From: Chloroflexota bacterium
GTDB taxonomy: Bacteria > Chloroflexota > UBA11872
Length of the DNA: 64,000 nt
Reading direction: 5' to 3'
NCBI GenBank assembly: GCA_022821645.1
Contig: JAJEDE010000024.1
Span: 1-64,000 of the forward strand
In this document: positions 1 through 64,000 of the stretch, one piece after another
Numbering within the stretch: the stretch's first letter is position 1
Layout: each line of letters begins with the position of its first letter
Position numbers and translations under genes: made by a program
The notes under the pieces: model-generated
Told to the model about the DNA's origin: nothing
The model's input: the letters and a program-made list of their open reading frames with translations, nothing else
The model's database searches: none

Positions 1-304
1 TCGGGCTCTGCGCCAGCGTCAGGGCCGGGACGACCCTGCTCTCTCACGGTCTCTCACGACCCAGGGCAGATCGGTCTGTCCCGGCCCCTGCACTGTCACC
101 CTGGCGAATCCAGAGCTTCGGGAACATACAAGGGCAGAGGGAAGAGGAGTGAGAGTCGGAGTGGGAGGTTGGGGATCGGGCGGGGAAGGAAGGCGAGATC
201 CCCCCTCGACAAGCTCAGGGCAGGCTTCGGCAGGCTCACGACGAACGATTGGACAGGCCCTTCGGCAGGCTCAGGACAGGCATCTGGTGGGAGGTGGCGG
301 AGGG
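1..304. other. left edge, no gene seen
   Basis: I find no credible gene here. All open frames are short, rich in Arg/Pro/Gly, and overlap on both strands. The stretch holds a short GC-rich repeat at 205-280 (listed separately) and then runs into the 3' end of the HEPN gene. Confidence 0.6.
205..280. repeat. short intergenic repeat (TCGACAAGCTCAGGG / TTCGGCAGGCTCAGG type)
   Basis: Two related units, CTCGACAAGCTCAGGGCAGG followed by TTCGGCAGGCTCA, and again CTTCGGCAGGCTCAGGACAGG-like sequence at 258-280. A further unit (CTTCGACAAGCTCAGGGCC) lies at 1268-1286 in the next intergenic gap. The units form a CTTCGNCA(A/G)GCTCAG core and look like a dispersed intergenic repeat, not coding sequence. 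Confidence 0.55.
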
Positions 305-688
305 CTAGGTCTGGAGGACGAAGTCGGCGATTTGTCGGGCCTGGCGGATGGCCTCTTGCGCCTTTGGGATGCCGGGTTCCTGGGCGGCTTCGGCTGGATA
401 GCGGGCGGTACCGACGTATGGGTTCGGAGTGATGGCGGCGGGCATGAGGTCTGCAAAGGCCGGGTCCAGGCCGGTGCAAAGGTCAATGAGATAACCGAGG
501 TCGTGGACGAAGCGGAAGGGGACGCCGTGAGCAACGAGGTAGCCCTTCAGGTACTTTTCGGCGCATTGCTGGGCGTGAAAGCAGGCCAGGGTCGGCAGCG
601 CGCGGTCCGGCCCTAGCGCGCGGCGGGCTAGTTCCAGGTCGTCGTCTGCTTTGGCGAACCAGGCGTGTTCAGGCCGCCGGTCGGTCAT
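305..688 (-). CDS. HEPN domain toxin-like protein
   Basis: A protein of 127 residues read from the ATG at 688; it could be extended upstream but the extension runs through the partner gene. It has the HEPN pattern: an N-terminal helix (HAWFAKADDDLELARRAL), the conserved FHAQQCAEKYLKGYL helix (residues 38-51) and an FRFVHDLGYLIDL segment (58-70). HEPN proteins of this type are RNases or toxins neutralised by a nucleotidyltransferase partner, and that partner lies just upstream with a 20-nt overlap, so the two are probably co-translated. I do not see a canonical Rx4-6H motif; only R59-x2-H62 is present, so RNase activity is not assured. Confidence 0.8.
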   Translation of the reverse strand: MTDRRPEHAWFAKADDDLELARRALGPDRALPTLACFHAQQCAEKYLKGYLVAHGVPFRFVHDLGYLIDLCTGLDPAFADLMPAAITPNPYVGTARYPAEAAQEPGIPKAQEAIRQARQIADFVLQT

Positions 689-1013
689 ACAGCACTTCCG
701 ACTCTTCCAACATGCGGCTGAGCATGGAGTTGGGATCCTGGCGATACCGAGCAAGCACGTCGGCTGACCGGATCAGGATGTCGACCGGCAGGACGAAGTT
801 CTCGGCGATGGCCAAGCGGATGGCATATCCGTCGCGGCCCTGTTCGTCGTTGTGCCGTAGAACCACCATGAGGTCCAGGTCGCTGTTGTCATCCTCTTCG
901 CCGCGGGCGACGCTGCCGAAGAGGATGATTTGCTCGGGCTGGAAGCGCTCGACGATGAGCTGGGTGATGGCATCGATGGTTTCGCGGTTGAGGGGGTCTT
1001 CGACGACGCGCAT
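669..1013 (-). CDS. MNT-type nucleotidyltransferase (antitoxin of HEPN/MNT pair)
   Basis: A 114-residue minimal nucleotidyltransferase. It shows ILFGSVARG (G33-S34), then D45-x-D47, and a third acidic position at D78 (LPVDILI), the metal-binding triad of the fold. In HEPN/MNT modules the MNT protein acts as antitoxin, in some cases by adenylylating the HEPN toxin. It is upstream of the HEPN gene and overlaps it by 20 nt. The open frame continues for about 195 codons upstream, but that part is low-complexity and lies in repeat-like DNA, so I chose the ATG at 1013 just before the conserved fold. Confidence 0.82.
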   Translation of the reverse strand: MRVVEDPLNRETIDAITQLIVERFQPEQIILFGSVARGEEDDNSDLDLMVVLRHNDEQGRDGYAIRLAIAENFVLPVDILIRSADVLARYRQDPNSMLSRMLEESEVLYDRPAA

Positions 1014-1613
1014 CGGTTCAAGTCCGCCAGTAGGGGTTTCGGAGTCGCCGGGTGCCGGGACATTCATGGAGGCAAGGATAAGCGCTCCGGTGTGGCGATA
1101 GGCGAAGGCGTCTCTTCGGCAGGATCGGGAGAGTCCCGCCACGGGATAGCGGGAAGTTAGCGAAGAGAAGTGGCAGTGAGACCGGAGAATCCAGGGACTG
1201 CCAGCGTTGGTCGGGTGCTGAGGGCTTGTGGTTCGACATGGGCCGCCCACGGACTCTGGCCCGGTCACTTCGACAAGCTCAGGGCCGACTCCCATGAACG
1301 GTAGGGAATGGGGCACGGAGGGCGGGGGCGAGCCGGGGCCAGGGGTGGCGGGCGCTGGCAATGACGTCAATGCCGGCAATGCAATCAGTGCATGCGTTGC
1401 TGCATGGCCGCTTGTCTGCCTCCTGATGGGGTCAAGAACTTGTTCCGAGAGAGCGGTGGAGCCGGCGGGACTCGATATCACGCTTCGAAGTTGACGGGGT
1501 TGCGTGCTTCCAGTTGGACCACGGCCCCACCGCTGAAGCATGGGTAGATGCGAGGTCCGCGCCGGGTAGCGCAGATCCGTTCCGGCGCGCAGTCGCATTG
1601 CCTAGACTGGTGC
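1014..1613. other. 600-bp intergenic gap with dispersed-repeat debris
   Basis: No gene is supported. The part from about 1018 to 1240 reads in several frames as the non-coding repeat-type peptides often seen in this kind of genome (for example CLHECPGTRRLRNPYW on the minus strand), which suggests a degenerate dispersed repeat. A CTTCGACAAGCTCAGGGCC unit lies at 1268-1286. The remainder up to the next gene shows nothing recognisable. Confidence 0.5.
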
Positions 1614-1877
1614 ATGGAGCCCGCGATTCGCTCGGTGTCCGGCCCTGAGGCGTGGGGGTTCGCCGAAGTCGCTCAAGTCGTCGGCGTCATTGCGCTGGTC
1701 CTCGTCCTGGTCAGCCTGATCGTGTATGGGTTGCGGTCGGATTCGGACCCACGTCGTGACCCGTATCTTGCTGCGCAGAGGAGGGCCCGGCGCGGTGTGG
1801 CGACAGATGACGAGATCGAATACTTGGAGCGGTTCAACATGCCAAGCGGACCCGGCGGCGGCGATGGCTCAGGCTAA
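1614..1877 (+). CDS. small single-span membrane protein
   Basis: An 87-residue hypothetical protein. The ATG at 1614 is chosen because it directly precedes the amphipathic N-terminus; the upstream extension is Arg-rich and unlikely. One transmembrane helix covers roughly residues 20-40 (VVGVIALVLVLVSLIVYGL), followed by a basic, then acidic cytoplasmic tail (LAAQRRARRGVATDDEIEYL) and a glycine-rich end. The tail faintly recalls short SHOCT-type modules, but I would not assign a family. No partner gene is evident. Confidence 0.55.
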   Translation: MEPAIRSVSGPEAWGFAEVAQVVGVIALVLVLVSLIVYGLRSDSDPRRDPYLAAQRRARRGVATDDEIEYLERFNMPSGPGGGDGSG

Positions 1878-1906
1878 CCGCGCATCGTGGCGCGAAGATT
1901 GATCAA

Positions 1907-2122
1907 ATGAGTGGACGCCATCCGTTCAGCGAACTGACCAGGAACTTCACGCCGGAGCGACGCCGGCGCGTGGACGAAGTGAAGCGGGAGTTGCTGGCTG
2001 AGATGCCGTTGCATGAGCTTCGCCGGGCACGGGCGCTTACGCAGCGGAGCGCTTTGCGTAACCCTGGCGTGGTTGCCCGGAAGATCCCTCATCCCAACTC
2101 TCTCCCCCAGGAGAGAGAGTAA
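1907..2122 (+). pseudogene. truncated XRE-family antitoxin/regulator, 3' part replaced by a repeat
   Basis: The first about 47 codons match the start of XRE-type antitoxins found beside RelE/HigB toxins (HPFSELTRNFTPERRRRVDE, then LLAEMPLHELRRARALTQ). At the point where the helix-turn-helix should begin, the frame runs into the dispersed hairpin repeat (TTTGCGTAACCC... ) and ends as a repeat-derived peptide (ARKIPHPNSLPQERE). The DNA-binding domain is therefore lost. No toxin gene remains next to it. The family match is from memory of the N-terminal pattern. Confidence 0.7.
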
Positions 2123-2125
2123 GGG
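2050..2125. repeat. dispersed hairpin repeat, copy A
   Basis: Carries the block CTTTGCGTAACCC, then GGTTGCCCGGAAG, then a CTCTCTCCC...GAGAGAG hairpin. The same order of blocks appears at 2176-2255, 8329-8400, 8452-8612 and 9060-9265. It interrupts the XRE gene. Confidence 0.75.
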
Positions 2126-2175
2126 CCGTCCCTCACGCGAGGGCGAGGTGGCTATCACTAGTTTTTCCGACGTCG

Positions 2176-2255
2176 GACCTTTGCGTAACCCGCGGGTGGT
2201 TGCCCGGAAGACCCTCACCCCAACCCTCTCCCACGGGGAGAGGGAGCAAGAGTCG
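2176..2255. repeat. dispersed hairpin repeat, copy B
   Basis: Same block order as copy A: CTTTGCGTAACCC, GGTTGCCCGGAAGACCC, CTCACCCCAA, and a perfect 9-bp stem CCCTCTCCC-ACG-GGGAGAGGG. It lies between the truncated XRE gene and the nuclease-like gene at 2399. Confidence 0.75.
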
Positions 2256-2398
2256 TAACGCCGCGTCGATTGGGGGCTACTATCCGCCCAGCGACAACTG
2301 GGTCCGCACCGTGGGCGAGTTGCGACCGCGTAAGTTGAGGGTTTTTCTATTCGCTCGAGTTGAGGATGTTGGTGGCAAGTAAACGGAGGTAGCAAACG

Positions 2399-3454
2399 AT
2401 GGCCGAGGCTCAATCTCTTCTTAGTCTGATTGCCCGAGGGTATGCCGCGGGGCGTGAGGATGCGGCTACGGAGGCGCTGTGTTTCATCGTGTCTCGCTCG
2501 GATTCGGCCAGAGCAGCGCTTGCCGAGTTTCTTGGGTTTGACGAAGATCCGCTACCTATCGCCAGCTTTAGAACACAGTTTCTAACGGACGGCGCGTTTC
2601 CAGACATGGTCTGTCTCGACAAATGTAACAACCGAGTGGCGTTTATAGAGTCCAAATTCTGGGCGACCCTGACGCATAACCAGCCCGTTAAGTATTGGGA
2701 AGAGCTTGCAGCGAACCGACCAAGCGTGCTGCTGTTCCTGGCACCGGCCTCTCGTGTCGCTGATATTGACGAAGGCTCGTTGTGGGGCGGGTTGGTGAGG
2801 CGGTTGCGTTGTGCCGACCACGATCTGGATCCTGTCGATTGTCAAGAGTCAAGGAGTTTTATCACCGCGCCATCTAAAGACGGTCAACGCCGCCTGATAC
2901 TCGCCAGTTGGGACATGCTGCTCGACAGACTGACGCAGCGAACCGTGAAGGACGCAGACTTCAAAGCCTGCTTCGAGATCGCCGAACTGCGGGGGCTTGC
3001 CCACGACACCATTCAGAATGACGACCCCGTAAGGGACAAGAATCTGAAACGATCGATTGCCGACGCGGTCACGCGCCTAAAGGAATCGGGTTGGGTCAAC
3101 ACCGATGGACTGACCGTCGGATCGGGAAGCACCTATTACGCGAGATTCTTTCGCCTCGCGGGCGGGATCGCCGGGCTCCTTATCGATTACAAGGACGAGA
3201 AGCAGCTGCCTGACAGGTCACTCTGGCTCCGGTTCGGGAACGAAGAGAACGGCAGGCTGTCCGCGGACGACGTAGCGTGCCGCTTGGGTCAGGCTGGTGA
3301 ATCGGAATGGGAGCGGCGAGACCAGTACGTATATTTGCCCATCGTCTTGCCAGCGGGCGCTGACAGCCAAGCGCCCGGCGACACCATCGTCGCCGAGTTG
3401 GAACGTATCGCCAAGATCATCGATCCCAAAGGTCCGACGTATCTCCTTGAATAA
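2399..3454 (+). CDS. PD-(D/E)XK nuclease-like protein
   Basis: A 351-residue protein with an AACGGAGGT ribosome site just upstream of its ATG. The N-terminal third holds a PD-(D/E)XK signature: P68-D69 (GAFPDMVCLD), then E84-S-K86 in a hydrophobic strand (VAFIESKFWATLTHNQPVKY), then a hydrophobic LLFLAP strand. The C-terminal half, starting near SGWVNTDGLTVGSGSTYYARF, is shared with the next gene and is of unknown role. The next protein is a full-length paralogue, so a duplication is clear. No helicase or methylase is adjacent. A role in defence or DNA processing is inference; I did not recognise a named family beyond the nuclease superfamily. Confidence 0.72.
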   Translation: MAEAQSLLSLIARGYAAGREDAATEALCFIVSRSDSARAALAEFLGFDEDPLPIASFRTQFLTDGAFPDMVCLDKCNNRVAFIESKFWATLTHNQPVKYWEELAANRPSVLLFLAPASRVADIDEGSLWGGLVRRLRCADHDLDPVDCQESRSFITAPSKDGQRRLILASWDMLLDRLTQRTVKDADFKACFEIAELRGLAHDTIQNDDPVRDKNLKRSIADAVTRLKESGWVNTDGLTVGSGSTYYARFFRLAGGIAGLLIDYKDEKQLPDRSLWLRFGNEENGRLSADDVACRLGQAGESEWERRDQYVYLPIVLPAGADSQAPGDTIVAELERIAKIIDPKGPTYLLE

Positions 3455-3565
3455 ACGACCGGATAATGGTCAGCAACATCCACGAGGGGAGGAAGCTCTC
3501 GGATAATTTCGGCGTTGCTGCCGATTTGTCGGTCCGACCTGGGAGTGATCCGGAGGATTCTGACG

Positions 3566-5563
3566 ATGACTGACGAGGAAACTCTGCTCGGGGCGGTCGC
3601 CAAACGTCATGCCTACAGCCTTGAGGACGCCGCCACGGACGCGCTGACGTTCATCCTCTCCCGCCGGGCGTGTGCGAGACAGGCGCTGTCGGAATTCCTG
3701 AGGGACGACGCCGGACAACCCTTCCCTGTCGCGAAGGTCGACTCCTGGACGGCAACTGAGCATGGCGCAATCCCGGACCTGGCCTGCTTCGACGAGAAAG
3801 ACGACGTGGTTGCATTCATTGAGTCCAAATTCTGGGCGACGCTTACCGATCACCAGCCAGTGACCTACTGGTGTGCCCTTCCAACCGACAAGCCGGCCGC
3901 GCTGCTGTTCTTGGCGCCGCAATCCCGTGTCGAGTCAGGCTCGTTGTGGGACGAGCTGGTTGATCGATTGCGCCAAGCGGATGTTGAACTGGACGACGCG
4001 GACAAGACAGATGGACTGGTAAGCGCAGCCGCCAAGGACGGCCGCCGCCTGATGCTCACCAGTTGGGAGGTGCTGCTAGGTCTCTTCTCCGAGACTGCCA
4101 AGAGAGACGATGATTCCCAGGCTTGCTTCGAAATATCCCAGCTGCGGGGGCTCGCCAGCGCCGGCATAGAGCGGGACAAGACGATTCCCGATGAAGAGCT
4201 TCGACAATCGTTCTGGGATGCGGTCGAGCGTCTCAAGCGGTCAGGTTGGGCCAACACCGATCGATTGACCGTGGGAACCGGAACCAACTACTTCGCGCGA
4301 TATTTTCGCCTCGCCGGCGCGCCTGCCGGGCTGCGTATCGATTACGAGGACCAAAAGCAGCGGCCCGAAAGATACCTCTGGCTCTGGTTTTGGCACGAAG
4401 AGAACGCCAAGCTGGCGGTAGAAGACGTGGCGCGTATTTTGGACCAGGCGGGCGAATCGGAATCGGAATGGCGAGGCTCGGAATTACTCTTGCCCATCGT
4501 CTTGCCAGAGGACGCTGATGATCAGACGACCGTCAACTCCATCGTCGCCGAGCTCGAACGTATCGCCCGGTTACTTGACCCTGAGGGCCCGACCTATCCA
4601 GATGCACATGACTCTGGGGAGGCTAGAGACCGACAACCCGCCGAGCGTCTATATCCACCCGGGGGGCAGACTGAAAGAGGCGCCGCGATCAAGGTCGTCA
4701 GTTGGAACATCGCCACCAGGATTAAGCCGTGGCGAGAATTGGTTGAGATGGGCGCCGATGTGGCGCTCTTGCAGGAGGCCAGGCGGCCGCCGTCGGAGAT
4801 TGCAGATCGTGTTGAGATTGGTCCAGAGGAGTCGTGGGACTCGCATTCGTGGAATTCGGAATGGTGGCGCGGACGTTGGCCAAGACTGTTCGACCGGTGG
4901 CCGATGGTGGTGCGGCTCTCGGATCGAGTCGATGTCGAATGGTTCAGGCAGGTCAGCCCTGACGGGTGGCCGACGGAGAACGAGATCTCCGTCAGCGGCA
5001 TTGGGACGATAACGGCGGCGCGGGTGACTCCAAAGGACGGCTCGACTGAGCCGTTCATCGTGGTCTCAATGTATGGCCGCTGGGTCGGGCCGCACCCAAG
5101 CATTCAGGCGTCCTGGGAGATCTATGCCGACGCTTCGGTTCACCGCATCATTTCGGACCTTTCGGTCTTCATCGGCCACGACGATCGACGCACGCATCGC
5201 ATCCTGGCGGCCGGGGATCTCAACGTCACCTATGGCTATGGTCACGGCAGTGGGCCGTATTGGGACGCGCGATACCGGAACCTGTTCGAGAGGTTCGAGG
5301 CCGTTGGGCTCGAGTTCATGGGGCCTCAGTTGCCGAATGGACGGCAGGCGGAGACGCTGGCGACGGGGGAACCTAAGGACTCCGAGAACGTCGTCACTTA
5401 TCACCTCCCCAATAGGACCCCGGCGACGGCGAGCAACAATCAGTTCGACTACGTCTTCGCTTCGCGCGGATTCCACCAGAGCCTCAAGGTCCGTGCTATG
5501 AACGGCGTAGACGAGTGGGGGTCAAGCGATCATTGCCGGCTGGAGATCGAGATCGCGGAGTAG
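3566..5563 (+). CDS. PD-(D/E)XK nuclease-like domain fused to EEP nuclease/phosphatase domain
   Basis: 665 residues from the ATG at 3566, chosen because CGGAGGA sits 9 nt upstream and because the paralogue at 2399 starts at the equivalent point. Residues 1-355 align with that paralogue, including P70-D71 and E86-S-K88. A short linker then leads to an endonuclease/exonuclease/phosphatase domain (about 375-660) with the expected catalytic set: N381 in VVSWNIA, E404 in LLQEA, D551/N553 in GDLNV and D655-H656 in SSDHC. EEP domains include DNase I-like, AP-endonuclease-like and phosphoesterase enzymes. Two intact hydrolase sites in one chain, next to a single-domain paralogue, is an unusual arrangement. 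Confidence 0.75.
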   Translation: MTDEETLLGAVAKRHAYSLEDAATDALTFILSRRACARQALSEFLRDDAGQPFPVAKVDSWTATEHGAIPDLACFDEKDDVVAFIESKFWATLTDHQPVTYWCALPTDKPAALLFLAPQSRVESGSLWDELVDRLRQADVELDDADKTDGLVSAAAKDGRRLMLTSWEVLLGLFSETAKRDDDSQACFEISQLRGLASAGIERDKTIPDEELRQSFWDAVERLKRSGWANTDRLTVGTGTNYFARYFRLAGAPAGLRIDYEDQKQRPERYLWLWFWHEENAKLAVEDVARILDQAGESESEWRGSELLLPIVLPEDADDQTTVNSIVAELERIARLLDPEGPTYPDAHDSGEARDRQPAERLYPPGGQTERGAAIKVVSWNIATRIKPWRELVEMGADVALLQEARRPPSEIADRVEIGPEESWDSHSWNSEWWRGRWPRLFDRWPMVVRLSDRVDVEWFRQVSPDGWPTENEISVSGIGTITAARVTPKDGSTEPFIVVSMYGRWVGPHPSIQASWEIYADASVHRIISDLSVFIGHDDRRTHRILAAGDLNVTYGYGHGSGPYWDARYRNLFERFEAVGLEFMGPQLPNGRQAETLATGEPKDSENVVTYHLPNRTPATASNNQFDYVFASRGFHQSLKVRAMNGVDEWGSSDHCRLEIEIAE

Positions 5564-5757
5564 GTCCCGCGCCTGTTTCCTGCCGTGCCGAGGTTCCATC
5601 GCATGGGATTGCGGGCGCGTTGACACCGATGATTCCGTGTTGAGGAACAAAGGGACGGGTGGTTCAGGGTGGGGGGTGCGCGGAGTAAGGGTGCTTCGCG
5701 AATCGCCCCTACGTGGGATGGGGCGCTGCGAAGGGTGGGGCGCAGGGCCAGGGTTTG
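5564..5757. other. gap before the IS481 remnant
   Basis: Together with the remnant and the stretch to 6058 this is about 500 bp without an intact gene. The first part shows no recognisable feature apart from G-rich low-complexity DNA. Confidence 0.5.
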
Positions 5758-5962
5758 GTGCGCTGGGTGTCCTTCCAGGGCCGCCACCTGCGGTTGCCCA
5801 AGGCGTTGCGCGGCCAGGCCGTCGCCTTTCGCCCCACCGCCACCGACGGTTACTGGGCAATCCGTTTTCTGACCGACGACCTGGGCTCCCTCGACCTGCG
5901 GGCGCCCGCTCAAAAGTGTCCACCATGTCTCCGAACACCTGTTCACCATGTGCCCGGTCTGG
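5758..5962 (+). pseudogene. decayed C-terminus of an IS481-type transposase
   Basis: One frame reads VRWVSFQGRHLRLPKALRGQ followed by AVAFRPTATDGYWAIRFLTDDLGSLDLR, which matches the C-terminal beta-rich end of IS481-family transposases (from memory of the family). A second frame then reads SVHHVSEHLFTMCPVW, the usual trailing peptide of such elements, so at least one frameshift is present. No catalytic DDE core is left. It marks an old insertion just downstream of the nuclease pair. Confidence 0.55.
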
Positions 5963-6058
5963 ACATCCGAGGGAGAGGGAGGAGGAGCGGCCGCAGATTC
6001 GAGGGGCAGGGGCGTTCTGCAAGGGTCTCCAGGGGGCTGGTGCGACTGGTCACGATCG

Positions 6059-6454
6059 TCAGGGTTGGGGTTTCTCCTCCTGGATCTGGATCAAGTTGCC
6101 GCAGGTGTCGTCGAGGATCGCGGTGATGACCGGGCCGAGGTCTGTTGGCGGCTGTACGAAGTGCACACCTTTTGCCACGAGACGCTCGTATTCGGCTTGC
6201 ACGTCGTCGACCGCGAAGGAGGTGCTGGGGATCCCGTCCTCGACAAGCGCCTTCACGAACGGACGGACCGCGGGATGGGCATCCGGCTCAAGCAGGAACT
6301 CCGTCCCCTCAGGGTCTTCCGGGGATACCACCGTGATCCAGGCGTACTCGCCCAAGGGAATGTTGTGCTTGAGCTGGAAGCCAAGCGTTTCGGTGTAGAA
6401 GCGAAGCGCCTTTTGTTGGTCGTCTACGAAGACGCCGGCGAGGTGGATTCTCAT
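6059..6454 (-). CDS. VOC family protein (glyoxalase/bleomycin-resistance fold)
   Basis: 131 residues with two beta-alpha-beta-beta-beta modules: the first opens IHLAGVFVDDQQKALRFYTETLGF and the second STSFAVDDVQAEYERLVAKGV, ending ILDDTCGNLIQIQE, where the last Glu is the usual metal ligand. Such proteins are metal-dependent isomerases, dioxygenases or resistance proteins; substrate cannot be read from the sequence. It follows an ArsR-type regulator with only 3 nt between, so the two form one transcription unit. Confidence 0.85.
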   Translation of the reverse strand: MRIHLAGVFVDDQQKALRFYTETLGFQLKHNIPLGEYAWITVVSPEDPEGTEFLLEPDAHPAVRPFVKALVEDGIPSTSFAVDDVQAEYERLVAKGVHFVQPPTDLGPVITAILDDTCGNLIQIQEEKPQP

Positions 6455-6457
6455 CGT

Positions 6458-6742
6458 TCACATGTCCCTTTCATCTGTTGCGGTTGGCCAACGCTCGGCG
6501 ATGGCCTTCAGCGGGTCGCCCTGGAACCAATGGAGCTTTGACCTGCCTTGGCGCCTGGTGCGAATCAGCCCGGCGGCCTCCAAGACGCCCAGGTGTTGGG
6601 TGATCGCCTGCCGCGAGGAGTTGATGCCGTGCTTCATGGTCAGGCGTGCGCAGATTTCGAAGAGCGATTGACCTGACCGATCGACGAGTTCATCCAGGAT
6701 GGCCCGCCTGGTTGGGTCAGCGATCGCGCGATATACGTCCAC
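6458..6742 (-). CDS. ArsR-family transcriptional regulator
   Basis: A 94-residue winged helix protein starting at a GTG: DVYRAIADPTRRAILDELVD, then an HTH containing SSRQAITQHLGVLEAAGLI and the wing RTRRQGRSKLHWF. No Cys metal site is visible, so it belongs with the metal-independent ArsR/SdpR-like regulators that often pair with VOC or SRPBCC genes. Two identical-architecture palindromes immediately upstream (6757-6772 and 6792-6807) are good candidates for its own operator, implying autoregulation of the regulator-VOC unit. Confidence 0.88.
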   Translation of the reverse strand: MDVYRAIADPTRRAILDELVDRSGQSLFEICARLTMKHGINSSRQAITQHLGVLEAAGLIRTRRQGRSKLHWFQGDPLKAIAERWPTATDERDM

Positions 6743-6756
6743 ACGACCAGTCTAAG

Positions 6757-6807
6757 GCAAGTGTTGGCTTGCATGTCAGGGCGCACGATATGCAAGCGCG
6801 TGCTTGC
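6757..6807 (-). promoter_or_regulatory. twin palindromic operators upstream of the ArsR gene
   Basis: Two 16-bp palindromes of the same form, GCAAG-N6-CTTGC: GCAAGTGTTGGCTTGC at 6757-6772 and GCAAGCGCGTGCTTGC at 6792-6807. Their centres are 35 bp apart, and they lie 15-65 bp upstream of the ArsR start. Dimeric winged-helix regulators bind this kind of site. Confidence 0.65.
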
Positions 6808-7051
6808 GTGTCAACTGTTCACTTTCACGCACGCAGACTTCGGACTCCGGATCACGCCGGACGATCGGGCGAGTCTTGAGCGGCCGCAGGCGCGGCGTCG
6901 AGGGGCGGTGCACGGCGGAAGACGCAGCCGCGGTGGTCGAAGATGGGCCGCGACTGCGAGCGGCGTGGCGGGGCGTAGAGGCTGCCGGGCGATGGGCGGG
7001 AGGGGATGGGATGATCGGCGGGCATCGGGGGGACGGTGCGGGAGGCGGGCG
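6808..7051. other. intergenic, nothing recognised
   Basis: With the operators this makes about 310 bp between the divergent ArsR and aminotransferase genes. The open frame that joins the aminotransferase upstream is very Arg/Gly-rich and has no family pattern, so I treat it as non-coding. Confidence 0.55.
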
Positions 7052-8341
7052 GTGAGCGAGCGGTTGGCGATGCATGGTGGGGCGCCGGTTCGGGCGGAGC
7101 CGTTTGGGCCGGGGCATGCGTTTGGGGATGACGATATTGCGGCGTTGACCGAGGTGGTGCGGTCGGGGCACGTGGGCAAGGGGCCGAAGGTCGATGCCTT
7201 CGAGCGGGCGTTTGCGGCGCGTCACGGGGTGAAGCACGCCATTGCGGTGACGTCAGGAACGGCGGCGATGCACGTGTGCATCGGGGCGATCAATCCGGAG
7301 CCGGGGGACGAAGTGATCGTGACGCCGTGGACGGCGGGCGGGACGATCATGGGCGCGCTGCTGCAGAACTGCGTGCCGGTCTTTGCCGACATCGACGAGA
7401 CGTACACGCTGGATCCGGCGGACGTGGAGGCGAAGATCACGCCGCGCACGCGGGCGATCATTGCGGTGCACTACCTGGGCAATCCGTGCGACATGCGGGC
7501 GCTGCAGGCCATCGCACGGCGGCACGGGCTGTCGCTGATCGAGGACTGCGCGCAGGCGCATTTCGCGGAATACCAGGGCCAAGTCGTCGGGAGTATTGGC
7601 GACATGGCGGGTTTCAGCTTTGGGGGGAAGCACCTGTCGGCGGGTACCGGCGGGGCGGTCCTAACGAACGACACCGAGCTATGGGAACGGGCCGTCCTTT
7701 TTCACGACGTGGCGCTGCCGCGGGCGGGCGGGCCGTATGCGGACCGACCGTACGGCCACTATTTCATGGCGCCCCACTACATCATCAATGACCTGACGGC
7801 GGCGGTGCTGCTGGTGCAGTTGGAAAAAGTCGACGGGTACATCGCCAGCAAGATCCGGGCGGCGGAGCGAATCATCGACGGCCTGGCCGACATCGAGGAG
7901 CTGACCCCGCAGGCGGTGCGGCCGGGCGACCGGCATACCTATTGGATCCTGGGGTTCAGCCTGGATACGGAACGGCTGGGCTGCTCGGCGGACGTGTTTG
8001 CGGACGCGGTGCGACATGAGGGCGTGCTGCTGATCAAGGCCGAGAACAGCGTGGATGCGCGGCATCCTTCGACCGGGCTGCCGCGCATGGGCGGGGGCGG
8101 GCCGCTGTATAACGATCCGTTCCTGGCCGGACCCGATTGCTACGGCGAAAGTCGCTTCCCTTTCGACCATAGGCGGGAGCAGTCGGTGGCATACGGGCCG
8201 GGCGCGTGTCCGAACGGGGAGGCGCTGATGGGTCGCACGGTTGGGTTCAACATGTGGCCGAATCTGAGCGATGCGGACATTGACGACATCGTGGGGGCGT
8301 TGCGGAAGGTGGCGTTGTATTACCGGGGGACCCTTGCGTAA
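7052..8341 (+). CDS. DegT/DnrJ/EryC1/StrS-family PLP aminotransferase
   Basis: 429 residues from a GTG at 7052 with GGAGG 6 nt upstream; the frame is open further upstream but without family similarity. Fold type I PLP enzyme: SGTAAMHVCIGAI binds phosphate, D165 in LIEDCAQAH stacks on the cofactor region, and K193 in SFGGKHLSAGTGG is the Schiff-base lysine. These enzymes transaminate keto-sugars or related substrates for surface sugars and antibiotics. No other nucleotide-sugar gene is near it, so its substrate is open. It is isolated between decayed intergenic DNA on both sides. Confidence 0.88.
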   Translation: MSERLAMHGGAPVRAEPFGPGHAFGDDDIAALTEVVRSGHVGKGPKVDAFERAFAARHGVKHAIAVTSGTAAMHVCIGAINPEPGDEVIVTPWTAGGTIMGALLQNCVPVFADIDETYTLDPADVEAKITPRTRAIIAVHYLGNPCDMRALQAIARRHGLSLIEDCAQAHFAEYQGQVVGSIGDMAGFSFGGKHLSAGTGGAVLTNDTELWERAVLFHDVALPRAGGPYADRPYGHYFMAPHYIINDLTAAVLLVQLEKVDGYIASKIRAAERIIDGLADIEELTPQAVRPGDRHTYWILGFSLDTERLGCSADVFADAVRHEGVLLIKAENSVDARHPSTGLPRMGGGGPLYNDPFLAGPDCYGESRFPFDHRREQSVAYGPGACPNGEALMGRTVGFNMWPNLSDADIDDIVGALRKVALYYRGTLA

Positions 8342-8400
8342 CCCGGGCTTGGTAGCCCGGAAGACCCCTTGTCAATCCCCCAGGAGAGGGGAAGAACGGC
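8329..8400. repeat. dispersed hairpin repeat, copy C
   Basis: Begins within the last codons of the aminotransferase: CCTTGCGTAACCC, then a perfect CCGGGCT-TGGT-AGCCCGG stem, then GGAAGACCCC and CCCCCAGGAGAGGGG. The repeat supplies the gene's stop codon region. Confidence 0.75.
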
Positions 8401-8651
8401 GGCGAGGGGGGCGGCGTGGGTGGCTCGGGGCTTGGGTGGGATTCCGGGCTTTCGACCCTCACCCTAGCCCTCTCCCTGCCAGGGAGAGGGAATAAGACGG
8501 CGTCTCCTTTGAGAGACCTTTGCGTGACCCGGGGTTGGTTGCCCGGAAGACCCCTCACCCGGCGCTGGGGACAGCGCCGGCCTCTCCCCCAGGAGAGGCA
8601 AGAGGTCGCGCCCCCGAGGAATCAGGAGTTTTGCAAAGGTCCCCCGCCAAG
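8342..8651. other. repeat-filled intergenic DNA
   Basis: About 970 bp separate the aminotransferase from the acetyltransferase gene. They consist of repeat copies C, D and E plus one broken small gene (8652-8973). I see no intact gene. Confidence 0.6.
8452..8612. repeat. dispersed hairpin repeat, copy D
   Basis: Contains ACCCTCACCCTAGCCCTC, the perfect CCCTCTCCCT-GCC-AGGGAGAGGG-type stem, then CTTTGCGTGACCC and GGTTGCCCGGAAGACCC. The part at 8380-8520 is nearly the same as 9095-9235, differing by scattered substitutions and small indels, so these two are recent copies. Confidence 0.75.
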
Positions 8652-8973
8652 CTATACCGAGCCGAGCTCGGTGGCCGCGACGAGCTTGTAGACCTCGCGG
8701 ATACGGCGCAGGAAGTCTCTGGCAGCTCGCTGGCTGCTAGGTCTGGCTGGGTTGATCAAGGAGCCGGGCGAGATAGGTCAGTGATCTAAAGATCACGTCG
8801 CCGTGGTACCGCCCGGGTGGATCTCTGTGGATGCGCAGGAATTCGTCAGCCGTCAGACCAAAGTGGCGCCGCGCGTCGCGGTCCAGTTCGTCCCAGACCT
8901 CCTGACGCGTGACCTGTTAGTGTTCGAATTCGTCGGGCAGCCACTCGGGCCGGGCCTCGACGGTTGTTGCCAT
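8652..8973 (-). pseudogene. broken small gene (nonsense codon plus frameshift)
   Basis: From the ATG at 8973 the frame reads MATTVEARPEWLPDEFEH, then an in-frame TAA, and continues in the same frame with QVTRQEVWDELDRDARRHFG up to a stop at 8737. A +1 shift then recovers AARDFLRRIREVYKLVAATE to a stop at 8652. The reconstructed product of about 105 residues is acidic and helical. It resembles small proteins of antitoxin-like pairs, but I cannot name the family. The two lesions argue for decay; readthrough is less likely. Confidence 0.5.
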
Positions 8974-9059
8974 GGACTGTGCCTCGCTGCGCGTAAGGAC
9001 AGGATAGGGCGGGCGGGGACCGGGGACGTGGGGGTGATAGGTGTGGCGAGCGGGTGTGG

Positions 9060-9265
9060 TGTTTTTGGGTTGGGTGCCCGGAAGACTCCTTGTCTATCCC
9101 CCAGGAGAGGGAAAGAACGGCGGCGGCGAGGGGGCGGCGTGGCTGGCTCGGGGCTTGGGAGGAATTTCGGGCTTTCGACCCTCACCCTAGCCCTCTCCCT
9201 GCCAGGGAGAGGGAATAAGACGGCGTCTCCTTTGAGGGGGCGAGGCGTTGTGCAAAGGTCTCCGG
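9060..9265. repeat. dispersed hairpin repeat, copy E
   Basis: Block order GGGTGCCCGGAAGACTCC, CCCCCAGGAGAGGGAAAGAA, ACCCTCACCCTAGCCCTC, and the CTCTCCC-TGCCA-GGGAGAG hairpin, ending near GTGCAAAGGTCTCCGGG. It is close to copy D. Confidence 0.7.
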
Positions 9266-9316
9266 GGCGCGGTCGGGCCGGAGGTTGGGGGCGCCAGGAC
9301 GTGTCGGCCTTGAGCC

Positions 9317-10204
9317 TCAGGTCGCGCCGTAGATGCGGGTTGGATCGACGACGCAGTGTTCGCCCTTGTCTGAATTGACCGTGTGGCCGTAGGTCAGATT
9401 GGTGACGGCGTGGCCCTGCTGGAGGAAGCCGTTTGGGTCATGGCGGGTGAGTTCGCGGGCTGCTGCACGAAAGTCGTCGGCGTTGAGCAGGCGGGCGATG
9501 GCGTTGCCTACGGGGCCGAGCCTGACCAGGCCGGCGTCTTCCATGCGCTGGCCGAGGCGGTTGTAGTCGCTGCCGGGGTGGCCGGGCAGCGGCGGGGTGC
9601 CGATGCTGACCAGGGGCGAGTACGAGCCGTCGGGATGACGCATGCGGCCTTCCGACGTACGAGGCTGCCGATACGGCAGTCCCAGCCACACTTCGCACAG
9701 GTGCATGGCGGTGAGGTTCTGGTAGGGGACGCCGAGTATCAGGTAGCGGCCGTTGCGGTCGAAGACCTGGCGCATGGGGCTGTGGACGTCCCAGCCTGAC
9801 GCGCCGCCGGAGGTCGCGATGGTCTGGGCCAGCGGCCCGATGGCGGCGATGCTGTGGGCAAGGTGGATGCTGCGGTGGGCCTGGGGTCGCTGGCGCGCCG
9901 CCTCGGAGATCGCGCCCATCTGGGAGGGCGTGTGGACCGGATCGAATACGAACGCGGGATCCCCAGCCGTCGGATAGGTGAACGTGGGGACGACCAGGGT
10001 GCCCTGGGGCCCAAGGGCTTGCAGGAGGGCATCGACTACGGTTTCCGGTCCGCCCTCGACCAGTCCGAGGCTGCGCAGGGAGCTGTGGACCATGAGGAGG
10101 TCGCGGGGGCGGACGCCGAGGCTGATCAGATCGCGTACAAGGTCGGGAAGGCGCAGCGGTGCGCAGCAGGCTCCGCCTGTTGCGCTGTCCGGCGTCGGTG
10201 GCAC
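9317..10204 (-). CDS. aminoglycoside N(3)-acetyltransferase-like protein
   Basis: 295 residues from a GTG at 10204 that has AGGAG at good spacing; an ATG 21 codons upstream lacks one. It matches the AAC(3) family: DLLMVHSSLRSLGLVEGGPE, GTLVVPTFTY, HSIAAIGPLA and HSPMRQVFDR with the LILGVPYQNLTAMH acetyl-CoA loop. The family transfers acetyl from acetyl-CoA to the 3-amino group of aminoglycosides. Many environmental members are of unknown substrate, so resistance should not be assumed. No mobile gene is adjacent except decayed repeats. Confidence 0.85.
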   Translation of the reverse strand: MPPTPDSATGGACCAPLRLPDLVRDLISLGVRPRDLLMVHSSLRSLGLVEGGPETVVDALLQALGPQGTLVVPTFTYPTAGDPAFVFDPVHTPSQMGAISEAARQRPQAHRSIHLAHSIAAIGPLAQTIATSGGASGWDVHSPMRQVFDRNGRYLILGVPYQNLTAMHLCEVWLGLPYRQPRTSEGRMRHPDGSYSPLVSIGTPPLPGHPGSDYNRLGQRMEDAGLVRLGPVGNAIARLLNADDFRAAARELTRHDPNGFLQQGHAVTNLTYGHTVNSDKGEHCVVDPTRIYGAT

Positions 10205-10459
10205 TGGTCGCTCCTGCTGCTGGCGAACCAACTGGGCTGGCAGGCTAACCCGCGAGACCGGTCGCATCCACGCGCGGGTCCATCAACGATGTCTGTGGGA
10301 AATAAGCCTGGTGGCGGATCTCCGACGTGCTCGCAGACAGCCCCCGGGCTTATACCTGGGAGGACTGACTGGGCTAGACTCGGGCGCCTGGGGCGGCGAT
10401 GGTCCGTAGGAGCAATCGTGGGGGCCACCCGCCGCTCGCCATGCGCAGGGGACGCATCG

Positions 10460-10624
10460 ATGCGGGAAAGACGCGATCGAAAACTCGGCCGTCGCCGTCT
10501 GCTCGCGGTTTCTGTTCTGATCCTCGGAGTCGCGGTGGCGTCGACCGTTTCGGCCTGTGCCGACAGCGACGAGTTCGATTTCAAGCCGCGTGGGACGAAG
10601 ACGCCAATCGGGCAGGGCGGCTAG
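10460..10624 (+). CDS. small lipoprotein
   Basis: A 54-residue peptide. It has a basic n-region (RERRDRKLGRRR), a hydrophobic h-region (LLAVSVLILGVAVAS) and the lipobox TVSAC with Cys33, giving a mature lipoprotein of only 22 residues (CADSDEFDFKPRGTKTPIGQ...). The signal is convincing; the function is unknown. The ATG at 10460 follows a purine-rich GCAGGGGACGC stretch. It stands alone. Confidence 0.55.
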   Translation: MRERRDRKLGRRRLLAVSVLILGVAVASTVSACADSDEFDFKPRGTKTPIGQGG

Positions 10625-11001
10625 GGCCCGACGGCCCGCGCGCATCTCGGGTACCGGCTCGGAGGTCGGTCGTCTGTTCGAGTCGAGGCCCAACACACAC
10701 GACAACGACATCCGGCGTGATTCCGCCTGCGCTGCTCGGACGCCCCGCAAGCGTGCAATCGCCGCGGGGGATAGGGAGATCGCGAGGCGACCTCGGGCGG
10801 TCGTGGGCGGTGGGAGCTCGTCGCCCATTCCCCGCACGCGGGCCAGCGCCACGGAAGCACCGTGAGAGCCTCCTGTCGGTTGGGTCTGTCGATTCCCCCT
10901 GCCGAGTACGGAGGCTCTCATCTTTCGACCAGGCTCATGGGAAGTACATCTAGCGACTGCCGGGCTGGCCTAGGCTCCGCAAAGGCCCGGGAGTTCTGTC
11001 A
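10625..11001. other. 377-bp gap with an inverted repeat
   Basis: No gene supported. Holds the 11-bp inverted repeat at 10863-10920. The last 25 bp before 11002 provide a weak purine-rich site (CGGGAG) for the truncated propeller gene. Confidence 0.5.
10863..10920. repeat. perfect 11-bp inverted repeat with 36-nt loop
   Basis: TGAGAGCCTCC at 10863-10873 pairs exactly with GGAGGCTCTCA at 10910-10920. A short T-rich tract (TCTTTC) follows. It could be a structured terminator of the lipoprotein transcript or a remnant of a small mobile element; the long loop favours neither strongly. Confidence 0.5.
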
Positions 11002-11181
11002 ATGAAAAAGCTGTTCTTCTTTGACTATCGCGAGTTGGAGTACATGGATGGGTTTGCGCGGGGGGTGGAGTCGGCGGTGAAGGATGCGGGGGCGCCGTTG
11101 CTGCGGCCGGAGTTGCCACGGGAGCAGGGCAACAACCGGCTGCTGGGCAGCGTGGTCCTGGCGGCGAAGTGGAGTCACTAA
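11002..11181 (+). pseudogene. truncated 5' copy of the propeller gene at 12145
   Basis: Reads MKKLFFFDYRELEYMDGFAR and on to a stop after 59 residues. By eye 39 of the first 55 residues equal those of the intact protein starting at 12145, and the similarity stops after GSV. It is a diverged partial copy lying upstream of the DUF7662/PIN pair, with the complete gene on the other side of that pair, so the pair is bracketed by a direct repeat of about 165 bp. Confidence 0.8.
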
Positions 11182-11245
11182 CTCACTACCATATACTTGG
11201 CCGCGCGGATTCCCTCCGGGCAGGCCAACCGAGAGCAGGATTCAC

Positions 11246-11650
11246 ATGGTCGTGGACCGAAGCGACAAGTACCGCAAGATGGTGCAACGAGGCAAGTACC
11301 AGCGGCTGTACAGCTACCTGCGCAGTCTCCAGGCCCAGGAGTGGAGGACCTCTTTCGGCGAGATCGAGGCAGTCGTTGGATTCCAACTGCCGCCGTCCGC
11401 GCGACTACACCGCCCCTGGTGGGGAAACCAGAAGCGCAGTAACGGACACAGCCACGCGCTGGCGTGGAGCGTCGCGGGATGGGAGACGGCGGAGGTCGAT
11501 ATGGATGGGGAGACGCTGCTGTTCAGGCGAAGACACCCCAAGGCTGAAGCCAGGCCTTCGCTCGACGAGGTATGGCCGGTCCACCCCACGGCGGTATGGC
11601 CCGAGGGCCTGAGCCTCAGGCGAGAGGATCTCTACGAGGAGCGGGTCTAG
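11246..11650 (+). CDS. DUF7662-type domain protein upstream of a PIN toxin
   Basis: 134 residues from the ATG at 11246. It carries the pattern I associate with DUF7662: KYQRLYSYLRS (18-28), SFGEIEAVVGFQLPPSARLH (36-55), PWWGN (57-61), HALAWSVAGWETAEVDM (70-86). The same domain sits inside the nuclease protein at 59304-60611. The stop is 8 nt before the PIN gene, the place usually held by an antitoxin, so an antitoxin or partner role is a reasonable inference. The Trp-rich, basic surface could bind nucleic acid, but no DNA-binding motif is visible. Confidence 0.7.
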   Translation: MVVDRSDKYRKMVQRGKYQRLYSYLRSLQAQEWRTSFGEIEAVVGFQLPPSARLHRPWWGNQKRSNGHSHALAWSVAGWETAEVDMDGETLLFRRRHPKAEARPSLDEVWPVHPTAVWPEGLSLRREDLYEERV

Positions 11651-11658
11651 CCGCCGCC

Positions 11659-12081
11659 ATGTTTATTGACACCAACGTGCTGGTGAACTCCCGGATTCCT
11701 GGCGCGCCAGACCACGACGCCGCTCGGGCAAGCCTGGAGCGTGCGTTTCGAGACCCTGAGCCGCTGAGAATCAGCCGGCAGGTCATACGCGAGTACTTGT
11801 CCGTCGTCACACGTCCGCAGACCTGGCCGGTGGGCATAACCCGAGACGACGCCCTTGCTGACGTCGGCAGACTGCTTCGCAGCTTCGAGGTTTTAGAGGA
11901 TGGACCCCGGGTTACCGAGTGGCTTGTGGGCCTGTGCCGGGAATTTCCCGTTGGTGGACGGCAGATTCACGACGCCAATATCGTGGCGACGATGCTCGCC
12001 CATGGCGAACGCCGGTTGCTGACGTTCAATGGAGCGGACTTCCGCCGGTACGGTGACCGCATCGAATTGGTGGACGCTTAG
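11659..12081 (+). CDS. PIN-domain ribonuclease (VapC-like toxin)
   Basis: 140 residues. The acidic PIN set is complete: D4 in MFIDTNVLV, E45 in VIREYLSVV, D105 in IHDANIVATML and D127 in TFNGADF. Such proteins cut RNA and are usually neutralised by the product of the gene just upstream; here that gene is a DUF7662 protein and not a known VapB type. The ATG at 11659 directly starts the first strand and is 8 nt after the upstream stop. Confidence 0.88.
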   Translation: MFIDTNVLVNSRIPGAPDHDAARASLERAFRDPEPLRISRQVIREYLSVVTRPQTWPVGITRDDALADVGRLLRSFEVLEDGPRVTEWLVGLCREFPVGGRQIHDANIVATMLAHGERRLLTFNGADFRRYGDRIELVDA

Positions 12082-12144
12082 GCGAGTGCGAGGAGCCATG
12101 AGCTCGAACTCTGTCGGTGTTGCCAGGCGGCAGGAGTGGTGCCG

Positions 12145-13542
12145 ATGAAGAAGCTGCTGTTTCTGGACTACCGGGAGCTGGAGTACGTGGAGGGGTTTGC
12201 GCGGGCGGTGGAGTCGCCGGTGAAGGATGCGGGGGCGCCGTTGCTGCGGCCGGATCTGCCGTGGGAGCACGGGAACATGCAGATGTTCGGGAGCGTGCTG
12301 CAGGGGGCGGACGGGCGGTTTCGGGCCTGGTATGAGGTGGTGGAGGCGCCCTGGCGGGTGCGGCTGGCGTACGCGGAGAGCGACGACGGGTTGGACTGGC
12401 GGAAGCCGGAACTGGATGTGTTCAGGGACGGTGGGCAACCGACCAATATCGTGTTCGACCGGCAGCCGTTGGGGTCCGCCGTGATCGAGGATCGAGAGGA
12501 TCCTCGGGAGGCCTACCGGTTCAAGCTGCTGACGGGCGCGGCGCCGTCGGGGTGCGTGTCGGCGTTTCATAGCGCGGATGGGATGCACTGGGAATCGGCT
12601 CGGATGTTTGGCGGTCGGGTCCAGCCGGTGATCGCGACGGCGCCGGACTGCCCGATCGGCTTTCTGCGGGCGCCCGACGGGCGGTTTGCGGCGTATCACC
12701 GGATGGCGGGGTATGGGCGACGGGTGTTTCGGAGTGAGTCGTGGGACTTTGCGCACTGGTCGGGCGAGCCGCAGATGGTGCTGGAGCCGGATGCCGTCGA
12801 CCCGCCGCAGACGCAGTTCTACGGGTTGGGCGCCTGCGCCTACGGGCCGTATGAACTGGGCACGCTGTGGATCTACGCGACCGATCCGGACGACCATGGA
12901 CCGGGCAAGGCGCACGGATTGCAGACGCCGGAGCTGGCCTATGCGCGGGCCGGGACGGCCTGGCACCGAGCGGAAGCGGGCACGGCGTTCATTCCCAACG
13001 GGGCCGCGGACGAGTGGGATTGCGGGAATCTGCAGGCGGCCTCGCAGCCGGTCTTTTTGGACGATGAGATTCGCTACTACTACGCCGGGACGAACGTGCG
13101 GCACTCGCGGCATTGGGAGTTGGAGCCGCAGGAGGCCGGGCTGGGCATGGCGCGGCTGAAGCCGGACCGGTTCGTGGCGCTGCGGGCGGGCGAGGCGCCG
13201 GCGGAGTTGGGGACGATAGCGTTCAAGCCGACGTCGGTGGACGTGTTCGTCAACGCGCGGACGGCGGGCGATGGCGAAGTCAGGGTGGAACTGCTGGACG
13301 AGGAGGCGCGGCCGTTGCCGGGGTTTACCGCGGCGGACTGCCGGCCGATACGGGGCGACGCGACGGGGCACCGGGTGGAGTGGCGCGGGGCTGGGCAGGC
13401 GGCGGCACCGGTGGGCGAGCCGACGCGGATCCGGGTGACGGCGCGGCGGGCCAGCGTGTACTCGGTGTTCGCGACCGAGCCGGGCGAGTCGCCGGTGTAT
13501 CACCAGTTCGAGGGGCTGCGGCCGGAGAACGAGGCCTGGTAG
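12145..13542 (+). CDS. glycosidase-like beta-propeller protein (GH32/43-type fold)
   Basis: 465 residues from the ATG at 12145 (AGGAG 9 nt upstream; the truncated copy at 11002 starts at the same codon, though a GTG 9 nt earlier is possible). Repeated blades such as GRFRAWYEVVE, RLAYAESDDGLDW, SAFHSADGMHWES and FRSESWDFAHWS resemble five-bladed propellers of GH32/GH43-like proteins; the last about 100 residues form a beta-sandwich-like tail. There is no signal peptide, so it is cytoplasmic. It is followed by a Gfo/Idh/MocA enzyme, consistent with carbohydrate breakdown, but the substrate is unknown. Confidence 0.65.
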   Translation: MKKLLFLDYRELEYVEGFARAVESPVKDAGAPLLRPDLPWEHGNMQMFGSVLQGADGRFRAWYEVVEAPWRVRLAYAESDDGLDWRKPELDVFRDGGQPTNIVFDRQPLGSAVIEDREDPREAYRFKLLTGAAPSGCVSAFHSADGMHWESARMFGGRVQPVIATAPDCPIGFLRAPDGRFAAYHRMAGYGRRVFRSESWDFAHWSGEPQMVLEPDAVDPPQTQFYGLGACAYGPYELGTLWIYATDPDDHGPGKAHGLQTPELAYARAGTAWHRAEAGTAFIPNGAADEWDCGNLQAASQPVFLDDEIRYYYAGTNVRHSRHWELEPQEAGLGMARLKPDRFVALRAGEAPAELGTIAFKPTSVDVFVNARTAGDGEVRVELLDEEARPLPGFTAADCRPIRGDATGHRVEWRGAGQAAAPVGEPTRIRVTARRASVYSVFATEPGESPVYHQFEGLRPENEAW

Positions 13543-13683
13543 GGGGCCGCGCGCCAGTCGCCGAGCGCTCGGATTCGGCTTCCGCCGGACGCTGCGCGGA
13601 GTGCGGCGAGGCGTCTATCGTGGTGACCGAGGCAACGGATTCGCGAGCGCGCCGCCGAACAGGCGCTCATCGGAGAAGCACAC

Positions 13684-14769
13684 ATGGCCCTGCGAATGAT
13701 CCAGGTTGGGACGGGCGGGATGGGGGCGACCTGGTGTCGGGACTTCCTGCCACCGCACGTTGAGGCGGGGCTGATCGAGGTCGTGGCCGCGGTGGATACG
13801 AACCCCGAGGTGCTGGCGAACGCCCGGGAGCATCTTGGACTAGGTGAGGCGCAGTGCTACACGGACATCCAGCGCGCGTTCGACGAGAACCCGGCCGATT
13901 TCTGCACCGTGGTCGTGCCGCCGTACTCGCACGAGGAGATCGTTGACCAGGCGGTGGCCCACGACCTGCACATCCTTTCGGAGAAGCCGATCGCGGACAC
14001 GCTGGTGGGGTCGGTGCGGATTGCCGACAAGGTGACGAAGGCCGGCAGGAAGATGGCGGTGACGATGAGCCATCGCTTCAACCAGTACAAGACGACGATG
14101 CGCGAGTGCCTGCGATCGGGCCGCTACGGAGACTTGAACTACCTGGTGTTCCGGTTCACACAGGAGGCGCGCCAGCTGGGGGCGTGGGGGCTCGGCTTCC
14201 GTTACCAGATGGACGATCCGCTACTGGTGGAGGGGTCGGTGCACCACCTGGACATCCTGGCGGACCTGGCCGGCGCGAAGTGCGACACCATTTACGCCCG
14301 GACCTGGAATCCTGCCTGGAGCGCATTTGCCGGCGACGCCCAGGCGCTGGTGACGATGGAGTTCGAGAACGGCGTGCGGGCCACCTACGAGGGCTCCAAA
14401 GTGAACGCCGTGGGGCTGGACGGCTGGGGCCGCGAGAACACGCGCGCAGAGTGCGAAGGGGCGACGCTGGTCCTCGGATCGGACCGCTTGGAGTGCTTCC
14501 CGTTCGACCCGACGCGCAATGCTCGCATCAAGGCCGAAGGCGATGGCGACACCGTTCCCTGGCTGCAGCAGCCGTTCTGGGGCCACGTGTGGTTGATCGA
14601 GAAGTTCGTGCGCTGGCTGGAGGGCGGCGAGGCGATGGAGACGAACGTGATCGACAACCTGCAGTCGGTGGCGCTGGTGACGGCCGCGATCGAAAGCAGC
14701 CAGACGGGACTGCCGGTGAAGGTGCAGAAGCATTTGGGGGCGGCGTGGCGGGAGGTAGAGGCCGACTAG
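13684..14769 (+). CDS. Gfo/Idh/MocA-family oxidoreductase
   Basis: 361 residues. N-terminal Rossmann fold with RMIQVGTGGMGATWCRDF, acidic D38 after the second strand (VAAVDTNPE) suggesting NAD preference, and the family EKPIADT motif. The C-terminal domain holds the expected GSVHHLDILADLAG helix with catalytic His. The family oxidises or reduces cyclic sugars, inositols and sugar acids. It lies 141 bp downstream of the glycosidase-like propeller in the same direction, so joint action on a carbohydrate is plausible. Confidence 0.87.
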   Translation: MALRMIQVGTGGMGATWCRDFLPPHVEAGLIEVVAAVDTNPEVLANAREHLGLGEAQCYTDIQRAFDENPADFCTVVVPPYSHEEIVDQAVAHDLHILSEKPIADTLVGSVRIADKVTKAGRKMAVTMSHRFNQYKTTMRECLRSGRYGDLNYLVFRFTQEARQLGAWGLGFRYQMDDPLLVEGSVHHLDILADLAGAKCDTIYARTWNPAWSAFAGDAQALVTMEFENGVRATYEGSKVNAVGLDGWGRENTRAECEGATLVLGSDRLECFPFDPTRNARIKAEGDGDTVPWLQQPFWGHVWLIEKFVRWLEGGEAMETNVIDNLQSVALVTAAIESSQTGLPVKVQKHLGAAWREVEAD

Positions 14770-14808
14770 GCTGTCCAGCTCTTAGCTCCTGGCACCGAGC
14801 GGGGCCGC

Positions 14809-14843
14809 TTGCGGTGCGTATCCCGTGGGATACAATACGGGTG
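14809..14843 (+). promoter_or_regulatory. promoter with operator for the RelE/HigA operon; predicted leaderless start
   Basis: A -35 TTGCGG (14809-14814), 16-bp spacer and -10 TACAAT (14831-14836). The perfect palindrome GTATCCC-GT-GGGATAC (14818-14833) covers the spacer and half of the -10, the classic placement of an autorepressing antitoxin operator. Transcription would begin near 14843, which is the GTG start of the toxin, so the message is probably leaderless. Confidence 0.65.
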
Positions 14844-15136
14844 TGCAAGTCGAGGTTCGACAGACCGATGTCTATGCGCGCTGGTTTCGAAGGCTTCGTG
14901 ATCGGCAGGCGCGGGCGCGAATCGATATCCGCATCCGACGCCTGGAGTTGGGCAATCCCGGTGACGTTCGACCCGTCGGCGAGGGCGTCTCGGAACTGCG
15001 GATCAGCTACGGGCCCGGCTATCGCGTGTATTTCGTGCAGCGTGGGAAGTCGCTGGTAATTCTGCTGGCGGGCGGCGACAAGAGCAGCCAGGCGCGAGAC
15101 ATCACAAGGGCTCGCAGCTTGGCGCGAGGGCTCTAG
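14843..15136 (+). CDS. RelE/HigB-type toxin
   Basis: 97 residues from the GTG at 14843. Typical of the ParE/RelE superfamily members in the HigB-Gp49 group: VEVRQTDVYARWFRRLRDRQ, ARIDIRIRRLELGNPGDVRP, VSELRISYGPGYRVYFVQRG, ILLAGGDKSSQARDI. Such toxins cleave mRNA on the ribosome. Codons upstream (GTG at 14825) overlap the promoter and are unlikely to be used. The HigA gene follows after 12 nt. Confidence 0.9.
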   Translation: MQVEVRQTDVYARWFRRLRDRQARARIDIRIRRLELGNPGDVRPVGEGVSELRISYGPGYRVYFVQRGKSLVILLAGGDKSSQARDITRARSLARGL

Positions 15137-15148
15137 GAGGATTAAGGC

Positions 15149-15445
15149 ATGGCCACGACACAGACGCGTCCATGGGACGCGGCGGATCACCTGGAAAGCA
15201 ACGAGGACATCGTTGCCTACCTCGAGGCGGCCTTCGAGGACGGCGATCCGGCGGTGATCGCAGCCGCTCTTGGCGACATTGCCCGGGCGCGCGGCATGAC
15301 GAAGGTCGCCACGGACGCCGGTCTGGGGCGTGAGAGCCTTTACAAGGCCCTCTCTCCCAACGGCAACCCGGAGTTGGCCACCGTGCTCAAGGTCATGCAG
15401 GCGTTGGGGTTGGGGCTGCGGGTGGCGGCTGTGAAGGCGCAGTAG
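15149..15445 (+). CDS. HigA-type antitoxin
   Basis: 98 residues with AGGAGGATTAAGGC before the ATG. The sequence DAADHLESNEDIVAYLEAAF and ALGDIARARGMTKVATDAGL with GRESLYKALSPNGNPELATV is the addiction-module antidote type that pairs with the toxin just upstream. The HTH should bind the palindrome at 14818-14833 and shut down the operon. Confidence 0.9.
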   Translation: MATTQTRPWDAADHLESNEDIVAYLEAAFEDGDPAVIAAALGDIARARGMTKVATDAGLGRESLYKALSPNGNPELATVLKVMQALGLGLRVAAVKAQ

Positions 15446-15555
15446 CAGCGATCTTGTCGCTATCGGTCCCGCGTGTTTCCTGGCGGGACACAGCAACCAC
15501 CTGTGCGCAAGAGTGGCCATCCGACCGCGCTGACACCTCGTGCTGGCAGTCGGGT

Positions 15556-15571
15556 GTATCATTTTTGATAC
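15556..15571 (+). promoter_or_regulatory. operator-like palindrome
   Basis: GTATCA-TTTT-TGATAC, a perfect 6-bp inverted repeat 59 bp upstream of the HTH gene at 15630. Its GTATC half-site echoes the operator of the preceding operon (GTATCCC). It may be the autoregulatory site of the HTH/HicB unit. I could not define a convincing -35/-10 pair around it. Confidence 0.5.
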
Positions 15572-15629
15572 CCTTGGCCGCCGCAGCGAACATTCTCTTG
15601 AGTCGCGAACGCGGCTGGGAGGCCGCACG

Positions 15630-15932
15630 ATGACGAATGCATCCAATCCTCACGAGGGATCGACGCTCGACGGCCTGCTGGAAGCGGACGGCACTCTAGC
15701 CGAGGCGGAGGCGGCGGCGGTGAAGCGGGTTCTGGCGTGGCAGATCAGCCAGACGATGGCCGACGCGCAGCTGAGCAAAGCCGAGATGGCGCGGCGCATG
15801 CACACCAGCCGGGCCGCGCTGGATCGTCTGCTCGATCCCGACAACCCGTCGGTCACCCTGCTCACGCTGCAGAAGGCGGCCGCCGCGCTGGGCAAGCGGC
15901 TCAAGGTGGAATTGGTTGGGGCCGCCTCGTGA
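15630..15932 (+). CDS. XRE-type HTH antitoxin-like protein
   Basis: 100 residues from the ATG at 15630, which has GGGAGG upstream. HTH: AWQISQTMADAQLSKAEMAR, RMHTSRAALDRLLDP, NPSVTLLTLQKAAAALGKRL. The pattern is that of XRE proteins found with RelE/HicB genes. Its stop overlaps the GTG of the HicB-like reading frame (GTGA), showing they were once translated together. Confidence 0.8.
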   Translation: MTNASNPHEGSTLDGLLEADGTLAEAEAAAVKRVLAWQISQTMADAQLSKAEMARRMHTSRAALDRLLDPDNPSVTLLTLQKAAAALGKRLKVELVGAAS

Positions 15933-16176
15933 CGACGGTTGTCGGCGAAGCGGGCGATGGAGCGCTGAAGCTAGACGTGGTCTTTGAGGCCGACGAAGAT
16001 GGTTGGACGGTGTCGAGTTGTCCCACGCTGCCGGGGTGTCACAGCCAGGGCGGACGAAGGACGAGGCGCTGGCGAATATCCGGGAGGCCGTTGAAGGCCA
16101 TCTGGAGAGTACGGTCCCTCAATTCAACGCCGCATCCGCCGCATTCAGGTTTGAAGCCTCGGACCGGTCAACGTAG
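15929..16176 (+). pseudogene. HicB-like antitoxin, frameshifted
   Basis: Starts at a GTG overlapping the previous stop. The first half encodes the HicB core (LKLDVVFEADEDGWTVSSCP, LPGCHSQG). At about 16050 the frame slips; in the next frame the rest continues TKDEALANIREAVEGHLES and ends at 16174-16176. One nucleotide change would restore a protein of about 82 residues. No HicA gene is beside it. A sequencing indel is possible. Confidence 0.7.
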
Positions 16177-16309
16177 CAGCTTGCGTTCCTGACGCCGGTT
16201 CCTGTCAGCCACTTCATCCATGTACCAGTCCTAAGGCTCTAGATGGAAGACGAGTTCAGGTGCGACCCAGCTCCAGCAACTCCCTATTCTTCCGCTGTGT
16301 TCCCTTCGG

Positions 16310-17182
16310 TCAATTCCCTGACCGACTCTCCTTCAATTCTGAGAGCTCCGCGATTCTTGAGTCGATAGCGGCAAGAATCGCCGGAGGAATCCCGCTGGTT
16401 CTATTCAAGTGCTGACTCAAGAGCTCCACTTCGTCGTAAGACGCAAAGCAATCGACCTTTCCTCGCAGATAGGGGGAAAGATACCGAATCGACGGAGGAA
16501 CGCCCTTGGCCACCGAGAACTGATACACGTATTTGAGGCTGTCTTTCAGATATCCAACCACAGGTAGAAAGTCGGCATCTCCGCTAACCAAGATTGCCGC
16601 ATCGTAGTGGGACATCTTAGCGATCATGTCAACAGCTATGCCCGTATCAACACCCTTTTCACCGACTTGAACTCCCAGGTACCTGATCTCTCCGTTTTGG
16701 AACTGCTCAATTCGGTGCGCTCGCAAGGGATGGACTTGATACTGACCCACGTATCTGAATTCTAGAAAGTCTGTGTGCCTTTGGATGTTCTCGAACACAT
16801 TCTCCCGCAGTCTCTCAAAGTAATTTCGTTCGCCTGTGTACCAGCTATGAGCCAAATCAATAACCTTCTGAGTTGTAAGTCCTCTAATCTCAGGATGCCG
16901 GCTTACTACCCGTTGGGCCAACTTTACTCGTTGTGCCTCAGAAGAGATCCAAGGGGAAATGCTCGCAGCGTTATACCAGTGAACTCGGATGAGTTGATGT
17001 TGCCACCCTGTAGTTTGGTCGAATCTAGCGATCACTCCGTCGTAGAAGCTCTTCCAGTCGAAGTGGCGCTCTTCGAGCCTGTATCTTCGGGTATCAGTGG
17101 GAGAACCCGATGAAAACGAAAAGCTCCGTAGGTTTGCTCGAAAATTAGCCCCGTCAACGAACACCGCCGTCTTTAGGGGCAC
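16310..17182 (-). CDS. NYN-domain (LabA/DUF88-like) endonuclease
   Basis: 290 residues from a GTG at 17182 with AGGAAGG 8 nt upstream; longer starts would place a terminator hairpin inside the gene. The NYN (PIN-like) fold is clear: TAVFVDGANF opens with the catalytic Asp, KGVDTGIAVDMIAKMSHYDA has the second acidic pair, and AILVSGDADFLPVVGYLKD the third. NYN proteins are Mg-dependent RNases. Base composition is visibly lower in GC than its neighbours and codon use differs, so recent transfer is likely. It is flanked by antitoxin genes but not by an obvious partner. Confidence 0.85.
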   Translation of the reverse strand: MPLKTAVFVDGANFRANLRSFSFSSGSPTDTRRYRLEERHFDWKSFYDGVIARFDQTTGWQHQLIRVHWYNAASISPWISSEAQRVKLAQRVVSRHPEIRGLTTQKVIDLAHSWYTGERNYFERLRENVFENIQRHTDFLEFRYVGQYQVHPLRAHRIEQFQNGEIRYLGVQVGEKGVDTGIAVDMIAKMSHYDAAILVSGDADFLPVVGYLKDSLKYVYQFSVAKGVPPSIRYLSPYLRGKVDCFASYDEVELLSQHLNRTSGIPPAILAAIDSRIAELSELKESRSGN

Positions 17183-17199
17183 GCGCGTGGCCTTCCTAG

Positions 17200-17230
17200 A
17201 GAAACAAAAGAAGGGGGCCATTAGGCCCCC
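17200..17230 (-). terminator. rho-independent terminator (minus strand)
   Basis: On the minus strand GGGGGCC-TAAT-GGCCCCC (17230-17213) is followed by TTCTTTTGTTT. A strong 7-bp GC stem with a T-rich tail, placed upstream of the NYN gene and downstream of the RHH antitoxin. It also shows that the NYN start must lie at or below 17182. Confidence 0.75.
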
Positions 17231-17477
17231 AAGCTCCCATGATGGGATGTTCAATTGCGCGGCGTGTTGTGGAGCCGCAGGCACAAATAGTAGATGAGCA
17301 GGACAGTCCAGTCAAGCGGTTGACGGGTAACCAGCCGGAGACTCGGGGGCGTGCATCCCGGCCACTGCGACAGTGCCCAGGCCCTGGACCACGGAGCATT
17401 CGGATCCGATTCGACCGTTCACTGGCTCAGTAACTCCTGAGGGTAGGCAGGCGTACCCTCCCGCGGACCCAGGTTGT

Positions 17478-17702
17478 TCAAGACAGGTATTTACGGGCGA
17501 GTGCTTTGTAGCGCGGGTCGTTGCGGTTGGCGGGGCGGAAACGGCCGCGCCAGCGGGCGGCGAACGATGGGCCATCGGCACCAAGGGATTCTCGAAGTAC
17601 CGATTCGATCAGCGCTGAGAGCGACAGCCCGCGCGAGCGCGCCAAGCGCTCGGCCTTGGAAGCCAGGGCATCGTCCAGGGTGATTGTCAGTTTGCGCTTC
17701 AT
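17478..17702 (-). CDS. ribbon-helix-helix antitoxin-like protein (DUF6364-type)
   Basis: 74 residues: KRKLTITLDDALASKAERLA is the RHH strand and first helix, GLSLSALIESVLRESLG the second helix; the tail RWRGRFRPANRNDPRYKALA resembles the toxin-binding end of antitoxins that normally precede a PIN gene. No PIN gene follows; instead there are 250 bp without a gene and then the terminator. It appears to be an orphan. Confidence 0.75.
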   Translation of the reverse strand: MKRKLTITLDDALASKAERLARSRGLSLSALIESVLRESLGADGPSFAARWRGRFRPANRNDPRYKALARKYLS

Positions 17703-17767
17703 GGCGGGCCGGTGGTCTTGGAGCTAGCAGTCGTGGCCGTGGCTCCCAGTCTAGGCAGGTCCGGCCG

Positions 17768-20575
17768 CTAGCCCACTTCGACGGTGCTGGCCTGGGTGGT
17801 GTGGGTGACTCGGATGATGTTGTCGATGTGGCGTTCGAAGGTGTCGTCGTGGGAGATGACGACGAGCTGGCTGAAGCCGCGGACGGCGAGGATTTGCTGG
17901 GCCAGGTTTTCGCGGCGTTCGGCGTCCAGGTGCTGGGTGGGTTCGTCGAAGAAGGCGATGTCCAGGTTCAGCAGGTCGCGGAGCAGGGCCAGGCGGACGG
18001 CCAGGGCGGCGGCCATCTGCTCGCCGCCGGAGAGCTGGCCGAAGCGGCGTTCCAGTCCTGACCGGCCCAGCACGATGTCGTAGTCGGCCGCCCAGCGCAG
18101 GCGTCCGCCGGGGGCGCCCATGATGTCGCTGTAGATCTCGTCGGCGCTGTCGGAGACGCTGGCCAGCAGGATCTCCGTGACCCGGGGCCCGGCCTGGCGC
18201 AGCAGGCGGCGGATGAACTCGGTGCGGTCCTCGAACCGCGTGACGCGGACGATGCCGGCCTGCGCGGATTCCAGGTCCGCGCGCACCTGGCGGAGGGCTT
18301 CCACGTCGGAGGTGAGGCGTTCCACATCGGCCTGCATGCGGGCCGCACGTTCAGCCAGCTGGCGGGCGAGGCCCAGGGCGGCGTCTCGGGCTTGGCGAGC
18401 CTTCAGTAGCGCCTTCGAGTCGAACTCGGCTCGTGCTGATGTCAAGTCCGATTGCGCGGTGGTCAGGTCCAATTCAGCCTGCGCGTCAGCCTCGCCGGCC
18501 GATTCAAGCTCGGCGATTCGGGACTGAAGCTGCCCGGCCACGACTTCGTGCTGAAGGAAGCGGGTATGCGCCTCGGCGTTGTCGTCCAGGGCCGATCGCG
18601 CGTCAGCCAGGGTTTTCAGGTCGTCGCGAAGGGCCTCTAGTTCGGCCTCAGTCTGATGTAGCGCACTCGCGGATGCGGCCGCGCGGTTGCGGGCGACGGC
18701 CAGGAGCTCGGTACCGGCGGCGCTTGACGCCGGCTCCCTCGTGGACGCCAGTTCAGCCAGCGCATTCGCGGCGCGCCGAGCCGACGGCGCCAGCACTTCC
18801 CAAGCACTTGAGGCGGGAGGCTGGCCGTCCGCCAACGCGGCGAGTTCGCCCGCATTCCGAGTGTCCAGCGCGTCCAGCAGCGCGGTGGCGGCGGCGATGT
18901 CGACGTCGGCCGAATCCAGGTTGCGGTGCAGCACGGCCTGGCGTTCGCGGGCGACGGCGGCCTGGCGGGCCTCGGTTTCGGCATGCTCCGCCGCGGCGAC
19001 CGCGCGTTCCGCGTCGGCGATGGCTGCCTGAAGATCCGCAAGCGTGCGTTCGCGTTCGGTCGCCTGCCGGCGGAAGACGCCGGCCACGTCGGGGATGGTT
19101 TCCAGGTTGCGGCAGACGTCCATGAAGAACGGGCAGGTGCGGGTGTCGGTGAGCAGGCGCTGGGCGTGGCGGTCAGCTTCCAGCAGCGCTTCAACGGTGG
19201 CTCGCTCCCGGCGCCGCCGCTCCAGCAACGTTCGGCGGTCAGGCAGTTCGGCGGCGACCTCGGCGCGAGCCTCCAATTGCCTGAGTCTCCGGCGTCCCTG
19301 GTCGTAGGCCTGCACCACGGTTTCGCGTTCGCGCATCCAGCGGGTGTGCAGGGCGCGCGTGTCTTCGCAGGCCTGGCGGAACGAGGTTTCGGCGCTGGCC
19401 TTGCGCTCGCGCGCCTTCTCGACCGCATGCCGGAAGGCGGTCCGCACCTGGCGGAATCGCGCTTCCGGGTCCCCATCGGGCTCGACTTCGGCCACGGCCA
19501 GGGCCGCGGGCTTTCCAACTTCCCGGCAGGTTTCCGCCAGGTCGTCCCGGGCCCGGTCCAGGTGGGCGGCCCGACGAGCGCGTTCCAGGTGCAGGTCGCG
19601 CGCTCGGAGCTCGACGGGCTGGAGGTCCGCGGCCCGCGCCTGCGCCGATTGATATGCCACGTGGGCCAGCCGAGTCTCGGCAAACACAGTCGCCGCGCGA
19701 CGAGCCTCCCGCACGGCCGCGTTGGTACGCGCGTGCTGCGCCGCCGCCTGCCGGCGACGATCGACGGCGGCCGCGTGCGCCCGCTCGGCGGCTTCAACGG
19801 TCTCGCGCCGCGCGTCCTGCGCCGCCAGATCCGCGGTCGCGGCTTTCAGCTGGACGGCCGCCTGTCGCTCCGCCGCGTGAGTCTGTTCAAGTGCCTGCCG
19901 CGCCGCGGACAGGCGAGCCAGCAGTTCCGGTTCGGCGGCGAGACGGCCTTCCAGGTTGGATGCGGTGACCTGGAGCTCGTGGCGGGCAGTCGCGTAGTGC
20001 TGCGTCAGGCGGCGCAGGAGGTCGGCGGCCTGCTGGTACTCGGCGGTGCGCAGGATGGGGTCGAAGCGGGCCTTGCGCAGGCGGGGGGAGTCCAGGAAAT
20101 CGGCGGTGAGGCGGCCCTGGGGCACGCCGACGACGTGTTCGAAGACATCGGCGGGACTGCTGAGGCCCTCCACGCCCAGCTGGCCGGCCAGCCAGGCTTC
20201 CAGTTCGGCGGCCGGCTGGTCGATGGAGCGGTTCAGCTCGACGTCGAAGAGCGAAACGGTCGTGGCGGCGTTGTCGGCCAGCTTGCCGGTGGCGCGCGAG
20301 CGGGGGCGGCGCATGGTGCGTTCCACGCGGTAGACGCGGCCGTCGCGCGGCGAGGTGAATTCCACCTGGACGGCGGCTTCCGTCGTGCCGTGGCGCATGA
20401 AGCGCACCTGCGGCCGGTGCGGCATGAAGCCGAACAGGCCGTAGCCGATGGCCTCCAGCAGGGTGGTCTTGCCGGCGCCGTTGGGGCCGACGACGGCGGT
20501 GAGGCCGGGTTGGAACCTGACCGTGGCCTCGACAAAGCTCTTGACGTTGCGGAGCGCGACCTCGTGTACGAACAC
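17768..20575 (-). CDS. sbcC: SbcC/Rad50-type SMC ATPase
   Basis: 935 residues. ATPase head: Walker A GPNGAGKTT (30-38), signature QLSGGEQMAAALAVRLALL and Walker B with D-loop IAFFDEPTQHLDAERRE near the C-terminus. Between lie two long Ala/Arg/Glu-rich coiled-coil arms. At the hinge the expected CxxC zinc hook is replaced by TCPFFMDVC, a CX6C spacing. With SbcD it forms the complex that opens DNA hairpins and trims double-strand ends. The GTG start lies 1 nt after the sbcD stop, so the genes are coupled. Confidence 0.92.
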   Translation of the reverse strand: MFVHEVALRNVKSFVEATVRFQPGLTAVVGPNGAGKTTLLEAIGYGLFGFMPHRPQVRFMRHGTTEAAVQVEFTSPRDGRVYRVERTMRRPRSRATGKLADNAATTVSLFDVELNRSIDQPAAELEAWLAGQLGVEGLSSPADVFEHVVGVPQGRLTADFLDSPRLRKARFDPILRTAEYQQAADLLRRLTQHYATARHELQVTASNLEGRLAAEPELLARLSAARQALEQTHAAERQAAVQLKAATADLAAQDARRETVEAAERAHAAAVDRRRQAAAQHARTNAAVREARRAATVFAETRLAHVAYQSAQARAADLQPVELRARDLHLERARRAAHLDRARDDLAETCREVGKPAALAVAEVEPDGDPEARFRQVRTAFRHAVEKARERKASAETSFRQACEDTRALHTRWMRERETVVQAYDQGRRRLRQLEARAEVAAELPDRRTLLERRRRERATVEALLEADRHAQRLLTDTRTCPFFMDVCRNLETIPDVAGVFRRQATERERTLADLQAAIADAERAVAAAEHAETEARQAAVARERQAVLHRNLDSADVDIAAATALLDALDTRNAGELAALADGQPPASSAWEVLAPSARRAANALAELASTREPASSAAGTELLAVARNRAAASASALHQTEAELEALRDDLKTLADARSALDDNAEAHTRFLQHEVVAGQLQSRIAELESAGEADAQAELDLTTAQSDLTSARAEFDSKALLKARQARDAALGLARQLAERAARMQADVERLTSDVEALRQVRADLESAQAGIVRVTRFEDRTEFIRRLLRQAGPRVTEILLASVSDSADEIYSDIMGAPGGRLRWAADYDIVLGRSGLERRFGQLSGGEQMAAALAVRLALLRDLLNLDIAFFDEPTQHLDAERRENLAQQILAVRGFSQLVVISHDDTFERHIDNIIRVTHTTQASTVEVG

Positions 20576-20576
20576 G

Positions 20577-21872
20577 TCAGCCGAGCCGCCGTTCCAGGTG
20601 TTGGGCCAGCGCCTCCGGCGATTGGCCTTCCAGGGCCGCGGCCTTCAGGTCCAGCGCGGCGGCGGTGAGCGCCTCGGCCTCGTCGGCGTGCGGCGATTCC
20701 CTGATCAGTTGCTCCAGCACCTCGCGTTCGATGGCGCGCACGTTGGTTCCGTAGCGGGCGGCGGCGCTTCGGCGCCGGTCACCGGCCAGTTGCAGGGTTA
20801 CGCGCACGTGCAAGGGCTGGAAGGCCGCGTGCACGATTTGGGCCAGGCGTTCGGTGTCCAGGTGGATGCGCTCGAAGCGCAGGCGGCCGGTCAGCCGCAG
20901 CTCGATTACCGGCGGTTCGTTGAATAGTTCGAGGCGGCCCGACACGTCTTGCTGGACCTGTGAGCAGAGTTGGTCGAAGTCGGCGGCCTCGCTGGCATCG
21001 ACGCTCCAGCGCCGGAACGGGCGACGGGTGATGACGTCGTCCCTGAAGCGAGCGTCAATCTCGGCCTTTTGGCCGGGGCGAATGGTCACGTCGTAGAGGC
21101 CCCTGGCCCGGCCTTCGCCCTCGCTGGGCTCGCCGATCAGGCCTTCCAGGATGTTGTGGGCTTCGAGCGCGCCGGGGTTGAAGATCCAGGGGTTGCGCTG
21201 GGGCAGGTGGTATTCGTAGTGCACGTGGCCCAGGGCCAGGTAGTCGGTGTAGGCGCGGATTGGGGCGAGGTCATCGAGCGTCACCCCGCCCACGCCCAGG
21301 TGGACAGCTTCGTCCACGCCGGTGTGCAGGAGGCCAATCACGGCGCGCTGGCCGCCGGCGGGCACGGCGGAAAGCGACGCGCCGATTTCAGGGAGATGCG
21401 CCGCCAACCGCGCGCCCAGGTACTCCACGCCGAAGACGCGGGCGGCGCCGATGTCGGTGTAGGCGCCGAAGCCGCGCTCGCTGGTCCAGGGCCGGGCCTG
21501 CAGCTCGCCGGTGAGCGGGTCGAACTGTCGGAGCAGGCGCAGGCGGCCGTGGCGGCTCAACTGCCAGAGCCAGGAGCGCTCGCCGCGCCGGAACCAGCGC
21601 TCGTGGTTGCCCTCGTTGGCGACGACCGGGATACCGGCGCGGGCCAGGCGCTCCAGGGCGATGTCGGCGGCGGCGTAGGTGGACGGCTCGATGGACTTGG
21701 AGTCGAAGAGGTCGCCGGCGATGACCACGAAGTCCGGCGCGACGCGCAGGCAGTAGGCCACCGCGTCGTCGAAGGCTCGGACGAAGTCGGCGGCGCGCTC
21801 GGACAGCCCGTACTGGCGGAAGCCCAGGTGGACGTCCGCGAAGTGGACGAAGCGGATCGAGGCGTCGCTCAT
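20577..21872 (-). CDS. sbcD: SbcD/Mre11-type nuclease
   Basis: 431 residues. All metallophosphoesterase motifs are present in order: FADVHLG, VIAGDLFDSK, VANEGNHE, LLHTG and GHVHYEYHLPQR. This is the catalytic subunit that, with SbcC, has ATP-dependent double-strand exonuclease and single-strand endonuclease activity. The C-terminal part carries the SbcC-binding and capping domains. It is the first gene of the pair. Confidence 0.93.
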   Translation of the reverse strand: MSDASIRFVHFADVHLGFRQYGLSERAADFVRAFDDAVAYCLRVAPDFVVIAGDLFDSKSIEPSTYAAADIALERLARAGIPVVANEGNHERWFRRGERSWLWQLSRHGRLRLLRQFDPLTGELQARPWTSERGFGAYTDIGAARVFGVEYLGARLAAHLPEIGASLSAVPAGGQRAVIGLLHTGVDEAVHLGVGGVTLDDLAPIRAYTDYLALGHVHYEYHLPQRNPWIFNPGALEAHNILEGLIGEPSEGEGRARGLYDVTIRPGQKAEIDARFRDDVITRRPFRRWSVDASEAADFDQLCSQVQQDVSGRLELFNEPPVIELRLTGRLRFERIHLDTERLAQIVHAAFQPLHVRVTLQLAGDRRRSAAARYGTNVRAIEREVLEQLIRESPHADEAEALTAAALDLKAAALEGQSPEALAQHLERRLG

Positions 21873-21976
21873 GGCTGGCAGTTGGGCAGGTTCGGAGGGA
21901 CGCCAAGGATACCAAACAAAATACGAACAGGCAGGCGGACGTATGCTCGCCCCGATTGCGTCCGAGGACCGCTCCC

Positions 21977-22759
21977 ATGCAACTGACGCTGCGCTACCAG
22001 GCGATGCACAGCACCGGCCCCGCCGACAATGTGGAGGCCAACATCGTCCCCACCGAACTGCGGGCCGACCTGGACCCGGCGGAGACGGCCCTGATCCTGG
22101 TGGATACCTGGGGCGAGCATCCGATCGCGACCCACCGCGCGCGTACCAGCGACATCACGGTGCAGCGTATCCGGCCGGTGCTGGACGCCGCGCGGGCGGC
22201 GGGAATCACGCCGATCTACGCGCCGTCGCCGGCCATTGCGGCCACCTATCCGCAGTGGACGCGCTGGGCCAGCGTGGAGGACTTGCATCCGTCGCCCGAG
22301 CCCGACGACGGCTGGCCGCCGCCGGCCTACCGCGCCCTGGCCGGACCGTACGAGTCACTACGGCGCGCGCCGGGCGAACTGCCGCCGGACAGCGCGGGCA
22401 AGCCGCCCGAGCGCTGGCACCGCTTCCGCACCATTCACCAGGCGGTCGCGCCCGAGCCTGACGACATCGTGATCGCCACCGGCGACCAGTTGCAGCGGGC
22501 GCTTCGCGACCTCCGGCTGGTGCACCTGATTTACGTGGGGTTTGCGACGAACATCTGCGTGCGGTTCCGCGACTACGGGATGCACGCGATGCGCGACCGC
22601 GGCTATGCGCCCATCCTGCTGCGCGACTGCACCAGCGGGATCGAGACGCGCGAGACCTATGACGGCCTGCAGATCACCAGCGCCGTGCTGCACGACCTGG
22701 AACGGTGGGTGTTCACGGCCGACTCGCAGGACTTTGTCGCGGCCTGTCAGCGCGGCTGA
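21977..22759 (+). CDS. isochorismatase-family cysteine hydrolase
   Basis: 260 residues from the ATG at 21977. Pattern: TALILVDTWGEH with the catalytic Asp, a Lys-containing loop further on (KPPERWHRF is a candidate), and VGFATNICVRFRDYGMHAMR with the nucleophilic Cys, followed by LLRDCTSGIETRETYDGLQI. Family members hydrolyse amides or vinyl ethers (nicotinamidase, biuret and N-carbamoyl hydrolases and others). A long insertion around the Lys region makes the substrate unpredictable. The gene is single and convergent with the next. Confidence 0.82.
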   Translation: MQLTLRYQAMHSTGPADNVEANIVPTELRADLDPAETALILVDTWGEHPIATHRARTSDITVQRIRPVLDAARAAGITPIYAPSPAIAATYPQWTRWASVEDLHPSPEPDDGWPPPAYRALAGPYESLRRAPGELPPDSAGKPPERWHRFRTIHQAVAPEPDDIVIATGDQLQRALRDLRLVHLIYVGFATNICVRFRDYGMHAMRDRGYAPILLRDCTSGIETRETYDGLQITSAVLHDLERWVFTADSQDFVAACQRG

Positions 22760-22799
22760 TCCCGACTGATCGGGCCGCCTCTGAGCGCTCGGCTGCCGC

Positions 22800-24539
22800 C
22801 TAGAACGGGCGCGGTGGATCCTCGCGCTCGCAGGCGACTCGCCGTTCCTCCGGGTACTCGCCGTCGATCAGCACGCGATGCACGTAGTCGTTCACGCAGG
22901 AGTTGTCGGGATACACGCCGTGCGTGGCGTGGTGGACCTCCACCAGGTACCCGTTGGTGAGCTGCTCCGTGATCAACTCTTCCGATTCGATGAACGGCGT
23001 TACCGGGTCACCATGGTTGCCAATCACCAGGATCGGCACGCCGCCGCCATCGAGCGGCCCGGCAAGCGGTTCCGGCGCGAACTGGTCGTAGAACGGACAG
23101 GCGGAAGCCAGTGGCTGGCCCAGCAGCGCGAGCAGCGGAAACTCCACTTCCAGGACGGCATCGTAGGCCTCGCCGTCTCCCAGCCGGGTCGCGCGGTCAA
23201 GCTCCGGAAAGAGCGTCCAGCTGTCGAGGCAGTTGACGTGACCGGGTACCCGAGCCACGAGCGGGCCGTCGTCTTCCCACTGAAACTCGGCGAGCTTGAG
23301 CAGAATCGACGGGTTGTCCAGTTCATTGAGCCAGTAAAGAGCTTCCCAGAGAACCGGCCACAGAAACTCCGCATAGAGGGCCGAAACCACCGCAAACCAG
23401 GCTGCGTCGGGATGGTTGCCCGCAGCTTCATTGACAAGATGCAGTTTCCTGGAGGCGTCCCGGAAATAGCCCAGCGGATCGCCGTTGTTATAGATCGGGC
23501 ACTCAGCGCTGTCGCACGCCGTGAGCGCCTGCTCGAGCAAGTTGGCGATCGGCGCCGTCTCCTCGATTGCGTCGGCCACCCGCCCTTGCCGGTCGGCTTC
23601 GGCATCGACCGGGTTGTCCGCCGCGTCGATGACCATTGCGCGGACCGACTCCGGGAAGAGCGTGGCGAACCAGACTCCCAGCGCGGATCCGTAGGAGAAG
23701 CCCAGATAGGAGACCTGCTCGACCCCCAGGGCCTTGCGAATCTCGTCCATATCTCGCGCCACGTAGGCGGTGTGCAGCACGCTGCCAACCGAACCCATCG
23801 ACTCGATACAGAGGTTGGCGGCAGCCTCACCGGCCGCAATCTCTGCAGGCGTGTCGACCGGCGGGTCGATGGAGCGAAGCAGGTCAAGCCGCTCGCCTGG
23901 ATCGCCGCATCTGAAGTCGGGCTCGGATGCCCCGACGCCGCGCGGGTCGAACCCGACGATGTCGAAGCGCCGCACAAGCTCGGGAGCAAACGGGAGGAAA
24001 CCGGACCGGATGGCTTCGACCAGATTGATGCCACTCTCGCCGGGGCCTCCCGGGTTGACCAGGAGGTAGCCGACGCGTGCATCGGGCTGCCTGGCGCGAT
24101 GCACGTTGAGCGCGATGCTCAGGGTGCCGGCCTCCGGGTCGCGGTAGTCCGCCGGGACTTCCAGGAATGCGCACTCAAAGGCGCGGCTGGATTCACAAGG
24201 CTCCCAGTCGATTCCGACGCCGGCCACAGCAACTTCAGGCGTAGGTGTCGCGGTCGGCGTGGGCTCGGGCGTCGGCGTGGCGGTTGGGGTTGGCGTGCTC
24301 GGCGGCGTGGCGGTTGGCGTGGGTACCGGTGTAGGCGTGGATGGTGGCGTCGATTCCGCGGTTGGCGTGGGCGTGCGGGGCGCCGACGTCGGCGATGGGG
24401 CGCTGGTCGTTTCAGTAACGGCCGTAGGGGTGGCGGCCGGCGCGGAGGCAGGCTCGCCGCAGGCCAGGCCCACCGTGATGACCAGAGCCAGGATTCCGAC
24501 AGCGGCCGTCCGCTTGCGTGTTGTACCGGAGATTCTCAA
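22800..24539 (-). CDS. secreted lipoprotein alpha/beta hydrolase, TAP/proteinase-like
   Basis: 579 residues, TTG start. A signal peptide ends in a lipobox (ITVGLAC), then a Thr/Pro/Ser linker (about 33-108) projects the enzyme from the membrane. The alpha/beta hydrolase domain has the oxyanion loop LLVNPGGPGESG, GFDPRGVGASEP, nucleophile GFSYGS, the acid in GNHGDPVTPF and the His in HHATHGVY, matching the tripeptidyl-aminopeptidase-like (TAP) group with its C-terminal extension. It probably trims peptides outside the cell. The linker DNA is a coding microsatellite-like repeat (24235-24420). Confidence 0.86.
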   Translation of the reverse strand: MRISGTTRKRTAAVGILALVITVGLACGEPASAPAATPTAVTETTSAPSPTSAPRTPTPTAESTPPSTPTPVPTPTATPPSTPTPTATPTPEPTPTATPTPEVAVAGVGIDWEPCESSRAFECAFLEVPADYRDPEAGTLSIALNVHRARQPDARVGYLLVNPGGPGESGINLVEAIRSGFLPFAPELVRRFDIVGFDPRGVGASEPDFRCGDPGERLDLLRSIDPPVDTPAEIAAGEAAANLCIESMGSVGSVLHTAYVARDMDEIRKALGVEQVSYLGFSYGSALGVWFATLFPESVRAMVIDAADNPVDAEADRQGRVADAIEETAPIANLLEQALTACDSAECPIYNNGDPLGYFRDASRKLHLVNEAAGNHPDAAWFAVVSALYAEFLWPVLWEALYWLNELDNPSILLKLAEFQWEDDGPLVARVPGHVNCLDSWTLFPELDRATRLGDGEAYDAVLEVEFPLLALLGQPLASACPFYDQFAPEPLAGPLDGGGVPILVIGNHGDPVTPFIESEELITEQLTNGYLVEVHHATHGVYPDNSCVNDYVHRVLIDGEYPEERRVACEREDPPRPF

Positions 24540-24746
24540 AGCGCGTCCTTCCGTTCCGCCCGATACGGAGGTGCTGTTGACCGTGTTGCTGCGGCGGGCA
24601 GCCTAGTCAGACCTTGTTGTCCGAGATGCAATCCGTGACATCACAGCGTCGACCGCACCGGCCACCCTAAACCACGGTAGTCGGGCCTGAGCCGCCGGTT
24701 CGTGAAATGTCCCACCGAGCGCGCGAAGGCCAAGGCCCGACCTGAC

Positions 24747-25619
24747 CTAGTCCGCGCTGACGAATTCGCGCTCCAGATCCCCGTAGGCGGGTACGCCGAT
24801 GATGTCCTTGAACTCCTCCAGCCCCGCCATTGGCCCGGCCGAGGCGGTGGTGCCATCAGCCACAAGCGCCGCGTAGGTGCGCTGCAGGGCGGCCGTGGCC
24901 GCGAAGAGGCCGGAGAGCGGGTAGACGACCATCATGTAGCCCAGGTCTTGGAGTTCCGACGCCGACAGGAAGGGCGTGACGCCGTCCTCGATCATGTTGG
25001 CGAAGAGGGGAATCTCGTCGTCGAAGGCCGCGCGGACGGCTCGCAGTTCATCCAGAGATCGCGGAGCTTCAATGAAGACAACGTCGGCGCCGGCCTCAAC
25101 GTTGGCATGGCTGCGAGTTATGGCGTCGTCCAACCCGTTGACGGCGCGGGCGTCGGTGCGGGCGATGATGACCAGGTCGTCGTCGCCGCGGGCGTGGACG
25201 GCCGCGCGCAGCTTCTGCACGTGATCATCGGCCGGCACCACGCGCTTGCCTTCCAGGTGGCCGCAGCGCTTGGGCCACTCCTGATCTTCCAGGATGATCC
25301 CGGCGATGCCGGCCTGGACGCACTCGCGGACGGTGCGAATCACGTTGATGGGGTTGCCGTAGCCGGTGTCCATGTCGGCCACCAGCGGAATGTCCACGGT
25401 GTGGGCGATGCGGCGGGCGCGGTCCAGCGTCTCGGTCTGGGTCAGCAGGCCGATGTCCGGCTCGCCCAAGGTGCTGGCGGCCAGCCCGAAGCCGGTGGTG
25501 AAGAACTGCGTGAAGCCGGCCTGCTCGATCAACTTGGCGGACAGAGCGTCGTAGGCGCCCGGCAGCACGATGATCTCGTCGCCGGCCAGCTTCTGGCGAA
25601 GGATGGTCGATTTGGTCAT
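24747..25619 (-). CDS. isocitrate lyase/PEP mutase-family enzyme
   Basis: 290 residues from the ATG at 25619. TIM barrel with D82/D84 (LVADMDTGYGN) for Mg, E111 (GIILEDQEWP) and the active-site loop K117-R-C119-G-H121 found in 2-methylisocitrate lyase and isocitrate lyase-type enzymes that make or break C-C bonds through a Cys base. PEP mutases with C-P chemistry carry a different loop, so a lyase is more likely. Possible reactions are methylisocitrate cleavage or oxaloacetate decarboxylation. It is divergent from the next oxidoreductase. Confidence 0.86.
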   Translation of the reverse strand: MTKSTILRQKLAGDEIIVLPGAYDALSAKLIEQAGFTQFFTTGFGLAASTLGEPDIGLLTQTETLDRARRIAHTVDIPLVADMDTGYGNPINVIRTVRECVQAGIAGIILEDQEWPKRCGHLEGKRVVPADDHVQKLRAAVHARGDDDLVIIARTDARAVNGLDDAITRSHANVEAGADVVFIEAPRSLDELRAVRAAFDDEIPLFANMIEDGVTPFLSASELQDLGYMMVVYPLSGLFAATAALQRTYAALVADGTTASAGPMAGLEEFKDIIGVPAYGDLEREFVSAD

Positions 25620-25739
25620 GAATTTGAGTCCAGCGAGTCGGAGTCGCCGCGATTGTGCCGAATGGACCGTCGCCCGGCAGGTTGCCGCCGCGGGACGGCT
25701 GGGTGAGCATGGCGCGGCGGTGGGCAGGGAGGTGGGCTG

Positions 25740-26840
25740 ATGGCAGGCAAGTACCGGGTCGCGATTATTGGAACGGGCCGCATGGGCGGGTTGATTGAGG
25801 ACGAGATACCGCTTGGGGACCCGAACCTCCCCTACGGGCACTTCTCGGGCTACCAGTACATCGAGGAGACCGAGGTGGTGGCCGTGGCCAACCGCGGGGC
25901 CGAGCGCCTGCAGCGATTCAGCGAGCGGTTCGGGATCGCCAACACCTATCTCGACTACCGCGAGATGATCGACAAGGAGCAGCCGGACATCGTCAGCGTC
26001 ACCACGCCCTCGTTCGCGCGGGCCGAGCCGCTGATCTATTGCGCCGAGCACGGCGTAAGGGCCATCTACAGCGAGAAGGGGCTGTGCGCCTCGCTGGCCG
26101 AGGCGGACCGGATCCGGGATGCGATGACGCGCAACGGCGTGGCGTTCAACTGGGGCGCCATGCGCCGCCACAACGTGGGCTTTCGGTTGCTGGCGGACGC
26201 AATCGCCGCCGGCGAGATCGGCGAACCCGGGGCCGTGCTGATGCTGACCTACACCGACCTCATCAAGCACCACCCGCACACGCTGGACCTGGTCTCAATG
26301 CTGCTGGGCGACCCGCAGCCGCAGTGGGTGAGCGGCCGCTTGATCGAGGCCGGCGACCCGTTCGACCCCGAGCCGCGACGCGCGCACCCGGAATACGACG
26401 CCGAGAACCACCGCTACCTGCCCTCGCCGGGCTGGGAGGTCGCGGATCCGTACGTCGGTCACTTCCAGGTCGGCTACGCCAACGGGGCCGTGGGCTACTT
26501 CATCCCGCATCGCGGGTTCCTGGACGTGCACGTGCTGGGCAGCGAGGGCCGGGCCTACTCGCTGGATAACGGTCTGATGTTCGAAATCCGCCACAGCCTC
26601 GGCTCCAACCCCGACGACGTCACCACGCGCAAGCTCTACGCGCAGGGCGAACCGCCCACCGTCAACACCATCCGCGACCTGATCAACTCGCTGGAAACCG
26701 GCGAGCCGACGCGCGGGAACATTGACGTGACCATGCAGTCGGTGGAAGTGCAGTTCGCGATTGCGCACTCGCACCTGGCCGGCGGGGCGCGGGTGGAGGT
26801 GCCGGTGGCGGACCGGAGCCTGTACATCCCCGGAGGCTGA
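25740..26840 (+). CDS. Gfo/Idh/MocA-family oxidoreductase
   Basis: 366 residues. Rossmann motif VAIIGTGRMGGLI, then VVAVANRGAERLQRFSERFG and the position equivalent to EKP reads SEKGLCAS, so the usual Pro is replaced by Gly. The second domain has TDLIKHHPHTLDLVSMLLGD, where His-x3-Asp fits the catalytic helix. It shares less sequence with the copies at 13684 and 53892 than family members in one operon usually do, so it likely acts on a different sugar-type substrate. Confidence 0.83.
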   Translation: MAGKYRVAIIGTGRMGGLIEDEIPLGDPNLPYGHFSGYQYIEETEVVAVANRGAERLQRFSERFGIANTYLDYREMIDKEQPDIVSVTTPSFARAEPLIYCAEHGVRAIYSEKGLCASLAEADRIRDAMTRNGVAFNWGAMRRHNVGFRLLADAIAAGEIGEPGAVLMLTYTDLIKHHPHTLDLVSMLLGDPQPQWVSGRLIEAGDPFDPEPRRAHPEYDAENHRYLPSPGWEVADPYVGHFQVGYANGAVGYFIPHRGFLDVHVLGSEGRAYSLDNGLMFEIRHSLGSNPDDVTTRKLYAQGEPPTVNTIRDLINSLETGEPTRGNIDVTMQSVEVQFAIAHSHLAGGARVEVPVADRSLYIPGG

Positions 26841-26859
26841 GCCGTCGGCGTCGGCCGAA

Positions 26860-26895
26860 TTGCCACCATGACAGCATGCTGGCATACTGTCATGG
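26860..26895 (+). promoter_or_regulatory. promoter and operator of the RHH/PIN operon
   Basis: TTGCCA (26860-26865), 17-bp spacer, CATACT (26883-26888). A perfect inverted repeat CCATGACAG (26866-26874) and CTGTCATGG (26887-26895) brackets the spacer and overlaps the -10, as expected for binding by the RHH antitoxin encoded 22 bp downstream. Confidence 0.65.
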
Positions 26896-26917
26896 TTGAT
26901 TGCACGGAGCCGGAGGC

Positions 26918-27166
26918 ATGCGGCGCACGCAAATCCAGTTGGACGAGCCGCTGTACGAATTAGCGAAGCAGCGCGCCTTTGCGGAGGGCAAGTCCATGTC
27001 CGCAGTCGTCCGCGAAGCGGTGGCGCAATATGTGGTCTCGCCCACCAAGCGGCCGGACTCGCTGGAGAGCTTCAGCTTCATTGGCTCGGGCCGCTCGCAG
27101 CCTGACGGTCCGCAGCCGCTGTCGGAGCGTCACGACGAGGCGCTGGCGGAGGACTTTGGCGGCTGA
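26918..27166 (+). CDS. ribbon-helix-helix antitoxin (VapB-like)
   Basis: 82 residues from the ATG at 26918 with CGGAG upstream. MRRTQIQLDEPLYELAKQRA and EGKSMSAVVREAVAQYV form the RHH DNA-binding fold; the tail up to DEALAEDFGG is the flexible toxin-neutralising segment. Its stop overlaps the PIN start. Autoregulation through the palindrome just upstream is likely. Confidence 0.87.
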   Translation: MRRTQIQLDEPLYELAKQRAFAEGKSMSAVVREAVAQYVVSPTKRPDSLESFSFIGSGRSQPDGPQPLSERHDEALAEDFGG

Positions 27167-27555
27167 TCTTCTTTGACACGTCGGCCGCGCTCGCCCTGGC
27201 GGACGTCAACGATCTGCACCACGCCCGCGCCGTGCGGGCCATGCAGCGCGTCGTGACCAGCGGCCAGCCGCTGCTGACGCACAACTACGTGCTGATCGAG
27301 ACCGTCGCGCTCTTGCAGCGTCGCCTGGGCATGCCCAGCGCTCGCGCCTTTCTATCCGACGCGCAGAACTTCACGCTGCACTGGGTCACGCCGGACGACC
27401 ACGCCGAGGCCGTGGCGCTGTTCGAGCAGCGCAACCGGCGGGGCCTGAGCCTGGTGGACTGCATGAGCTTTGTTGTGATGCGCAAGTACCGGTCGACCGC
27501 CGCGCTGGCCTATGACGCGGACTTTCAGGCCGAAGGCTTCGAGGTCTTCGAGTAG
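27163..27555 (+). CDS. PIN-domain toxin (VapC-like), apparent CTG start
   Basis: 130 residues with a complete PIN set: D5 (LIFFDTSAALALAD), E46 (YVLIETVALL), D99 (LSLVDCMSFVVM) and D118 or D120 (LAYDADF). An ATG exists only at 27241, which would remove the first catalytic Asp. Reading back, the frame has no ATG, GTG or TTG before the antitoxin stop, but CTG at 27163 overlaps that stop as CTGA and gives the canonical N-terminus. Start by coupled reinitiation at CTG is therefore my choice. Confidence 0.85.
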   Translation: MIFFDTSAALALADVNDLHHARAVRAMQRVVTSGQPLLTHNYVLIETVALLQRRLGMPSARAFLSDAQNFTLHWVTPDDHAEAVALFEQRNRRGLSLVDCMSFVVMRKYRSTAALAYDADFQAEGFEVFE

Positions 27556-27606
27556 TCCGCGCCGCCGCGCCTTCAGAGCGAGACGTCCGATGGCCTTCCG
27601 TGCGCC

Positions 27607-27984
27607 CTAGCGCTCCAGCAATTCGATTTCGTAGCCGTCGGGGTCGTCGACGAAGGCCATCTTGAGGCCGGTGGGGAAGCTTTCGCGCCAGTGGTCGGGC
27701 CAGATTTCCAGGCCCTTGCCTTCCAGCTCATCGCAGAAGGCGATCAGATCGGGCACGCCGATAGCGAAGTGCATGAGGTCTTCGGGGACGTTGAGGTCGT
27801 AGTCCGCCGAGTAGGTGAGTTCGATGGTGTGGTCGTTGCCCGGCAGTTCCAGGTGGACGATCTGGTTGCCGTGGGGCGAGCGCTCGGAGCGGCTGAAGAC
27901 CTTGAAGCCGAGGTTGTCCTCGTAGAAGCGGATCGACTGTTCCAGGTCGCTGACGCGGATGCGGGTGTGCAGGAGTTTGTACAT
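27607..27984 (-). CDS. glyoxalase I-like VOC protein
   Basis: 125 residues from the ATG at 27984. Two VOC modules: LLHTRIRVSDLEQSIRFYED with NLGFKVF, and MHFAIGVPDLIAFCDELEGK ending AFVDDPDGYEIELLER. Metal ligands H6, E52-region, H75-region and the final Glu fit lactoylglutathione lyase, which isomerises the hemithioacetal of methylglyoxal. Whether this organism uses glutathione or another thiol is unknown. Confidence 0.85.
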   Translation of the reverse strand: MYKLLHTRIRVSDLEQSIRFYEDNLGFKVFSRSERSPHGNQIVHLELPGNDHTIELTYSADYDLNVPEDLMHFAIGVPDLIAFCDELEGKGLEIWPDHWRESFPTGLKMAFVDDPDGYEIELLER

Positions 27985-28123
27985 GGGGACCTCGGGGGTG
28001 GGGTGGGCGCGCCATCGTCGCACGTTCGCCCGGAGCGGGCCGCCCAGACGCCAGACCTGAAGGCCACGCCGCCGCTGGTTGCGCCGGCACGTGGTACGTT
28101 GAAATCAGCCGCCCGTCCCATCG

Positions 28124-28585
28124 TTGGAGCGCCCTTCCCTGAGCGTTGAGGCCTGGACCATCATCGGAACGACTCTTGGCACGGGGGCGGTGATGCTTGG
28201 TGTGGTGTTGGGCGTGATGCTCAAACTCTGGAGCGACACCAACCGTCGCATCGACCACCTTGAGGTGAGCCTGCGCGCGGAAATGCGGGCGATGCGCGAC
28301 GAACTGAAGGGCGACATCGCGGCGGTGCGAGACGAGTTCCACCGTGAAGTCAGCGCGGTGCGGGTCGATACCAGCGCCAGTATCGAGCGCCTGAGCGACC
28401 GCCAGCACGCCGACGCCAACGCAATCAACGCGCGGCTGGACGTCCTGCTGCTTACCCGCGGTTCGCTGCCGGGGACGCCCGACGCCGCTCCGGTTTCAGG
28501 TGAGCAGCAGCCCGCTACCGCGGCCGAGTCCTCTCCCGAGTATCGGGTTCCCCCACGTGAGGGCGGCGGCTCCGACCGGCCCTAA
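28124..28585 (+). CDS. small membrane-anchored coiled-coil protein
   Basis: 153 residues if the TTG at 28124 is used; a later start is possible. One transmembrane helix (about 13-35, IGTTLGTGAVMLGVVLGVML) is followed by about 65 residues of charged heptad-like sequence (LEVSLRAEMRAMRDELKGDI through ERLSDRQHADANAINARLDV) and a Pro/Ser-rich tail. No family assigned. It resembles the small coiled-coil membrane protein at 49725 in plan, not in sequence. Confidence 0.55.
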   Translation: MERPSLSVEAWTIIGTTLGTGAVMLGVVLGVMLKLWSDTNRRIDHLEVSLRAEMRAMRDELKGDIAAVRDEFHREVSAVRVDTSASIERLSDRQHADANAINARLDVLLLTRGSLPGTPDAAPVSGEQQPATAAESSPEYRVPPREGGGSDRP

Positions 28586-28609
28586 GCGCCGGGCACACCG
28601 CCCAACCCG

Positions 28610-29332
28610 TCAGGCCTCTTTAGCGAACGGGTTGGTCCAGAACGGAACGATGGAACGACCCGCCCGGCGGGCCAGCGCGACGTAGAGGGCGGGACCGCCA
28701 AACGCCACGGCCCATGGAATCACGTGCTCGAACCAGAGGCTGGGCGTCAGGAAGTCGTGCACCAGCTTGTCGTCCACGATCAGCACGACGGCGATGCGGA
28801 AGATGAGCGCGCTGCCGATGTAGATGATGATCGGCGCCTTTTCGGTGGCCAGCGCGATCAGGCCGGCACCGACGAACAGCAGCGGGATCGACAACGCCAG
28901 GCCGAAGACCAGCAGCGGAATGTTGCCGTGGGCCGTGCCCGCGACGGTCAGCACGTTGTCCAGGCTCATGACCACGTCGGCCAGGATGATCAGGCGAATG
29001 GCCTCCGGGAAGGTGGTGGCGGCCTCGTGCTCCTCGTCGCCCTCGGGCTTCAGCAGCCGCCAGGCGACCCAGAACAGGGCCAGGCCCCCGATCAACGAAA
29101 TGGCCGGCGCCTGCAGGAGAAGGGTGGCGATGGAGGCCAGCGCGATGCGCAACACCACGGCGCCGCCGGCCCCGATGATGATGGCATAGCGCCGTTGGCG
29201 CCCCTGCAAGCGGCTGGCGACCACGCCGATGACCACCGCGTTGTCGCCGCTGAGGATCAGGTCGAACAGGATGATCTGCCCGAGCGCGGCCGGGTCCTTC
29301 ACGATGTCCTGGACGATTTGTCCAATGTCCAT
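28610..29332 (-). CDS. TerC-family integral membrane protein
   Basis: 240 residues with about seven membrane helices. The two conserved Asp motifs are ILSGDNAVVIGVVASRL (near residue 27) and ADVVMSLDNVLTVAG (near 119), characteristic of TerC/YjbE proteins that export Mn or supply metals to secreted enzymes. I looked for a yybP-ykoY-type Mn riboswitch in the 140 nt upstream and saw none. Confidence 0.9.
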   Translation of the reverse strand: MDIGQIVQDIVKDPAALGQIILFDLILSGDNAVVIGVVASRLQGRQRRYAIIIGAGGAVVLRIALASIATLLLQAPAISLIGGLALFWVAWRLLKPEGDEEHEAATTFPEAIRLIILADVVMSLDNVLTVAGTAHGNIPLLVFGLALSIPLLFVGAGLIALATEKAPIIIYIGSALIFRIAVVLIVDDKLVHDFLTPSLWFEHVIPWAVAFGGPALYVALARRAGRSIVPFWTNPFAKEA

Positions 29333-29474
29333 CAGGTCAGCCTCGTTTGCTTGTGCTGCAACAGAGCCTCACGCGGTCTGGGGTGCCAGGCCGCTACCGA
29401 CAGCCGGCAGAAGCCGCGGCTAGTTTACGTGGGCCGCTCGGATCGGGCACCGTGCGCGGTTCACTTGAAGCCCG

Positions 29475-30449
29475 CTATTGGAGCCGGACGCGGCTGGCGC
29501 GGACCTCGTGAGCGCCGTTGGCCGTGGAGGTCTCGTACACATAGAACAGTGAATCGCCCAGGACGGCGTAGTCCAGATAGCGCAGGCAGCGGGCTCCGGC
29601 GTGGCCCTGCAGCAGTGGGCCGTCGTTGGAGTGGCGCATGGTGGTGCCGAGGTCCTGCGAGAAGACCATGCCGGTGCGGTCTTCGTACACGTCGCCCTTG
29701 GTGGTGCGGCCGTCGTAATAGATCAGGAAGCCGGCGTCGGTGGGCATGACGGTGCTGACGCGGGTGACGTTGGCGTCCCAGCCTTTGCCGGGGGTGACGA
29801 TGTCGCGCTCGAAGCCGAAGCGGCGGCCGTCGGCCGAGACCCAGAGGCCGGTGGGGTGTTCCACCAGCCCGGTGGTGAAGACGTTGCCGGTGCCGTGCAA
29901 CTGTTCGGGCGTGGCGCCGTCGGCCACGCGGTCGCGCGGGCCGTAGCCGGCGAACAGGTAGAACAGGCCGTCCAGCAGCAGCACCACGGGGTCCTTGACG
30001 CCTTCCGAAAAGGTGTTGGCGGCATCCAGCACCGGGATGCGCCGGGCGGGATTGAGGGCGGCGAGTTCGTCGGCTTCCAGCAGGTCGATGCGCCAGCGGC
30101 GGTCGGCGGGATCCAGGTAGCTGACGTAGTAGCGCCAGGCGCCGCCGGGGACGCGCACGAGGGCGCAGCGCTCGATGGATTCGGTCGCGAACTGCTCAGC
30201 GGTGCAGGCCCAGACCGGTTCGAGCGTGGCGATGTCGCGCAGCCGGTAGATCTCGGACTTCCAGCCGCGGCCCTGGTCCAGCGGGCGGCGCCAGCGGACG
30301 CTCAGGTAAAGCGCGTCCTCGTCCAGCCAGAGCGCGGGCGCGCCGACCCAGTAGCCGGGAGCGTCGACCTCGGGGCTGAGGAGCGTGACGCCTTCGGCCG
30401 AATCGAACAGCGGCACCCCGCCAATTGGCGCGCGCGGCGGCATGGGCAT
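29475..30449 (-). CDS. glycosidase-like beta-propeller protein
   Basis: About 324 residues; the start is uncertain (ATG at 30449, 30443 or 30497). Successive blades contain YWVGAPALWLDEDALYLSVR, EIYRLRDIATLEPVW, WRYYVSYLDPADRRW, VKDPVVLLLDGLFYLFAGYG, HPTGLWVSADGRRFGFERD and GFLIYYDGRTTKGDVYED, fitting a five-bladed GH43/GH130-like propeller. No signal peptide. The acidic catalytic residues cannot be assigned with confidence. Confidence 0.62.
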   Translation of the reverse strand: MPMPPRAPIGGVPLFDSAEGVTLLSPEVDAPGYWVGAPALWLDEDALYLSVRWRRPLDQGRGWKSEIYRLRDIATLEPVWACTAEQFATESIERCALVRVPGGAWRYYVSYLDPADRRWRIDLLEADELAALNPARRIPVLDAANTFSEGVKDPVVLLLDGLFYLFAGYGPRDRVADGATPEQLHGTGNVFTTGLVEHPTGLWVSADGRRFGFERDIVTPGKGWDANVTRVSTVMPTDAGFLIYYDGRTTKGDVYEDRTGMVFSQDLGTTMRHSNDGPLLQGHAGARCLRYLDYAVLGDSLFYVYETSTANGAHEVRASRVRLQ

Positions 30450-30556
30450 TCCGGATGGAGGCGTGGGCGGGCAGTTTCCCACAGGTCCGTCGGGCACTCG
30501 ACAGGGCTGGCGGCCGCCGCCATAGTCCTAAGCGACAGCCCGCACGCGAGCGCACC

Positions 30557-31333
30557 ATGGAGTACCTGCCCCTCGGACGAACGACGACACAGATTCCCAA
30601 GATCGGGTTTGGCGCCTGGCAGTACCGGGGCGGCGCGGGCGTGCTGCGCCGGGCGCACGAACTGGGCGCGGCCTTTGTGGACACGGCCGAGGCCTACGGC
30701 ACGGAAGCGCAGGTGGCGAAAGACATCGGGGACCTGCGCGACGAGTACTTCATCGCCACCAAGGTCTCGCCCGCCAACCTGGCCTATGACGACGTGCTGT
30801 CTCACGCCGACGCCAGCCTGGAGCGGCTGGCGACCGACCGGATCGACCTGTACCAAGTGCACCACCCGAACCCCGACATCCCAATCCCGGAAACCATGCG
30901 GGCCATGCGCCGATTGGTCGCCGACGGCAAGGTGCGCTTTGTGGGCGTGAGCAACTACTCGGTGGATGACATGCAGGAGGCGCAGGACGCGCTGGGCGAC
31001 GTGCCCCTGGTCGCGAACCAGGTGCGCTACAGCGTGGCGGCCCGCCAGATCGAGGACGCCGTGCTGCCGTACTGCCAGGAGCACGGGATCACCGTGATCG
31101 GCTTCAGCCCGCTAGTAAAGGGGATGTTCGGCGACCCGGCGCTGGAGCGGCTGGACGAGGTCGCGGCCGAGGTAGGCAAGACGCCGGCCCAGGTGCTGCT
31201 GAACTGGGTGATCGATCGGCCCGGCGTGATGGCGATTCCCAAGACCGACCGGGTGGAGCGGGTGGACGAAGCCGTGGGCGCGGTGGGCTGGTCGCTTACC
31301 GCGGATCAGCGGCGGAAGCTGACGGGGGACTAG
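30557..31333 (+). CDS. aldo/keto reductase
   Basis: 258 residues from the ATG at 30557. TIM-barrel AKR with the full catalytic tetrad: D42 and Y47 (FVDTAEAYGTE), K69 (FIATKVSP) and H102 (LYQVHHPNP), plus the NADPH-binding end GVMAIPKTDRVERVDEAVGA. At 258 residues it is short for the family. Its 3' end overlaps the convergent pseudouridine synthase gene by 38 bp. Likely substrates are sugar-derived aldehydes or ketones (inference from neighbours). Confidence 0.9.
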   Translation: MEYLPLGRTTTQIPKIGFGAWQYRGGAGVLRRAHELGAAFVDTAEAYGTEAQVAKDIGDLRDEYFIATKVSPANLAYDDVLSHADASLERLATDRIDLYQVHHPNPDIPIPETMRAMRRLVADGKVRFVGVSNYSVDDMQEAQDALGDVPLVANQVRYSVAARQIEDAVLPYCQEHGITVIGFSPLVKGMFGDPALERLDEVAAEVGKTPAQVLLNWVIDRPGVMAIPKTDRVERVDEAVGAVGWSLTADQRRKLTGD

Positions 31334-32162
31334 CCACCGCGGCTTGAAGCTCGGCGCACTGGTTGGCGGTGAGCACCCGCGCCGCGCCGGGCGCCAGTCC
31401 GCCGAGGCGGACGGTGGCGATGCGCAGTCGTCGCAGGGTCACGACCTTCGTGCCCACGGCGCTGAGCATGCGGCGAATCTGGCGGTAGCGGCCTTCGCGC
31501 AGGACCAGGCGGAGCGTGGCGCCGCCGCGGTGCTGGCGCAGATTGCGGACCTCCGCGCGGGCCGGACGCGGGTCGCCGATGGAGATGCCTTCGGCGAAGC
31601 GCTTCGCCAGGTCGCGGGGCGGGTTGCCGCGCACCTCCGCCGCGTACTCGCGCTCGTGGCCGTAGCGTGGGTGCATCAGGCGTTCGGCCAAGTCGCCGTC
31701 GTTGGTGAGGAGCACCAGGCCCGTGGAGGGCGCGTCCAGGCGTCCGACCGGGTAGAGCCGCACCTCCCGCAGGTCCGCCGGCAGCAGGTCCAGGACGGTG
31801 GGGCGTCCCTCCGGATCGCGCGCGGTTGAAATGACGCCGGGCGGTTTGTGGACGGCGACCACCAGGCGGCACTCGGGAGTCCGATCGACCGGCCGGCCGT
31901 CCAGGCGGACTTCCACACGCGATGGCTCGATCCGCTGGCCAAGGGTGTTCACGACCTGACCGTCGACCTGGACACGGCCAGCGAGGATGGCCGCCTCCAT
32001 GGCGCGGCGCGAACCGGCGCCCGCGCGGGCCAGGAAGACGTGCAGGCGCACGGTTTCCGGCGGTTGCGCCGTGGGGCCGTCCGGCCCGGAGCGTCTAGTC
32101 CTTTTGGCCGATCCAGCGGGCCGAAAATTACGGCCTTGGGGCGATGGCGGGGCGCCGCTCAC
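31296..32162 (-). CDS. rRNA pseudouridine synthase, RsuA/RluB family
   Basis: 288 residues; a GTG at 32051 would give a more usual N-terminus (RLHVFLARAGAGSRRAMEAA). An S4 RNA-binding domain (about 38-95) is followed by the catalytic domain with VGRLDAPSTGLVLLTNDGDL, where D is the catalytic Asp, then LREGRYRQIRRMLSAVGTKV. Such enzymes modify 23S U2605 or 16S U516 in other bacteria; which site applies cannot be read from sequence. Confidence 0.9.
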   Translation of the reverse strand: MSGAPPSPQGRNFRPAGSAKRTRRSGPDGPTAQPPETVRLHVFLARAGAGSRRAMEAAILAGRVQVDGQVVNTLGQRIEPSRVEVRLDGRPVDRTPECRLVVAVHKPPGVISTARDPEGRPTVLDLLPADLREVRLYPVGRLDAPSTGLVLLTNDGDLAERLMHPRYGHEREYAAEVRGNPPRDLAKRFAEGISIGDPRPARAEVRNLRQHRGGATLRLVLREGRYRQIRRMLSAVGTKVVTLRRLRIATVRLGGLAPGAARVLTANQCAELQAAVASPPSASAADPR

Positions 32163-32211
32163 GGCTTAACGTGGCCTTGCAATCGATTTACGACCACGGA
32201 AAGGACCTGTC

Positions 32212-32859
32212 ATGGAAAACCGGCTGACCCGCAGCCACTCGGATCGAATGCTCACGGGCGTGGCCGGCGGGATGGCGGAGTATTTCGACGTCGACCCGGT
32301 CATCATCCGGCTGCTGTGGGTTCTGGGCGCCCTCTTCACAGGCGGCTTGCTGCTCGTCGCCTACTTCGTGATGGCGATCATCATGCCGTCTCCGCCGGAC
32401 GATGACGAAGCGTATGAGGATGACGAGGAGGACGACCTCGACGAGGAGGACAAGGCCGGGCCTGCCGACGACGAGTCGGACGCCACGGAATCCTCGGAGA
32501 CCTCCGACGACCAGAGCGAGGACGCGGCGGACGAAGAAACCGAGCCCAAGACCGACGGCGGTGCGGTCGCAGCGGCAAGCGCAACGAGCGCGGCCACTTC
32601 CGACGCGCCCTTGGCCGAAGCCCCGCGTGAGCGGCGGCGCCAGGCGCGGCGGGAGCGTCGGAGCTCGCGGCGAAGCGTCCGGCGCAAGCGGGCGGCGGCG
32701 CGCCGCCGCGGTCAGGGCGCGCTGGTCATCGGCGCGATCCTGATCGGCATCGGCGGCCTGGCCCTGGTTGACCAGTTCACCCTGGTCAGCTTCTGGCAGT
32801 TCTGGCCCCTCATTCTGATCGGGATCGGCGGCGCGCTGATCCTCGGCCGGCGGCGCTAG
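32212..32859 (+). CDS. PspC-domain membrane protein with LiaF-type C-terminal helices
   Basis: 215 residues. PspC domain at 1-60 (RLTRSHSDRMLTGVAGGMAE, YFDVDPVIIRLLWVLGALFT), a very acidic linker (about 62-115), a basic stretch (about 128-160) and two C-terminal helices (ALVIGAILIGIGGLALVDQF, FWPLILIGIGGALIL) of the LiaF-TM/DUF5668 type. These last helices recur in the next two proteins. PspC partners sense membrane stress. AAAGGA precedes the ATG. Confidence 0.85.
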   Translation: MENRLTRSHSDRMLTGVAGGMAEYFDVDPVIIRLLWVLGALFTGGLLLVAYFVMAIIMPSPPDDDEAYEDDEEDDLDEEDKAGPADDESDATESSETSDDQSEDAADEETEPKTDGGAVAAASATSAATSDAPLAEAPRERRRQARRERRSSRRSVRRKRAAARRRGQGALVIGAILIGIGGLALVDQFTLVSFWQFWPLILIGIGGALILGRRR

Positions 32860-32868
32860 GAGGTCGTG

Positions 32869-33090
32869 ATGGCTCGAAACGACACCAATGACGACTCGGC
32901 GCCGGCTCGCAAGCGCCGGCGGCGGGATGACGGAGGCCTGGTGGCAGGAACCGTCCTCATCCTGATCGGTTCAATCTTCCTCGTGGACCAGTTCGGCTGG
33001 GCCGACGTTGGCGACCTTTGGCCGGTGATTCTGATCGGGATTGGCCTGGTGATGATCGTCCGGCACGTCGCCGACGCCAGGAGGTCGTGA
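32869..33090 (+). CDS. LiaF-TM/DUF5668-like small membrane protein
   Basis: 73 residues from the ATG at 32869. After a charged N-terminus (PARKRRRRDDG) it consists of the two-helix unit LVAGTVLILIGSIFLVDQFG / LWPVILIGIGLVMIVR, alike the C-terminus of the preceding protein. The ribosome site AGGAGGTCGTGATG is the same 14 nt as that before the next gene. Its stop overlaps the next ATG. Confidence 0.8.
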   Translation: MARNDTNDDSAPARKRRRRDDGGLVAGTVLILIGSIFLVDQFGWADVGDLWPVILIGIGLVMIVRHVADARRS

Positions 33091-34028
33091 TGAACGATTC
33101 AAGATCCCTGGCCAGGCAGTCCGGCTTCGGATTCGCGGGCGCGCTGATTCTGCTCGGCCTGTTCGGGTTGCTCTGGAACTTCAACGTGCTGCCCGACGGC
33201 TTTTGGGGCGAGTTCTGGACGCTGTGGCCGCTGCTGCTGGTGGCCGTGGGCGTCAACCTGGTGCTGTCCCGGCGGCGCGCCTGGCTCGGCTCCGCGGCGG
33301 CGCTGGCGGTGGTCACAGGCTCGCTGGCCGCGGCCTGGGTCCTGGCCGTGGCCAACCCCTCGGCATCGCCCAGCTTGACCATCGGCAGCGAGTCGATCTC
33401 GGTGAAGAGCGACGGCGCGCAGTCGGCGCGTCTGAATCTGACGCTGGCCGCGGGCGACCTCACGCTCACAAGCGGCGCCCCATCGGGCCTGTTGCTCTCC
33501 GGCGGATCCCAGGGGTCCATCGCCGAATCGACGGAACAGCGCGTCAGCGTGAGCAGGTCGGGAGGCCGGAGCACGATGGACGTGCGCCTGAACAGCGACT
33601 GGAGCTTCCAGTTCCCACCGCGTCGGGGCGATCCGTCATCGTCGCGCTGGGTCTTGCGTCACGCCGAGGGCATTCCAACCGATATCCGTATTGAGACGGG
33701 AGCATCGGACCTCAATCTCGACCTGCGGGAGCTGAATGTGCAGAGCCTGAACGTTGACGGGGGCGCCGCGGACATTGACGTGGTGCTGCCGGCAAACGCC
33801 GGGCGTACGACGGCCGACTTCAGCATCGGCGCGGCCGAACTGGATATCACGGTTCCGGACGGCGTCGCGGCGCAGATCGACTTCGAGGGCGGAATCTCAA
33901 GTCTCAACATCGACGAGTCGCGGTTCCCCAAGCAGGGCGACCGCTACGTCTCCCCCGACTTCGAGAGCGCCGCCAACCGGGTGACGATCAAGATCGAAGC
34001 CGGCGTGAGCGACATCACCATCAGCTAA
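33090..34028 (+). CDS. LiaF-like membrane-stress protein with adhesin-like beta domain
   Basis: 312 residues from the ATG at 33090, which overlaps the previous stop (TGATG). The N-terminus repeats the two-helix unit (FGFAGALILLGLFGLLWNFN, LWPLLLVAVGVNLVLSR) and adds one helix; from about residue 95 a beta-rich DUF4097/'toastrack'-type domain with repeating short strands (ASDLNLDLRELNVQSLNVDG, GAAELDITVPDGVAAQID) follows. With its neighbours it forms a probable envelope-stress operon. Confidence 0.82.
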   Translation: MNDSRSLARQSGFGFAGALILLGLFGLLWNFNVLPDGFWGEFWTLWPLLLVAVGVNLVLSRRRAWLGSAAALAVVTGSLAAAWVLAVANPSASPSLTIGSESISVKSDGAQSARLNLTLAAGDLTLTSGAPSGLLLSGGSQGSIAESTEQRVSVSRSGGRSTMDVRLNSDWSFQFPPRRGDPSSSRWVLRHAEGIPTDIRIETGASDLNLDLRELNVQSLNVDGGAADIDVVLPANAGRTTADFSIGAAELDITVPDGVAAQIDFEGGISSLNIDESRFPKQGDRYVSPDFESAANRVTIKIEAGVSDITIS

Positions 34029-34051
34029 TCCACATCCCCTCCCTCCCCCAG

Positions 34052-34082
34052 CGGGCCGGGTCGCCACGAGCGGCCCGGCCCG
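34052..34082. terminator. bidirectional terminator hairpin
   Basis: CGGGCCGGG (34052-34060) pairs perfectly with CCCGGCCCG (34074-34082), 13-nt loop, between the 3' ends of two convergent genes. There is no clear T-run, only GTT downstream. Confidence 0.55.
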
Positions 34083-34088
34083 TCAGGG

Positions 34089-34763
34089 TTAAGCCCGGAG
34101 GTCGAAGCGGGGGTCGTAGCGCAGGTCGCGTTCGCCCGCCAGGGCGCGCGCGGCCAGTTGTGCGAGATGCGCGGCGAAGGGGCCGAGGCCTGGCGTCAGT
34201 TTCGGGTGCGTAATGACGGTGGGCGCCAAGGTACCGGTCGTTGCGTCAAGTCGCCGCGCCGGCGTGCGAGCGACGGGATTGTCCAGGTCGGGTACGACCG
34301 CCAGGTCCAGGCTGAGCAGGGCCTCGATTTCGACGGGCTGCGGGCGCAAGTCCTCGAGCGAGAGCGGGGCCAGCCAGAGCCAGAGGTCTTGCAGCTCGCG
34401 GTCCACCAGGCCTTCGCGGGGATGGGCGCCCTCCACGCGCCGGGTGCCAAGCTGGATGAGCGGTCCGTCGGTGGGCCGCACGCCCAGCTCTTCCTCCAGT
34501 TCACGCCACGGATCGGGATCGTTGGGCGCCAGGTGGCCGGCGCTGCTGACGTCCAGCAGGCCGCCCCAGGTGTCCTTGGTGAATCCGCGCTGCTGGAGCA
34601 GCAGGGCCGGGCCGTCCGGTTCGCCGGTCAGCACCACCCAGACCGTGCGCGTGCGATGCCAGTGACCTTCCTGGTGAATCCGGAGTCGAGGCAAGAGGCG
34701 TCCCGTGGACCGGCCGTCGGGCGTCACGACCTCCAGCAGTTCGCTTTGGTCGTCGTAGGTCAT
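34089..34763 (-). CDS. NUDIX hydrolase with shortened Nudix box
   Basis: 224 residues. The first half resembles IPP-isomerase-like Nudix proteins (ELLEVVTPDGRSTGRLLPR, EGHWHRTRTVWVVLTG, ALLLQQRGFTKDTWGGLLDV, SSAGHLAPNDPDPWRELEEE). The box normally reads GX5EX7REUXEEXGU; here only ten residues lie between the Gly and RELEEELGV, and the first Glu is absent, although the metal-binding REXXEE core is kept. Activity may be altered. The substrate is unknown. Confidence 0.8.
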   Translation of the reverse strand: MTYDDQSELLEVVTPDGRSTGRLLPRLRIHQEGHWHRTRTVWVVLTGEPDGPALLLQQRGFTKDTWGGLLDVSSAGHLAPNDPDPWRELEEELGVRPTDGPLIQLGTRRVEGAHPREGLVDRELQDLWLWLAPLSLEDLRPQPVEIEALLSLDLAVVPDLDNPVARTPARRLDATTGTLAPTVITHPKLTPGLGPFAAHLAQLAARALAGERDLRYDPRFDLRA

Positions 34764-34840
34764 GCGGCGGTCGCACCGGGTTGAGACAGGCGCTCGCGTA
34801 CCATGCCCGGCAGCCCGGCCTGAGAATGGATACGCGCCCT

Positions 34841-35626
34841 ATGCGATTTGGCTGCTGCGGACCTATCGAGAACATGCCGGCCATGCGCGCGGCCGGTTAC
34901 GACTACGCCGAGTTGCGCGTGGTGGACCTGCGGCCCGATGACGACGAGGCCGTCTACGCCCCGATCAAGCGACAGATCGAGGACGCCGGCCTGCCGCCCG
35001 AGGCCCTCAACGTATTCATCCCGCCGCACCATCCCGTGGTGGGACCGGATCGCGACCTGGAAGGCCTGCGCGCCTACGTCACCACGGCCATGGGTCGCAT
35101 GCGCGACCTGGGGACGCGGCTGGTCGTATTCGGTAGCGGCGGCGCCCGTTCCACGCCGCCGGGGTTCGACCATCACCTGGTGCCCGGCCAACTGCAGGAC
35201 TTCCTGCTGCTGGCCGGCGGCATCGCGGCGGATCACGACATGGACCTGGTCATCGAACCCCTCTGGCGCGACGTGTGCGACACCATCAACACCATCGTCG
35301 AAGGCTTTGTGGCGGCCCGCCAGAGCGGGCATCCACGCGTGTGGACGCTGGCCGACTGGTTCCACGTCTTTCACAACGACGAGCCGCTGGAGACGCTGAC
35401 CGAGGTCGCCCCGCGCCTGCGTCACATTCACGTGCCCGTGCCTCCCATCCCCCGCGCGCCGGAGCAGCCGACGGACCCGGGGTTCGACGACTTCCTGGAC
35501 GCCCTGCTGGCCACAGGCTATGACCTGCGCATGAGCGTGGAGGACAACGGCAAGCGATTCACCGACTTCGCCTCGCAGGCCGGGCCGGCGCTGGAGTACC
35601 TGCGGGCGCGCGTTCCGGCGTCATGA
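34841..35626 (+). CDS. TIM-barrel sugar phosphate isomerase/epimerase-like protein
   Basis: 261 residues starting RFGCCGPIENMPAMRAAGYD; an ATG 15 nt earlier is possible. AP-endonuclease-2/xylose-isomerase-like barrel: AELRVVDLRPDDDEA, LNVFIPPHHPVVGPD, LVVFGSGGAR, DLVIEPLWRD with the metal-binding Glu, WTLADWFHV, IRHIHVPVP-type strand and LRMSVEDNGKRF. It overlaps the next gene by 4 nt (ATGA), so it acts together with an esterase. Confidence 0.82.
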   Translation: MRFGCCGPIENMPAMRAAGYDYAELRVVDLRPDDDEAVYAPIKRQIEDAGLPPEALNVFIPPHHPVVGPDRDLEGLRAYVTTAMGRMRDLGTRLVVFGSGGARSTPPGFDHHLVPGQLQDFLLLAGGIAADHDMDLVIEPLWRDVCDTINTIVEGFVAARQSGHPRVWTLADWFHVFHNDEPLETLTEVAPRLRHIHVPVPPIPRAPEQPTDPGFDDFLDALLATGYDLRMSVEDNGKRFTDFASQAGPALEYLRARVPAS

Positions 35627-36663
35627 CGACGGCGGACCCGCCCGCGTTCGACTTCGACGGCTTCATCAACGGCCTTGATGACGCCCGGGAACCTTCGCTG
35701 GCCTTTCATCCGGGCATGGACTTCAGCACTTGGCATGCCGCGCTGTTGGAACGGGTCCAGGCGCTGCTGGGCGACCTGCCGGCGTTGACCGGAGCCGAGC
35801 CGGAGATCCTGGAATCGACGGACTGCGGCGCCTACGTCCAGCACAAGCTGGTGTACGAGACCATCGCCGACGTGTGGGTCCCCGCCTGGTTGCTGATTCC
35901 GGCAGGTGCGTCGGCCGAGAACCCAGTTGCCGGAATCCTGGCGCTGCACGGCCACGGGGACGGCAAGGACCCGCTGGTGGCGCGTGACGACGATCCCGGC
36001 AACATCTACCGCAGCTTCGCCCGCCGCTACGCCGAGCGCGGGCACGTGGTGCTGGCGCCGGATGCCATCGGCTTTGGCGAACGCGCCGAGGGGTTCCGTC
36101 GCTACGGGCAGCGCGACGGCTGCAACGTCAACTTCATGCGCGCCCTGCTGTTTGGCGTCAACCTGATGGCGCTGAACATCCAGGACGACCGGCGCGGGCT
36201 GGACCTGCTGGCCGCGCGGCCGGAGGTGGACGCCGGTCGGCTGGGTTGCGCCGGGCTGTCGTTCGGCGGCACGCGCACCATGTACCTGGGCGCCCTGGAC
36301 ACGCGGATCAGGGCGGCGGTGGTGAGCGGCTACCTGACCACGTTTCGCGCCTATGCGCTGGATACCGGCAACTTCTGCGGCTCGCAGTTCCTGCCGGGCA
36401 TCTACGCCTACGCCGACGTGCCGGACCTTCATGGCCTGATCGCGCCGCGGCCGCTGCTGATAGAGGCCGGACGCGCGGACCGCGGATTTCCCATTGAGGC
36501 CTCCCGCGCGGCGCACGCTCGGGTGGCCGCAATCTACGCCGCGGCGGGCGTGCCCGAGCGCCTGGACCGCGACGAGTTCGACGGCGGGCACGAGTACCGC
36601 GCGGCAGCCTCGCTCGACTTCATGGATCGCTGGCTGGCGCCAGGCGGACCGGCCGCTGCCTGA
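35623..36663 (+). CDS. alpha/beta hydrolase, acetyl-xylan-esterase/dienelactone-hydrolase-like
   Basis: 346 residues. An N-terminal cap (1-85) precedes AWLLIPAG, AGILALHGHGDGKD (oxyanion), VLAPDAIGFGERAEGF, the nucleophile GLSFGGTRT, the acid in EAGRADRGFPIEA and His in DGGHEYR. This arrangement is usual for large esterases of the AXE/7TMR family type that de-acylate sugars. No signal peptide is present, so it acts in the cytoplasm. It is translationally coupled to the sugar isomerase-like gene before it. Confidence 0.83.
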   Translation: MTTADPPAFDFDGFINGLDDAREPSLAFHPGMDFSTWHAALLERVQALLGDLPALTGAEPEILESTDCGAYVQHKLVYETIADVWVPAWLLIPAGASAENPVAGILALHGHGDGKDPLVARDDDPGNIYRSFARRYAERGHVVLAPDAIGFGERAEGFRRYGQRDGCNVNFMRALLFGVNLMALNIQDDRRGLDLLAARPEVDAGRLGCAGLSFGGTRTMYLGALDTRIRAAVVSGYLTTFRAYALDTGNFCGSQFLPGIYAYADVPDLHGLIAPRPLLIEAGRADRGFPIEASRAAHARVAAIYAAAGVPERLDRDEFDGGHEYRAAASLDFMDRWLAPGGPAAA

Positions 36664-36672
36664 GGAGGCGGC

Positions 36673-36702
36673 AAAAGGGCGCCCCCGGAGGAGCGCCCCT
36701 TT
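36673..36702. terminator. terminator hairpin between convergent genes
   Basis: AAAAGGGCGC and GCGCCCCTTT pair across a 10-nt loop with a single bulged C; A-run before and T-run after make it usable in both directions, ending the esterase transcript and the LysM/SH3 gene on the other strand. Confidence 0.7.
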
Positions 36703-36719
36703 GACGAATGCTCGTTGGG

Positions 36720-37718
36720 CTAGCCGAAGTTCAGGAACTGCCCCTGGACCCAGTTGCCGTCGGTCAACTGCCACCAGGTGACGCCGTTGACGACCTGGGT
36801 TTCACCGGTGAGTTCCACTTCCGACGCGCCCGGCGCGACGTAGGCGACCGCGGCGTTGGGGTCGGCGGACGCGCGCACGTTCAGGCCGGCGGTGGGTACC
36901 ACGGAGGCGCGCAGGCTATCGCCCGCGGGCGGCTGGGTGGCTTCGGGAGCGGCCGTGGCCTCGGGTGGGGGCGCCTCCGTTTCGACCGGGGCCGGCGCCG
37001 GTGCGGCCCGCACGCCGATCTCCAGGTACTGGGCCTGCACCCAGTTGCCATCGTCGACTTCGCGCCACTCGATGCCGTCAATGACTTCGATCACGCCGGA
37101 AAGCGCCAGTTCGCTGCCGCCGGGGGCCACGTATTGCACGTCGCCCGTCTCGGTGCTGGGCGCCGCGCGCACGTTCAGCCCGTCGCTGGGCACCACCACG
37201 GCCGTTGTCGCCACCGGCCGCGATTCACGGCGCTCGATGACCTGGGCCGGGTCCGTGGGAACCTCCAGCACCTGGCCGACGAAGATGAAGTTCTCGTCGG
37301 GAAGGTCGTTGAAATCGACCAGGTCGGCCACGCTCACCCCGTAGGCCGAGGCGATGGAGAACAGCGTGTCGCCCTCCTGGACCGCGTATTCGATCGGGCC
37401 TTCCGGCGTTGGCGTGGGCGTGGGCACCGGCGGTTCGGTGGGCGTCGGCGTCGGTGGTGGTGGCGTGGGGGTGGGCGGCGGCACCGGCGGCTCGGTGGGT
37501 CGGACGGTGAGGGTAGAAGCCGGCGGCGGTTGGCCGATTGACGGCGACGGTGTCAGGCCCCCAACGACGGCGGTCGGCGCGGCGGTTGGCGAAGCGTCCG
37601 CCGGCTGTTCCTCGTCCCCGCCGGTCAAGGCCATGACCAGGATCACGATCAAGACAATGGCAAGTACGGGCAGAACCAGCAGCGTCACGAACAGTCGGTA
37701 CTGTCGCAGGCTCCTCAC
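36720..37718 (-). CDS. membrane-anchored LysM and double SH3 protein
   Basis: 332 residues, GTG start. A single membrane helix (about 9-31), a long Pro/Thr linker (about 40-105), a LysM module (YAVQEGDTLFSIASAYGVSV through FIFVGQVLEVP), then two SH3b modules (DGLNVRAAPSTETGDVQYVA and AGLNVRASADPNAAVAYVAP, each ending in a WVQxQxL strand). LysM binds N-acetylglucosamine polymers and SH3b binds peptidoglycan peptides, so it is a cell-wall-tethering protein. Confidence 0.88.
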   Translation of the reverse strand: MRSLRQYRLFVTLLVLPVLAIVLIVILVMALTGGDEEQPADASPTAAPTAVVGGLTPSPSIGQPPPASTLTVRPTEPPVPPPTPTPPPPTPTPTEPPVPTPTPTPEGPIEYAVQEGDTLFSIASAYGVSVADLVDFNDLPDENFIFVGQVLEVPTDPAQVIERRESRPVATTAVVVPSDGLNVRAAPSTETGDVQYVAPGGSELALSGVIEVIDGIEWREVDDGNWVQAQYLEIGVRAAPAPAPVETEAPPPEATAAPEATQPPAGDSLRASVVPTAGLNVRASADPNAAVAYVAPGASEVELTGETQVVNGVTWWQLTDGNWVQGQFLNFG

Positions 37719-38085
37719 CGGGGCCCCCTATCTCCGGGGGCGCCGGTCTCTGGTCGCTCCCGGATCAACAACTGCTGGCGGTCTCGCGCCACGGAGCCTC
37801 CCCTTTTTCGCCTGGGGCCCAAGAACGCGCGCGGCAGACAAAACGTGGCCGCATTGTACACGCGGCGCGTAACGGTTGGCCGCGCCGGCCGCCGTGGGCG
37901 ACGACGACGCGATCGTCAGCGGCTGAGGCCCCAACGGCCTGGCGGCGGCGTTCTGTCTCGCTGAGTCCGGGGCGCCGGATGCCGTCGCTCGAGCAGGGCC
38001 TCAAGGCGGCGGCGGGCCGCACCGTCACTTGTGGTCGCGGACCCGAGCGCGCCGGCGGGGACGGGCTACCAGGCCCGGCCGCACT
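37719..38085. other. 367-bp gap upstream of the LysM/SH3 gene
   Basis: No gene seen. On the minus strand a TACAAT hexamer (37854-37859) could be a -10 for the LysM/SH3 gene, but I find no good -35. The T-rich CCTTTTTTC-like stretch near 37800 has no clear stem. Confidence 0.45.
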
Positions 38086-40950
38086 TCAGCCGGCGCGAAA
38101 CGTCACCGGCTCTGACGACGCGGTGTTTCCGGCCCGGTCGGTAGCGATCGCCACCACCTCGTGCTCGCCGGGCTCGCTCGGCCAGGTCACCTGGTAGGGC
38201 GCGAAACGGGCCGTCCCGACCAAGACCCCGTCGACCTGGAACTCCACGCTGGCCACCCCGCCGGCGTCCTCGACATTGGCCCCCAGGGGCACGCTGCCTG
38301 CAGCCACGTCGGCATCGGCGCCCACCCCCACCACTTCAACCACCGGCGGCGTGTTGTCCACGAGGAATCGTCGAAATGCGAGCTCCGCGCCCCCATCGGC
38401 CGCTCGAACCGTCAGCCGCAGGGTGTAGGCGCCGTCCGGCAGCTGGATGGTGTCGACCGCTCCGAGCTGTTCGTCCACCCGCGGGGCCTCCAGCGGCGAG
38501 CCGATTCGCGTCCAGGCGCCGGGCGCGGGGCCGACGCCGTAGTGGATTTCGGATGCGACGAATCCTCCCAGCGTGGCCGTGCCGAAGATCTCCATGATGT
38601 TGCGAACCGCCTGGCCCTCGGCCGGCGCCGTGATTTGCGCATCGACCCCCGCGGCTGTTGCCACGCCCGACACGCCGCCCCCCGCAAAGGCGTCGGGCGG
38701 GAGTCGAAACGGTGAGTCCTCGTCCACGCCGCGTTGCCAGGCCTCCGCTTCGGTCGGAAGGACGACGAATACCTGTTCCTCCACCTCGTCGGGCGGCGAG
38801 TCCGGTGTCGCCAGCAGCCCGGTGGGGACGTGAATGCGGAAGGGTTGGTGGACGACGTCGCGCTGCACCGGCACGGTGCCCGAGGCGAACTCCTCCCGGT
38901 GCGTCTCCGGCGTGAACGGCGAGGGCAGGAGTCCCGACACCGCGTCGACCTCCTGCTCGATCACGGTTGGCGGGCGCGTCCAGTCAACGATGTCGGTCCC
39001 GGCATGCGCCTGGTCCATGAAGCGCTGCCAGACCGGCCCGGCGCCGCGCACGCCGGTCACGTCGTCCATGGGCGTACCGTCGGCATTCCCGACCCACACG
39101 CCGGTCGCCAGCTGCGGGGTGAAGCCCACGGTCAGGGCGTCGCGCGTGTTTTCGGTGGTCCCGGTCTTGACGGCAGCCGGGCGGTCGGTGAGGTCCAGCA
39201 GCTCGCGGACCCGCCCGAAGCCGGGTTCGCGGGCGGCCCGGTCCGCCAGGATCGACGTCATCAGGTAGGCGATTTCCGGATTGAGCACGCGCTCGGACAC
39301 CGGGACCCGTCCCAGCGCCAACGGCGATCCGTCGTCCGCCAGCGAGCAGCCGTCGCCGAGTTGCTCCACGATCAGCCCGCGCGCGTCGCGGATGCACAGC
39401 ACGGCCGCCGGCGTGACCCGCCGACCGCCGTTGGCCACGGTGGCGTAGGCCCCGGTCAGTTCCAGCAGTTGCACCTCGTTGGAGCCCAGGGCGAGCGCCG
39501 GGCCGATGCGCGAGCGATCGGTGAGCGAGCTAATGCCCAGCCGGTCCGCCACGTCCAGCGTTGCGTCGAGCCCCGCGAACAACTGCGTTCGCACGGCCGG
39601 GATGTTCAGCGAACTGCCAAGCGCCGTTCGCAGACTTACCGGGCCGCGGAACTTGCGGTCATAGTTGCGCGGCCGGTACGGCTCCTGGCCAACGATCGGC
39701 ACCGTGGTCGGGATGTCCAGCAACATGGTGGCCGGGCTGTAGCCCTGCTCCATCGCGCTGGCGTAGGTGAACAGCTTGAATGCCGAGCCCGGCTGGCGCA
39801 GCGAGGTGGTGACGTTTACCTGGCCGTCGATCGCTTCGTCGTTGAAGTCCAGGCTGCCGACCATGGCCAGGATCTCCCCGGTGGCCGGGCGGATGGCGAC
39901 CAGCGCCCCGTTGGTGACCTCGCGGTCGGCCAGCGTGGCCACGTGTTCCCGGACCGCCGTGTCGGCCGCGGCTTGCAGGTCAAGATCGAGCGTGGTCGTC
40001 ACCTCCCAGCCCTGGCGGCTGATCTCGGGGCCGTAGCGCTCCTGCAGGTCGCGCACCACGTAGTCCAGGAAGTGGGGAGCCGGCGAGGTCGTCTCGCGCG
40101 GCGGCGTGATCTGCAGGTCTTCGTCGCGAGCCGCCGCCACCGCGCCGGCCGGCGCCAGGCCATGCCGCCCAATGGCCCCCAGCACACGTAACTGCTCGCG
40201 CCTGGCTGCCTGCGGATCGACGTGCGGGTTGTTGAGCGACGGTGCGGGCAGCAGCCCCACCAGCATGGCGGCCTCGGCCAGCGTTACGTCGGCCAGGTCC
40301 TTGTCGAAGTACGACTCGGCCGCCGCGGCTATCCCGTAGGTGAGGCCGCCGTAGTGGTTCTGGTTGAGATAAAGCCCCAGGATCTCGTCCTTGGAAAAGC
40401 GCTGGCTGATCTGCCAGGCCAGCACCGCCTCGCGGATCTTGCGTTCATAGGTCTCCTCGGGCGTCAGCAACGCGTTCTTGACGAGCTGCTGGGTGATCGT
40501 GCTGGCGCCGGATACCACCTCGCCGCCGCGCCAGTTGTTCCAGAGAGCGCGCGCGATTGCACGGACCTCGACTCCTGGATTCTCGTAAAAGGTCGCGTCC
40601 TCGGCCGCCACCACGGCGATCTTGACGACCTGGGGGATGTCCTCCGGCGGCACCACGCGGCGGCGGCCCTCGCCCAACAGCTCGCCGAGCGGCCGGCCGC
40701 GACGATCGTGAATGGTGGTGGTTTGAAAAAGCTGGCCGCCGACGGTGGCGATCTCGTCAACCGGCGGCAGATCCGTCAGAAACGTCGAAGCCACGTTGAC
40801 GGCCAGCACAATGCCGACGCCCGTGGCCACGACAACGGCGACCAGCGCCGCGCCAAGCCCGACCAGCCCGCTGGCCGCCAGCGCCAGCCACAGCCACAGG
40901 CGGTTGCTACGCTGGCGCGGCTTTGCGATCAGCCGTCTACGCTTGGCCAT
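38086..40950 (-). CDS. bifunctional class A penicillin-binding protein
   Basis: 954 residues. N-terminal membrane helix (about 18-52), glycosyltransferase domain with catalytic E117 (VAAEDATFYENPGVE) and STITQQLVKNALLTPEE, then transpeptidase with S389-x-x-K392 (PGSAFKLFTY), SLN and K595-TG (VKTGTTEN). After about residue 700 comes an extra 250-residue tail with two Ig-like beta domains (FGTATLGGFVASEIHYGVGP; VGADADVAAGSVPLGANVED), probably a surface or wall-binding module. It polymerises and crosslinks peptidoglycan; in Chloroflexota wall chemistry varies, but this indicates a real wall. Confidence 0.92.
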   Translation of the reverse strand: MAKRRRLIAKPRQRSNRLWLWLALAASGLVGLGAALVAVVVATGVGIVLAVNVASTFLTDLPPVDEIATVGGQLFQTTTIHDRRGRPLGELLGEGRRRVVPPEDIPQVVKIAVVAAEDATFYENPGVEVRAIARALWNNWRGGEVVSGASTITQQLVKNALLTPEETYERKIREAVLAWQISQRFSKDEILGLYLNQNHYGGLTYGIAAAAESYFDKDLADVTLAEAAMLVGLLPAPSLNNPHVDPQAARREQLRVLGAIGRHGLAPAGAVAAARDEDLQITPPRETTSPAPHFLDYVVRDLQERYGPEISRQGWEVTTTLDLDLQAAADTAVREHVATLADREVTNGALVAIRPATGEILAMVGSLDFNDEAIDGQVNVTTSLRQPGSAFKLFTYASAMEQGYSPATMLLDIPTTVPIVGQEPYRPRNYDRKFRGPVSLRTALGSSLNIPAVRTQLFAGLDATLDVADRLGISSLTDRSRIGPALALGSNEVQLLELTGAYATVANGGRRVTPAAVLCIRDARGLIVEQLGDGCSLADDGSPLALGRVPVSERVLNPEIAYLMTSILADRAAREPGFGRVRELLDLTDRPAAVKTGTTENTRDALTVGFTPQLATGVWVGNADGTPMDDVTGVRGAGPVWQRFMDQAHAGTDIVDWTRPPTVIEQEVDAVSGLLPSPFTPETHREEFASGTVPVQRDVVHQPFRIHVPTGLLATPDSPPDEVEEQVFVVLPTEAEAWQRGVDEDSPFRLPPDAFAGGGVSGVATAAGVDAQITAPAEGQAVRNIMEIFGTATLGGFVASEIHYGVGPAPGAWTRIGSPLEAPRVDEQLGAVDTIQLPDGAYTLRLTVRAADGGAELAFRRFLVDNTPPVVEVVGVGADADVAAGSVPLGANVEDAGGVASVEFQVDGVLVGTARFAPYQVTWPSEPGEHEVVAIATDRAGNTASSEPVTFRAG

Positions 40951-41067
40951 AGCCCCATTTCGTCGCGCGCTCGCCGCCCCGGATGTCCAGTCTGCGCAAG
41001 GCTACGCGCTACACCATCCCTTGATCGCCGTATCAACCATGAAAACCCGGATCCGGCTGGTTCTGTA

Positions 41068-41652
41068 ATGGCCGTGACCTCCGAGGCCGCGGCTTCGGCG
41101 CCGCGCTCGCGCTGGCGCCTCGCGGCGCAAGTCGTCGGCCTGCTGGGCGTCTTCGCCATCGCGATCCTGGCGGTCGTCTTTTCCGATCTGCTGCGGGACC
41201 GGCTGGCGGGGGCCGGGTACGCGGCCGTCTTCCTGCTCACCGCCGTGGGCGCCGCCACCCTGATCCTGCCCGCGCCGGCGGCCGTGAGCGTGGGCGCCTT
41301 TGCCGCGGCGCTGGACAACATCTGGGCGGTGGGCCTGGTGGGCGCCACCGGCCAGATGGTCGGCGAACTCGGCGGGTATTACGTGGGCTGGTCCGGCAAG
41401 GGCGCGCTGAGCCACGTGAAGGGCTACTCACGCCTCAGCGGCTGGATGGCCCGCTACGGCGTGCTGACCCTGTTCGTGATGGCCGCGATTCCCAATCCCT
41501 TCTTCGACGTCGCGGGCATGATCGCCGGGGCCACCCGCATCGGCCTGCTGCGCTTCATCCTGGCGTCGTGGCCCGGTCTGGTCATCAAGAACCTCGCCTT
41601 CGCCTGGGCCGGCGTGGCCGGCCTGCAGCTGCTGGGCTGGCTGACGCACTAG
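41068..41652 (+). CDS. DedA/SNARE-associated (VTT) membrane protein
   Basis: 194 residues from the ATG at 41068. Four to five helices with the VTT-domain features: AATLILPAPAAVSVGAFAAA, GATGQMVGELGGYYVGWSGK and the later FVMAAIPNPFFDVAGMIAGA, which matches the helix carrying the conserved Gly/Pro of the family. DedA proteins act as lipid carriers/scramblases or support membrane potential. It is divergent from the PBP gene. Confidence 0.86.
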   Translation: MAVTSEAAASAPRSRWRLAAQVVGLLGVFAIAILAVVFSDLLRDRLAGAGYAAVFLLTAVGAATLILPAPAAVSVGAFAAALDNIWAVGLVGATGQMVGELGGYYVGWSGKGALSHVKGYSRLSGWMARYGVLTLFVMAAIPNPFFDVAGMIAGATRIGLLRFILASWPGLVIKNLAFAWAGVAGLQLLGWLTH

Positions 41653-41747
41653 CCCTGGGCGCCGTCCGGCGCCGCCAGTCGCTGTTGTCGACAGGCGTAG
41701 TCGCCGCGTCTCCTGCCTCGGCGCGCTATTGGCGCCCGGCGCTCCCT

Positions 41748-41903
41748 TCAGCTCCCGGCGTCTTCGCCTGGTCGTTCGGGCGCGAATTCGTCGCCGACCA
41801 ATCGGCGCCTGGCCTCGTCGTAGGCAAACACGCCCACCGCCAGCAGAATGACCAGCACAACCGCCAGGCCGATCACTGCCAGCGCACCGCTGATAACTCG
41901 CAT
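41748..41903 (-). CDS. small membrane protein
   Basis: 51 residues: MRVISGALAVIGLAVVLVIL, then a continuing helix and the acidic tail EARRRLVGDEFAPERPGEDA. The ATG at 41903 has AAGGA 9 nt upstream. It is convergent with the DedA gene. Function unknown; the clean membrane segment and good ribosome site are the support. Confidence 0.5.
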   Translation of the reverse strand: MRVISGALAVIGLAVVLVILLAVGVFAYDEARRRLVGDEFAPERPGEDAGS

Positions 41904-42358
41904 CGCCGTTCATCCTTCCGCACGAGAAGTGCGCATCGTTTACGGGATACCCGATTTTACGCCCGCTCCCGCGGCTGCCTGGTCGACGCTCGAACACTTC
42001 GGTAACCCCGTGGTTGTCAATAGTGATGCCGTTTCAGGTTCAGGACCACCGCACGCATGCCGAGACGGGCCCGGCGGCCCGAGAATTGGGTTCACTAAAC
42101 TACAACGAAGCCGCCTTTCGCTTGTCGCGCGTAACGCCGCCGCGCCGCGCCGTGCCGTCGCGTCTTGAAGCACGCCGGATGGACGCCGCGGAGCGAGGCC
42201 CCCGGAACCTGCGCTCCAGGCGCGGAACTTCACTACAGTCACCGCAATCATCCCGATTGGTCGCGTGCTAACAGGTTCGCCGTCTTTCAATCCGCCTGCG
42301 GCCGTTTGCTAGCCTTCTCCTCCCGCATCAAAGGCGCGGTGCGGATATCGGGGATGGG
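41904..42358. other. 455-bp region upstream of dnaA
   Basis: No rpmH, rnpA or other gene is evident on either strand. I see no TTATCCACA-type box here, unlike the region downstream of dnaA. It should hold the dnaA promoter; the sequence just before the ATG (GGATATCGGGGATGGG) lacks a strong ribosome site. Confidence 0.5.
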
Positions 42359-43717
42359 ATGCTAAGCCGACGTACATGGGAGGCCGCCCTCGGCGCGCTG
42401 CAAGTCGAGGTTCCCAAGGCGGATTTTGCAGCATGGTTTCGAGATGCAACGTTCGTCCGCGCGGGCGGACGCGAGATAGTCGTAGCGGTCCCCACCGTCT
42501 TTGCCAAGGAGATCGTGACGCGGCGCTATCGTGAGATGGTCGCGCGCGCGGTTTCGAAGGCGCACGGCGGTAATGTAGACGTTACGTTTGTCGTGCAGGC
42601 CGAGCAGCCCGCCGGCCCGCCGGCCTGGCTCGCGGATCCAGCCCCGCCCCCGGCGACCGCGCAGGCCGCCAGCACCGCGCCCGGCGTACGCCTCAATCCC
42701 CGCTACACCTTTGAGCGCTTCGTGGTCGGCTCCTCAAACCGGCTGGCCCACGCCGCCGCGCTCCGAGTCAGCGAGCGGCCCGGTGACGTTTATAACCCGC
42801 TCTTTCTCTATAGCGGGGTGGGCCTGGGCAAGACGCACCTCTTGCACGCCATCGGGCGTGCGGTGCTGGCGCAGCGCCCGGAGACTCGCCTGCGCTACGT
42901 GCCCTGCGAGACCTTCGTCAACGAGTTGTTACACGCGATCCGCACCGAGAGCCGCGGCGACCGCCGCCGGCGCTTCCGCGAGCGCTACCGCACCGTCGAC
43001 CTGCTGATGGTGGACGACGTTGAGTTCCTCTCCCGGACGGAAGCCTCGCAGGAGGAGATGTTTCACACCTTCAACGCCATCTACGAAGCCGGCGGCCAGA
43101 TCGTGCTGACCAGCGATCGCCCGCCGCGTGAGATCTCCCGCCTTGAAGCACGCCTGCGCAGCCGCTTTGAGGTTGGGCTCGTGGCCGATATCCAGGCGCC
43201 CGACCTGGATCTGCGGCGGATGATTCTCCACCAGCACGCCGCCGCGGCCGGCGCCAGTGTGTCCGACGAGGTCGTGGACTTCCTGGCCGACCGTATTACG
43301 CGCAACGTCCGGGAGCTGGAAGGCGCGTTGACCCGCACGCTGATCTACGCCGAGTTGCACGGCCTGGAGCTGCAGCCTGCCGCCGCCGAGCAGGCGCTTT
43401 CAGGCCTTGGGCGGGCAGCCGCCGGTCGTCCGCCCGCCACCGCCGCCATCCTGGCCGCCACGTCGCGGCACTTTGACTTGCCGCAGGAGGACCTGCTCGG
43501 CAAGCGCCGCGACGCGCGAACGGCCGGCGTGCGCCAGGTGGCCATGTACCTGATGCGCAACGACGGGCGGGAAACCCTGCCCGAAATCGGCCGGGTGCTG
43601 GGTGGACGCGACCACACCACGGTGTTGCACGGCTGCAACAAGATCGAGCGCCGCCTGAAGCTCGAGGACCAGCTGAAGGCGGATATCGAAGCGATCCGCG
43701 TCCACCTGGCTGACTAG
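42359..43717 (+). CDS. dnaA: chromosomal replication initiator DnaA
   Basis: 452 residues. Domain I starts RRTWEAALGALQVEVPKADF; a short Pro/Ala-rich domain II follows; domain III opens NPRYTFERFVVGSSNRLAHA with Walker A YSGVGLGKTHLLHAIG and Walker B LLMVDDVEFLS; domain IV ends with the DnaA signature GGRDHTTVLHGCNKIE. It forms the ATP-bound filament that opens oriC. Neighbours are DedA upstream and parB downstream; dnaN, recF and gyrB are not next to it, so the usual initiation operon is split. Confidence 0.97.
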   Translation: MLSRRTWEAALGALQVEVPKADFAAWFRDATFVRAGGREIVVAVPTVFAKEIVTRRYREMVARAVSKAHGGNVDVTFVVQAEQPAGPPAWLADPAPPPATAQAASTAPGVRLNPRYTFERFVVGSSNRLAHAAALRVSERPGDVYNPLFLYSGVGLGKTHLLHAIGRAVLAQRPETRLRYVPCETFVNELLHAIRTESRGDRRRRFRERYRTVDLLMVDDVEFLSRTEASQEEMFHTFNAIYEAGGQIVLTSDRPPREISRLEARLRSRFEVGLVADIQAPDLDLRRMILHQHAAAAGASVSDEVVDFLADRITRNVRELEGALTRTLIYAELHGLELQPAAAEQALSGLGRAAAGRPPATAAILAATSRHFDLPQEDLLGKRRDARTAGVRQVAMYLMRNDGRETLPEIGRVLGGRDHTTVLHGCNKIERRLKLEDQLKADIEAIRVHLAD

Positions 43718-44088
43718 CGCTCGACGCCCGGTTTGTGGATAACCGGCCCGATTGTGTGGATAACCGGTGGCTGGTGTGGATAGACGTACACCATCCGCAC
43801 CCCGCCGCGCGTGGTCGGCGCTCCCCGTCGCGCTGTCTGCCGCGCCGTCCACAGACGATTCAGCCTCCGGAATTCAGCCTCGCGGACCGCGGCCCTCGGG
43901 GTGGCGCCACCCGGCGAGCGTCGTTTTCCCCATAACTCACCGGCCTACGACGACTAGGGCTGTTCTTTGCTATCAAATAGTCCGGAAGACGTCGCCGAGA
44001 ACTCGTGAACACGCACTGGACGAGATCTCCGAAGCTCCGTATGCTGATCGTATACAAAGGGGCGCCAGCCAGCGGACGGTGACGCAAA
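43718..44088. other. probable oriC
   Basis: 371 bp between dnaA and parB. Directly after dnaA are three DnaA boxes in one orientation: TGTGGATAA at 43734 and 43755 and TGTGGATAG at 43775, spaced 21 and 20 bp, two helical turns apart. The rest has AT-richer pieces near 43960-43980 (CTTTGCTATCAAATAG) that could be the unwinding element. Its location dnaA-parB is a standard origin location. Confidence 0.8.
43734..43783. promoter_or_regulatory. three phased DnaA boxes
   Basis: Two exact matches to the reverse complement of TTATCCACA (43734-43742 and 43755-43763) and one with a single mismatch (43775-43783). Equal spacing puts the bound proteins on one face of the DNA. Confidence 0.85.
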
Positions 44089-44907
44089 TTGCGGACAGGC
44101 AACGACAGCCGGCCCGATGAGGCCGGGAGCTCCGTTCCCGGTGACTGGCGCACCGTGCCCCTGGAGCACATTGAACCCAACCCGCAGCAGCCGCGTCGCA
44201 GGTTCGATCCCGAGGACGAGCAAAGCCTGGCCGACTCGATTGCGCGACACGGCGTGCTGCAGCCCTTGTTGGTAACACCATCGACACGCCGCCCCGGGCG
44301 GTTTCTTCTGGTAGCCGGGGAGCGCCGCTGGCGGGCGGCGCGAAGGGCGGGCCTGACGCGGGTGCCGGTTACCGTGATTGCGGCTGATGCCCGGCGACGG
44401 GTGGAGTTGGCGCTGGTCGAGAACCTGCAGCGCAGGGACCTGGGCCCGCTGGAGCGCGCGCACGCCTTCCAGGCACTCATGGACGACTATGGGATGACCC
44501 AGGCCGAGGTGGCGGAGGTCGTGGGCATGAGCCGCTCGTCGGTCGCCAATTCGCTCCGCCTTCAGAAGCTCGATAGCGACATGCGCCAGGCCCTGGCCGA
44601 GGGCCGCATTACCGAGAGCCACGGGCGCACGCTGGTCGGGATTGGCGACGACGAGACGCGGCGTCGGCTTTTTCTCCGCATGCTGACCGGCCGCCTCAAT
44701 CTGCGAGAGGCGGAGCAGGCGGCCCGCCGCACGCTGCAACCGCCGCGGCCGCCCGACCTGGAACTGGAGCATGTCGCCGAGCGCCTGCAGTGGCGGCTGG
44801 GCACGCGCGTCAGATTCGTGGGCACCCGAAAGCGCGGGCGCATCCAGATCGAGTATCGCGATGCGGAGGATCTGGACGTGCTCCTCGGGATGCTCCTGCC
44901 GGAGTGA
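44089..44907 (+). CDS. parB: chromosome partitioning protein ParB
   Basis: 272 residues, TTG start. ParB N-terminal domain with TVPLEHIEPNPQQPRRRF, SIARHGVLQPLLVTP, the CTP/parS-related VAGERRWRAARRAGL and ELALVENLQRRDLGPLERAH; then the HTH DYGMTQAEVAEVVGMSRSSV with LRLQKLDSDMRQALAEG. It loads onto parS and organises the origin region. parA is not adjacent. A perfect parS lies at 58051-58066. Confidence 0.95.
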   Translation: MRTGNDSRPDEAGSSVPGDWRTVPLEHIEPNPQQPRRRFDPEDEQSLADSIARHGVLQPLLVTPSTRRPGRFLLVAGERRWRAARRAGLTRVPVTVIAADARRRVELALVENLQRRDLGPLERAHAFQALMDDYGMTQAEVAEVVGMSRSSVANSLRLQKLDSDMRQALAEGRITESHGRTLVGIGDDETRRRLFLRMLTGRLNLREAEQAARRTLQPPRPPDLELEHVAERLQWRLGTRVRFVGTRKRGRIQIEYRDAEDLDVLLGMLLPE

Positions 44908-44919
44908 TCCGGTCGCCCG

Positions 44920-45552
44920 ATGCGCTGGCGAAGCGGCCTCTGGCGGCCCAGTCCGGTCGCCGGTGCGTTGCTGCTGGCCAACGGCGCCATCTATCTGCTC
45001 CAGGTTGCCCAGGGAGCGGCCGGCCAGGAGTGGTTCATTCGATTCGGGCTGCTCCCCGCCGTGCTCGTCAACGGCGACCGTTTCTCCATCCCCGGGTCGC
45101 CGACGCCCTACGCGTTGACGCTGCTCACATCCTCGTTCCTGCACGGCAACCTGGGGCACCTGGCAGTCAACCTGGCCTTCATCGCCCTGCTCGGCACCCT
45201 GGTCGAGCGGGCCATCGGATCATGGCGGTTTGTTCTCGTCTGGACCGTGGCCGTGGCGGTCGGCGGAATCTTCCACGCCTTGCTGAACAGCGCATCCATC
45301 ATTCCCACCGTCGGCGCCAGCGCCGGAATCGCCGGGTTGATCGGCGTCGTAACCGTTGGCGGATGGGGCGGCCTGCTGGCTGGCGGACTCTGGCTATCGG
45401 TGCAGCTCGTCGGTGCGCTGACCCAGCCGCAGGCGTTTCTTGACCCGGACGTTGCATGGCAAGCTCATTTGGCTGGCTTCGCAACGGGCATCATGAGCGG
45501 GCTGCTCGTGCGCTGGGAGCTTCGACGACGGCGCCGACGGAGCCAACGGTGA
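44920..45552 (+). CDS. rhomboid-family intramembrane serine protease
   Basis: 210 residues, six helices. The catalytic dyad is present: S134 in G132-ASAG136 and H183 in AWQAHLAGFATG. The conserved HGNLGHLAVNLAFI (75-88) in the second helix has the family H and N. It starts 12 nt after parB, so it may share its transcript. Substrates are unknown. Confidence 0.92.
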   Translation: MRWRSGLWRPSPVAGALLLANGAIYLLQVAQGAAGQEWFIRFGLLPAVLVNGDRFSIPGSPTPYALTLLTSSFLHGNLGHLAVNLAFIALLGTLVERAIGSWRFVLVWTVAVAVGGIFHALLNSASIIPTVGASAGIAGLIGVVTVGGWGGLLAGGLWLSVQLVGALTQPQAFLDPDVAWQAHLAGFATGIMSGLLVRWELRRRRRRSQR

Positions 45553-45611
45553 AGGTGAACCCCGCGCGGCCGCCGCGCCACACGCGGACAACGATGGACG
45601 TGGAGGAATGA

Positions 45612-45869
45612 ATGGCTAACCGTCGGCGGTCCACCCGGCGTCGACGCCGCGCGCCGATCCGGCGCGTGGCCCGTCGGCCCAGGCCTCCGGACCAGAGCGC
45701 GGGTCAAACGCCGGCGGCGCCGGAAGCTCCGCGAACGGATGCCTCGCAGGGCCGCGGTACAGCGCGGCTGCTGGCACTGCCGCACCTGCGTCGGGACATG
45801 ACCCTGAGCCTGGGCCTGGGCCTCGGACTGACACTGGTCGTCATTGCCGTCGGGCTGGCGGTCGGCTAG
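45612..45869 (+). CDS. small basic membrane protein
   Basis: 85 residues: an Arg-rich N-terminus (RRRSTRRRRRAPIRRVARRP), a Pro/Ala stretch and one C-terminal helix (MTLSLGLGLGLTLVVIAVGL). GGAGG sits before the ATG. Function unknown; the basic tail could touch nucleic acid or membrane lipids. Confidence 0.5.
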   Translation: MANRRRSTRRRRRAPIRRVARRPRPPDQSAGQTPAAPEAPRTDASQGRGTARLLALPHLRRDMTLSLGLGLGLTLVVIAVGLAVG

Positions 45870-45898
45870 GACGGGCTGGCGCGGCGTGGGCCAGTACA

Positions 45899-45904
45899 TA
45901 TAAT
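45899..45904 (+). promoter_or_regulatory. -10 element TATAAT
   Basis: Exact consensus hexamer 7 bp before the TTG codons at 45911 and 45914. The -35 position (CTGGCG) is poor. Transcription would start almost at the first possible codon, so the mRNA may be leaderless or the true start may lie further in. Confidence 0.5.
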
Positions 45905-45910
45905 CCAGAC

Positions 45911-47872
45911 TTGTTGAGGCGGCGCTGGCGCGGCGTACCGTCGGCTCGGTATGGCGAAGGCGCAACCGTCCGTAGCGACGAAGGAAGGTTCGCGGACCTG
46001 ACCCGCGTACGCATCACGCTCGGAATAGCGGTCATCACGATGCTGATGGCCCTGGCCTTTGGCCCCGCGGCTCTCACCGCCCAGATCACCCCCGGCTTCG
46101 GGCAAATCACGGTCCTCGACTACACGTTCCTCAGCGCGCCGGGGAACGCGACGCTCCAACACAACGTCCCGCGGCTGAGCGTGACGGTGGGCAGCGAGAC
46201 CCTGACGGCCGACTTCCAGGATTTCTATGACCGCACCGGCGGCCTGCAGCGCTGGGGCTTCCCGACGTCCGAGGTGCACGTTGAGGAGAGCGGCACGCTG
46301 ACGCAGTACTACCAGCGCGGGGTCGTCGACTTTCACCGGCGGCCCGACCTGGGGGATGTCTACGTCCTCGAGCGCCGGCTCACCTGGGACTACTTTGGGG
46401 GCGGTGTGGGCGGCAGCCGGGACCTTGGCGTAGAGCCGGGCACCCAGAACAACAACAGCGGCGAGGTGCTGGGGCCGTGGAACCACAAGGTCTCAAACTT
46501 CTCGGTCGGCGGCGTGCAGATTGGATTCCTTGACTTCTTCAACGCGTTTGGCGGTGTGCAGGCCTTCGGGTATCCCAAGACGGAGGCTCGAGTCGACACG
46601 AACGCGCAAGGCACCGTGCACATCGCGGCGGCGACCACAGGATTCATCCGGCAGTACTTCCAGGCCGCCGTGATGGAGTACCACCCGCAGGATCCTGACG
46701 ACCCGGTCAAGCTGCGGCTGCTGGGCGACGACCTGCGGAATCAGAAGTATCCGGCCGATGCGTGGACGCAGTTCGGCGCATTCCGCGCGGCGGTTCCGTT
46801 GGCCGCCGGACAGACGTTCACGCCATCGGTCATTGATCCCCCCACGCCCACCCCGACGCCCACCGCCGACCCCGCCGCGACCGCTACCCCGGCAGCCACT
46901 CCCACGCCAACGACGTCCCCGGGTCCGGCGCGATTGGCGGGCGAGCGCATCGTGGTCGGAACCAACGACGCCGGCATCCTGATCTACGACCGCGATGCCG
47001 ACACCTGGCAGCAGCTTGCTGAGGACCGCTCCGCGCTGAGCACCAACCGGGTGCGGGCCGTGCTGGTGGATCGGGACGGCCAGATATGGGCCGGGACGGA
47101 CGCGGGCCTCGTCCGAATGAACCGAAACGGCGAGGGCGCCCTGTTCGACCGAACCTCCACAAAGAACCAGATCGGGTCGAACGAGGTCACGGCCCTGGCC
47201 GGCCGCCAGGTGTCGAACGTCCTCTGGATGGCCCACCCGCGGCAAGGCGTCAGCTGGTTCGATGGCGGGAGCTGGGACAGGCTCAGGTCCGACAACTCCA
47301 GCCTGCCAACCTCGGACATCGCCCGGGTGCACATGATCCCGGGCGCCGTGGGGGCGGTGATGTTTGCCACGGCGGCCGGTGCGGTGCTCTACGACTCGGA
47401 CGAGAAGAACTGGTACGTCTACGACACCGACAACTCGGAAATCGTCAGCGACAACGTCACGGCCGTCGCGGTCGGTGCGGGTGGAGGCTTATGGTTCGGC
47501 ACCGCCAACGCCGGCCTGTCGCGGACCCTTAACCCCTTGCAGTGGGAACACTACGGTGTCAACCACGGGCTCGGAAGCAACAACATTCGCGACATCCTTG
47601 TCGCCAGCGATGGAACGGTCTGGGTGGCGACCGCCGGGGGCGTGAGCTGGCTGCAGGACGGCGGGTTCTCCACGGCCAACGTCGTGAACGCCGGGCTGCC
47701 GTCCAACAGCGTCCGGGCATTGGCCGAGGACAGCCAGGGGCACATCTGGATAGCGACCGACGGCGGCGTTGGTCGCTTTGATGGCACAACGTGGACGGTC
47801 TATTCGACGGCCGACGGCCTGGCAACCAACAACGCAACCTCAATCGCCGTTGGCGTGGTGACAGGCAGCTAA
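45911..47872 (+). CDS. secreted protein with regulator-type beta-propeller
   Basis: 653 residues if the TTG at 45911 is used. A membrane/signal segment lies at about 33-55 (ITLGIAVITMLMALAFGPAA LTAQ region). Two LGFP-like segments (LQRWGFPTSEVHVEE, VQAFGYPKTEARVDT) follow, then a Thr/Pro linker, then a seven-bladed propeller of Reg_prop type (IWAGTDAGLVRM, LWFGTANAGLSR, VWVATAGGVSWLQDG, IWIATDGGVGRFDG). The second half resembles the sensor part of hybrid two-component proteins, but no kinase is attached. Probably an exported binding protein. Confidence 0.72.
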   Translation: MLRRRWRGVPSARYGEGATVRSDEGRFADLTRVRITLGIAVITMLMALAFGPAALTAQITPGFGQITVLDYTFLSAPGNATLQHNVPRLSVTVGSETLTADFQDFYDRTGGLQRWGFPTSEVHVEESGTLTQYYQRGVVDFHRRPDLGDVYVLERRLTWDYFGGGVGGSRDLGVEPGTQNNNSGEVLGPWNHKVSNFSVGGVQIGFLDFFNAFGGVQAFGYPKTEARVDTNAQGTVHIAAATTGFIRQYFQAAVMEYHPQDPDDPVKLRLLGDDLRNQKYPADAWTQFGAFRAAVPLAAGQTFTPSVIDPPTPTPTPTADPAATATPAATPTPTTSPGPARLAGERIVVGTNDAGILIYDRDADTWQQLAEDRSALSTNRVRAVLVDRDGQIWAGTDAGLVRMNRNGEGALFDRTSTKNQIGSNEVTALAGRQVSNVLWMAHPRQGVSWFDGGSWDRLRSDNSSLPTSDIARVHMIPGAVGAVMFATAAGAVLYDSDEKNWYVYDTDNSEIVSDNVTAVAVGAGGGLWFGTANAGLSRTLNPLQWEHYGVNHGLGSNNIRDILVASDGTVWVATAGGVSWLQDGGFSTANVVNAGLPSNSVRALAEDSQGHIWIATDGGVGRFDGTTWTVYSTADGLATNNATSIAVGVVTGS

Positions 47873-47948
47873 GCGGGCGAAACGCTCGGACCACGCGAAT
47901 TCGGCAGGCGCCCGTTCCGAAGATCCGGCGATGTCCCGAACTGGCGCG

Positions 47949-48644
47949 CTAGTCGCTCAGTCCCGTGCCCTGGTTGCTGTGACGGTCGCGAATGCGCGCC
48001 AGGCGGGCGAATTCGAGCGTCATTCGGCGTGACTCGGTCGAAAGCACGATGTCGTCGGCCAGGAACTGGCTTAAGCCAACTTCAAACAGCAGGTCGTCAG
48101 CCTCGGACCTGTCCAGGCCATAGCCTCGGGCCAGCAACTGCGGCAGGTCGATCGGGGTGGACGGCTCGCGACCTGCCTCCAGGTCGGTGATCACGCTCAC
48201 GCGCACCCCGGCCTTGCGCGCGACTTGCCGGGTGGTCATTCGGTCGGAACGTCGGCGTGTGCGCAGCCGTTCGGCCAGCAGGCCCCGGTCCACGTGGAGC
48301 TGCGTGTCGTCGGTGTCGTCGTGGTCGGGGTTGAGCGTGGTGCTGACGGTGCGCGAGATGGAGCGGATCGCCGATTCCGCCACGCTGGCGATCGTCTCTT
48401 CGGCGAAGCGGCGGCGCGTGCTGGCCATGTCGTCCGGCACGTAGCCGGCCAGTACCAGCAGTTCGCGTGGATCGACTTCCAGCCCCTGGGCCAGCGTTAC
48501 AAGCGTGGCGACGGTGGGACTCTTGTAGTCGCCGCTCTCAAGCCGTGAGAGGTATGAGGGTGCGAGCCCGCAACGCGCGGCAAGCGCCGCCTTGGTCAGG
48601 CGACGCTGTTCGCGGAGTTGTCGGACGGCGTTGGCAAAACCCAT
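47949..48644 (-). CDS. XRE-family regulator with two HTH domains
   Basis: 231 residues. First HTH: LREQRRLTKAALAARCGLAP SYLSRLESGDYKSP with typical helix 3; second: RTRRRSDRMTTRQVARKAGV RVSVITDLEAGREPS. An acidic stretch (NPDHDDTDDTQ) joins them. Two DNA-binding domains in tandem are rare in XRE proteins. It is divergent from osmC with a 195-bp intergenic region that contains short GC-rich inverted repeats, so control of the osmC unit is plausible. Confidence 0.8.
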   Translation of the reverse strand: MGFANAVRQLREQRRLTKAALAARCGLAPSYLSRLESGDYKSPTVATLVTLAQGLEVDPRELLVLAGYVPDDMASTRRRFAEETIASVAESAIRSISRTVSTTLNPDHDDTDDTQLHVDRGLLAERLRTRRRSDRMTTRQVARKAGVRVSVITDLEAGREPSTPIDLPQLLARGYGLDRSEADDLLFEVGLSQFLADDIVLSTESRRMTLEFARLARIRDRHSNQGTGLSD

Positions 48645-48839
48645 GACAGGGGACAGGCACTATAGCTAGCCAGCCTGCCGCATCCAAACCGGCCGCAGTT
48701 TGACGGTAGCCAAACCTGTAGCGCGCGGATGGGCGTGCGCGCTGCGGCGCACAGCGCGTGACGCGGGTGGTACGCGTGGCCGGAAACAGTAACAATCCGC
48801 AGTGGGACCATCGCAGGCACAGAACGGGAAGGCAACGCA

Positions 48840-49286
48840 ATGGCGGACATCGTGCGACGAGCTGACGTCGTCTGGCGCGGCGATTTACTTCAGGGCACGG
48901 GAACGTTCGACGTAGGCAGCGGCGCGCTGACCGCGCAGGCGGTGAGCTGGCCCGCGCGCACGGAGGGCCCGGGCGGCAAGACCAGCCCGGAGGAACTGCT
49001 GGCCGCCTCGCACGCCAGTTGCTACGCCATGGCGTTCTCGCACACGCTGGCCGAGGCCGGGCATCCCCCGGAGGAACTGCGCGTGTCCGCGTCCGTGACG
49101 TTTGAGCCGCTGCTGGCCGGTGGGTTCAAGGTGGGCAGCAGTTCGCTGAGCGTGGAAGGCGTGGTCCCCGGACTGGACCAGGCGGGCTTCGCGGACCTGG
49201 CCGCCCAAGGCGAGGCCGGCTGCCCGATCTCCAACGCCATCCGCGGGAACGTGGACATCTCCGTCGAGGCGACGCTGGCTGGCTAG
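48840..49286 (+). CDS. OsmC/Ohr-family peroxiredoxin
   Basis: 148 residues. Active-site Cys61 in AASHASCYAMAFSHTL and Cys128 in GEAGCPISNAI are the two reactive thiols of OsmC/Ohr enzymes that reduce organic hydroperoxides. The N-terminal WRGDLLQGTGTF strand and KTSPEELLAASH complete the pattern. Likely transcribed with the next small gene. Confidence 0.9.
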   Translation: MADIVRRADVVWRGDLLQGTGTFDVGSGALTAQAVSWPARTEGPGGKTSPEELLAASHASCYAMAFSHTLAEAGHPPEELRVSASVTFEPLLAGGFKVGSSSLSVEGVVPGLDQAGFADLAAQGEAGCPISNAIRGNVDISVEATLAG

Positions 49287-49293
49287 CGGCGCG

Positions 49294-49506
49294 ATGAGTG
49301 ATGGCCGCGCCGAGTTGACGCAGGCGCTGGAGTCTCTATTGCGGGCCATTGGCCCGCCGCCGGCCCCCGCCGCCGACCTCCAGGCCGCCCTGCGCCGCGT
49401 GGACGGCCTGACCCAATCGCTTGGCGCCGACACGCCACCCCAACTCCGCCACTTCCTCCAACGCCGCAGCTACGTCAAAGCCCTGGAATACCTGCAACAG
49501 GGCTGA
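49294..49506 (+). CDS. small helical protein
   Basis: 70 residues, starting 7 nt after the osmC stop: AELTQALESLLRAIGPPPAP, then LQAALRRVDGLTQSLGADTP and LRHFLQRRSYVKALEYLQQG. All alpha, no membrane segment. Position suggests co-expression with OsmC. No family assigned. Confidence 0.6.
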   Translation: MSDGRAELTQALESLLRAIGPPPAPAADLQAALRRVDGLTQSLGADTPPQLRHFLQRRSYVKALEYLQQG

Positions 49507-49724
49507 GGCGGCGTACGGCGAGCAGCGGGACGGGAAGCGCACAAGCGACGTACGGCCGCACCATTCGGCTGATCGGTGCGGGCTTGACGGGCAATTGACA
49601 ACCCCGGGCACGGTGGGTAGAACAGATGGCAGGGTCGGCTGAATGGACGACCCGTGCCCAAGTTGTCGCAGGCTTGAGTTGAGACGGGCGGTCCTCCACA
49701 CAAGCTCACTGATCGGGGAACCGC

Positions 49725-49961
49725 ATGACCGCCGAAGCGCCTGTTGAAACCCTGACCCGCGCCGAGTTGCGTGAGGAGTTGGACCGAAGCCTTGCCCACT
49801 ACGCAACCAAGGCCGACCTCAAGGACCTTGAAATCACGTTGACGTCGGCAATCGGCACGGTCCAGATCCGCCTGATGATGTGGACGCTGTTCCTGGTGAG
49901 CGTTGCCACCGGCGTCCTGATCGCGGTCGACAAGCTGACCGGACCCGCGACCGGCGGCTAA
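49725..49961 (+). CDS. small membrane protein with coiled coil
   Basis: 78 residues: a coiled-coil-like N-terminus (TLTRAELREELDRSLAHYAT, KADLKDLEITLTSA) and one C-terminal helix (IRLMMWTLFLVSVATGVLIA). The ATKADLKDLE piece is common in small CCDC90/DUF1640-like proteins. Function unknown. Confidence 0.55.
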   Translation: MTAEAPVETLTRAELREELDRSLAHYATKADLKDLEITLTSAIGTVQIRLMMWTLFLVSVATGVLIAVDKLTGPATGG

Positions 49962-49992
49962 CCAGCGTCTCCGGGCGAAGCCGCGTCAGCTT

Positions 49993-50085
49993 GCGCACAT
50001 CCGCCGCTACTTGGTCCACCAGCGGCATGGTCTTGGCAGCTTCGGCGACGTTGGTGAGGGGTTGGGCGCCGGCCTGGATGCCCTC
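49993..50085 (-). pseudogene. 3'-end fragment of a Gfo/Idh/MocA gene
   Basis: Encodes IQAGAQPLTNVAEAAKTM and PLVDQVAADVR. It matches the end of the intact gene at 53892 (IQAGTQPLTNFAEAAKTM) over 93 bp, with 80 identical by my count, offset 3902. The stop codon TAG of the intact gene is AAG here. The LRR gene lies between the two copies. Confidence 0.8.
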
Positions 50086-50215
50086 AGCCGTGCGATTCGG
50101 GTCCTTGCGGCTGGGACGGTTGGGGCCCTCGGGCCGCGGAAGCGGTTCGGCGGCCGGAGCGCGTAGCCTTTGGTAAGCGTTGATTCGATGCGGCGAGTGC
50201 TTTGGAGGCCGTCTG

Positions 50216-53200
50216 GTGCGCGAGCCAAGCCGAGCCACTCGTCGTCCCTGGTGGCGCTCCTGGGTCGTGGTGTTGCCGCTGGCGCTGCTGCTCGTAGCGG
50301 CCGTGCTTGCCCTGCGGACGACCCAAAGGGAAGAGGCGGTGGCTCCCAGTGCTCAAGCCACCGCCTTGCCGGTGGACGGCCCGACCGTGCCATTGGTAAC
50401 GCCGCCTGGAGCGGTCGTGAGCTCGATACAGCGAACCCCTGGCGAGCCAGGCCCGGCTGTGGATGGTCCGGTTGCCAGCCCCGCGCATCGCTCTCCCCAG
50501 TCCGAACCGCTCCCGCGCGGCCGTCCGAGCACCGTAGTGCCGCAACTGCGACAGATCCCCCTTGCCCTTGTGGCGACACCGCCGGCATTCCGCCTGGTAT
50601 GCGCGCAGGGCACAGCCATTCCGAATCCCGACACGGAGGCCGCTTTGGTTGCGGACTGCCAGGTTCTGCTGGCGATACGCGACATTCTGAGGGCGGATGC
50701 ATCGCTCAACTGGAGCGCTGACCGCCCGATGGGGGAATGGCAGGGCATCGAGGTCGGTGGCACGCCCCGTCGGGTCCAGGCGCTGGTTCTGGACGGCGCC
50801 CCGCACGGCGGGAGCATCCCGCCGGAACTCGGCCGCCTCACAGGACTACGGGACTTGCAGATCAGTCGCAACGCATCGATTGGCGCGATACCTCCGGAGC
50901 TCGGGAAGCTCACCGACCTTCAGACGCTCAACCTCCTGGGCAACCAGCTCACGGGACTGATCCCTCCAGAGCTTGGGCGCCTGAGCAATCTGACGTCGCT
51001 GCGCCTCGGCCACAACCAGATCGAAGGCGGCATCCCGCCAGAGTTCAGCCAACTGACGCTCCTGGAGAATCTCAGCCTCTACAACAACCGCCTGACGGGC
51101 CCAATTCCCCTGGAGTTGGGCCGGCTCGAAAACCTGCACAGCCTCACGCTTGGCGCCAACGACCTGACCGGCGAGATTCCAGCCGAGCTTGGCCGGCTGA
51201 GCCAGCTGCAGTCACTTGATCTCGGCGCCAACGACTTGACCGGTCCTATTCCGCTGGAATTGACACAGTTGACCAACCTGAAGGTGTTGAGCCTCGGCGG
51301 TAGCGGACTCACGGGCGCAATCCCGGCAGCTATTGGTGACCTGTCGAACCTGCAGCGGCTTGAACTCGGCAGCACGCAGCTTTCCGGCCCCATCCCGCCT
51401 GCGCTGGGGCGCCTTGGGAACTTGAGATTCCTGAATCTGACGCTCACCAGCATTTCGGGAGGCATCCCGCCGGAATTGGGCCGGCTGTCCCGCCTGGAAA
51501 CGTTGGGCCTCAACTACAACGGCCTGACCGGACCGATCCCCGAGGAACTGGGGCAGCTGACCGCACTCAAGACGCTTTATCTGGAAGGCAACGACCTGAC
51601 GGGGCCGATACCGGCGGCCCTGGGTGAACTGACCGCCCTGGAAGTCATGCTGCTAGGCAACAATCGGCTATCCGGGCCCATCCCGCCCGAACTTGGCGGG
51701 CTGTCGAACCTTATCCAACTGTCCCTGGACGTCAATCTACTCAGCGGGCCAATACCCGCTGAACTTGGCGGACTATCAAGACTCCAGGAACTAGATCTGA
51801 GCGGCAATCGTCTGACCGGCCCGATCCCGACGGAACTGACCAAGCTTTCGGAACTAACCACGCTACAGCTCGGGAGCAATCACCTTTCCGGCGGAATCCC
51901 GGCGGCCATCAGCGAGCTGTCGAACCTGCGGAGACTCGGCCTTAGCGCCAACAAGCTGACGGGATCGATACCGCCAACGCTGGGCTACCTGCCGAATCTG
52001 GAGTTCTTGGCGCTCTCCAGCAACGAGTTGACGGGTGCTATTCCTGCGGAACTTGGCGGTCTGCCCAACCTGACCAAACTCGCCCTGTCGTACAACCAAC
52101 TGTCCGGCCCCATACCAGAAGAGTTGACACCACCAAAGCTGAGGAACCTCTACCTGAGCCACACCTTGATCTCCGGTTCAGTCCCTGCGGAACTGGGGCA
52201 GTTGCCGCATCTGCGGGATCTCCGGATTAGCCACGCTCAATTGACGGGCGCAATCCCGCCGGAGTTGGGCCAGCTGGCAAACCTGGAGGTGCTCAACCTG
52301 CGAAGCAACCGGCTGACCGGCGCGGTTCCATCGGAACTCGGCGAACTATCGAAACTGGATTGGCTTGGCCTTCGGGGCAACGAGCTCTCCGGATGCCTTC
52401 CGGCGGGCTTGGCCCGCGTGCCGGAGAGAGATTTCGGGCCGCCCGACCAGCCGCTCTGCAGCGAAGTGGCGGTGACGGATGCAAGCCCGGATTCGAGCGC
52501 CGCCGCACGCGGCAGCGAGGACCCCGCGGACGGCGGCGCTTGCTCCGCCGGATTCGTGGTGCCGCAGCCCCAAGCGAACAGCGGTCTGGTGCGGGACTGC
52601 CAGATCCTGTTCGAGGTGCGCGACGCGATCGGCGCCACGGCCGGACTGAACTGGGGCGCGAGCAATCCCATCAGCACGTGGGAAGGGGTGGTGCTCGGCG
52701 GATCGCCGTCCCGAGTTCGCGAGGTCGAACTGCGGTGGCGAGGCCTGGCAGGTCCGGTTCCGGCGGTGCTCGGCGAACTGGACGCCCTCACGCTGCTGTG
52801 GCTTACCGGCAACGATCTGACTGGCGGCATCCCACCTGAGTTGGGCGGCCTCCAGCAGCTCCAGGAACTGGACCTCTCCGATAACCGATTAACGGGCCCG
52901 ATACCTCCCGAAGTCGGCGACCTCGACCAACTGCAGGACTTGCGGCTTTCGGGCAACGAGCTTTCCGGCTCGATTCCGACGTCGCTAGACGCCTTGAGCA
53001 ATCTGGTTGTGCTGTCCTTGTCCTCCAACAGCCTGACCGGCTCCATCCCTGTCGAGTTGGCCAACCTGAGCCAGCTCAGACGCTTGAGCCTTGGCTACAA
53101 CGCGCTAACGGGGCGGATTCCGCCGGAATTGGGCCAGTTGGGCCAGTTGCACGAGCTGTCGATAGGCAGCACCGAAGTGACAGGTCCGATTCCTGCGGCG

Positions 53201-53833
53201 TTGGGCGACCTTGCCGAACTGAGAGCGCTTTATCTCCGCGGCAATCAGTTGACGGGCCAGATTCCGGCGGAACTCGGACGGCTGGCCAAGCTGACCGCCC
53301 TGCACCTGGACAACAACCAGCTAGCGGGGCCGATCCCGGCAGCATTGGGCCAGTTGGGCACCCTCTGGGAACTCTGGCTCTACGGCAACCAACTCTCGGG
53401 CCCGATCCCGCCGGAACTTGGACAAGCGGCAGACCTCCGGTGGATTGATCTTCGCGGCAACCACCTGACAGGCCCCATCCCGTTGGAGTTGGGCCACCTG
53501 ACCAAACTGACGCGCCTCTTTTTGGCATACAACCGGCTCACCGGTCCTATCCCGGAGACAATTGGCCAACTGGTGGACTTGCAGTCGCTGCGCTTGTCCA
53601 ACAATGAACTGTCAGGCTCGATTCCGGATGCACTGGGCCAGTTGCCGAACCTGGAGCTCTTGTATCTCGCCCATAACCAACTGTCGGGGCCGATCCCCGC
53701 GGCGCTCGAAGAGTTGGCCAACCTGGAGCGACTGGGCCTTGCGGGCAACGACTTGACAGGGTGTTTACCCGCCAAACTGGAGGCTGTTCCGGAGAGAGAC
53801 ATTGGCCCGCCCGAGCATCCGTTGTGCGAATAG
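50216..53833 (+). CDS. giant leucine-rich-repeat protein, two complete LRR modules
   Basis: 1205 residues from a GTG at 50216 with GGAGG 7 nt upstream. A membrane helix (about 13-34) anchors it, then a Ser/Pro/Ala stretch. Module 1 opens DCQVLLAIRDIL...LNW and WQGIEV, has about 22 repeats of the LxGxIPxELGxLxxLxxLxLxxN form, and closes LSGCLPAGLARVPERDFGPP. Module 2 opens DCQILFEVRDAI...LNW and WEGVVL, has about 14 repeats and closes LTGCLPAKLEAVPERDIGPP. The repeat type is the 24-residue plant-specific LRR, including the DW..W capping region. No kinase or LPXTG is attached. Probably a surface protein for binding. Confidence 0.88.
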   Translation: MREPSRATRRPWWRSWVVVLPLALLLVAAVLALRTTQREEAVAPSAQATALPVDGPTVPLVTPPGAVVSSIQRTPGEPGPAVDGPVASPAHRSPQSEPLPRGRPSTVVPQLRQIPLALVATPPAFRLVCAQGTAIPNPDTEAALVADCQVLLAIRDILRADASLNWSADRPMGEWQGIEVGGTPRRVQALVLDGAPHGGSIPPELGRLTGLRDLQISRNASIGAIPPELGKLTDLQTLNLLGNQLTGLIPPELGRLSNLTSLRLGHNQIEGGIPPEFSQLTLLENLSLYNNRLTGPIPLELGRLENLHSLTLGANDLTGEIPAELGRLSQLQSLDLGANDLTGPIPLELTQLTNLKVLSLGGSGLTGAIPAAIGDLSNLQRLELGSTQLSGPIPPALGRLGNLRFLNLTLTSISGGIPPELGRLSRLETLGLNYNGLTGPIPEELGQLTALKTLYLEGNDLTGPIPAALGELTALEVMLLGNNRLSGPIPPELGGLSNLIQLSLDVNLLSGPIPAELGGLSRLQELDLSGNRLTGPIPTELTKLSELTTLQLGSNHLSGGIPAAISELSNLRRLGLSANKLTGSIPPTLGYLPNLEFLALSSNELTGAIPAELGGLPNLTKLALSYNQLSGPIPEELTPPKLRNLYLSHTLISGSVPAELGQLPHLRDLRISHAQLTGAIPPELGQLANLEVLNLRSNRLTGAVPSELGELSKLDWLGLRGNELSGCLPAGLARVPERDFGPPDQPLCSEVAVTDASPDSSAAARGSEDPADGGACSAGFVVPQPQANSGLVRDCQILFEVRDAIGATAGLNWGASNPISTWEGVVLGGSPSRVREVELRWRGLAGPVPAVLGELDALTLLWLTGNDLTGGIPPELGGLQQLQELDLSDNRLTGPIPPEVGDLDQLQDLRLSGNELSGSIPTSLDALSNLVVLSLSSNSLTGSIPVELANLSQLRRLSLGYNALTGRIPPELGQLGQLHELSIGSTEVTGPIPAALGDLAELRALYLRGNQLTGQIPAELGRLAKLTALHLDNNQLAGPIPAALGQLGTLWELWLYGNQLSGPIPPELGQAADLRWIDLRGNHLTGPIPLELGHLTKLTRLFLAYNRLTGPIPETIGQLVDLQSLRLSNNELSGSIPDALGQLPNLELLYLAHNQLSGPIPAALEELANLERLGLAGNDLTGCLPAKLEAVPERDIGPPEHPLCE

Positions 53834-53891
53834 CAGCTGAAGCGGCTCGAGCCGGATGGTTGGCAACGTCCGTCCGACCTAGACCCTCCGC

Positions 53892-54860
53892 CTAGCGCAC
53901 CTCCGCCGCGATCTGGTCGACCAGGCGCATGGTCTTGGCAGCCTCGGCGAAGTTGGTGAGGGGTTGCGTTCCGGCCTGGATGCTCTCCATGAAGTGACGG
54001 CTCTCCGCATGGAAGCCCGAGACGCGGTGCCGGACATCGCCAACCAGGTCCGCCCCGCGTACGACCTCGGGAGTGGTCGAGTCGTCGCGGTAGATCATGC
54101 CCTCCTCGCCGTCCTCCCAGTAGGCGGAGACGTCGCCGCCGTGGATTTCGAAGGTGTGGCGGCGGGCGCCCGCGCGGCGGCTGGCCAGCAGCACGCCCGA
54201 GCAGCCGGTGGAGAATTCGATCAGCGCGGCATGCACGTTTATGTAGGGGCGGCCCAGCGCGCGGGTGTGGGCGTTCACCTCCACCACCTCGCCGCCGGCC
54301 AGAAACCGCAACGAGTCGACGGCATGAATGATGTCGGAAGTCAGGTGACTGACGGATCCCCGGTAGAAGCCGTACTGGTCGGACCAGGTGTCGAATTTGT
54401 GGAACCGCGCGGCGGCCATGTGGATAGGACCGGCTGCTTCCACGACCCCCTTGCAGTGGCGCAGCAGCGGGATGAAGCGGCGGTTGAAGCCGGTCATGGT
54501 CAGGCAGCCGTGCTGCTCGGCGTACCAGGCAAAGGCCTCCGTCTCGTAGGTTGAGACGCCGGGCGGCTTCTCGATGAAGACGTGTTTCCCGGCCTGCAGG
54601 CAGTCGATCACGATGTCGTGCAACAGGTGCGGCGGCATCACCACGTATACGGCGTCCAGGTCCTCGCGCTCCAGCATCCGGCGGTAGTCCGTGTAGCGCC
54701 CGGGCACGTCGTACTGGTCGGCGGTGGCGGTCAGCTTGTCCTCGTCCAGCTCCGAAATCGCCCGCAGGTCCGTCGCCTCGATCTCATCAAGCGACGGGTA
54801 ATGCACCAGGCTCGCCAAATTCCCTGCCCCCACAAACCCAACCCTCACCGGATCACTCAT
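53892..54860 (-). CDS. Gfo/Idh/MocA-family oxidoreductase
   Basis: 322 residues. RVGFVGAGNLASLVHYPSLD is the Rossmann nucleotide site, VYVVMPPHLLHDIVIDCLQA and GKHVFIEKPPGVSTYE hold the family EKP motif, and SDIIHAVDSLRFLAGG gives the catalytic His helix. Its 3' end is duplicated at 49993-50085 on the far side of the LRR gene. Substrate unknown, probably a cyclic sugar or polyol. Confidence 0.88.
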   Translation of the reverse strand: MSDPVRVGFVGAGNLASLVHYPSLDEIEATDLRAISELDEDKLTATADQYDVPGRYTDYRRMLEREDLDAVYVVMPPHLLHDIVIDCLQAGKHVFIEKPPGVSTYETEAFAWYAEQHGCLTMTGFNRRFIPLLRHCKGVVEAAGPIHMAAARFHKFDTWSDQYGFYRGSVSHLTSDIIHAVDSLRFLAGGEVVEVNAHTRALGRPYINVHAALIEFSTGCSGVLLASRRAGARRHTFEIHGGDVSAYWEDGEEGMIYRDDSTTPEVVRGADLVGDVRHRVSGFHAESRHFMESIQAGTQPLTNFAEAAKTMRLVDQIAAEVR

Positions 54861-55041
54861 GCGTTGCTCCCTGACAGCACGCCGTCCGCGGTGATCCTAC
54901 GCCCCGGCCGGACGCAGTGGTGTCGGCCCAGCGTGCGCTGACCTAAGCGCTTGCACCGAGAGAAGATATTCGGTCCGCCCTCCCTATACTTCGCGTCGGG
55001 CGGAACTGGAATGCGCGGCCTGGAGCGGGCGGGATGGGTCG

Positions 55042-56922
55042 ATGACGGATGCGACTTTGGGCTCCAGGCGCCCACTTGTGTTTCTGCCCTTCGCCGGGCC
55101 ACGGTTTCAGCGGGCGATCAGGCAGCTACGCGATTCCCGCCTGAAACGGCTAGCGTTCAAGACGATCAAGCGGCTCTGCCAGGACGACCGCAGCCCGGGC
55201 CTGAACAGCGAGGTGCTGCGGTCGCTCGGCGACGCGTTGGAATCTCGCTCGGCGCGCGTAGCCCAGGGCCAGGGCGCACCCCGATTGATCTTCGCCCGAG
55301 ACGGTACCCGGATCGTGGCTCTTTGGGTCGATTACCACGACGCAGCCTATGACTGGGAACGGCGTAACTGGGCACGTATACCCGAGTACGCCAAAGCGGC
55401 GGCACCGCTGCGCCTGGAAGGGACGCCCCCGCCGATTCCACGCACTGCGGCTGACGCGCAGCTCCACGTGCCGGACCCCGACCTGCTGGGCGACCTGGAG
55501 GCGGCAAGTTACGAGGAGTACTTCGCGGCTCTTGACGACGACCAGCGCGCCTATGTCTACAGCGAAGGGGTGTCCTTCCTCACCGCCGGCGCTGGCACGG
55601 GCAAGACCTCGATCGCGATCCGGCGCGCGCTGCACCTGGCCGCACAACCGGAGCTCGGCGGCGGGCGCGTGCTCTACCTCTGCTACAACCGAGCACTAAT
55701 GCTCACCGTCCGCCGCGCCATCAACGCGCTCGGCACGCCGGAGATGGCGCGAGAGGTTGAAGTAAACACGGTCCACGGCTGGGCGGACGCGTACCTACAG
55801 AAGCGGGAGCCCGGTTTCTCCGTCGAGGCATCCGTTGACATCGATGGCGCATGGCTGCGGTCAGCGATTCCTCAGGAGGTTCCGCAGCTGTCTGAGGAGG
55901 AGCGACAGGCGATCGCGGGACTATCCGCGCGTGATGTCCTGGAGAACGAGATCAAGCACGTCCTCAGCCCCAACCAGTTCGACACAATCGAGCCGTATCT
56001 GAACCTCACGCGGCCGGAGAGTCAGGGGCTGATACGGCTGCGGCGTCCGCAGCGGCAGGCGATGTGGGCGCTGCACCAGCGCATCCGCGGGCGAAGCGAT
56101 GCCAAGGGAACCTGGGACGACCTGATCGAACGGGCGCGCGCCGTGCTAGCGGCCGACGCCGATCCGCCGCGCTACCGCGCTGTAATCGTGGACGAGGGGC
56201 AGGACTGCTCGCCGGCGATGGCGAGGCTGGCCAGGGGGTTGGCAGCCGACGACGCACGGCGTCTCCTGGTGTTGGCAGATCCGGCGCAGGAACTGTATCC
56301 GGGAACTTTCCTCTGGGCGCGGCGAGAGTTTCGCCCTGGCGGAGGTCGGGCCCGCGTTCTGCGCCGGCCCTATCGCTCGACTCGGCAGATTCACGCCCTG
56401 GCAGCTTCGCTCTACGCCGGGGTGGAAGAGACGCGGCGTGAAATCGATGAGATGACCGAGTCCCAACGCGAGGGCCCGCTTCCGCGGCTGGCCAGATTCG
56501 CCACGGAGCGGGAGGGCCTTGAGGCCATTGTTGGATGGATTGGCGCGGAAATTGCGCAAGGCCGACCTGCAGGCCAGATAGCGGTGCTTACGGGTAGCAA
56601 CCGCCAGCGAGACGAAGCGTCCGCCACGCTCGGCCGCGCTGGCGTGCCGGTGACTACCGTGGACCGCACCGCGCCGCCAGACAGCGTATCGGTTTCGCTC
56701 GCTACGGTGAATGCCGCGAAAGGGTTGGACTTCACATCGGTCTACCTGCTGGACCCCGGTCTGAGATTCGGCTCGCCCAACAGTCGACGAGCGCGGTTCT
56801 ACGTGGCGATCACGCGGTCCAGCCGCTACTTGTGCATCGTCTGCTGCCGAGAGGCCGGCTCGCCGCTGCTCGACGATCTTGATCCCGCGTGCTACGTGCG
56901 GATTGGCGGGACAGCGACCTAG
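55042..56922 (+). CDS. UvrD-like superfamily 1 helicase with RelE-like N-terminal domain
   Basis: 626 residues. Residues about 15-110 resemble the RelE/ParE fold (RFQRAIRQLRDSRLKRLAFK, SPGLNSEVL, LIFARDGTRIVALWVDYHDA, AAYDWERRN). The helicase follows: Q168 motif, Walker A TAGAGTGKTS (K188), LYLCYNRALMLTVRRAI, VNTVHGWADAYL, Walker B VIVDEGQDCSPAM, LVLADPAQELYP, LRRPYRSTRQIHALAASLY, SVSLATVNAAKGLDFTSVYL and VAITRSSRYLCIV. It is a DNA or RNA helicase with a toxin-like module, a layout seen in some proteins of unknown or defensive function. Confidence 0.8.
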   Translation: MTDATLGSRRPLVFLPFAGPRFQRAIRQLRDSRLKRLAFKTIKRLCQDDRSPGLNSEVLRSLGDALESRSARVAQGQGAPRLIFARDGTRIVALWVDYHDAAYDWERRNWARIPEYAKAAAPLRLEGTPPPIPRTAADAQLHVPDPDLLGDLEAASYEEYFAALDDDQRAYVYSEGVSFLTAGAGTGKTSIAIRRALHLAAQPELGGGRVLYLCYNRALMLTVRRAINALGTPEMAREVEVNTVHGWADAYLQKREPGFSVEASVDIDGAWLRSAIPQEVPQLSEEERQAIAGLSARDVLENEIKHVLSPNQFDTIEPYLNLTRPESQGLIRLRRPQRQAMWALHQRIRGRSDAKGTWDDLIERARAVLAADADPPRYRAVIVDEGQDCSPAMARLARGLAADDARRLLVLADPAQELYPGTFLWARREFRPGGGRARVLRRPYRSTRQIHALAASLYAGVEETRREIDEMTESQREGPLPRLARFATEREGLEAIVGWIGAEIAQGRPAGQIAVLTGSNRQRDEASATLGRAGVPVTTVDRTAPPDSVSVSLATVNAAKGLDFTSVYLLDPGLRFGSPNSRRARFYVAITRSSRYLCIVCCREAGSPLLDDLDPACYVRIGGTAT

Positions 56923-56985
56923 ACAGTCCTGGCTGGCTGCTTGTCGGACCGCCGCCACTCGACAGGCCGGGGTAAAACGGCGGGG

Positions 56986-57987
56986 CTAGCTAGCGGTGGC
57001 TTGGATGAGGGCGCGGAGGTAGCCGACGCACCAGGCGCGGGCGCGTTCGCGTGCTTCGTTGTCGCCCAGCAGGCCGGGGTAGTGGTCGGGCATCACGAAG
57101 CCGTCGAACCCGACCTCGTGCAGCGTGCGCATCTGGTCGGCCGCGTTGTAGTCGCCCTCGTCCTGGAAGACTTCCTCGAAGCGCGGGATGACGCCGCGCA
57201 CGTTGCGGAAGTGGATTGTGAACAGCTTGCCCTGCTCGCCAAACGAGCGCAGCGCGGCCGGCATGTCTTCGCCTGTCTCCTGCATGGTGCCCAGGCAGAA
57301 CAGCAGGCCGACGTTGGGGCTGTCGTAGCGCTCCAGTAGTTGCTGGAGCCCGGCCGGATTGATGAACGGCTGCTCGACGCCGCGGTAGAGCGGCAGCGGC
57401 GGGTCGTTGGGGTGGAAGGCCAGGCGCACGCCGGCCGATTCGGCGGCCGGCAGGACGCGCTCCATGAAGCCGTCCATGCGGCGCCAGACCTCGTCGATCG
57501 GCACTCGCACGGCCGGGTCGCCGGTGTCGATGCCCCAGGTCACCAGGTCCGACTCCTCGACCCAGGCGGCGTCGAAGGTCCGAAGCTCGGTGCCGGCGCG
57601 TCCGCCCGGCAGGTCCTTGTAGCCGCGCCAGCCCTGGACGTGTTCGTCGGCATGAGCCACGGCAAAACCGCAAGTGACCAGCGGGGCGCCCTCGCCGCCG
57701 AGGACGCGGATCGTCTCGCAGAGGTCGTCGATTTCGTGAGCGCCCTCGGGATCGCCACGCAAAACGCCGGCGATGCGGGCGCGGCGCAGCTCCATGCCGG
57801 CCAGTTCGAGGTTCAGGGCGTCCAGGCGCTGGAGCAGGTCGCGCAATCCGGCGGCGTCGACCTGACCGGTTTCGGCCACGCCCGGCAAATCGTCGGTGCC
57901 CAGCGTGCCGCCGTCCACGCCGATCTGCGCCGCGTATTGCAGGTGGTCGTCAGAGAGGTCGACGAACCGAAGGCCAATCCTGATCAT
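56986..57987 (-). CDS. uxuA: mannonate dehydratase-like enzyme
   Basis: 333 residues. TIM barrel with the UxuA pattern: GVRLAFHPNDPPLPLYRGV, VGLLFCLGTMQETGEDM, TIHFRNVRGVIPRFEEVFQD EGDYN, and FVMPDHYPGLLGDNE, supplying the His, Cys, His and Asp metal ligands. Mannonate dehydratase converts D-mannonate to 2-keto-3-deoxygluconate in glucuronate breakdown. The N-terminal third diverges from the E. coli type. No kdgK or eda is near; the Gfo/Idh/MocA enzymes in the window may provide upstream steps. Confidence 0.8.
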   Translation of the reverse strand: MIRIGLRFVDLSDDHLQYAAQIGVDGGTLGTDDLPGVAETGQVDAAGLRDLLQRLDALNLELAGMELRRARIAGVLRGDPEGAHEIDDLCETIRVLGGEGAPLVTCGFAVAHADEHVQGWRGYKDLPGGRAGTELRTFDAAWVEESDLVTWGIDTGDPAVRVPIDEVWRRMDGFMERVLPAAESAGVRLAFHPNDPPLPLYRGVEQPFINPAGLQQLLERYDSPNVGLLFCLGTMQETGEDMPAALRSFGEQGKLFTIHFRNVRGVIPRFEEVFQDEGDYNAADQMRTLHEVGFDGFVMPDHYPGLLGDNEARERARAWCVGYLRALIQATAS

Positions 57988-58042
57988 GCGCGCAGGGTAC
58001 CCGCGGGAAACGCCAGCTGGCTATCGGGCCGGAGACGAACGC

Positions 58043-58074
58043 CGCCCGAATGTTTCACGTGAAACATTCGGGCG
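58043..58074. repeat. 32-bp perfect palindrome centred on parS
   Basis: CGCCCGAA (58043-58050), the 16-bp parS, then TTCGGGCG (58067-58074), followed by TTTTCG. The extended arms are not part of the ParB consensus. As RNA it would form a terminator-like hairpin, but it lies between divergent genes. Confidence 0.85.
58051..58066. promoter_or_regulatory. parS centromere site
   Basis: TGTTTCACGTGAAACA, the exact consensus for ParB loading in bacterial chromosomes. parB is encoded 13 kb away in the same window, next to oriC. It is intergenic, between the divergent mannonate dehydratase and YbdK-like genes. Confidence 0.93.
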
Positions 58075-58104
58075 TTTTCGTTCGGTTAGTCGAGGCCGCG
58101 TAGC

Positions 58105-59292
58105 ATGGCGGTCCAGGTTGACGGGGGTGCGCGCGTGACAGCCTTCATCGACGGGCTGCCGGACTTCACGATCGGGGTCGAAGAGGAATACCTGATCGTC
58201 GATCCCGACACCCGGGACCTGGTGGCCAACCCGCCGCGGGCGCTGCTGCACGAATGCGAAGCGGCCGTCCCGGCGGACGTCGGCAGCGTCGGCCCGGAGT
58301 TGCTGCGCTCCCAGATTGAGGTCGGCACCAGCGTGTGTGGGTCGATCGCCGAGGTCCGCGAGCGGTTGGCGACGCTGCGACGCACCCTTGCTCACACCCT
58401 GGCGGCGCACGAGTTGCGGATCGTGTCGGCCTCTACCCATCCGTTCGCGCTCTGGTCACGGCAGTTGCCCACGGACCGGGAGCGCTACAAGGCGCTGACG
58501 GAAGACATGCAAACGCTGGCGCAACGCATGGTGATCGGCGGGATGCACGTGCACGTGGGCATCCCGGATCCGCAGGACCGGATCGACGTGCTGAACCAGA
58601 TCACCTACTTCCTGCCGCACCTGCTGGCGCTCAGCACCTCGTCGCCCTTCTGGCAGGGCCGAGATACCGGCCTGCGCAGCTACCGGCTGACGATCCTGCA
58701 CGAGCTTCCACGCACCGGGCTGCCGGAGCGGTTCGAGAGCGAGGGCGAGTACCAGCGCATGATCCAGAGCCTGCTGGACGCCGGGCTGATCGACGATCCG
58801 ACGAAGGTCTGGTGGGACGCGCGGCCGCACGCGCGGCTGCCGACCCTGGAGATGCGGATCACCGACGCCTGCACCAGCCTGGACGACGCGGTCTGCATCG
58901 CGGCGCTGTACGTGTGCGTGGTGTCCCTGCTGGCGCGGATGCGCCGGGCCAACCAGCGCTGGCGCATGTACCCGCTGGCGCTGCTGGCCGAGAACTCGTG
59001 GCGCGCGCAGCGCTACGGGATCGACAACGGGCTGGTGGATTTCGGCCAGAACCGCATCAAGCCGCTGGACGTGCTGATGGAGGAGCTGCTGGACCTGATC
59101 CGCGAGGACGCCGAACGGCTGGACTGCGTGGCCGAGGTGGAACACGTCCGCACCATCCTGTCCCGCGGCACCAGCGCCCACCGCCAAATCGCCGTCTACG
59201 AATCCCAGCGTCGCGCCGGCGCCACCGAGCAGGAGGCGCTGGACGCCGTCGTGGACTGGCTGATCGAGGAGACGACGGCGGGAACTGGCTGA
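58105..59292 (+). CDS. carboxylate-amine ligase, YbdK/GCS2 family
   Basis: 395 residues. FTIGVEEEYLIVDPDTRDLV (22-41) is the family start, MHVHVGIPDPQDRIDVLNQI (about 148-167) and TLEMRITDACTSLDDAVCIA are the ATP/metal-binding parts of glutamate-cysteine ligase type 2. Members form gamma-glutamyl or related amide bonds. The closing residues DWLIEETTAGTG are duplicated at 60792-60830. A GTG at 58135 is an alternative start. Confidence 0.88.
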   Translation: MAVQVDGGARVTAFIDGLPDFTIGVEEEYLIVDPDTRDLVANPPRALLHECEAAVPADVGSVGPELLRSQIEVGTSVCGSIAEVRERLATLRRTLAHTLAAHELRIVSASTHPFALWSRQLPTDRERYKALTEDMQTLAQRMVIGGMHVHVGIPDPQDRIDVLNQITYFLPHLLALSTSSPFWQGRDTGLRSYRLTILHELPRTGLPERFESEGEYQRMIQSLLDAGLIDDPTKVWWDARPHARLPTLEMRITDACTSLDDAVCIAALYVCVVSLLARMRRANQRWRMYPLALLAENSWRAQRYGIDNGLVDFGQNRIKPLDVLMEELLDLIREDAERLDCVAEVEHVRTILSRGTSAHRQIAVYESQRRAGATEQEALDAVVDWLIEETTAGTG

Positions 59293-59303
59293 GGTCGCTC
59301 GCG

Positions 59304-60611
59304 CTAGCGGAGCAGCTTGAGAAGCCTTGAAAGGCCGGTCAGAAAGAGCGCCGTTAGACAGCCGCTACCTTTTGCGGCTTCGGTCGTCGGTCTCTCAGAT
59401 GCAGCGGATTGCGTAGAACTGGTGCCTTGGCTGCGGCTGACGGTTGACGCATTCGGTGATTCGCCGACGGCAGGCGATCGAGGGCGATGACCGTTCCAGG
59501 GAGGATCGATGCGACTAATCAGGCTCGCCTCGATCGGTGCCGGGTCAGGGTTCTCGTGGATCCAGAGGTCAATCTGGCAGCCTTCGCGGGCAGCCCGCAA
59601 GAGGTACTTGTTGACTTTGCAGTTCGTGGACTGTCCGTTCTCGTAGCAGGCCCTGGGGGAGATGTTCGCGTAGCCGGCCGGTCCCCAGCGCTTGGCAAGG
59701 TTGACGGCTACGCCGACGTATACCGGCACGTTGTCGACGGTCACGACGTAGACGCCGGAGGTCCGGGGAAGCCCCTCTATGAAGAACCGGCAGAACGGCC
59801 CCGATCCGTAGCGGTTGAGCCGCATAGCCGTCGCGCTGGCATACCGAGACTGCGGTGTGAGCTCCAATAGAGCGCCGTCGGGATCCCGCTCCGGCTCGAT
59901 TGCCGCGGCATGTACGAATGCACGATCCAGAAGACGCAGAGTTCCCAAGCCCTCGGCTCCTGAAACCGTGGCATCGGAACTCTCTTCAAGAAATTCCAGG
60001 AGAGCACGGCCTGTCCTCACGAATACGAGGGTTTCGTCGGCGAGGTTTACCTGACGGGTCTTCCATCCGGCAGCCGCCCATGCACGGGTTTGGCTAGGGC
60101 CGTTTTCGACGTTTGCCCACCATGGCCGCCACTTGCGGGCCGAGGCGGGCAGGCTGAATCCCAGGACCTGCTCGATCTGATCGAACGTTGCCGCCCACTC
60201 GTTTCCGTCGAATTCGGTAAGGAAGCGGCGCAGAGGATCGTACTTGCCGACACTCTCAACTGATGCGTGGCGAAATTCGTCGTACTCGGTCCTGCTTCTC
60301 CCGGCTGGGAACGCTTGCAGGCCGCGCTCCCCGGACATGCCACTTGCCGGCAAGAGTCGGAACTCGATTTCCAAGTTCGCCCCGAGCCCCGATGGAGGCC
60401 GATATAGATAGCGGACAAACTCCACGTCTGCCTGTCTTTCGAATAATCCGCCCTCAAGCACTTGGCACACATTGGGATGGCGATTACGCAACCCCAGCTG
60501 GTCGTGAACGTCGCCGGCGCGGAAAGTCACCATCGTCGCGCCCGCCTGCCTGGCGGCGTCGACTTGCCGGCATAGGTAATTGCGGATTCGTCGGGCGTCG
60601 CCTCGCGGCAT
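59304..60611 (-). CDS. wHTH - DUF7662 - GIY-YIG nuclease fusion
   Basis: 435 residues. Part 1 (about 5-88) is winged-helix-like: FRAGDVHDQLGLRNRHPNVC QVLEGG. Part 2 (about 122-200) is the DUF7662-type domain also found at 11246: KYDPLRRFLT, TFDQIEQVLGFSLPASARKW, PWWAN, RAWAAAGWKTRQVNL. Part 3 (about 284-375) is a GIY-YIG nuclease with G286-V-Y, V297-Y-V-G300, R308 and E361, all the catalytic positions. The C-terminus adds a Ser/Thr-rich stretch and a short hydrophobic end. It probably cuts DNA. It is enclosed by a duplicated gene end (see 60788). Confidence 0.75.
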   Translation of the reverse strand: MPRGDARRIRNYLCRQVDAARQAGATMVTFRAGDVHDQLGLRNRHPNVCQVLEGGLFERQADVEFVRYLYRPPSGLGANLEIEFRLLPASGMSGERGLQAFPAGRSRTEYDEFRHASVESVGKYDPLRRFLTEFDGNEWAATFDQIEQVLGFSLPASARKWRPWWANVENGPSQTRAWAAAGWKTRQVNLADETLVFVRTGRALLEFLEESSDATVSGAEGLGTLRLLDRAFVHAAAIEPERDPDGALLELTPQSRYASATAMRLNRYGSGPFCRFFIEGLPRTSGVYVVTVDNVPVYVGVAVNLAKRWGPAGYANISPRACYENGQSTNCKVNKYLLRAAREGCQIDLWIHENPDPAPIEASLISRIDPPWNGHRPRSPAVGESPNASTVSRSQGTSSTQSAASERPTTEAAKGSGCLTALFLTGLSRLLKLLR

Positions 60612-60787
60612 TCGCAGCCCATCTCTCGGTACGCAATCTCGAGTCCCATTGTCCCCCGGATTCTCGCCAGACTGCTCCTAGCGGCCCGAGGCGCCCTCGT
60701 CGTTCACGCGGATCCGGTGGCCTAGTCGCTCAGGGCGGATGGTGTAACGGTGGGTGGTGGGAGCGATGGCGGCGTGTGACGCGCCGC

Positions 60788-60830
60788 TGTCGACTGGCTG
60801 ATCGAGGAGACGACGGCGGGGACCGGCTAG
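60788..60830 (+). pseudogene. 3'-end fragment of the YbdK-like gene
   Basis: Encodes DWLIEETTAGTG and a stop (TAG), identical in protein to the end of the intact gene at 59254-59292. At DNA level 29 bp from GACTGGCTG are identical; a few differences follow in the last codons. The two copies face the same way, 1538 bp apart, with the GIY-YIG gene in between. Confidence 0.85.
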
Positions 60831-61309
60831 GGGCGGTCTCTGCGGCGGAGGCGCGGGAGCCAGCGGGCGGTTGTGGCGATGTAGGCCGTGTATTCGTCGC
60901 CGAATTCGCGGGCCAGGTGCGGCTCTTCGTGGCGTTGGACGAAGAATGAGTAGAGGGCGAACAGCACGACGCCGTAGACCACCAGGGCCAGGGCCTGGAA
61001 GAGGCTGGCCCAGCCGGCGATGGCGATGAGGACGGCGACATAGATGGGGTTGCGGGAATAGCGGTAGACGCCGTTGGTGACCAGGCGCTTGGGGGCGTCG
61101 ATGGGGGCGGGGGTGCCGCCGCCGGAGACCGCGAAGTCCCAGACGCAGCGGAGATAGAGCACCGTTGCAAGGGCGAGGAGGCCCATGCCCAGCCAGAGGG
61201 TTGCGCCGCCGGCAACCGGCCGATCCCATTTGATGAGCAGCGGAAGGAGCACGGCGATCGAGCCCGGCACCACCAGGGTGAAGAGCGCGACCTTGAGGAA
61301 GAGCTTCAC
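60827..61309 (-). CDS. isoprenylcysteine carboxyl methyltransferase-like (ICMT/PEMT) membrane protein
   Basis: 160 residues, four to five helices. The conserved C-terminal end reads LVTNGVYRYSRNPIYVAVLI and later QRHEEPHLAREFGDEYTAY, the SAM/lipid-binding signature of the ICMT/PEMT group, which methylate small lipophilic acceptors. Substrate unknown. 3 nt separate it from the HAD gene upstream, so they are one operon. Confidence 0.85.
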   Translation of the reverse strand: MKLFLKVALFTLVVPGSIAVLLPLLIKWDRPVAGGATLWLGMGLLALATVLYLRCVWDFAVSGGGTPAPIDAPKRLVTNGVYRYSRNPIYVAVLIAIAGWASLFQALALVVYGVVLFALYSFFVQRHEEPHLAREFGDEYTAYIATTARWLPRLRRRDRP

Positions 61310-61312
61310 GGG

Positions 61313-62026
61313 TCAGCCGAAGAGGGAGGGCAGTTCGTCGAGGGTGGTTACGGTGGCGGTGGGCGACGGCAGCGACGGCGGATAGGTGTCGCCGTCGCGG
61401 TTGAGCCAGATGGCGGACCAGCCGGCCTGGATGGCGCCGGCGGCATCGTGGGCGGCGGAGTTGCCGATGAAGACGGCGGCCTCGGGTGGGATTCCAAGGC
61501 CTTCGAGCGCGGCTTCGAAGATGCGCGGGTCGGGCTTGAAAGCGTCGATGTCGCCGGCGACGATCACGCGGTCGACCCGGTTGTCCAGCCCGACGGCATA
61601 GACCTCGCCCCACTGCACGTCGCTGGGGCCGTTGGTGATGATGCCGGTGATCTCGAAACGCTCGGCCGCCCAGCGGATGGAGGCGTCGGCGTCGGGGTAT
61701 AGCTCCAGGTTCTGGCGGGTGAGCAGGTCGTGGTCGTCTACCAGTTGCCCGGGGTCGGCCAGGCCGGGGGCGCCGATGAAGTCGAGCACCTCGGTCCATA
61801 CCTGGACGCGAGTGCCTCGCAGGTCGCCGTCCTGGGGCATGCCGAGCCCGCGCCGCGTTCGGTCCTCGACGATGCGTGACTGGAGTTTCCGAAGCCGGTC
61901 CGGCGTCTGGTCCGGCATGCGGGCGGCCAGTTGGCCGGCGAGGGTGATGAGGCCCTTGCGGCGGGCCTTGCCGAAGTCGACCAGGGTGTCGTCGAGGTCA
62001 AAAAAGAAGGCCTGAGCGTCCAGCAT
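61313..62026 (-). CDS. HAD-superfamily hydrolase
   Basis: 237 residues. D10-L-D12-D (AFFFDLDDTLVDFG) is motif I, TGIITNGPSD motif II, K of DAFKPDPRIFE motif III and FIGNSAAHDAAGAIQAG motif IV with acidic position moved. The insert between motif I and II is the helical cap of subfamily I. Likely a phosphatase for a small metabolite such as phosphoglycolate or a nucleotide. Confidence 0.9.
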   Translation of the reverse strand: MLDAQAFFFDLDDTLVDFGKARRKGLITLAGQLAARMPDQTPDRLRKLQSRIVEDRTRRGLGMPQDGDLRGTRVQVWTEVLDFIGAPGLADPGQLVDDHDLLTRQNLELYPDADASIRWAAERFEITGIITNGPSDVQWGEVYAVGLDNRVDRVIVAGDIDAFKPDPRIFEAALEGLGIPPEAAVFIGNSAAHDAAGAIQAGWSAIWLNRDGDTYPPSLPSPTATVTTLDELPSLFG

Positions 62027-62052
62027 TGGATTCTCCAGAAAGCCTGCTTCGC

Positions 62053-63372
62053 CTAGCCGGCCCGGTGGCGCCAGAGGACGCCGCCGGCGTCGCGGACGAT
62101 GAGGCGGTCGTCGGTGATGGCGTTGGGAGGCGTGGCGGCGATTTCGGCGGCGACGGCGTCGGGGTCCTCGTAGCCGATGTTCATGCGGGCGCAGGCCTCG
62201 GGCGGGATGGCGGTGGCGATGCGGACGTCGATGCGGGGGACTTCACGGTCGCCATCCATGCGGCCCTCGCCTTTCACCAGGGCGCTGCCGTTGAGGGCCA
62301 GCGGGGTCGCGCCGGCGCGCTGCCAAGACTCGGGCCGCGACAGGAAGTAGGCGTAGGTGTGGTAGCCGATGGCGCTGATCAGGTCGCCGTGGGCGTCGGA
62401 GATGGAATCGATGTTGGGCGCCCAGACCACCAGTTCGCCGCCGTCCGCCACGGCGTCCTCGGTTTTGAGGACACCCTTGGCGCCGGTCCAGAAGTCGGGG
62501 TAGAGCCAGCTGCCGTCCTTGCGCTGGGGCAGGGCCGCGACCACGCGGCGGACCCGGCGGGGGACGTAGCGGATGTTGACGGCGGCGCTGAGCTCGGCCG
62601 CTTGCTCCACGCATTCGCGCCAGCCGTCCGGCTGCACGAACGCGCCGTTGATCGCGTCGCTGTCGTCGTCGATGACCAGCCCGATGGAGGTGATGGGCAC
62701 GGGCAGGTTGAGGGCCATGTCGTCGATGAGGTCGCGCACGGGGTTGGGCATCACGCCGTGGATGCCGCGGTTGGTGCGCAGGCTGCCGATGGCGTGCAGC
62801 AGGCTGATCATCTCGGGGCCGGAGACGCCGGGGAAGATCTGCTTGGCCCCGCCAGCGAAGCCGGCGACCTCGTGCGGCTGCACCCGGGTGAGCAGCACCA
62901 GGCGGTCGTATTCGAGCAGCCTGGCGTTGACGCGGATGCGCATGTCCTCGTCGAAGCCCAGCAGCGAGGCGTACTGGCGGTTTTCGCCGAAGCGGTCCAG
63001 TTGATCGTCCAGCGGGACCACGCCCAGGGGGGTGAGCGCGTTGGGGTCGTCCCAGTCGTGGTCAAAGACGGTGCTGCGGGGGTAGTGGTGGCCGCCGAAG
63101 ACCCAGGCGGATTTCTCGGCCTCGGACATGGGGCCGTGGGTGCCCTGGGCGATCATGGCGTCCACGCGGTCGGCCCGCCCGTCGACGGCGTCGTGGATGG
63201 CGCGGAAGACGTCGGCCACGGGGGCCTTGCGGGTGGAGTCCGGGACCAGCACCAGGAAGCGGCGTTCGCCGATTGGCGAGCCGCGCAGGGCCTCGCCGAC
63301 CACGGCGCAGGCATCGTCCATGCTGATGGCGGGGGCGCCGACGGCCTTTAGAACCCTGGCCGAGAGCATCAT
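62053..63372 (-). CDS. LarA-like nickel-pincer racemase family (DUF2088) protein
   Basis: 439 residues starting at the ATG at 63372, which overlaps the upstream stop as ATGA. Family marks: LVLVPDSTRKAPVADVFRAI, MIAQGTHGPMSEAEKSAWVF, LLTRVQPHEVAGFAGGAKQI and FPGVSGPEMISLLHAIG. LarA racemises lactate with a nickel-pincer cofactor; many relatives act on other 2-hydroxy acids such as sugar acids. larB/C/E are not here. The link to a peptidase gene is probably only transcriptional. Confidence 0.85.
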   Translation of the reverse strand: MMLSARVLKAVGAPAISMDDACAVVGEALRGSPIGERRFLVLVPDSTRKAPVADVFRAIHDAVDGRADRVDAMIAQGTHGPMSEAEKSAWVFGGHHYPRSTVFDHDWDDPNALTPLGVVPLDDQLDRFGENRQYASLLGFDEDMRIRVNARLLEYDRLVLLTRVQPHEVAGFAGGAKQIFPGVSGPEMISLLHAIGSLRTNRGIHGVMPNPVRDLIDDMALNLPVPITSIGLVIDDDSDAINGAFVQPDGWRECVEQAAELSAAVNIRYVPRRVRRVVAALPQRKDGSWLYPDFWTGAKGVLKTEDAVADGGELVVWAPNIDSISDAHGDLISAIGYHTYAYFLSRPESWQRAGATPLALNGSALVKGEGRMDGDREVPRIDVRIATAIPPEACARMNIGYEDPDAVAAEIAATPPNAITDDRLIVRDAGGVLWRHRAG

Positions 63373-64000
63373 GAAGCCTCCTCGGCCATTGCCTCGGCTT
63401 CGGTGACGAGGTCGCTCAGGACTTGCACGCCGCCGTCCCAGAATTTCGGGTCGGCCAGGTCGATGCCGAAGGGCTCGAGCAACGCGATGGGGCTGACGGA
63501 GCCGCCCTTGGAGAGCATTTCGATGTAGCGCGGCTCGAACTCGTCGCCCTGTTCCTGGTAGCGCTGCAAGAGGCCGAGCACCAGCAGGTCGCCGAAGGCG
63601 TAGGCGTGGACGTAGAAGGGCGAGCCGATGAAGTGGGGGATGTAGCTCCACCAGATGCGGTAGTCGTCGCGCAGGGTGACCGAGCCGTCGAACATCTCGC
63701 CGTTGGCCTGGAACCAGAGCTCGCTGAGGCGGTCGGACGAGAGTTCGCCTTCGTCGCGGCGGGCCTGGTGGGCGCGGAACTCGAAGTTGTGCATGGCGAT
63801 CTGGCGGAAGACGGTGGCGAAGTGGTCCTCGATCTTGCTGGCCAGCAGTCCCAGGCGGGCGGCGGCCGAAGGCTGGGCATCGAGCAGGCGGCGGAAGACG
63901 ATCATCTCGCCAAACACGGAGGCCGTCTCGGCCGTGGTGAGCGGCGTGTGGGCCTGCAGGTAGCCGACGCCGTAGGACAGGTACTGGTGGACGGTATGGC
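63369..64000 (-). CDS. pepF: M3-family oligoendopeptidase F, N-terminal part outside the window
   Basis: The gene enters from the right edge: the first visible residues are HTVHQYLS, the second half of the HExxH zinc motif (HELGHTVHQ expected), then HTPLTTAETASVFGEMIVFR with the third zinc-binding Glu in the helix. The C-terminal helical domain is complete: YRIWWSYIPHFIGSPFYVHA YAFGDLL. The enzyme cleaves short peptides in the cytoplasm. Stop TGA overlaps the LarA-like start, so they are coupled. Confidence 0.9.
   Translation of the reverse strand, partial: HTVHQYLSYGVGYLQAHTPLTTAETASVFGEMIVFRRLLDAQPSAAARLGLLASKIEDHFATVFRQIAMHNFEFRAHQARRDEGELSSDRLSELWFQANGEMFDGSVTLRDDYRIWWSYIPHFIGSPFYVHAYAFGDLLVLGLLQRYQEQGDEFEPRYIEMLSKGGSVSPIALLEPFGIDLADPKFWDGGVQVLSDLVTEAEAMAEEAS

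Follow-up and report, generated by a model that had tools for sequence, protein, structure and literature searches.

An operon joining PD-(D/E)XK nuclease-like proteins to EEP hydrolases in Chloroflexota, reduced by deletion to two genes and possibly acting in defence

Genes A and B of the Chloroflexota bacterium contig JAJEDE010000024.1 are a deletion derivative of a longer gene set, A-EEP2-B-EEP1, from which the EEP2 gene has been lost. The window, by which we mean the whole stretch of 64,000 nt that was analysed, belongs to a MAG of 3.5 Mb in 28 contigs (G000). The PD-(D/E)XK protein or domain (hereafter PDD) and the EEP hydrolase are very probably functionally paired. A and B may be what is left of a two-enzyme operon that was duplicated and that acts as a two-nuclease defence module, a role that we infer and for which the case is evenly balanced. 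The relevant features of the window are listed below.

305 to 1013, minus strand: toxin-antitoxin pair of a HEPN gene (305-688) and an MNT nucleotidyltransferase gene (669-1013), just upstream of the module and outside it
2399 to 3454, plus strand: gene A, PD-(D/E)XK nuclease-like, 351 aa, starting at an ATG with GGAGG upstream; core at residues ~19-120, helical middle at 188-229, alpha/beta C-terminal domain at 240-341
3074 to 3451, plus strand: C-terminal third of gene A (residues ~226-351), for which sliding identity is higher with the B lineage than with the nearest A orthologue
3469 to 3540, plus strand: EEP2 remnant of 24 codons between A and B, its SDH motif now SDN
3566 to 5563, plus strand: gene B, 665 aa, starting at ATG 3566 with its own GGAGG
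3566 to 4600, plus strand: N-terminal PD-(D/E)XK and C-terminal domain of the PDD part of gene B, paralogue of A
4601 to 4687, plus strand: linker of gene B (residues 346-371), of low confidence in the structure model (pLDDT < 50)
4688 to 5560, plus strand: C-terminal EEP domain of gene B, ExoIII/APE1-like, with complete catalytic residues

Gene A and residues 1-345 of B share 53% identity across an alignment of 350 aa (E = 2e-116), which rules out similarity by chance. The two genes are paralogues with PD-(D/E)XK motifs in both, as anticipated by the earlier note, which had described a shared N-terminal nuclease signature. The GGAGG in front of ATG 3566 makes this codon the likely start of gene B, and the listed TTG at 3515 was dropped. 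The GC content is 0.58 for A and 0.61-0.62 for B, against 0.67 for the window.

In the AlphaFold2 model of A (pLDDT 88), a helix at residues 19-33 is followed by strands at 56-59, 70-73 and 79-85, a helix at 95-102 and a strand at 109-115. Residues 19-115 of this model display the alpha-beta-beta-beta-alpha-beta topology of the PD-(D/E)XK core. The core topology and the D...(D/E)-x-K signature on strands 2 and 3 are present in the models of both A and B. The motif set of A is of the RecB type (E20, D69, E84-x-K86 and Q95xxxY99). In an alignment of 28 homologues E20, D69, E84, W88, Q95 and Y99 are invariant or at least 90% conserved, and K86 is kept in most. The corresponding residues of B (E20, D71, E86, K88 and Q97) are intact. 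In the fused B proteins of L005 and L037 the lysine is replaced by isoleucine, and their PDD domain therefore cannot be a normal nuclease.

All PD-(D/E)XK matches of the window proteins fall under the Pfam gathering cut-offs. Gene A reaches 11.9 bits with PDDEXK_4 (E = 0.21; cut-off 22.3), and a distant PDD relative reaches 20.9 bits with the same family. The C-terminal domain of the A and B PDD (~150 aa) has no match in Pfam, and neither protein has one in NCBIfam. Searches of PDB sequences with phmmer and profiles returned PDD matches at chance level only, and a fold search of the PDB with A alone gave nothing significant. Among viral structures the best match, a sub-significant one, is to a protein annotated as PD-(D/E)XK (E = 5e-3, prob 1.00). 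The best non-EEP matches of B in the PDB, likewise sub-significant, are YaeQ proteins (E = 0.02-0.05); YaeQ has a PD-(D/E)XK fold.

The C-terminal part of B is an EEP superfamily domain, as revealed by the catalytic set N, E, D-x-N, D and S-D-H together with an ExoIII-like fold. The earlier claim that the second gene adds a complete EEP domain is borne out, since residues N381, E404, D551, N553, D628, D655 and H656 are all present and conserved. The fold matches those of Mth212, ExoIII, APE1 and the R1Bm endonuclease (E about 1e-8, TM 0.6 of target), and the ExoIII family was also matched in the phmmer and profile searches of PDB sequences with the EEP part. Against PF03372 (Exo_endo_phos), B scores 22.0 bits (E = 1.5e-4; cut-off 24.5) and one relative scores 30.8 bits.

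The loss of EEP2 is recorded in the short segment between the two genes, which corresponds to EEP2 residues 217-240 at 79% identity (E = 4e-6); in relatives an intact EEP2 stands between A and B. There, EEP2 starts ~4 nt past the A stop codon and overlaps the start of B, and the full A-EEP2-B-EEP1 set therefore constitutes one tight operon. The exception is G085, in which A and EEP2 are separated by a PDC-S11 gene on the opposite strand. A different contig of the source genome (G000:C28:48526-50480, that is, L179:6527-8480) carries a second, partial copy of the module, in which a PDC-S11 gene and an intact EEP2 are found with a PDD stub of 26 residues.

Gene A itself is probably of mixed descent. 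Residues 1-225 follow the A lineage and residues 226-351 are nearer to the B lineage; at the DNA level, the match of the window A to the A gene of G085 (84%) stops at 3095. Judged from this switch in affinity, gene A probably arose when tandem copies recombined with each other. Another local event is seen further along the window, where a stub of 59 aa (11002-11181) repeats the start of a 465-aa gene (12145-13542) with a PIN-like gene between them; this is a local tandem duplication.

The tandem of a single-domain gene beside a fused one, whose conservation as a pair the earlier note had proposed to check, was rejected as the conserved unit. What is conserved in relatives is the combination of a PD-(D/E)XK protein with an EEP protein, in the following arrangements.

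A, EEP2, then B fused to EEP1: G085, G189
A, EEP2, EEP1: G181, G213, G101
A, EEP2: G237; G287 (where contigs break)
PDD then EEP, separate genes: G109, G010
EEP then PDD: L007, L008
PDD-EEP fused, in another family of the order: G266 (L004); G093 (L006/L042), broken by stops
PDD-EEP fused: L005

Among 400 genomes of the phylum, the PDD family occurs in 22 and the EEP1 family in 29, and EEP2 was found in 16 phylum genomes. Every sampled Chloroflexota genome with a clade-1 PDD (12 of 12) has an EEP gene or an EEP remnant adjacent to it, and three contigs of another collection (L005, L007 and L008) also have the two side by side. Both gene orders occur, PDD-EEP for instance in L043 and L044 and the reverse in L007 and L008. 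L005 is labelled Bryobacterales, yet its flanking genes are those of genus g1, and it is therefore probably a mis-binned contig. Within genus g1 the PDD is present in 8 of 13 genomes, and G069 has kept EEP2, EEP1 and PDC-S11 without a PDD. A search of 41 genomes of the class gave no further genomes with the PDD family. Clade-1 PDD and EEP1 are absent from the plasmid and phage collections, and clade-1 modules were found in Chloroflexota only.

Both a conserved neighbourhood and fusion in independent lineages are thus seen for PDD and EEP. Clade 1 emerges from the PDD tree as a single group (100/100), and B forms a g1 clade. The EEP tree places the fused EEPs from the order-level family f2 with solo EEPs and not with the EEPs of the g1 module. 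Forcing the g1 and f2 EEPs together costs 152 log-likelihood units, and a single fusion event is rejected on this tree with an AU p value of 7e-60, which is to be read as indicative since the groups were chosen after viewing the tree. Forcing all paired EEPs together costs 158 units. The PDD tree alone does not reject a single fusion (p = 0.37). EEP2 is a separate EEP subfamily that is likewise paired with PDD. Because the EEP tree rejects one origin, PDD and EEP must have been paired, and also fused, on two or more occasions. Without a shared function such repeated joining would be difficult to account for; repeated swapping of the EEP partner beside or inside one PDD lineage would say the same. 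The dN/dS values (0.08-0.16 for EEP, with 0.08-0.12 for the EEP domain of B; 0.34-0.44 for PDD, from the B PDD compared with G085) indicate that both parts are maintained and that the PDD evolves faster.

The distant PDD homologues have a different partner. No EEP gene lies within the 13-18 kb examined at the 11 distant PDD loci (L045-L055), and at six of them (L047-L050, L052 and L053) a small conserved gene, usually upstream and encoding about 105-142 aa, stands directly beside the PDD. The same small gene adjoins the PDD on the phage contig L157 and on Rhizobium plasmids (L158, divergent). On L157 (5650-7026; IMGVR_UViG_3300045005_000251) the distant PDD and the small partner lie between tail-sheath-like and tail-tube-like genes, an arrangement resembling phage-borne defence cargo. 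The small proteins (L053:7989-8354; L158:7625-7939; L187:5986-6321) share WPHEY...YW motifs, have no Pfam match and are a candidate new accessory family; a homologue on a Butyrivibrio plasmid is encoded two genes downstream of McrC, near McrBC. At L052:8256-10172 a clade-2 PDD carries another C-terminal extension of ~300 aa, which has no Pfam match and represents a further fusion.

In genus g1 the site of the module is flanked by a VOC/ArsR/DegT block on one side and a nitroreductase gene on the other. The content of this site varies and includes HEPN/MNT, a HigB-type toxin-antitoxin system, PDC-S11 (E = 1e-65) and a methyltransferase. Contigs of several relatives break beside the locus in an empty-site comparison within the genus. 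These ends are probably caused by dispersed repeats, of which an intergenic one is found in the window at 1874-2260, 8247-8558 and 8853-9185, with translations such as LSPWERVGVRVFRATTRGLR. Solo EEP homologues have as neighbours a type IIG enzyme in L090, a methyltransferase in L098 and Vsr in L097, and in L093 a PDC-S11-like nuclease gene lies 3 nt upstream of one. In L101 a solo EEP homologue (5096-5890) is found 127 bp from Azaca ZacC (1775-4963; PADLOC E = 0), a neighbourhood pointing to the EEP family itself as a defence-associated gene. Several solo EEPs stand among housekeeping genes, and toxin-antitoxin neighbours are common in these genomes generally. Neither A nor B is matched by a PADLOC-DB 2.0.0 model at E ≤ 5, and EEP2 and the solo EEP relatives have no match at E ≤ 1. 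The earlier statement that no named system has both domains agrees with PADLOC and with the literature searched, consisting largely of papers outside subscription, in which no named PD-(D/E)XK plus EEP system was found.

We tentatively propose an unnamed defence system of two unrelated nucleases, a reading that falls somewhat short of probable, in which a PD-(D/E)XK first cutter has come together time and again with EEP finishers of different subfamilies, with two or more fusions. Each unit would consist of a RecB-type PD-(D/E)XK nuclease followed by an EEP hydrolase, translationally coupled or fused, and the two enzymes would share one nucleic acid substrate, most likely DNA. The PDD protein would recognise and break foreign DNA, perhaps by means of its C-terminal domain. 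The EEP would then extend the damage or make it irreversible, either by 3'-to-5' digestion or by cutting at nicks, gaps, abasic sites or modified sites. Housed at a chromosomal site of varying content, the module would serve in restriction-like or suicidal defence. No methyltransferase is found among the genes adjoining A and B in the window, and one is near the module only in L040; with none beside it in the window, the module would need to be modification-dependent (type IV-like) or infection-triggered.

A role in DNA repair or housekeeping, in which the PDD and an AP-endonuclease/ExoIII-like EEP process damaged or recombining host DNA, is unlikely, although it has several observations in its favour. 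The nearest EEP folds are AP endonucleases and ExoIII, the EEP is under strong purifying selection, and in several families the module lies amid housekeeping genes (recA/ffh in L007). By contrast, the module is patchy, low in GC, and gained and lost within one genus (8 of 13 genomes), its chromosomal site differs from family to family, the PDD part evolves fast, and its neighbours are toxin-antitoxin and defence-candidate genes. The toxin-antitoxin genes nearby, HEPN/MNT and the HigB type, would also suit a selfish addiction unit, in which the nucleases attack host DNA unless a partner restrains them, as would the small conserved gene alongside the distant PDD homologues. No small antitoxin-like gene stands beside A or B, however, and the clade-1 partner is an EEP and not a small protein, with the catalytic domains fused and not separable; we regard this explanation as distinctly unlikely.

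Enzymes that act on RNA and on lipids are among the members of the EEP superfamily. It is accordingly conceivable that the EEP targets RNA, a nucleotide signal or a lipid head group and that the PDD is a scaffold or sensor, as the L005/L037 proteins might suggest, in which the PDD has lost its lysine and the EEP is still intact. The top structural matches of the EEP are nevertheless DNA endo- and exonucleases, and the full PD-(D/E)XK set is kept in A and in most B copies, which makes this alternative distinctly unlikely, slightly more so than an addiction unit. The arrangement of two catalytic domains in one chain beside a single-domain paralogue had led the earlier note to compare the pair to toxins or effectors in defence islands. 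The defence-like neighbourhood of this comparison stands, and the delivered effector or polymorphic toxin has no support: A and B both start straight with the nuclease domain, no delivery domain or immunity gene is seen, and relatives alternate between fused and unfused forms. Such an effector is highly improbable.

If the proposal of a two-nuclease defence module is true, an unlisted combination of two nucleases would be added to prokaryotic defence, and the module would offer a test of why two phosphodiesterase folds are joined repeatedly, in either order and through fusions that arose independently. A further consequence would be that fusion proteins in present-day genomes can be what deletion has left of a longer operon. 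The copy to assay would then be the intact A-EEP2-B-EEP1 of a relative rather than the window pair.

Type II restriction-modification systems have their cognate methyltransferase in the operon, whereas none stands beside A and B in the window, and toxin-antitoxin systems have a small adjacent antitoxin, whereas the partner of A and B in the module is an EEP enzyme. The PADLOC candidate PDC-S11 and Shedu-like nucleases are defence-candidate genes beside the same EEP families (L036, L087, L093 and L179), but A and B do not belong to PDC-S11 (no match at E ≤ 5). PDDEXK_4 (PF14281) and VRR_NUC (PF08774) have in common with A and B the core topology, the D, the E-x-K, the glutamate of helix A and the QxxxY motif, and are matched by individual PDD homologues (E = 4e-4 to 9e-4). 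The EEP of B has the same fold and the same catalytic N, E, D/N, D and D-H as ExoIII, Mth212 and APE1 (PF03372), from which it differs by an identity of only about 14% and by being joined or coupled to a PD-(D/E)XK protein. The clade-2 PDD of L157 and L158 belongs to the same PD-(D/E)XK family and follows the same two-gene logic as the window module, with a small protein of about 105-142 aa in place of the EEP of clade 1.

Follow-up and report, generated by a model that had tools for sequence, protein, structure and literature searches.

How a gene comes to lie between two copies of its neighbour's 3' end is the question raised by one locus in the window, the 64-kb stretch of DNA that was analysed as a whole and that represents contig C13 of a draft genome of 3.55 Mb (28 contigs, estimated contamination 7.13%). 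At this locus, an intact gene for a Gfo/Idh/MocA-family oxidoreductase of 322 amino acids (53892..54860, minus strand; Pfam GFO_IDH_MocA, E 4e-21), with orthologues of 62-98% identity in 12 of 12 congeners, adjoins a long LRR gene, and a second copy of the oxidoreductase gene end is found on the far side of the latter.

The repeat and the gene that it encloses

The oxidoreductase gene closes with a stop codon at 53892-53894, and its last 96 nt (53892-53987) recur in the same orientation, on the minus strand, at 49990-50085, with 82 of 96 positions identical (85.4%). The earlier note had described a 93-bp repeat (53895-53987 at 49993-50085, 86%), and this stretch was recovered with 13 mismatches; it excludes the stop codon, and the full repeat spans 96 nt. 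A chance origin is excluded, since the next-best match of the left copy elsewhere in the 64-kb window, on either strand, reaches 50 of 96, the pair is recovered by BLAST with an E value of 1.8e-25, and the left copy also matches the oxidoreductase as protein (34 residues, 74%, E 6e-8) with the reading frame of the gene kept. The 14 mismatches over 96 bp leave a longest exact run of 16 bp; if an att core is old, it could have decayed.

The LRR gene had been claimed as the sole content between the copies, and indeed one intact ORF of 3.65 kb (50180..53833, plus strand) and no other gene was found there. Its product of 1217 amino acids contains plant-type LRRs (Pfam LRR_1, E 1e-110; LRR_8, E 2e-90), two cap-like segments in its interior and, at the N-terminus, a hydrophobic stretch, RSWVVVLPLALLLVAAVLAL, which by inspection is a putative membrane anchor. 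The ORF is preceded by 94 bp of LRR-gene upstream region (50086..50179, plus strand), where the inserted DNA starts and which has no match elsewhere in the genus (a DNA search of 13 genomes reported none besides the window itself), and is followed by 58 bp (53834..53891) that lead from the LRR stop codon to that of the oxidoreductase. The last 18 bp of this spacer (53874-53891) align to the native spacer of G007 with a marginal p of 0.016; as proof of native flanks on both copies, so short and marginal a match was rejected.

No integrase was found in the insert, as the earlier note had observed, and the two tyrosine-integrase genes of the whole genome both lie on contigs other than that of the window. 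Similarly, an inverted-repeat scan found no arm pair at the two insert ends, a tRNA search of the 64-kb window found none, and an Rfam search of 44000-60000 gave no match. Searches for a donor with the LRR 5' region (400 genomes of the phylum) and with the insert (phages and plasmids) returned nothing closer than approximately 55% protein identity, with partial cover.

The site in congeners

A comparison with close relatives had been suggested along with the original observation, and in five congeners (G004, G006, G007, G008 and G009) the site was found uninterrupted, with the gene order OsmC, a 70-amino-acid ORF, p78 and the oxidoreductase, a single oxidoreductase 3' end and no LRR gene. The small ORF p78 (78 amino acids; 49725..49961, plus strand), which natively lies downstream of the oxidoreductase in these genomes, shares 85-95% nucleotide identity with its five counterparts and gave no match in a Pfam search. 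When the window was aligned to G007, positions 47024-50085 corresponded to G007 6861-9965 and positions 53874-54864 to G007 9852-10842, and the two blocks overlap by 114 bp in G007, which therefore points to an insertion with a 114-bp target duplication.

A single oxidoreductase 3' end without an LRR gene was also seen in G005, G010, G011 and G012, with other cargo or none. No cargo gene occupies the site in G010, G005 and G011 have a gap of approximately 0.8 kb with an ORF of 220-260 amino acids that has no Pfam match (L050 8401-9223 and L056 9260-10078), and the gap in G012 is similar in size. At the corresponding site, G001 has another LRR gene, lacks p78 and shows a single oxidoreductase 3' end. 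This gene was considered as an orthologue of the window's LRR gene and rejected, as the two are about 45% identical, no better than other paralogues; because it is so distant a paralogue, the G001 gene is, judging from the comparison, a separate acquisition. An LRR gene in a locus without repeats had been named beforehand as a finding that would speak against the proposal, and G001 does argue in part against a strict coupling of LRR gene and repeat, its LRR gene being a distant paralogue.

The two copies of the gene end differ in how they have changed. Five changes at first or second codon positions separate the left copy from the consensus of the congeners, the loss of the stop codon among them, while the right copy differs by eight third-position changes and one first-position change. 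Moreover, the left copy joins p78 via a 28-nt spacer (49962..49989), for which the empty sites of G008 (p 0.002) and G009 (p 0.012) provide matches, and is thus the one with the native flank. Because of this flank, the lost stop codon and the contrast between position-1/2 changes on the left and mainly third-position changes on the right, the left copy (49990..50085, minus strand) is read as the displaced, decaying and non-functional original end, and the right copy (53892..53987, minus strand) as the restored and maintained one. Taken together, these alignments demonstrate insertion of the LRR gene, duplication of the target end and displacement of the original end.

On the other side of the oxidoreductase gene, a UvrD-like helicase gene (55042-56922) is 89% identical in G006 and G009 and about 70% identical in G001, G004, G007 and G002, and is unmatched between the flanking genes in G005, G008, G010, G011 and G012; the pattern may be read as an allele or gene replacement beside the oxidoreductase.

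Footprints at other genes

Among the LRR loci surveyed in the genus, a hotspot was found where a TPP-enzyme gene and a zinc-type dehydrogenase gene converge. The two genes are 22 bp apart in G003, and in seven other genomes the gap is filled with one to five LRR genes and dehydrogenase 3'-end fragments of about 160-300 bp. The hotspots of the window's genome (G000) and of G005 additionally carry a TPP-enzyme end, and the TPP repeat extends about 130 bp beyond the stop codon. Across the hotspot loci (L109 at G000:C14:80001-100000, L131, L135, L143, L144, L150 and L151), the intact dehydrogenase is always at one edge, and in the G001 hotspot a native terminator-like hairpin is displaced along with the fragment.

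Two genomes allow the site to be compared with and without one of these insertions: G004 1397-8057 corresponds to G001 59-6718 and G004 7772-12395 to G001 8821-13443, and this 286-bp duplication around a new LRR gene makes a clean before-and-after pair. The gene LRR-A (G011_16703 and G012_9354, 88.9% identical over 1886 bp) abuts the intact dehydrogenase in G011, but in G012 its neighbour is a gene-end fragment and further LRR genes are closer to the dehydrogenase, an arrangement that fits serial insertion at the intact dehydrogenase end; such serial stacking is demonstrated by the arrays. One G011 fragment shares 99.3% identity with the intact dehydrogenase end, and the sequence past the stop codon is unrelated, which excludes a simple tandem duplication there. 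Furthermore, the dehydrogenase fragments of roughly the codon-246 class have a common inner junction, and since the adjoining LRR-upstream sequence is common to them too, this joint must have arisen once and spread afterwards.

The survey was extended to stretches without LRR genes, covering 400 kb of the window's genome and 400 kb each of G002 and G045, with the genomes sampled as 20-kb stretches. Two similar footprints were found in the window's genome. In one, a lactonase 3' end is duplicated (160 bp, 95%) around genes for Yip1-like membrane proteins (L248 2631-2790 and 4855-5014, G000:C24), and lactonase gene-end fragments are also present in G005, G007 and, on another contig, G006. In the other, the 3' end of a CN-hydrolase (nitrilase-like) gene is duplicated (93 bp, 84%) around a 3.8-kb insert without an LRR gene (L250 5550-5642 and 9455-9547, G000:C12); this case, and not that of the lactonase, was retained by a stricter automatic filter. 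With two such footprints lacking LRR genes in 400 kb, an LRR-specific mobility was rejected. No footprint of this kind was found in 400 kb each of G002, which served as control, and G045, and the sample is too small for a firm claim of enrichment.

Several further repeats were set aside: those in L120, L141 and L152, like several others, include short repetitive motifs of a dispersed kind, and those in L108 are plausibly a tandem gene duplication. Two cases involve gene starts. In the window, the first 177 bp of a 468-amino-acid ORF recur (81%) as a truncated copy 1.1 kb upstream (10990-11166 and 12133-12309), with a PIN-domain (VapC-like) ORF between the copies, an arrangement that amounts to a 5'-end version of such a footprint; in L138 (6752-6926 and 10397-10571, G006:C60), the 5' region of a methyltransferase-like gene is duplicated (175 bp, 85%) on both sides of an LRR gene. 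Finally, a 170-bp intergenic repeat in the window (8346-8513 and 9067-9236, 92%) has CCCTCACCC-rich motifs that are seen in other loci too and is probably a dispersed repeat.

How the LRR gene may have been gained

The explanation that we prefer, and hold to be probable, is that the LRR gene was gained by insertion at the oxidoreductase 3' end, with duplication of approximately 96-114 bp of the target end, via the cell's own recombination. General or illegitimate recombination suits the observations better than a site-specific enzyme because such footprints are found at unrelated genes, around different cargo and at lengths of 93-315 bp, and it is these unrelated targets and variable lengths, together with the lack of an integrase in the insert and on the contig and of terminal repeats, that favour the cell's own enzymes. 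In such an event, the incoming DNA would have held an LRR gene beside a homologous oxidoreductase end; homologous recombination inside the oxidoreductase gene would have been combined with an illegitimate join on the other side (homology-facilitated illegitimate recombination, as defined in PMC3240628). Alternatively, a circle with the LRR gene and the gene end may have integrated by a single crossover. Whether one-sided or by single crossover, the recombination is proposed to be RecA-dependent, and once the direct repeats are in place, RecA could use them to delete or amplify the LRR gene or to pass it on. The arrays between the TPP-enzyme and dehydrogenase genes look like the outcome of repeated events of this type. 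ComEC and DprA homologues are present in the genome and lend weak support to DNA uptake, being common genes and no proof of competence.

Several observations count against this preferred explanation. The direction of import is unproven, as the last 97 bp of the intact oxidoreductase gene, 90-96% identical to congeners, are not clearly foreign. A foreign origin of the restored gene ends was considered and not adopted: the clade signal at the 3' end is 1-2% against 2-11% upstream in the dehydrogenase and about 1% in the oxidoreductase, and the TPP-enzyme gene varies equally along its length, which is suggestive only. The inner junction shared by dehydrogenase fragments means that these illegitimate events are not independent, and a site-specific recombinase would leave a fixed boundary too. 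Moreover, the fragments, at 93-315 bp, are shorter than expected if breakpoints fell at random in a 1-kb gene, the LRR gene of G001 at the corresponding site comes with no duplication, and the control G002 is without events in 400 kb.

A wider reading, which is doubtful at present, would treat genes for surface proteins (LRR, Yip1-like) in these sponge symbionts as recombination cassettes that lack a recombinase of their own; each would bring along or pick up a copy of a conserved gene's 3' end and use it as a homology tag for RecA. These cassettes would stack at the intact end, with the last one in next to the gene, and could be looped out or move from strain to strain, working like a gene-cassette array without integrase or attC.

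Phage 21 and e14 integrate at icd and carry a substitute for the gene end, and genomic islands and prophages at gene 3' ends are known from this icd-type attachment. By analogy, it is conceivable, if unlikely, that the LRR gene belongs to a cargo-only element with its own substitute gene end that was integrated site-specifically at the oxidoreductase 3' end by an integrase acting in trans. The likeness to icd-type insertions is considerable: the gene end is restored by the insert, the original end is found on the far side, still beside its native flank, homology in most cases stops close to or exactly at the stop codon, inserts stack serially at one gene end, and the dehydrogenase arrays share an inner junction. 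What separates the inserts from such islands is that they are small and, at the window's site, limited to a single gene, that none of those examined holds an integrase and the genome's two are off the contig, that no exact run in the repeat exceeds 16 bp, that at least five unrelated genes serve as targets with duplications of 93-315 bp, and that the TPP repeat passes the stop codon by about 130 bp. The earlier note had seen in the locus the footprint of a genomic island at a gene 3' end; of this, insertion with a duplicated end stands, given the empty sites of congeners and the displaced left copy, while an island of the integrase type is not supported, as integrase and terminal inverted repeats are lacking and the copies share no exact run longer than 16 bp. 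An insertion sequence or transposon differs as well, in that the duplication here is about 100 bp, not 2-14 bp, and terminal inverted repeats are lacking.

A tandem duplication of the gene end together with the LRR gene, after which one LRR copy was lost, is very unlikely and already contradicted by the empty-site comparisons, even though tandem LRR and Yip1-like arrays exist and LRR genes have plausibly been duplicated in tandem, upstream region included, in L108. The empty site offers no LRR gene to duplicate, only the native spacer stands between p78 and the left copy, the flanks of the copies differ just past the stop codon, as is also the case for the 99.3% identical ends in G011, and the G004/G001 pair is a clean insertion. 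The idea that the left copy is a remnant of an old paralogous oxidoreductase gene with no relation to the LRR gene could draw on the 71 family matches in the genome and on the mere 85% identity of the copy; it is highly improbable, however, given that the copy occupies the very position of the orthologue's 3' end in congeners, native spacer included, and that the nearest genomic paralogue is 52% identical as protein. Least credible is an assembly artefact in which a p78-oxidoreductase strain was joined to an LRR-oxidoreductase strain in the MAG, which would look alike in a contaminated draft of 28 contigs, as the disabling changes of the left copy are unlike any functional allele, no sequence is shared at the 50085/50086 junction, and the same pattern recurs in independently assembled congeners.

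The closest described counterpart to the insertion that we propose is the insertion with long target duplication of restriction-modification genes in H. pylori (Nobusato et al. 2000, as cited in PMC1643837 and PMC3031569). In both, judging from the account given in these citing papers, an insert on the scale of a single gene is set against an empty allele, with a long and variable direct duplication of the target and no known transposase or integrase. Empty alleles were found here in relatives (window and G007, G001 and G004), as were direct repeats of 96-114 bp in the window and 286 bp in G001, without transposase, integrase or terminal inverted repeats. The cargo differs, being LRR (or Yip1-like) genes here and, in that account, restriction-modification genes, although cargo is a reported association and not part of the mechanism; in addition, the duplicated stretch here is the end of a neighbouring gene, insertions stack serially at the dehydrogenase, and the repeats are older (85%). 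The window thus adds a case with new cargo to the known insertions with long target duplication. The anatomy expected from homology-facilitated illegitimate recombination (PMC3240628), with one homologous and one non-homologous junction, is the same, and the difference is that here the process is deduced from sequence, the donor allele not being found among 400 genomes of the phylum, phages and plasmids. The flexible genomic islands that are exchanged by homologous recombination in aquatic bacteria (PMC4033161) similarly have variable cargo between conserved flanking genes; as described there in outline, whole cassettes are replaced via the conserved flanks, in contrast to the cargo addition with remaining gene-end copies seen here. 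For arrays of stacked gene ends and LRR genes, no description was found in the literature searched.

The host clade is read as marine-sponge-associated Chloroflexota MAGs, from isolate names such as COS and RHO and from PMC6306507, where eukaryotic-like LRR proteins are described in sponge-symbiont Chloroflexi. Phylum, type of habitat and protein class agree with the present case, and that paper, in the parts relevant here, reports the presence of LRR proteins and does not take up the route of their acquisition. The LRR gene probably encodes a membrane-anchored surface protein that contacts the sponge host, a role that has been proposed for repeat proteins of this type in general.

The insert is a genuine scar of gene gain of a rarely documented type, and no new kind of mobile element. 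It provides clean before-and-after evidence for a seldom-documented route of gene gain outside restriction-modification genes, and the gene-end fragments are a searchable marker of such hotspots. The setting is that of uncultured sponge symbionts, in which repeat proteins are thought to mediate life inside the animal, and insertions of this type offer a possible explanation for the differences in LRR repertoire among close relatives.
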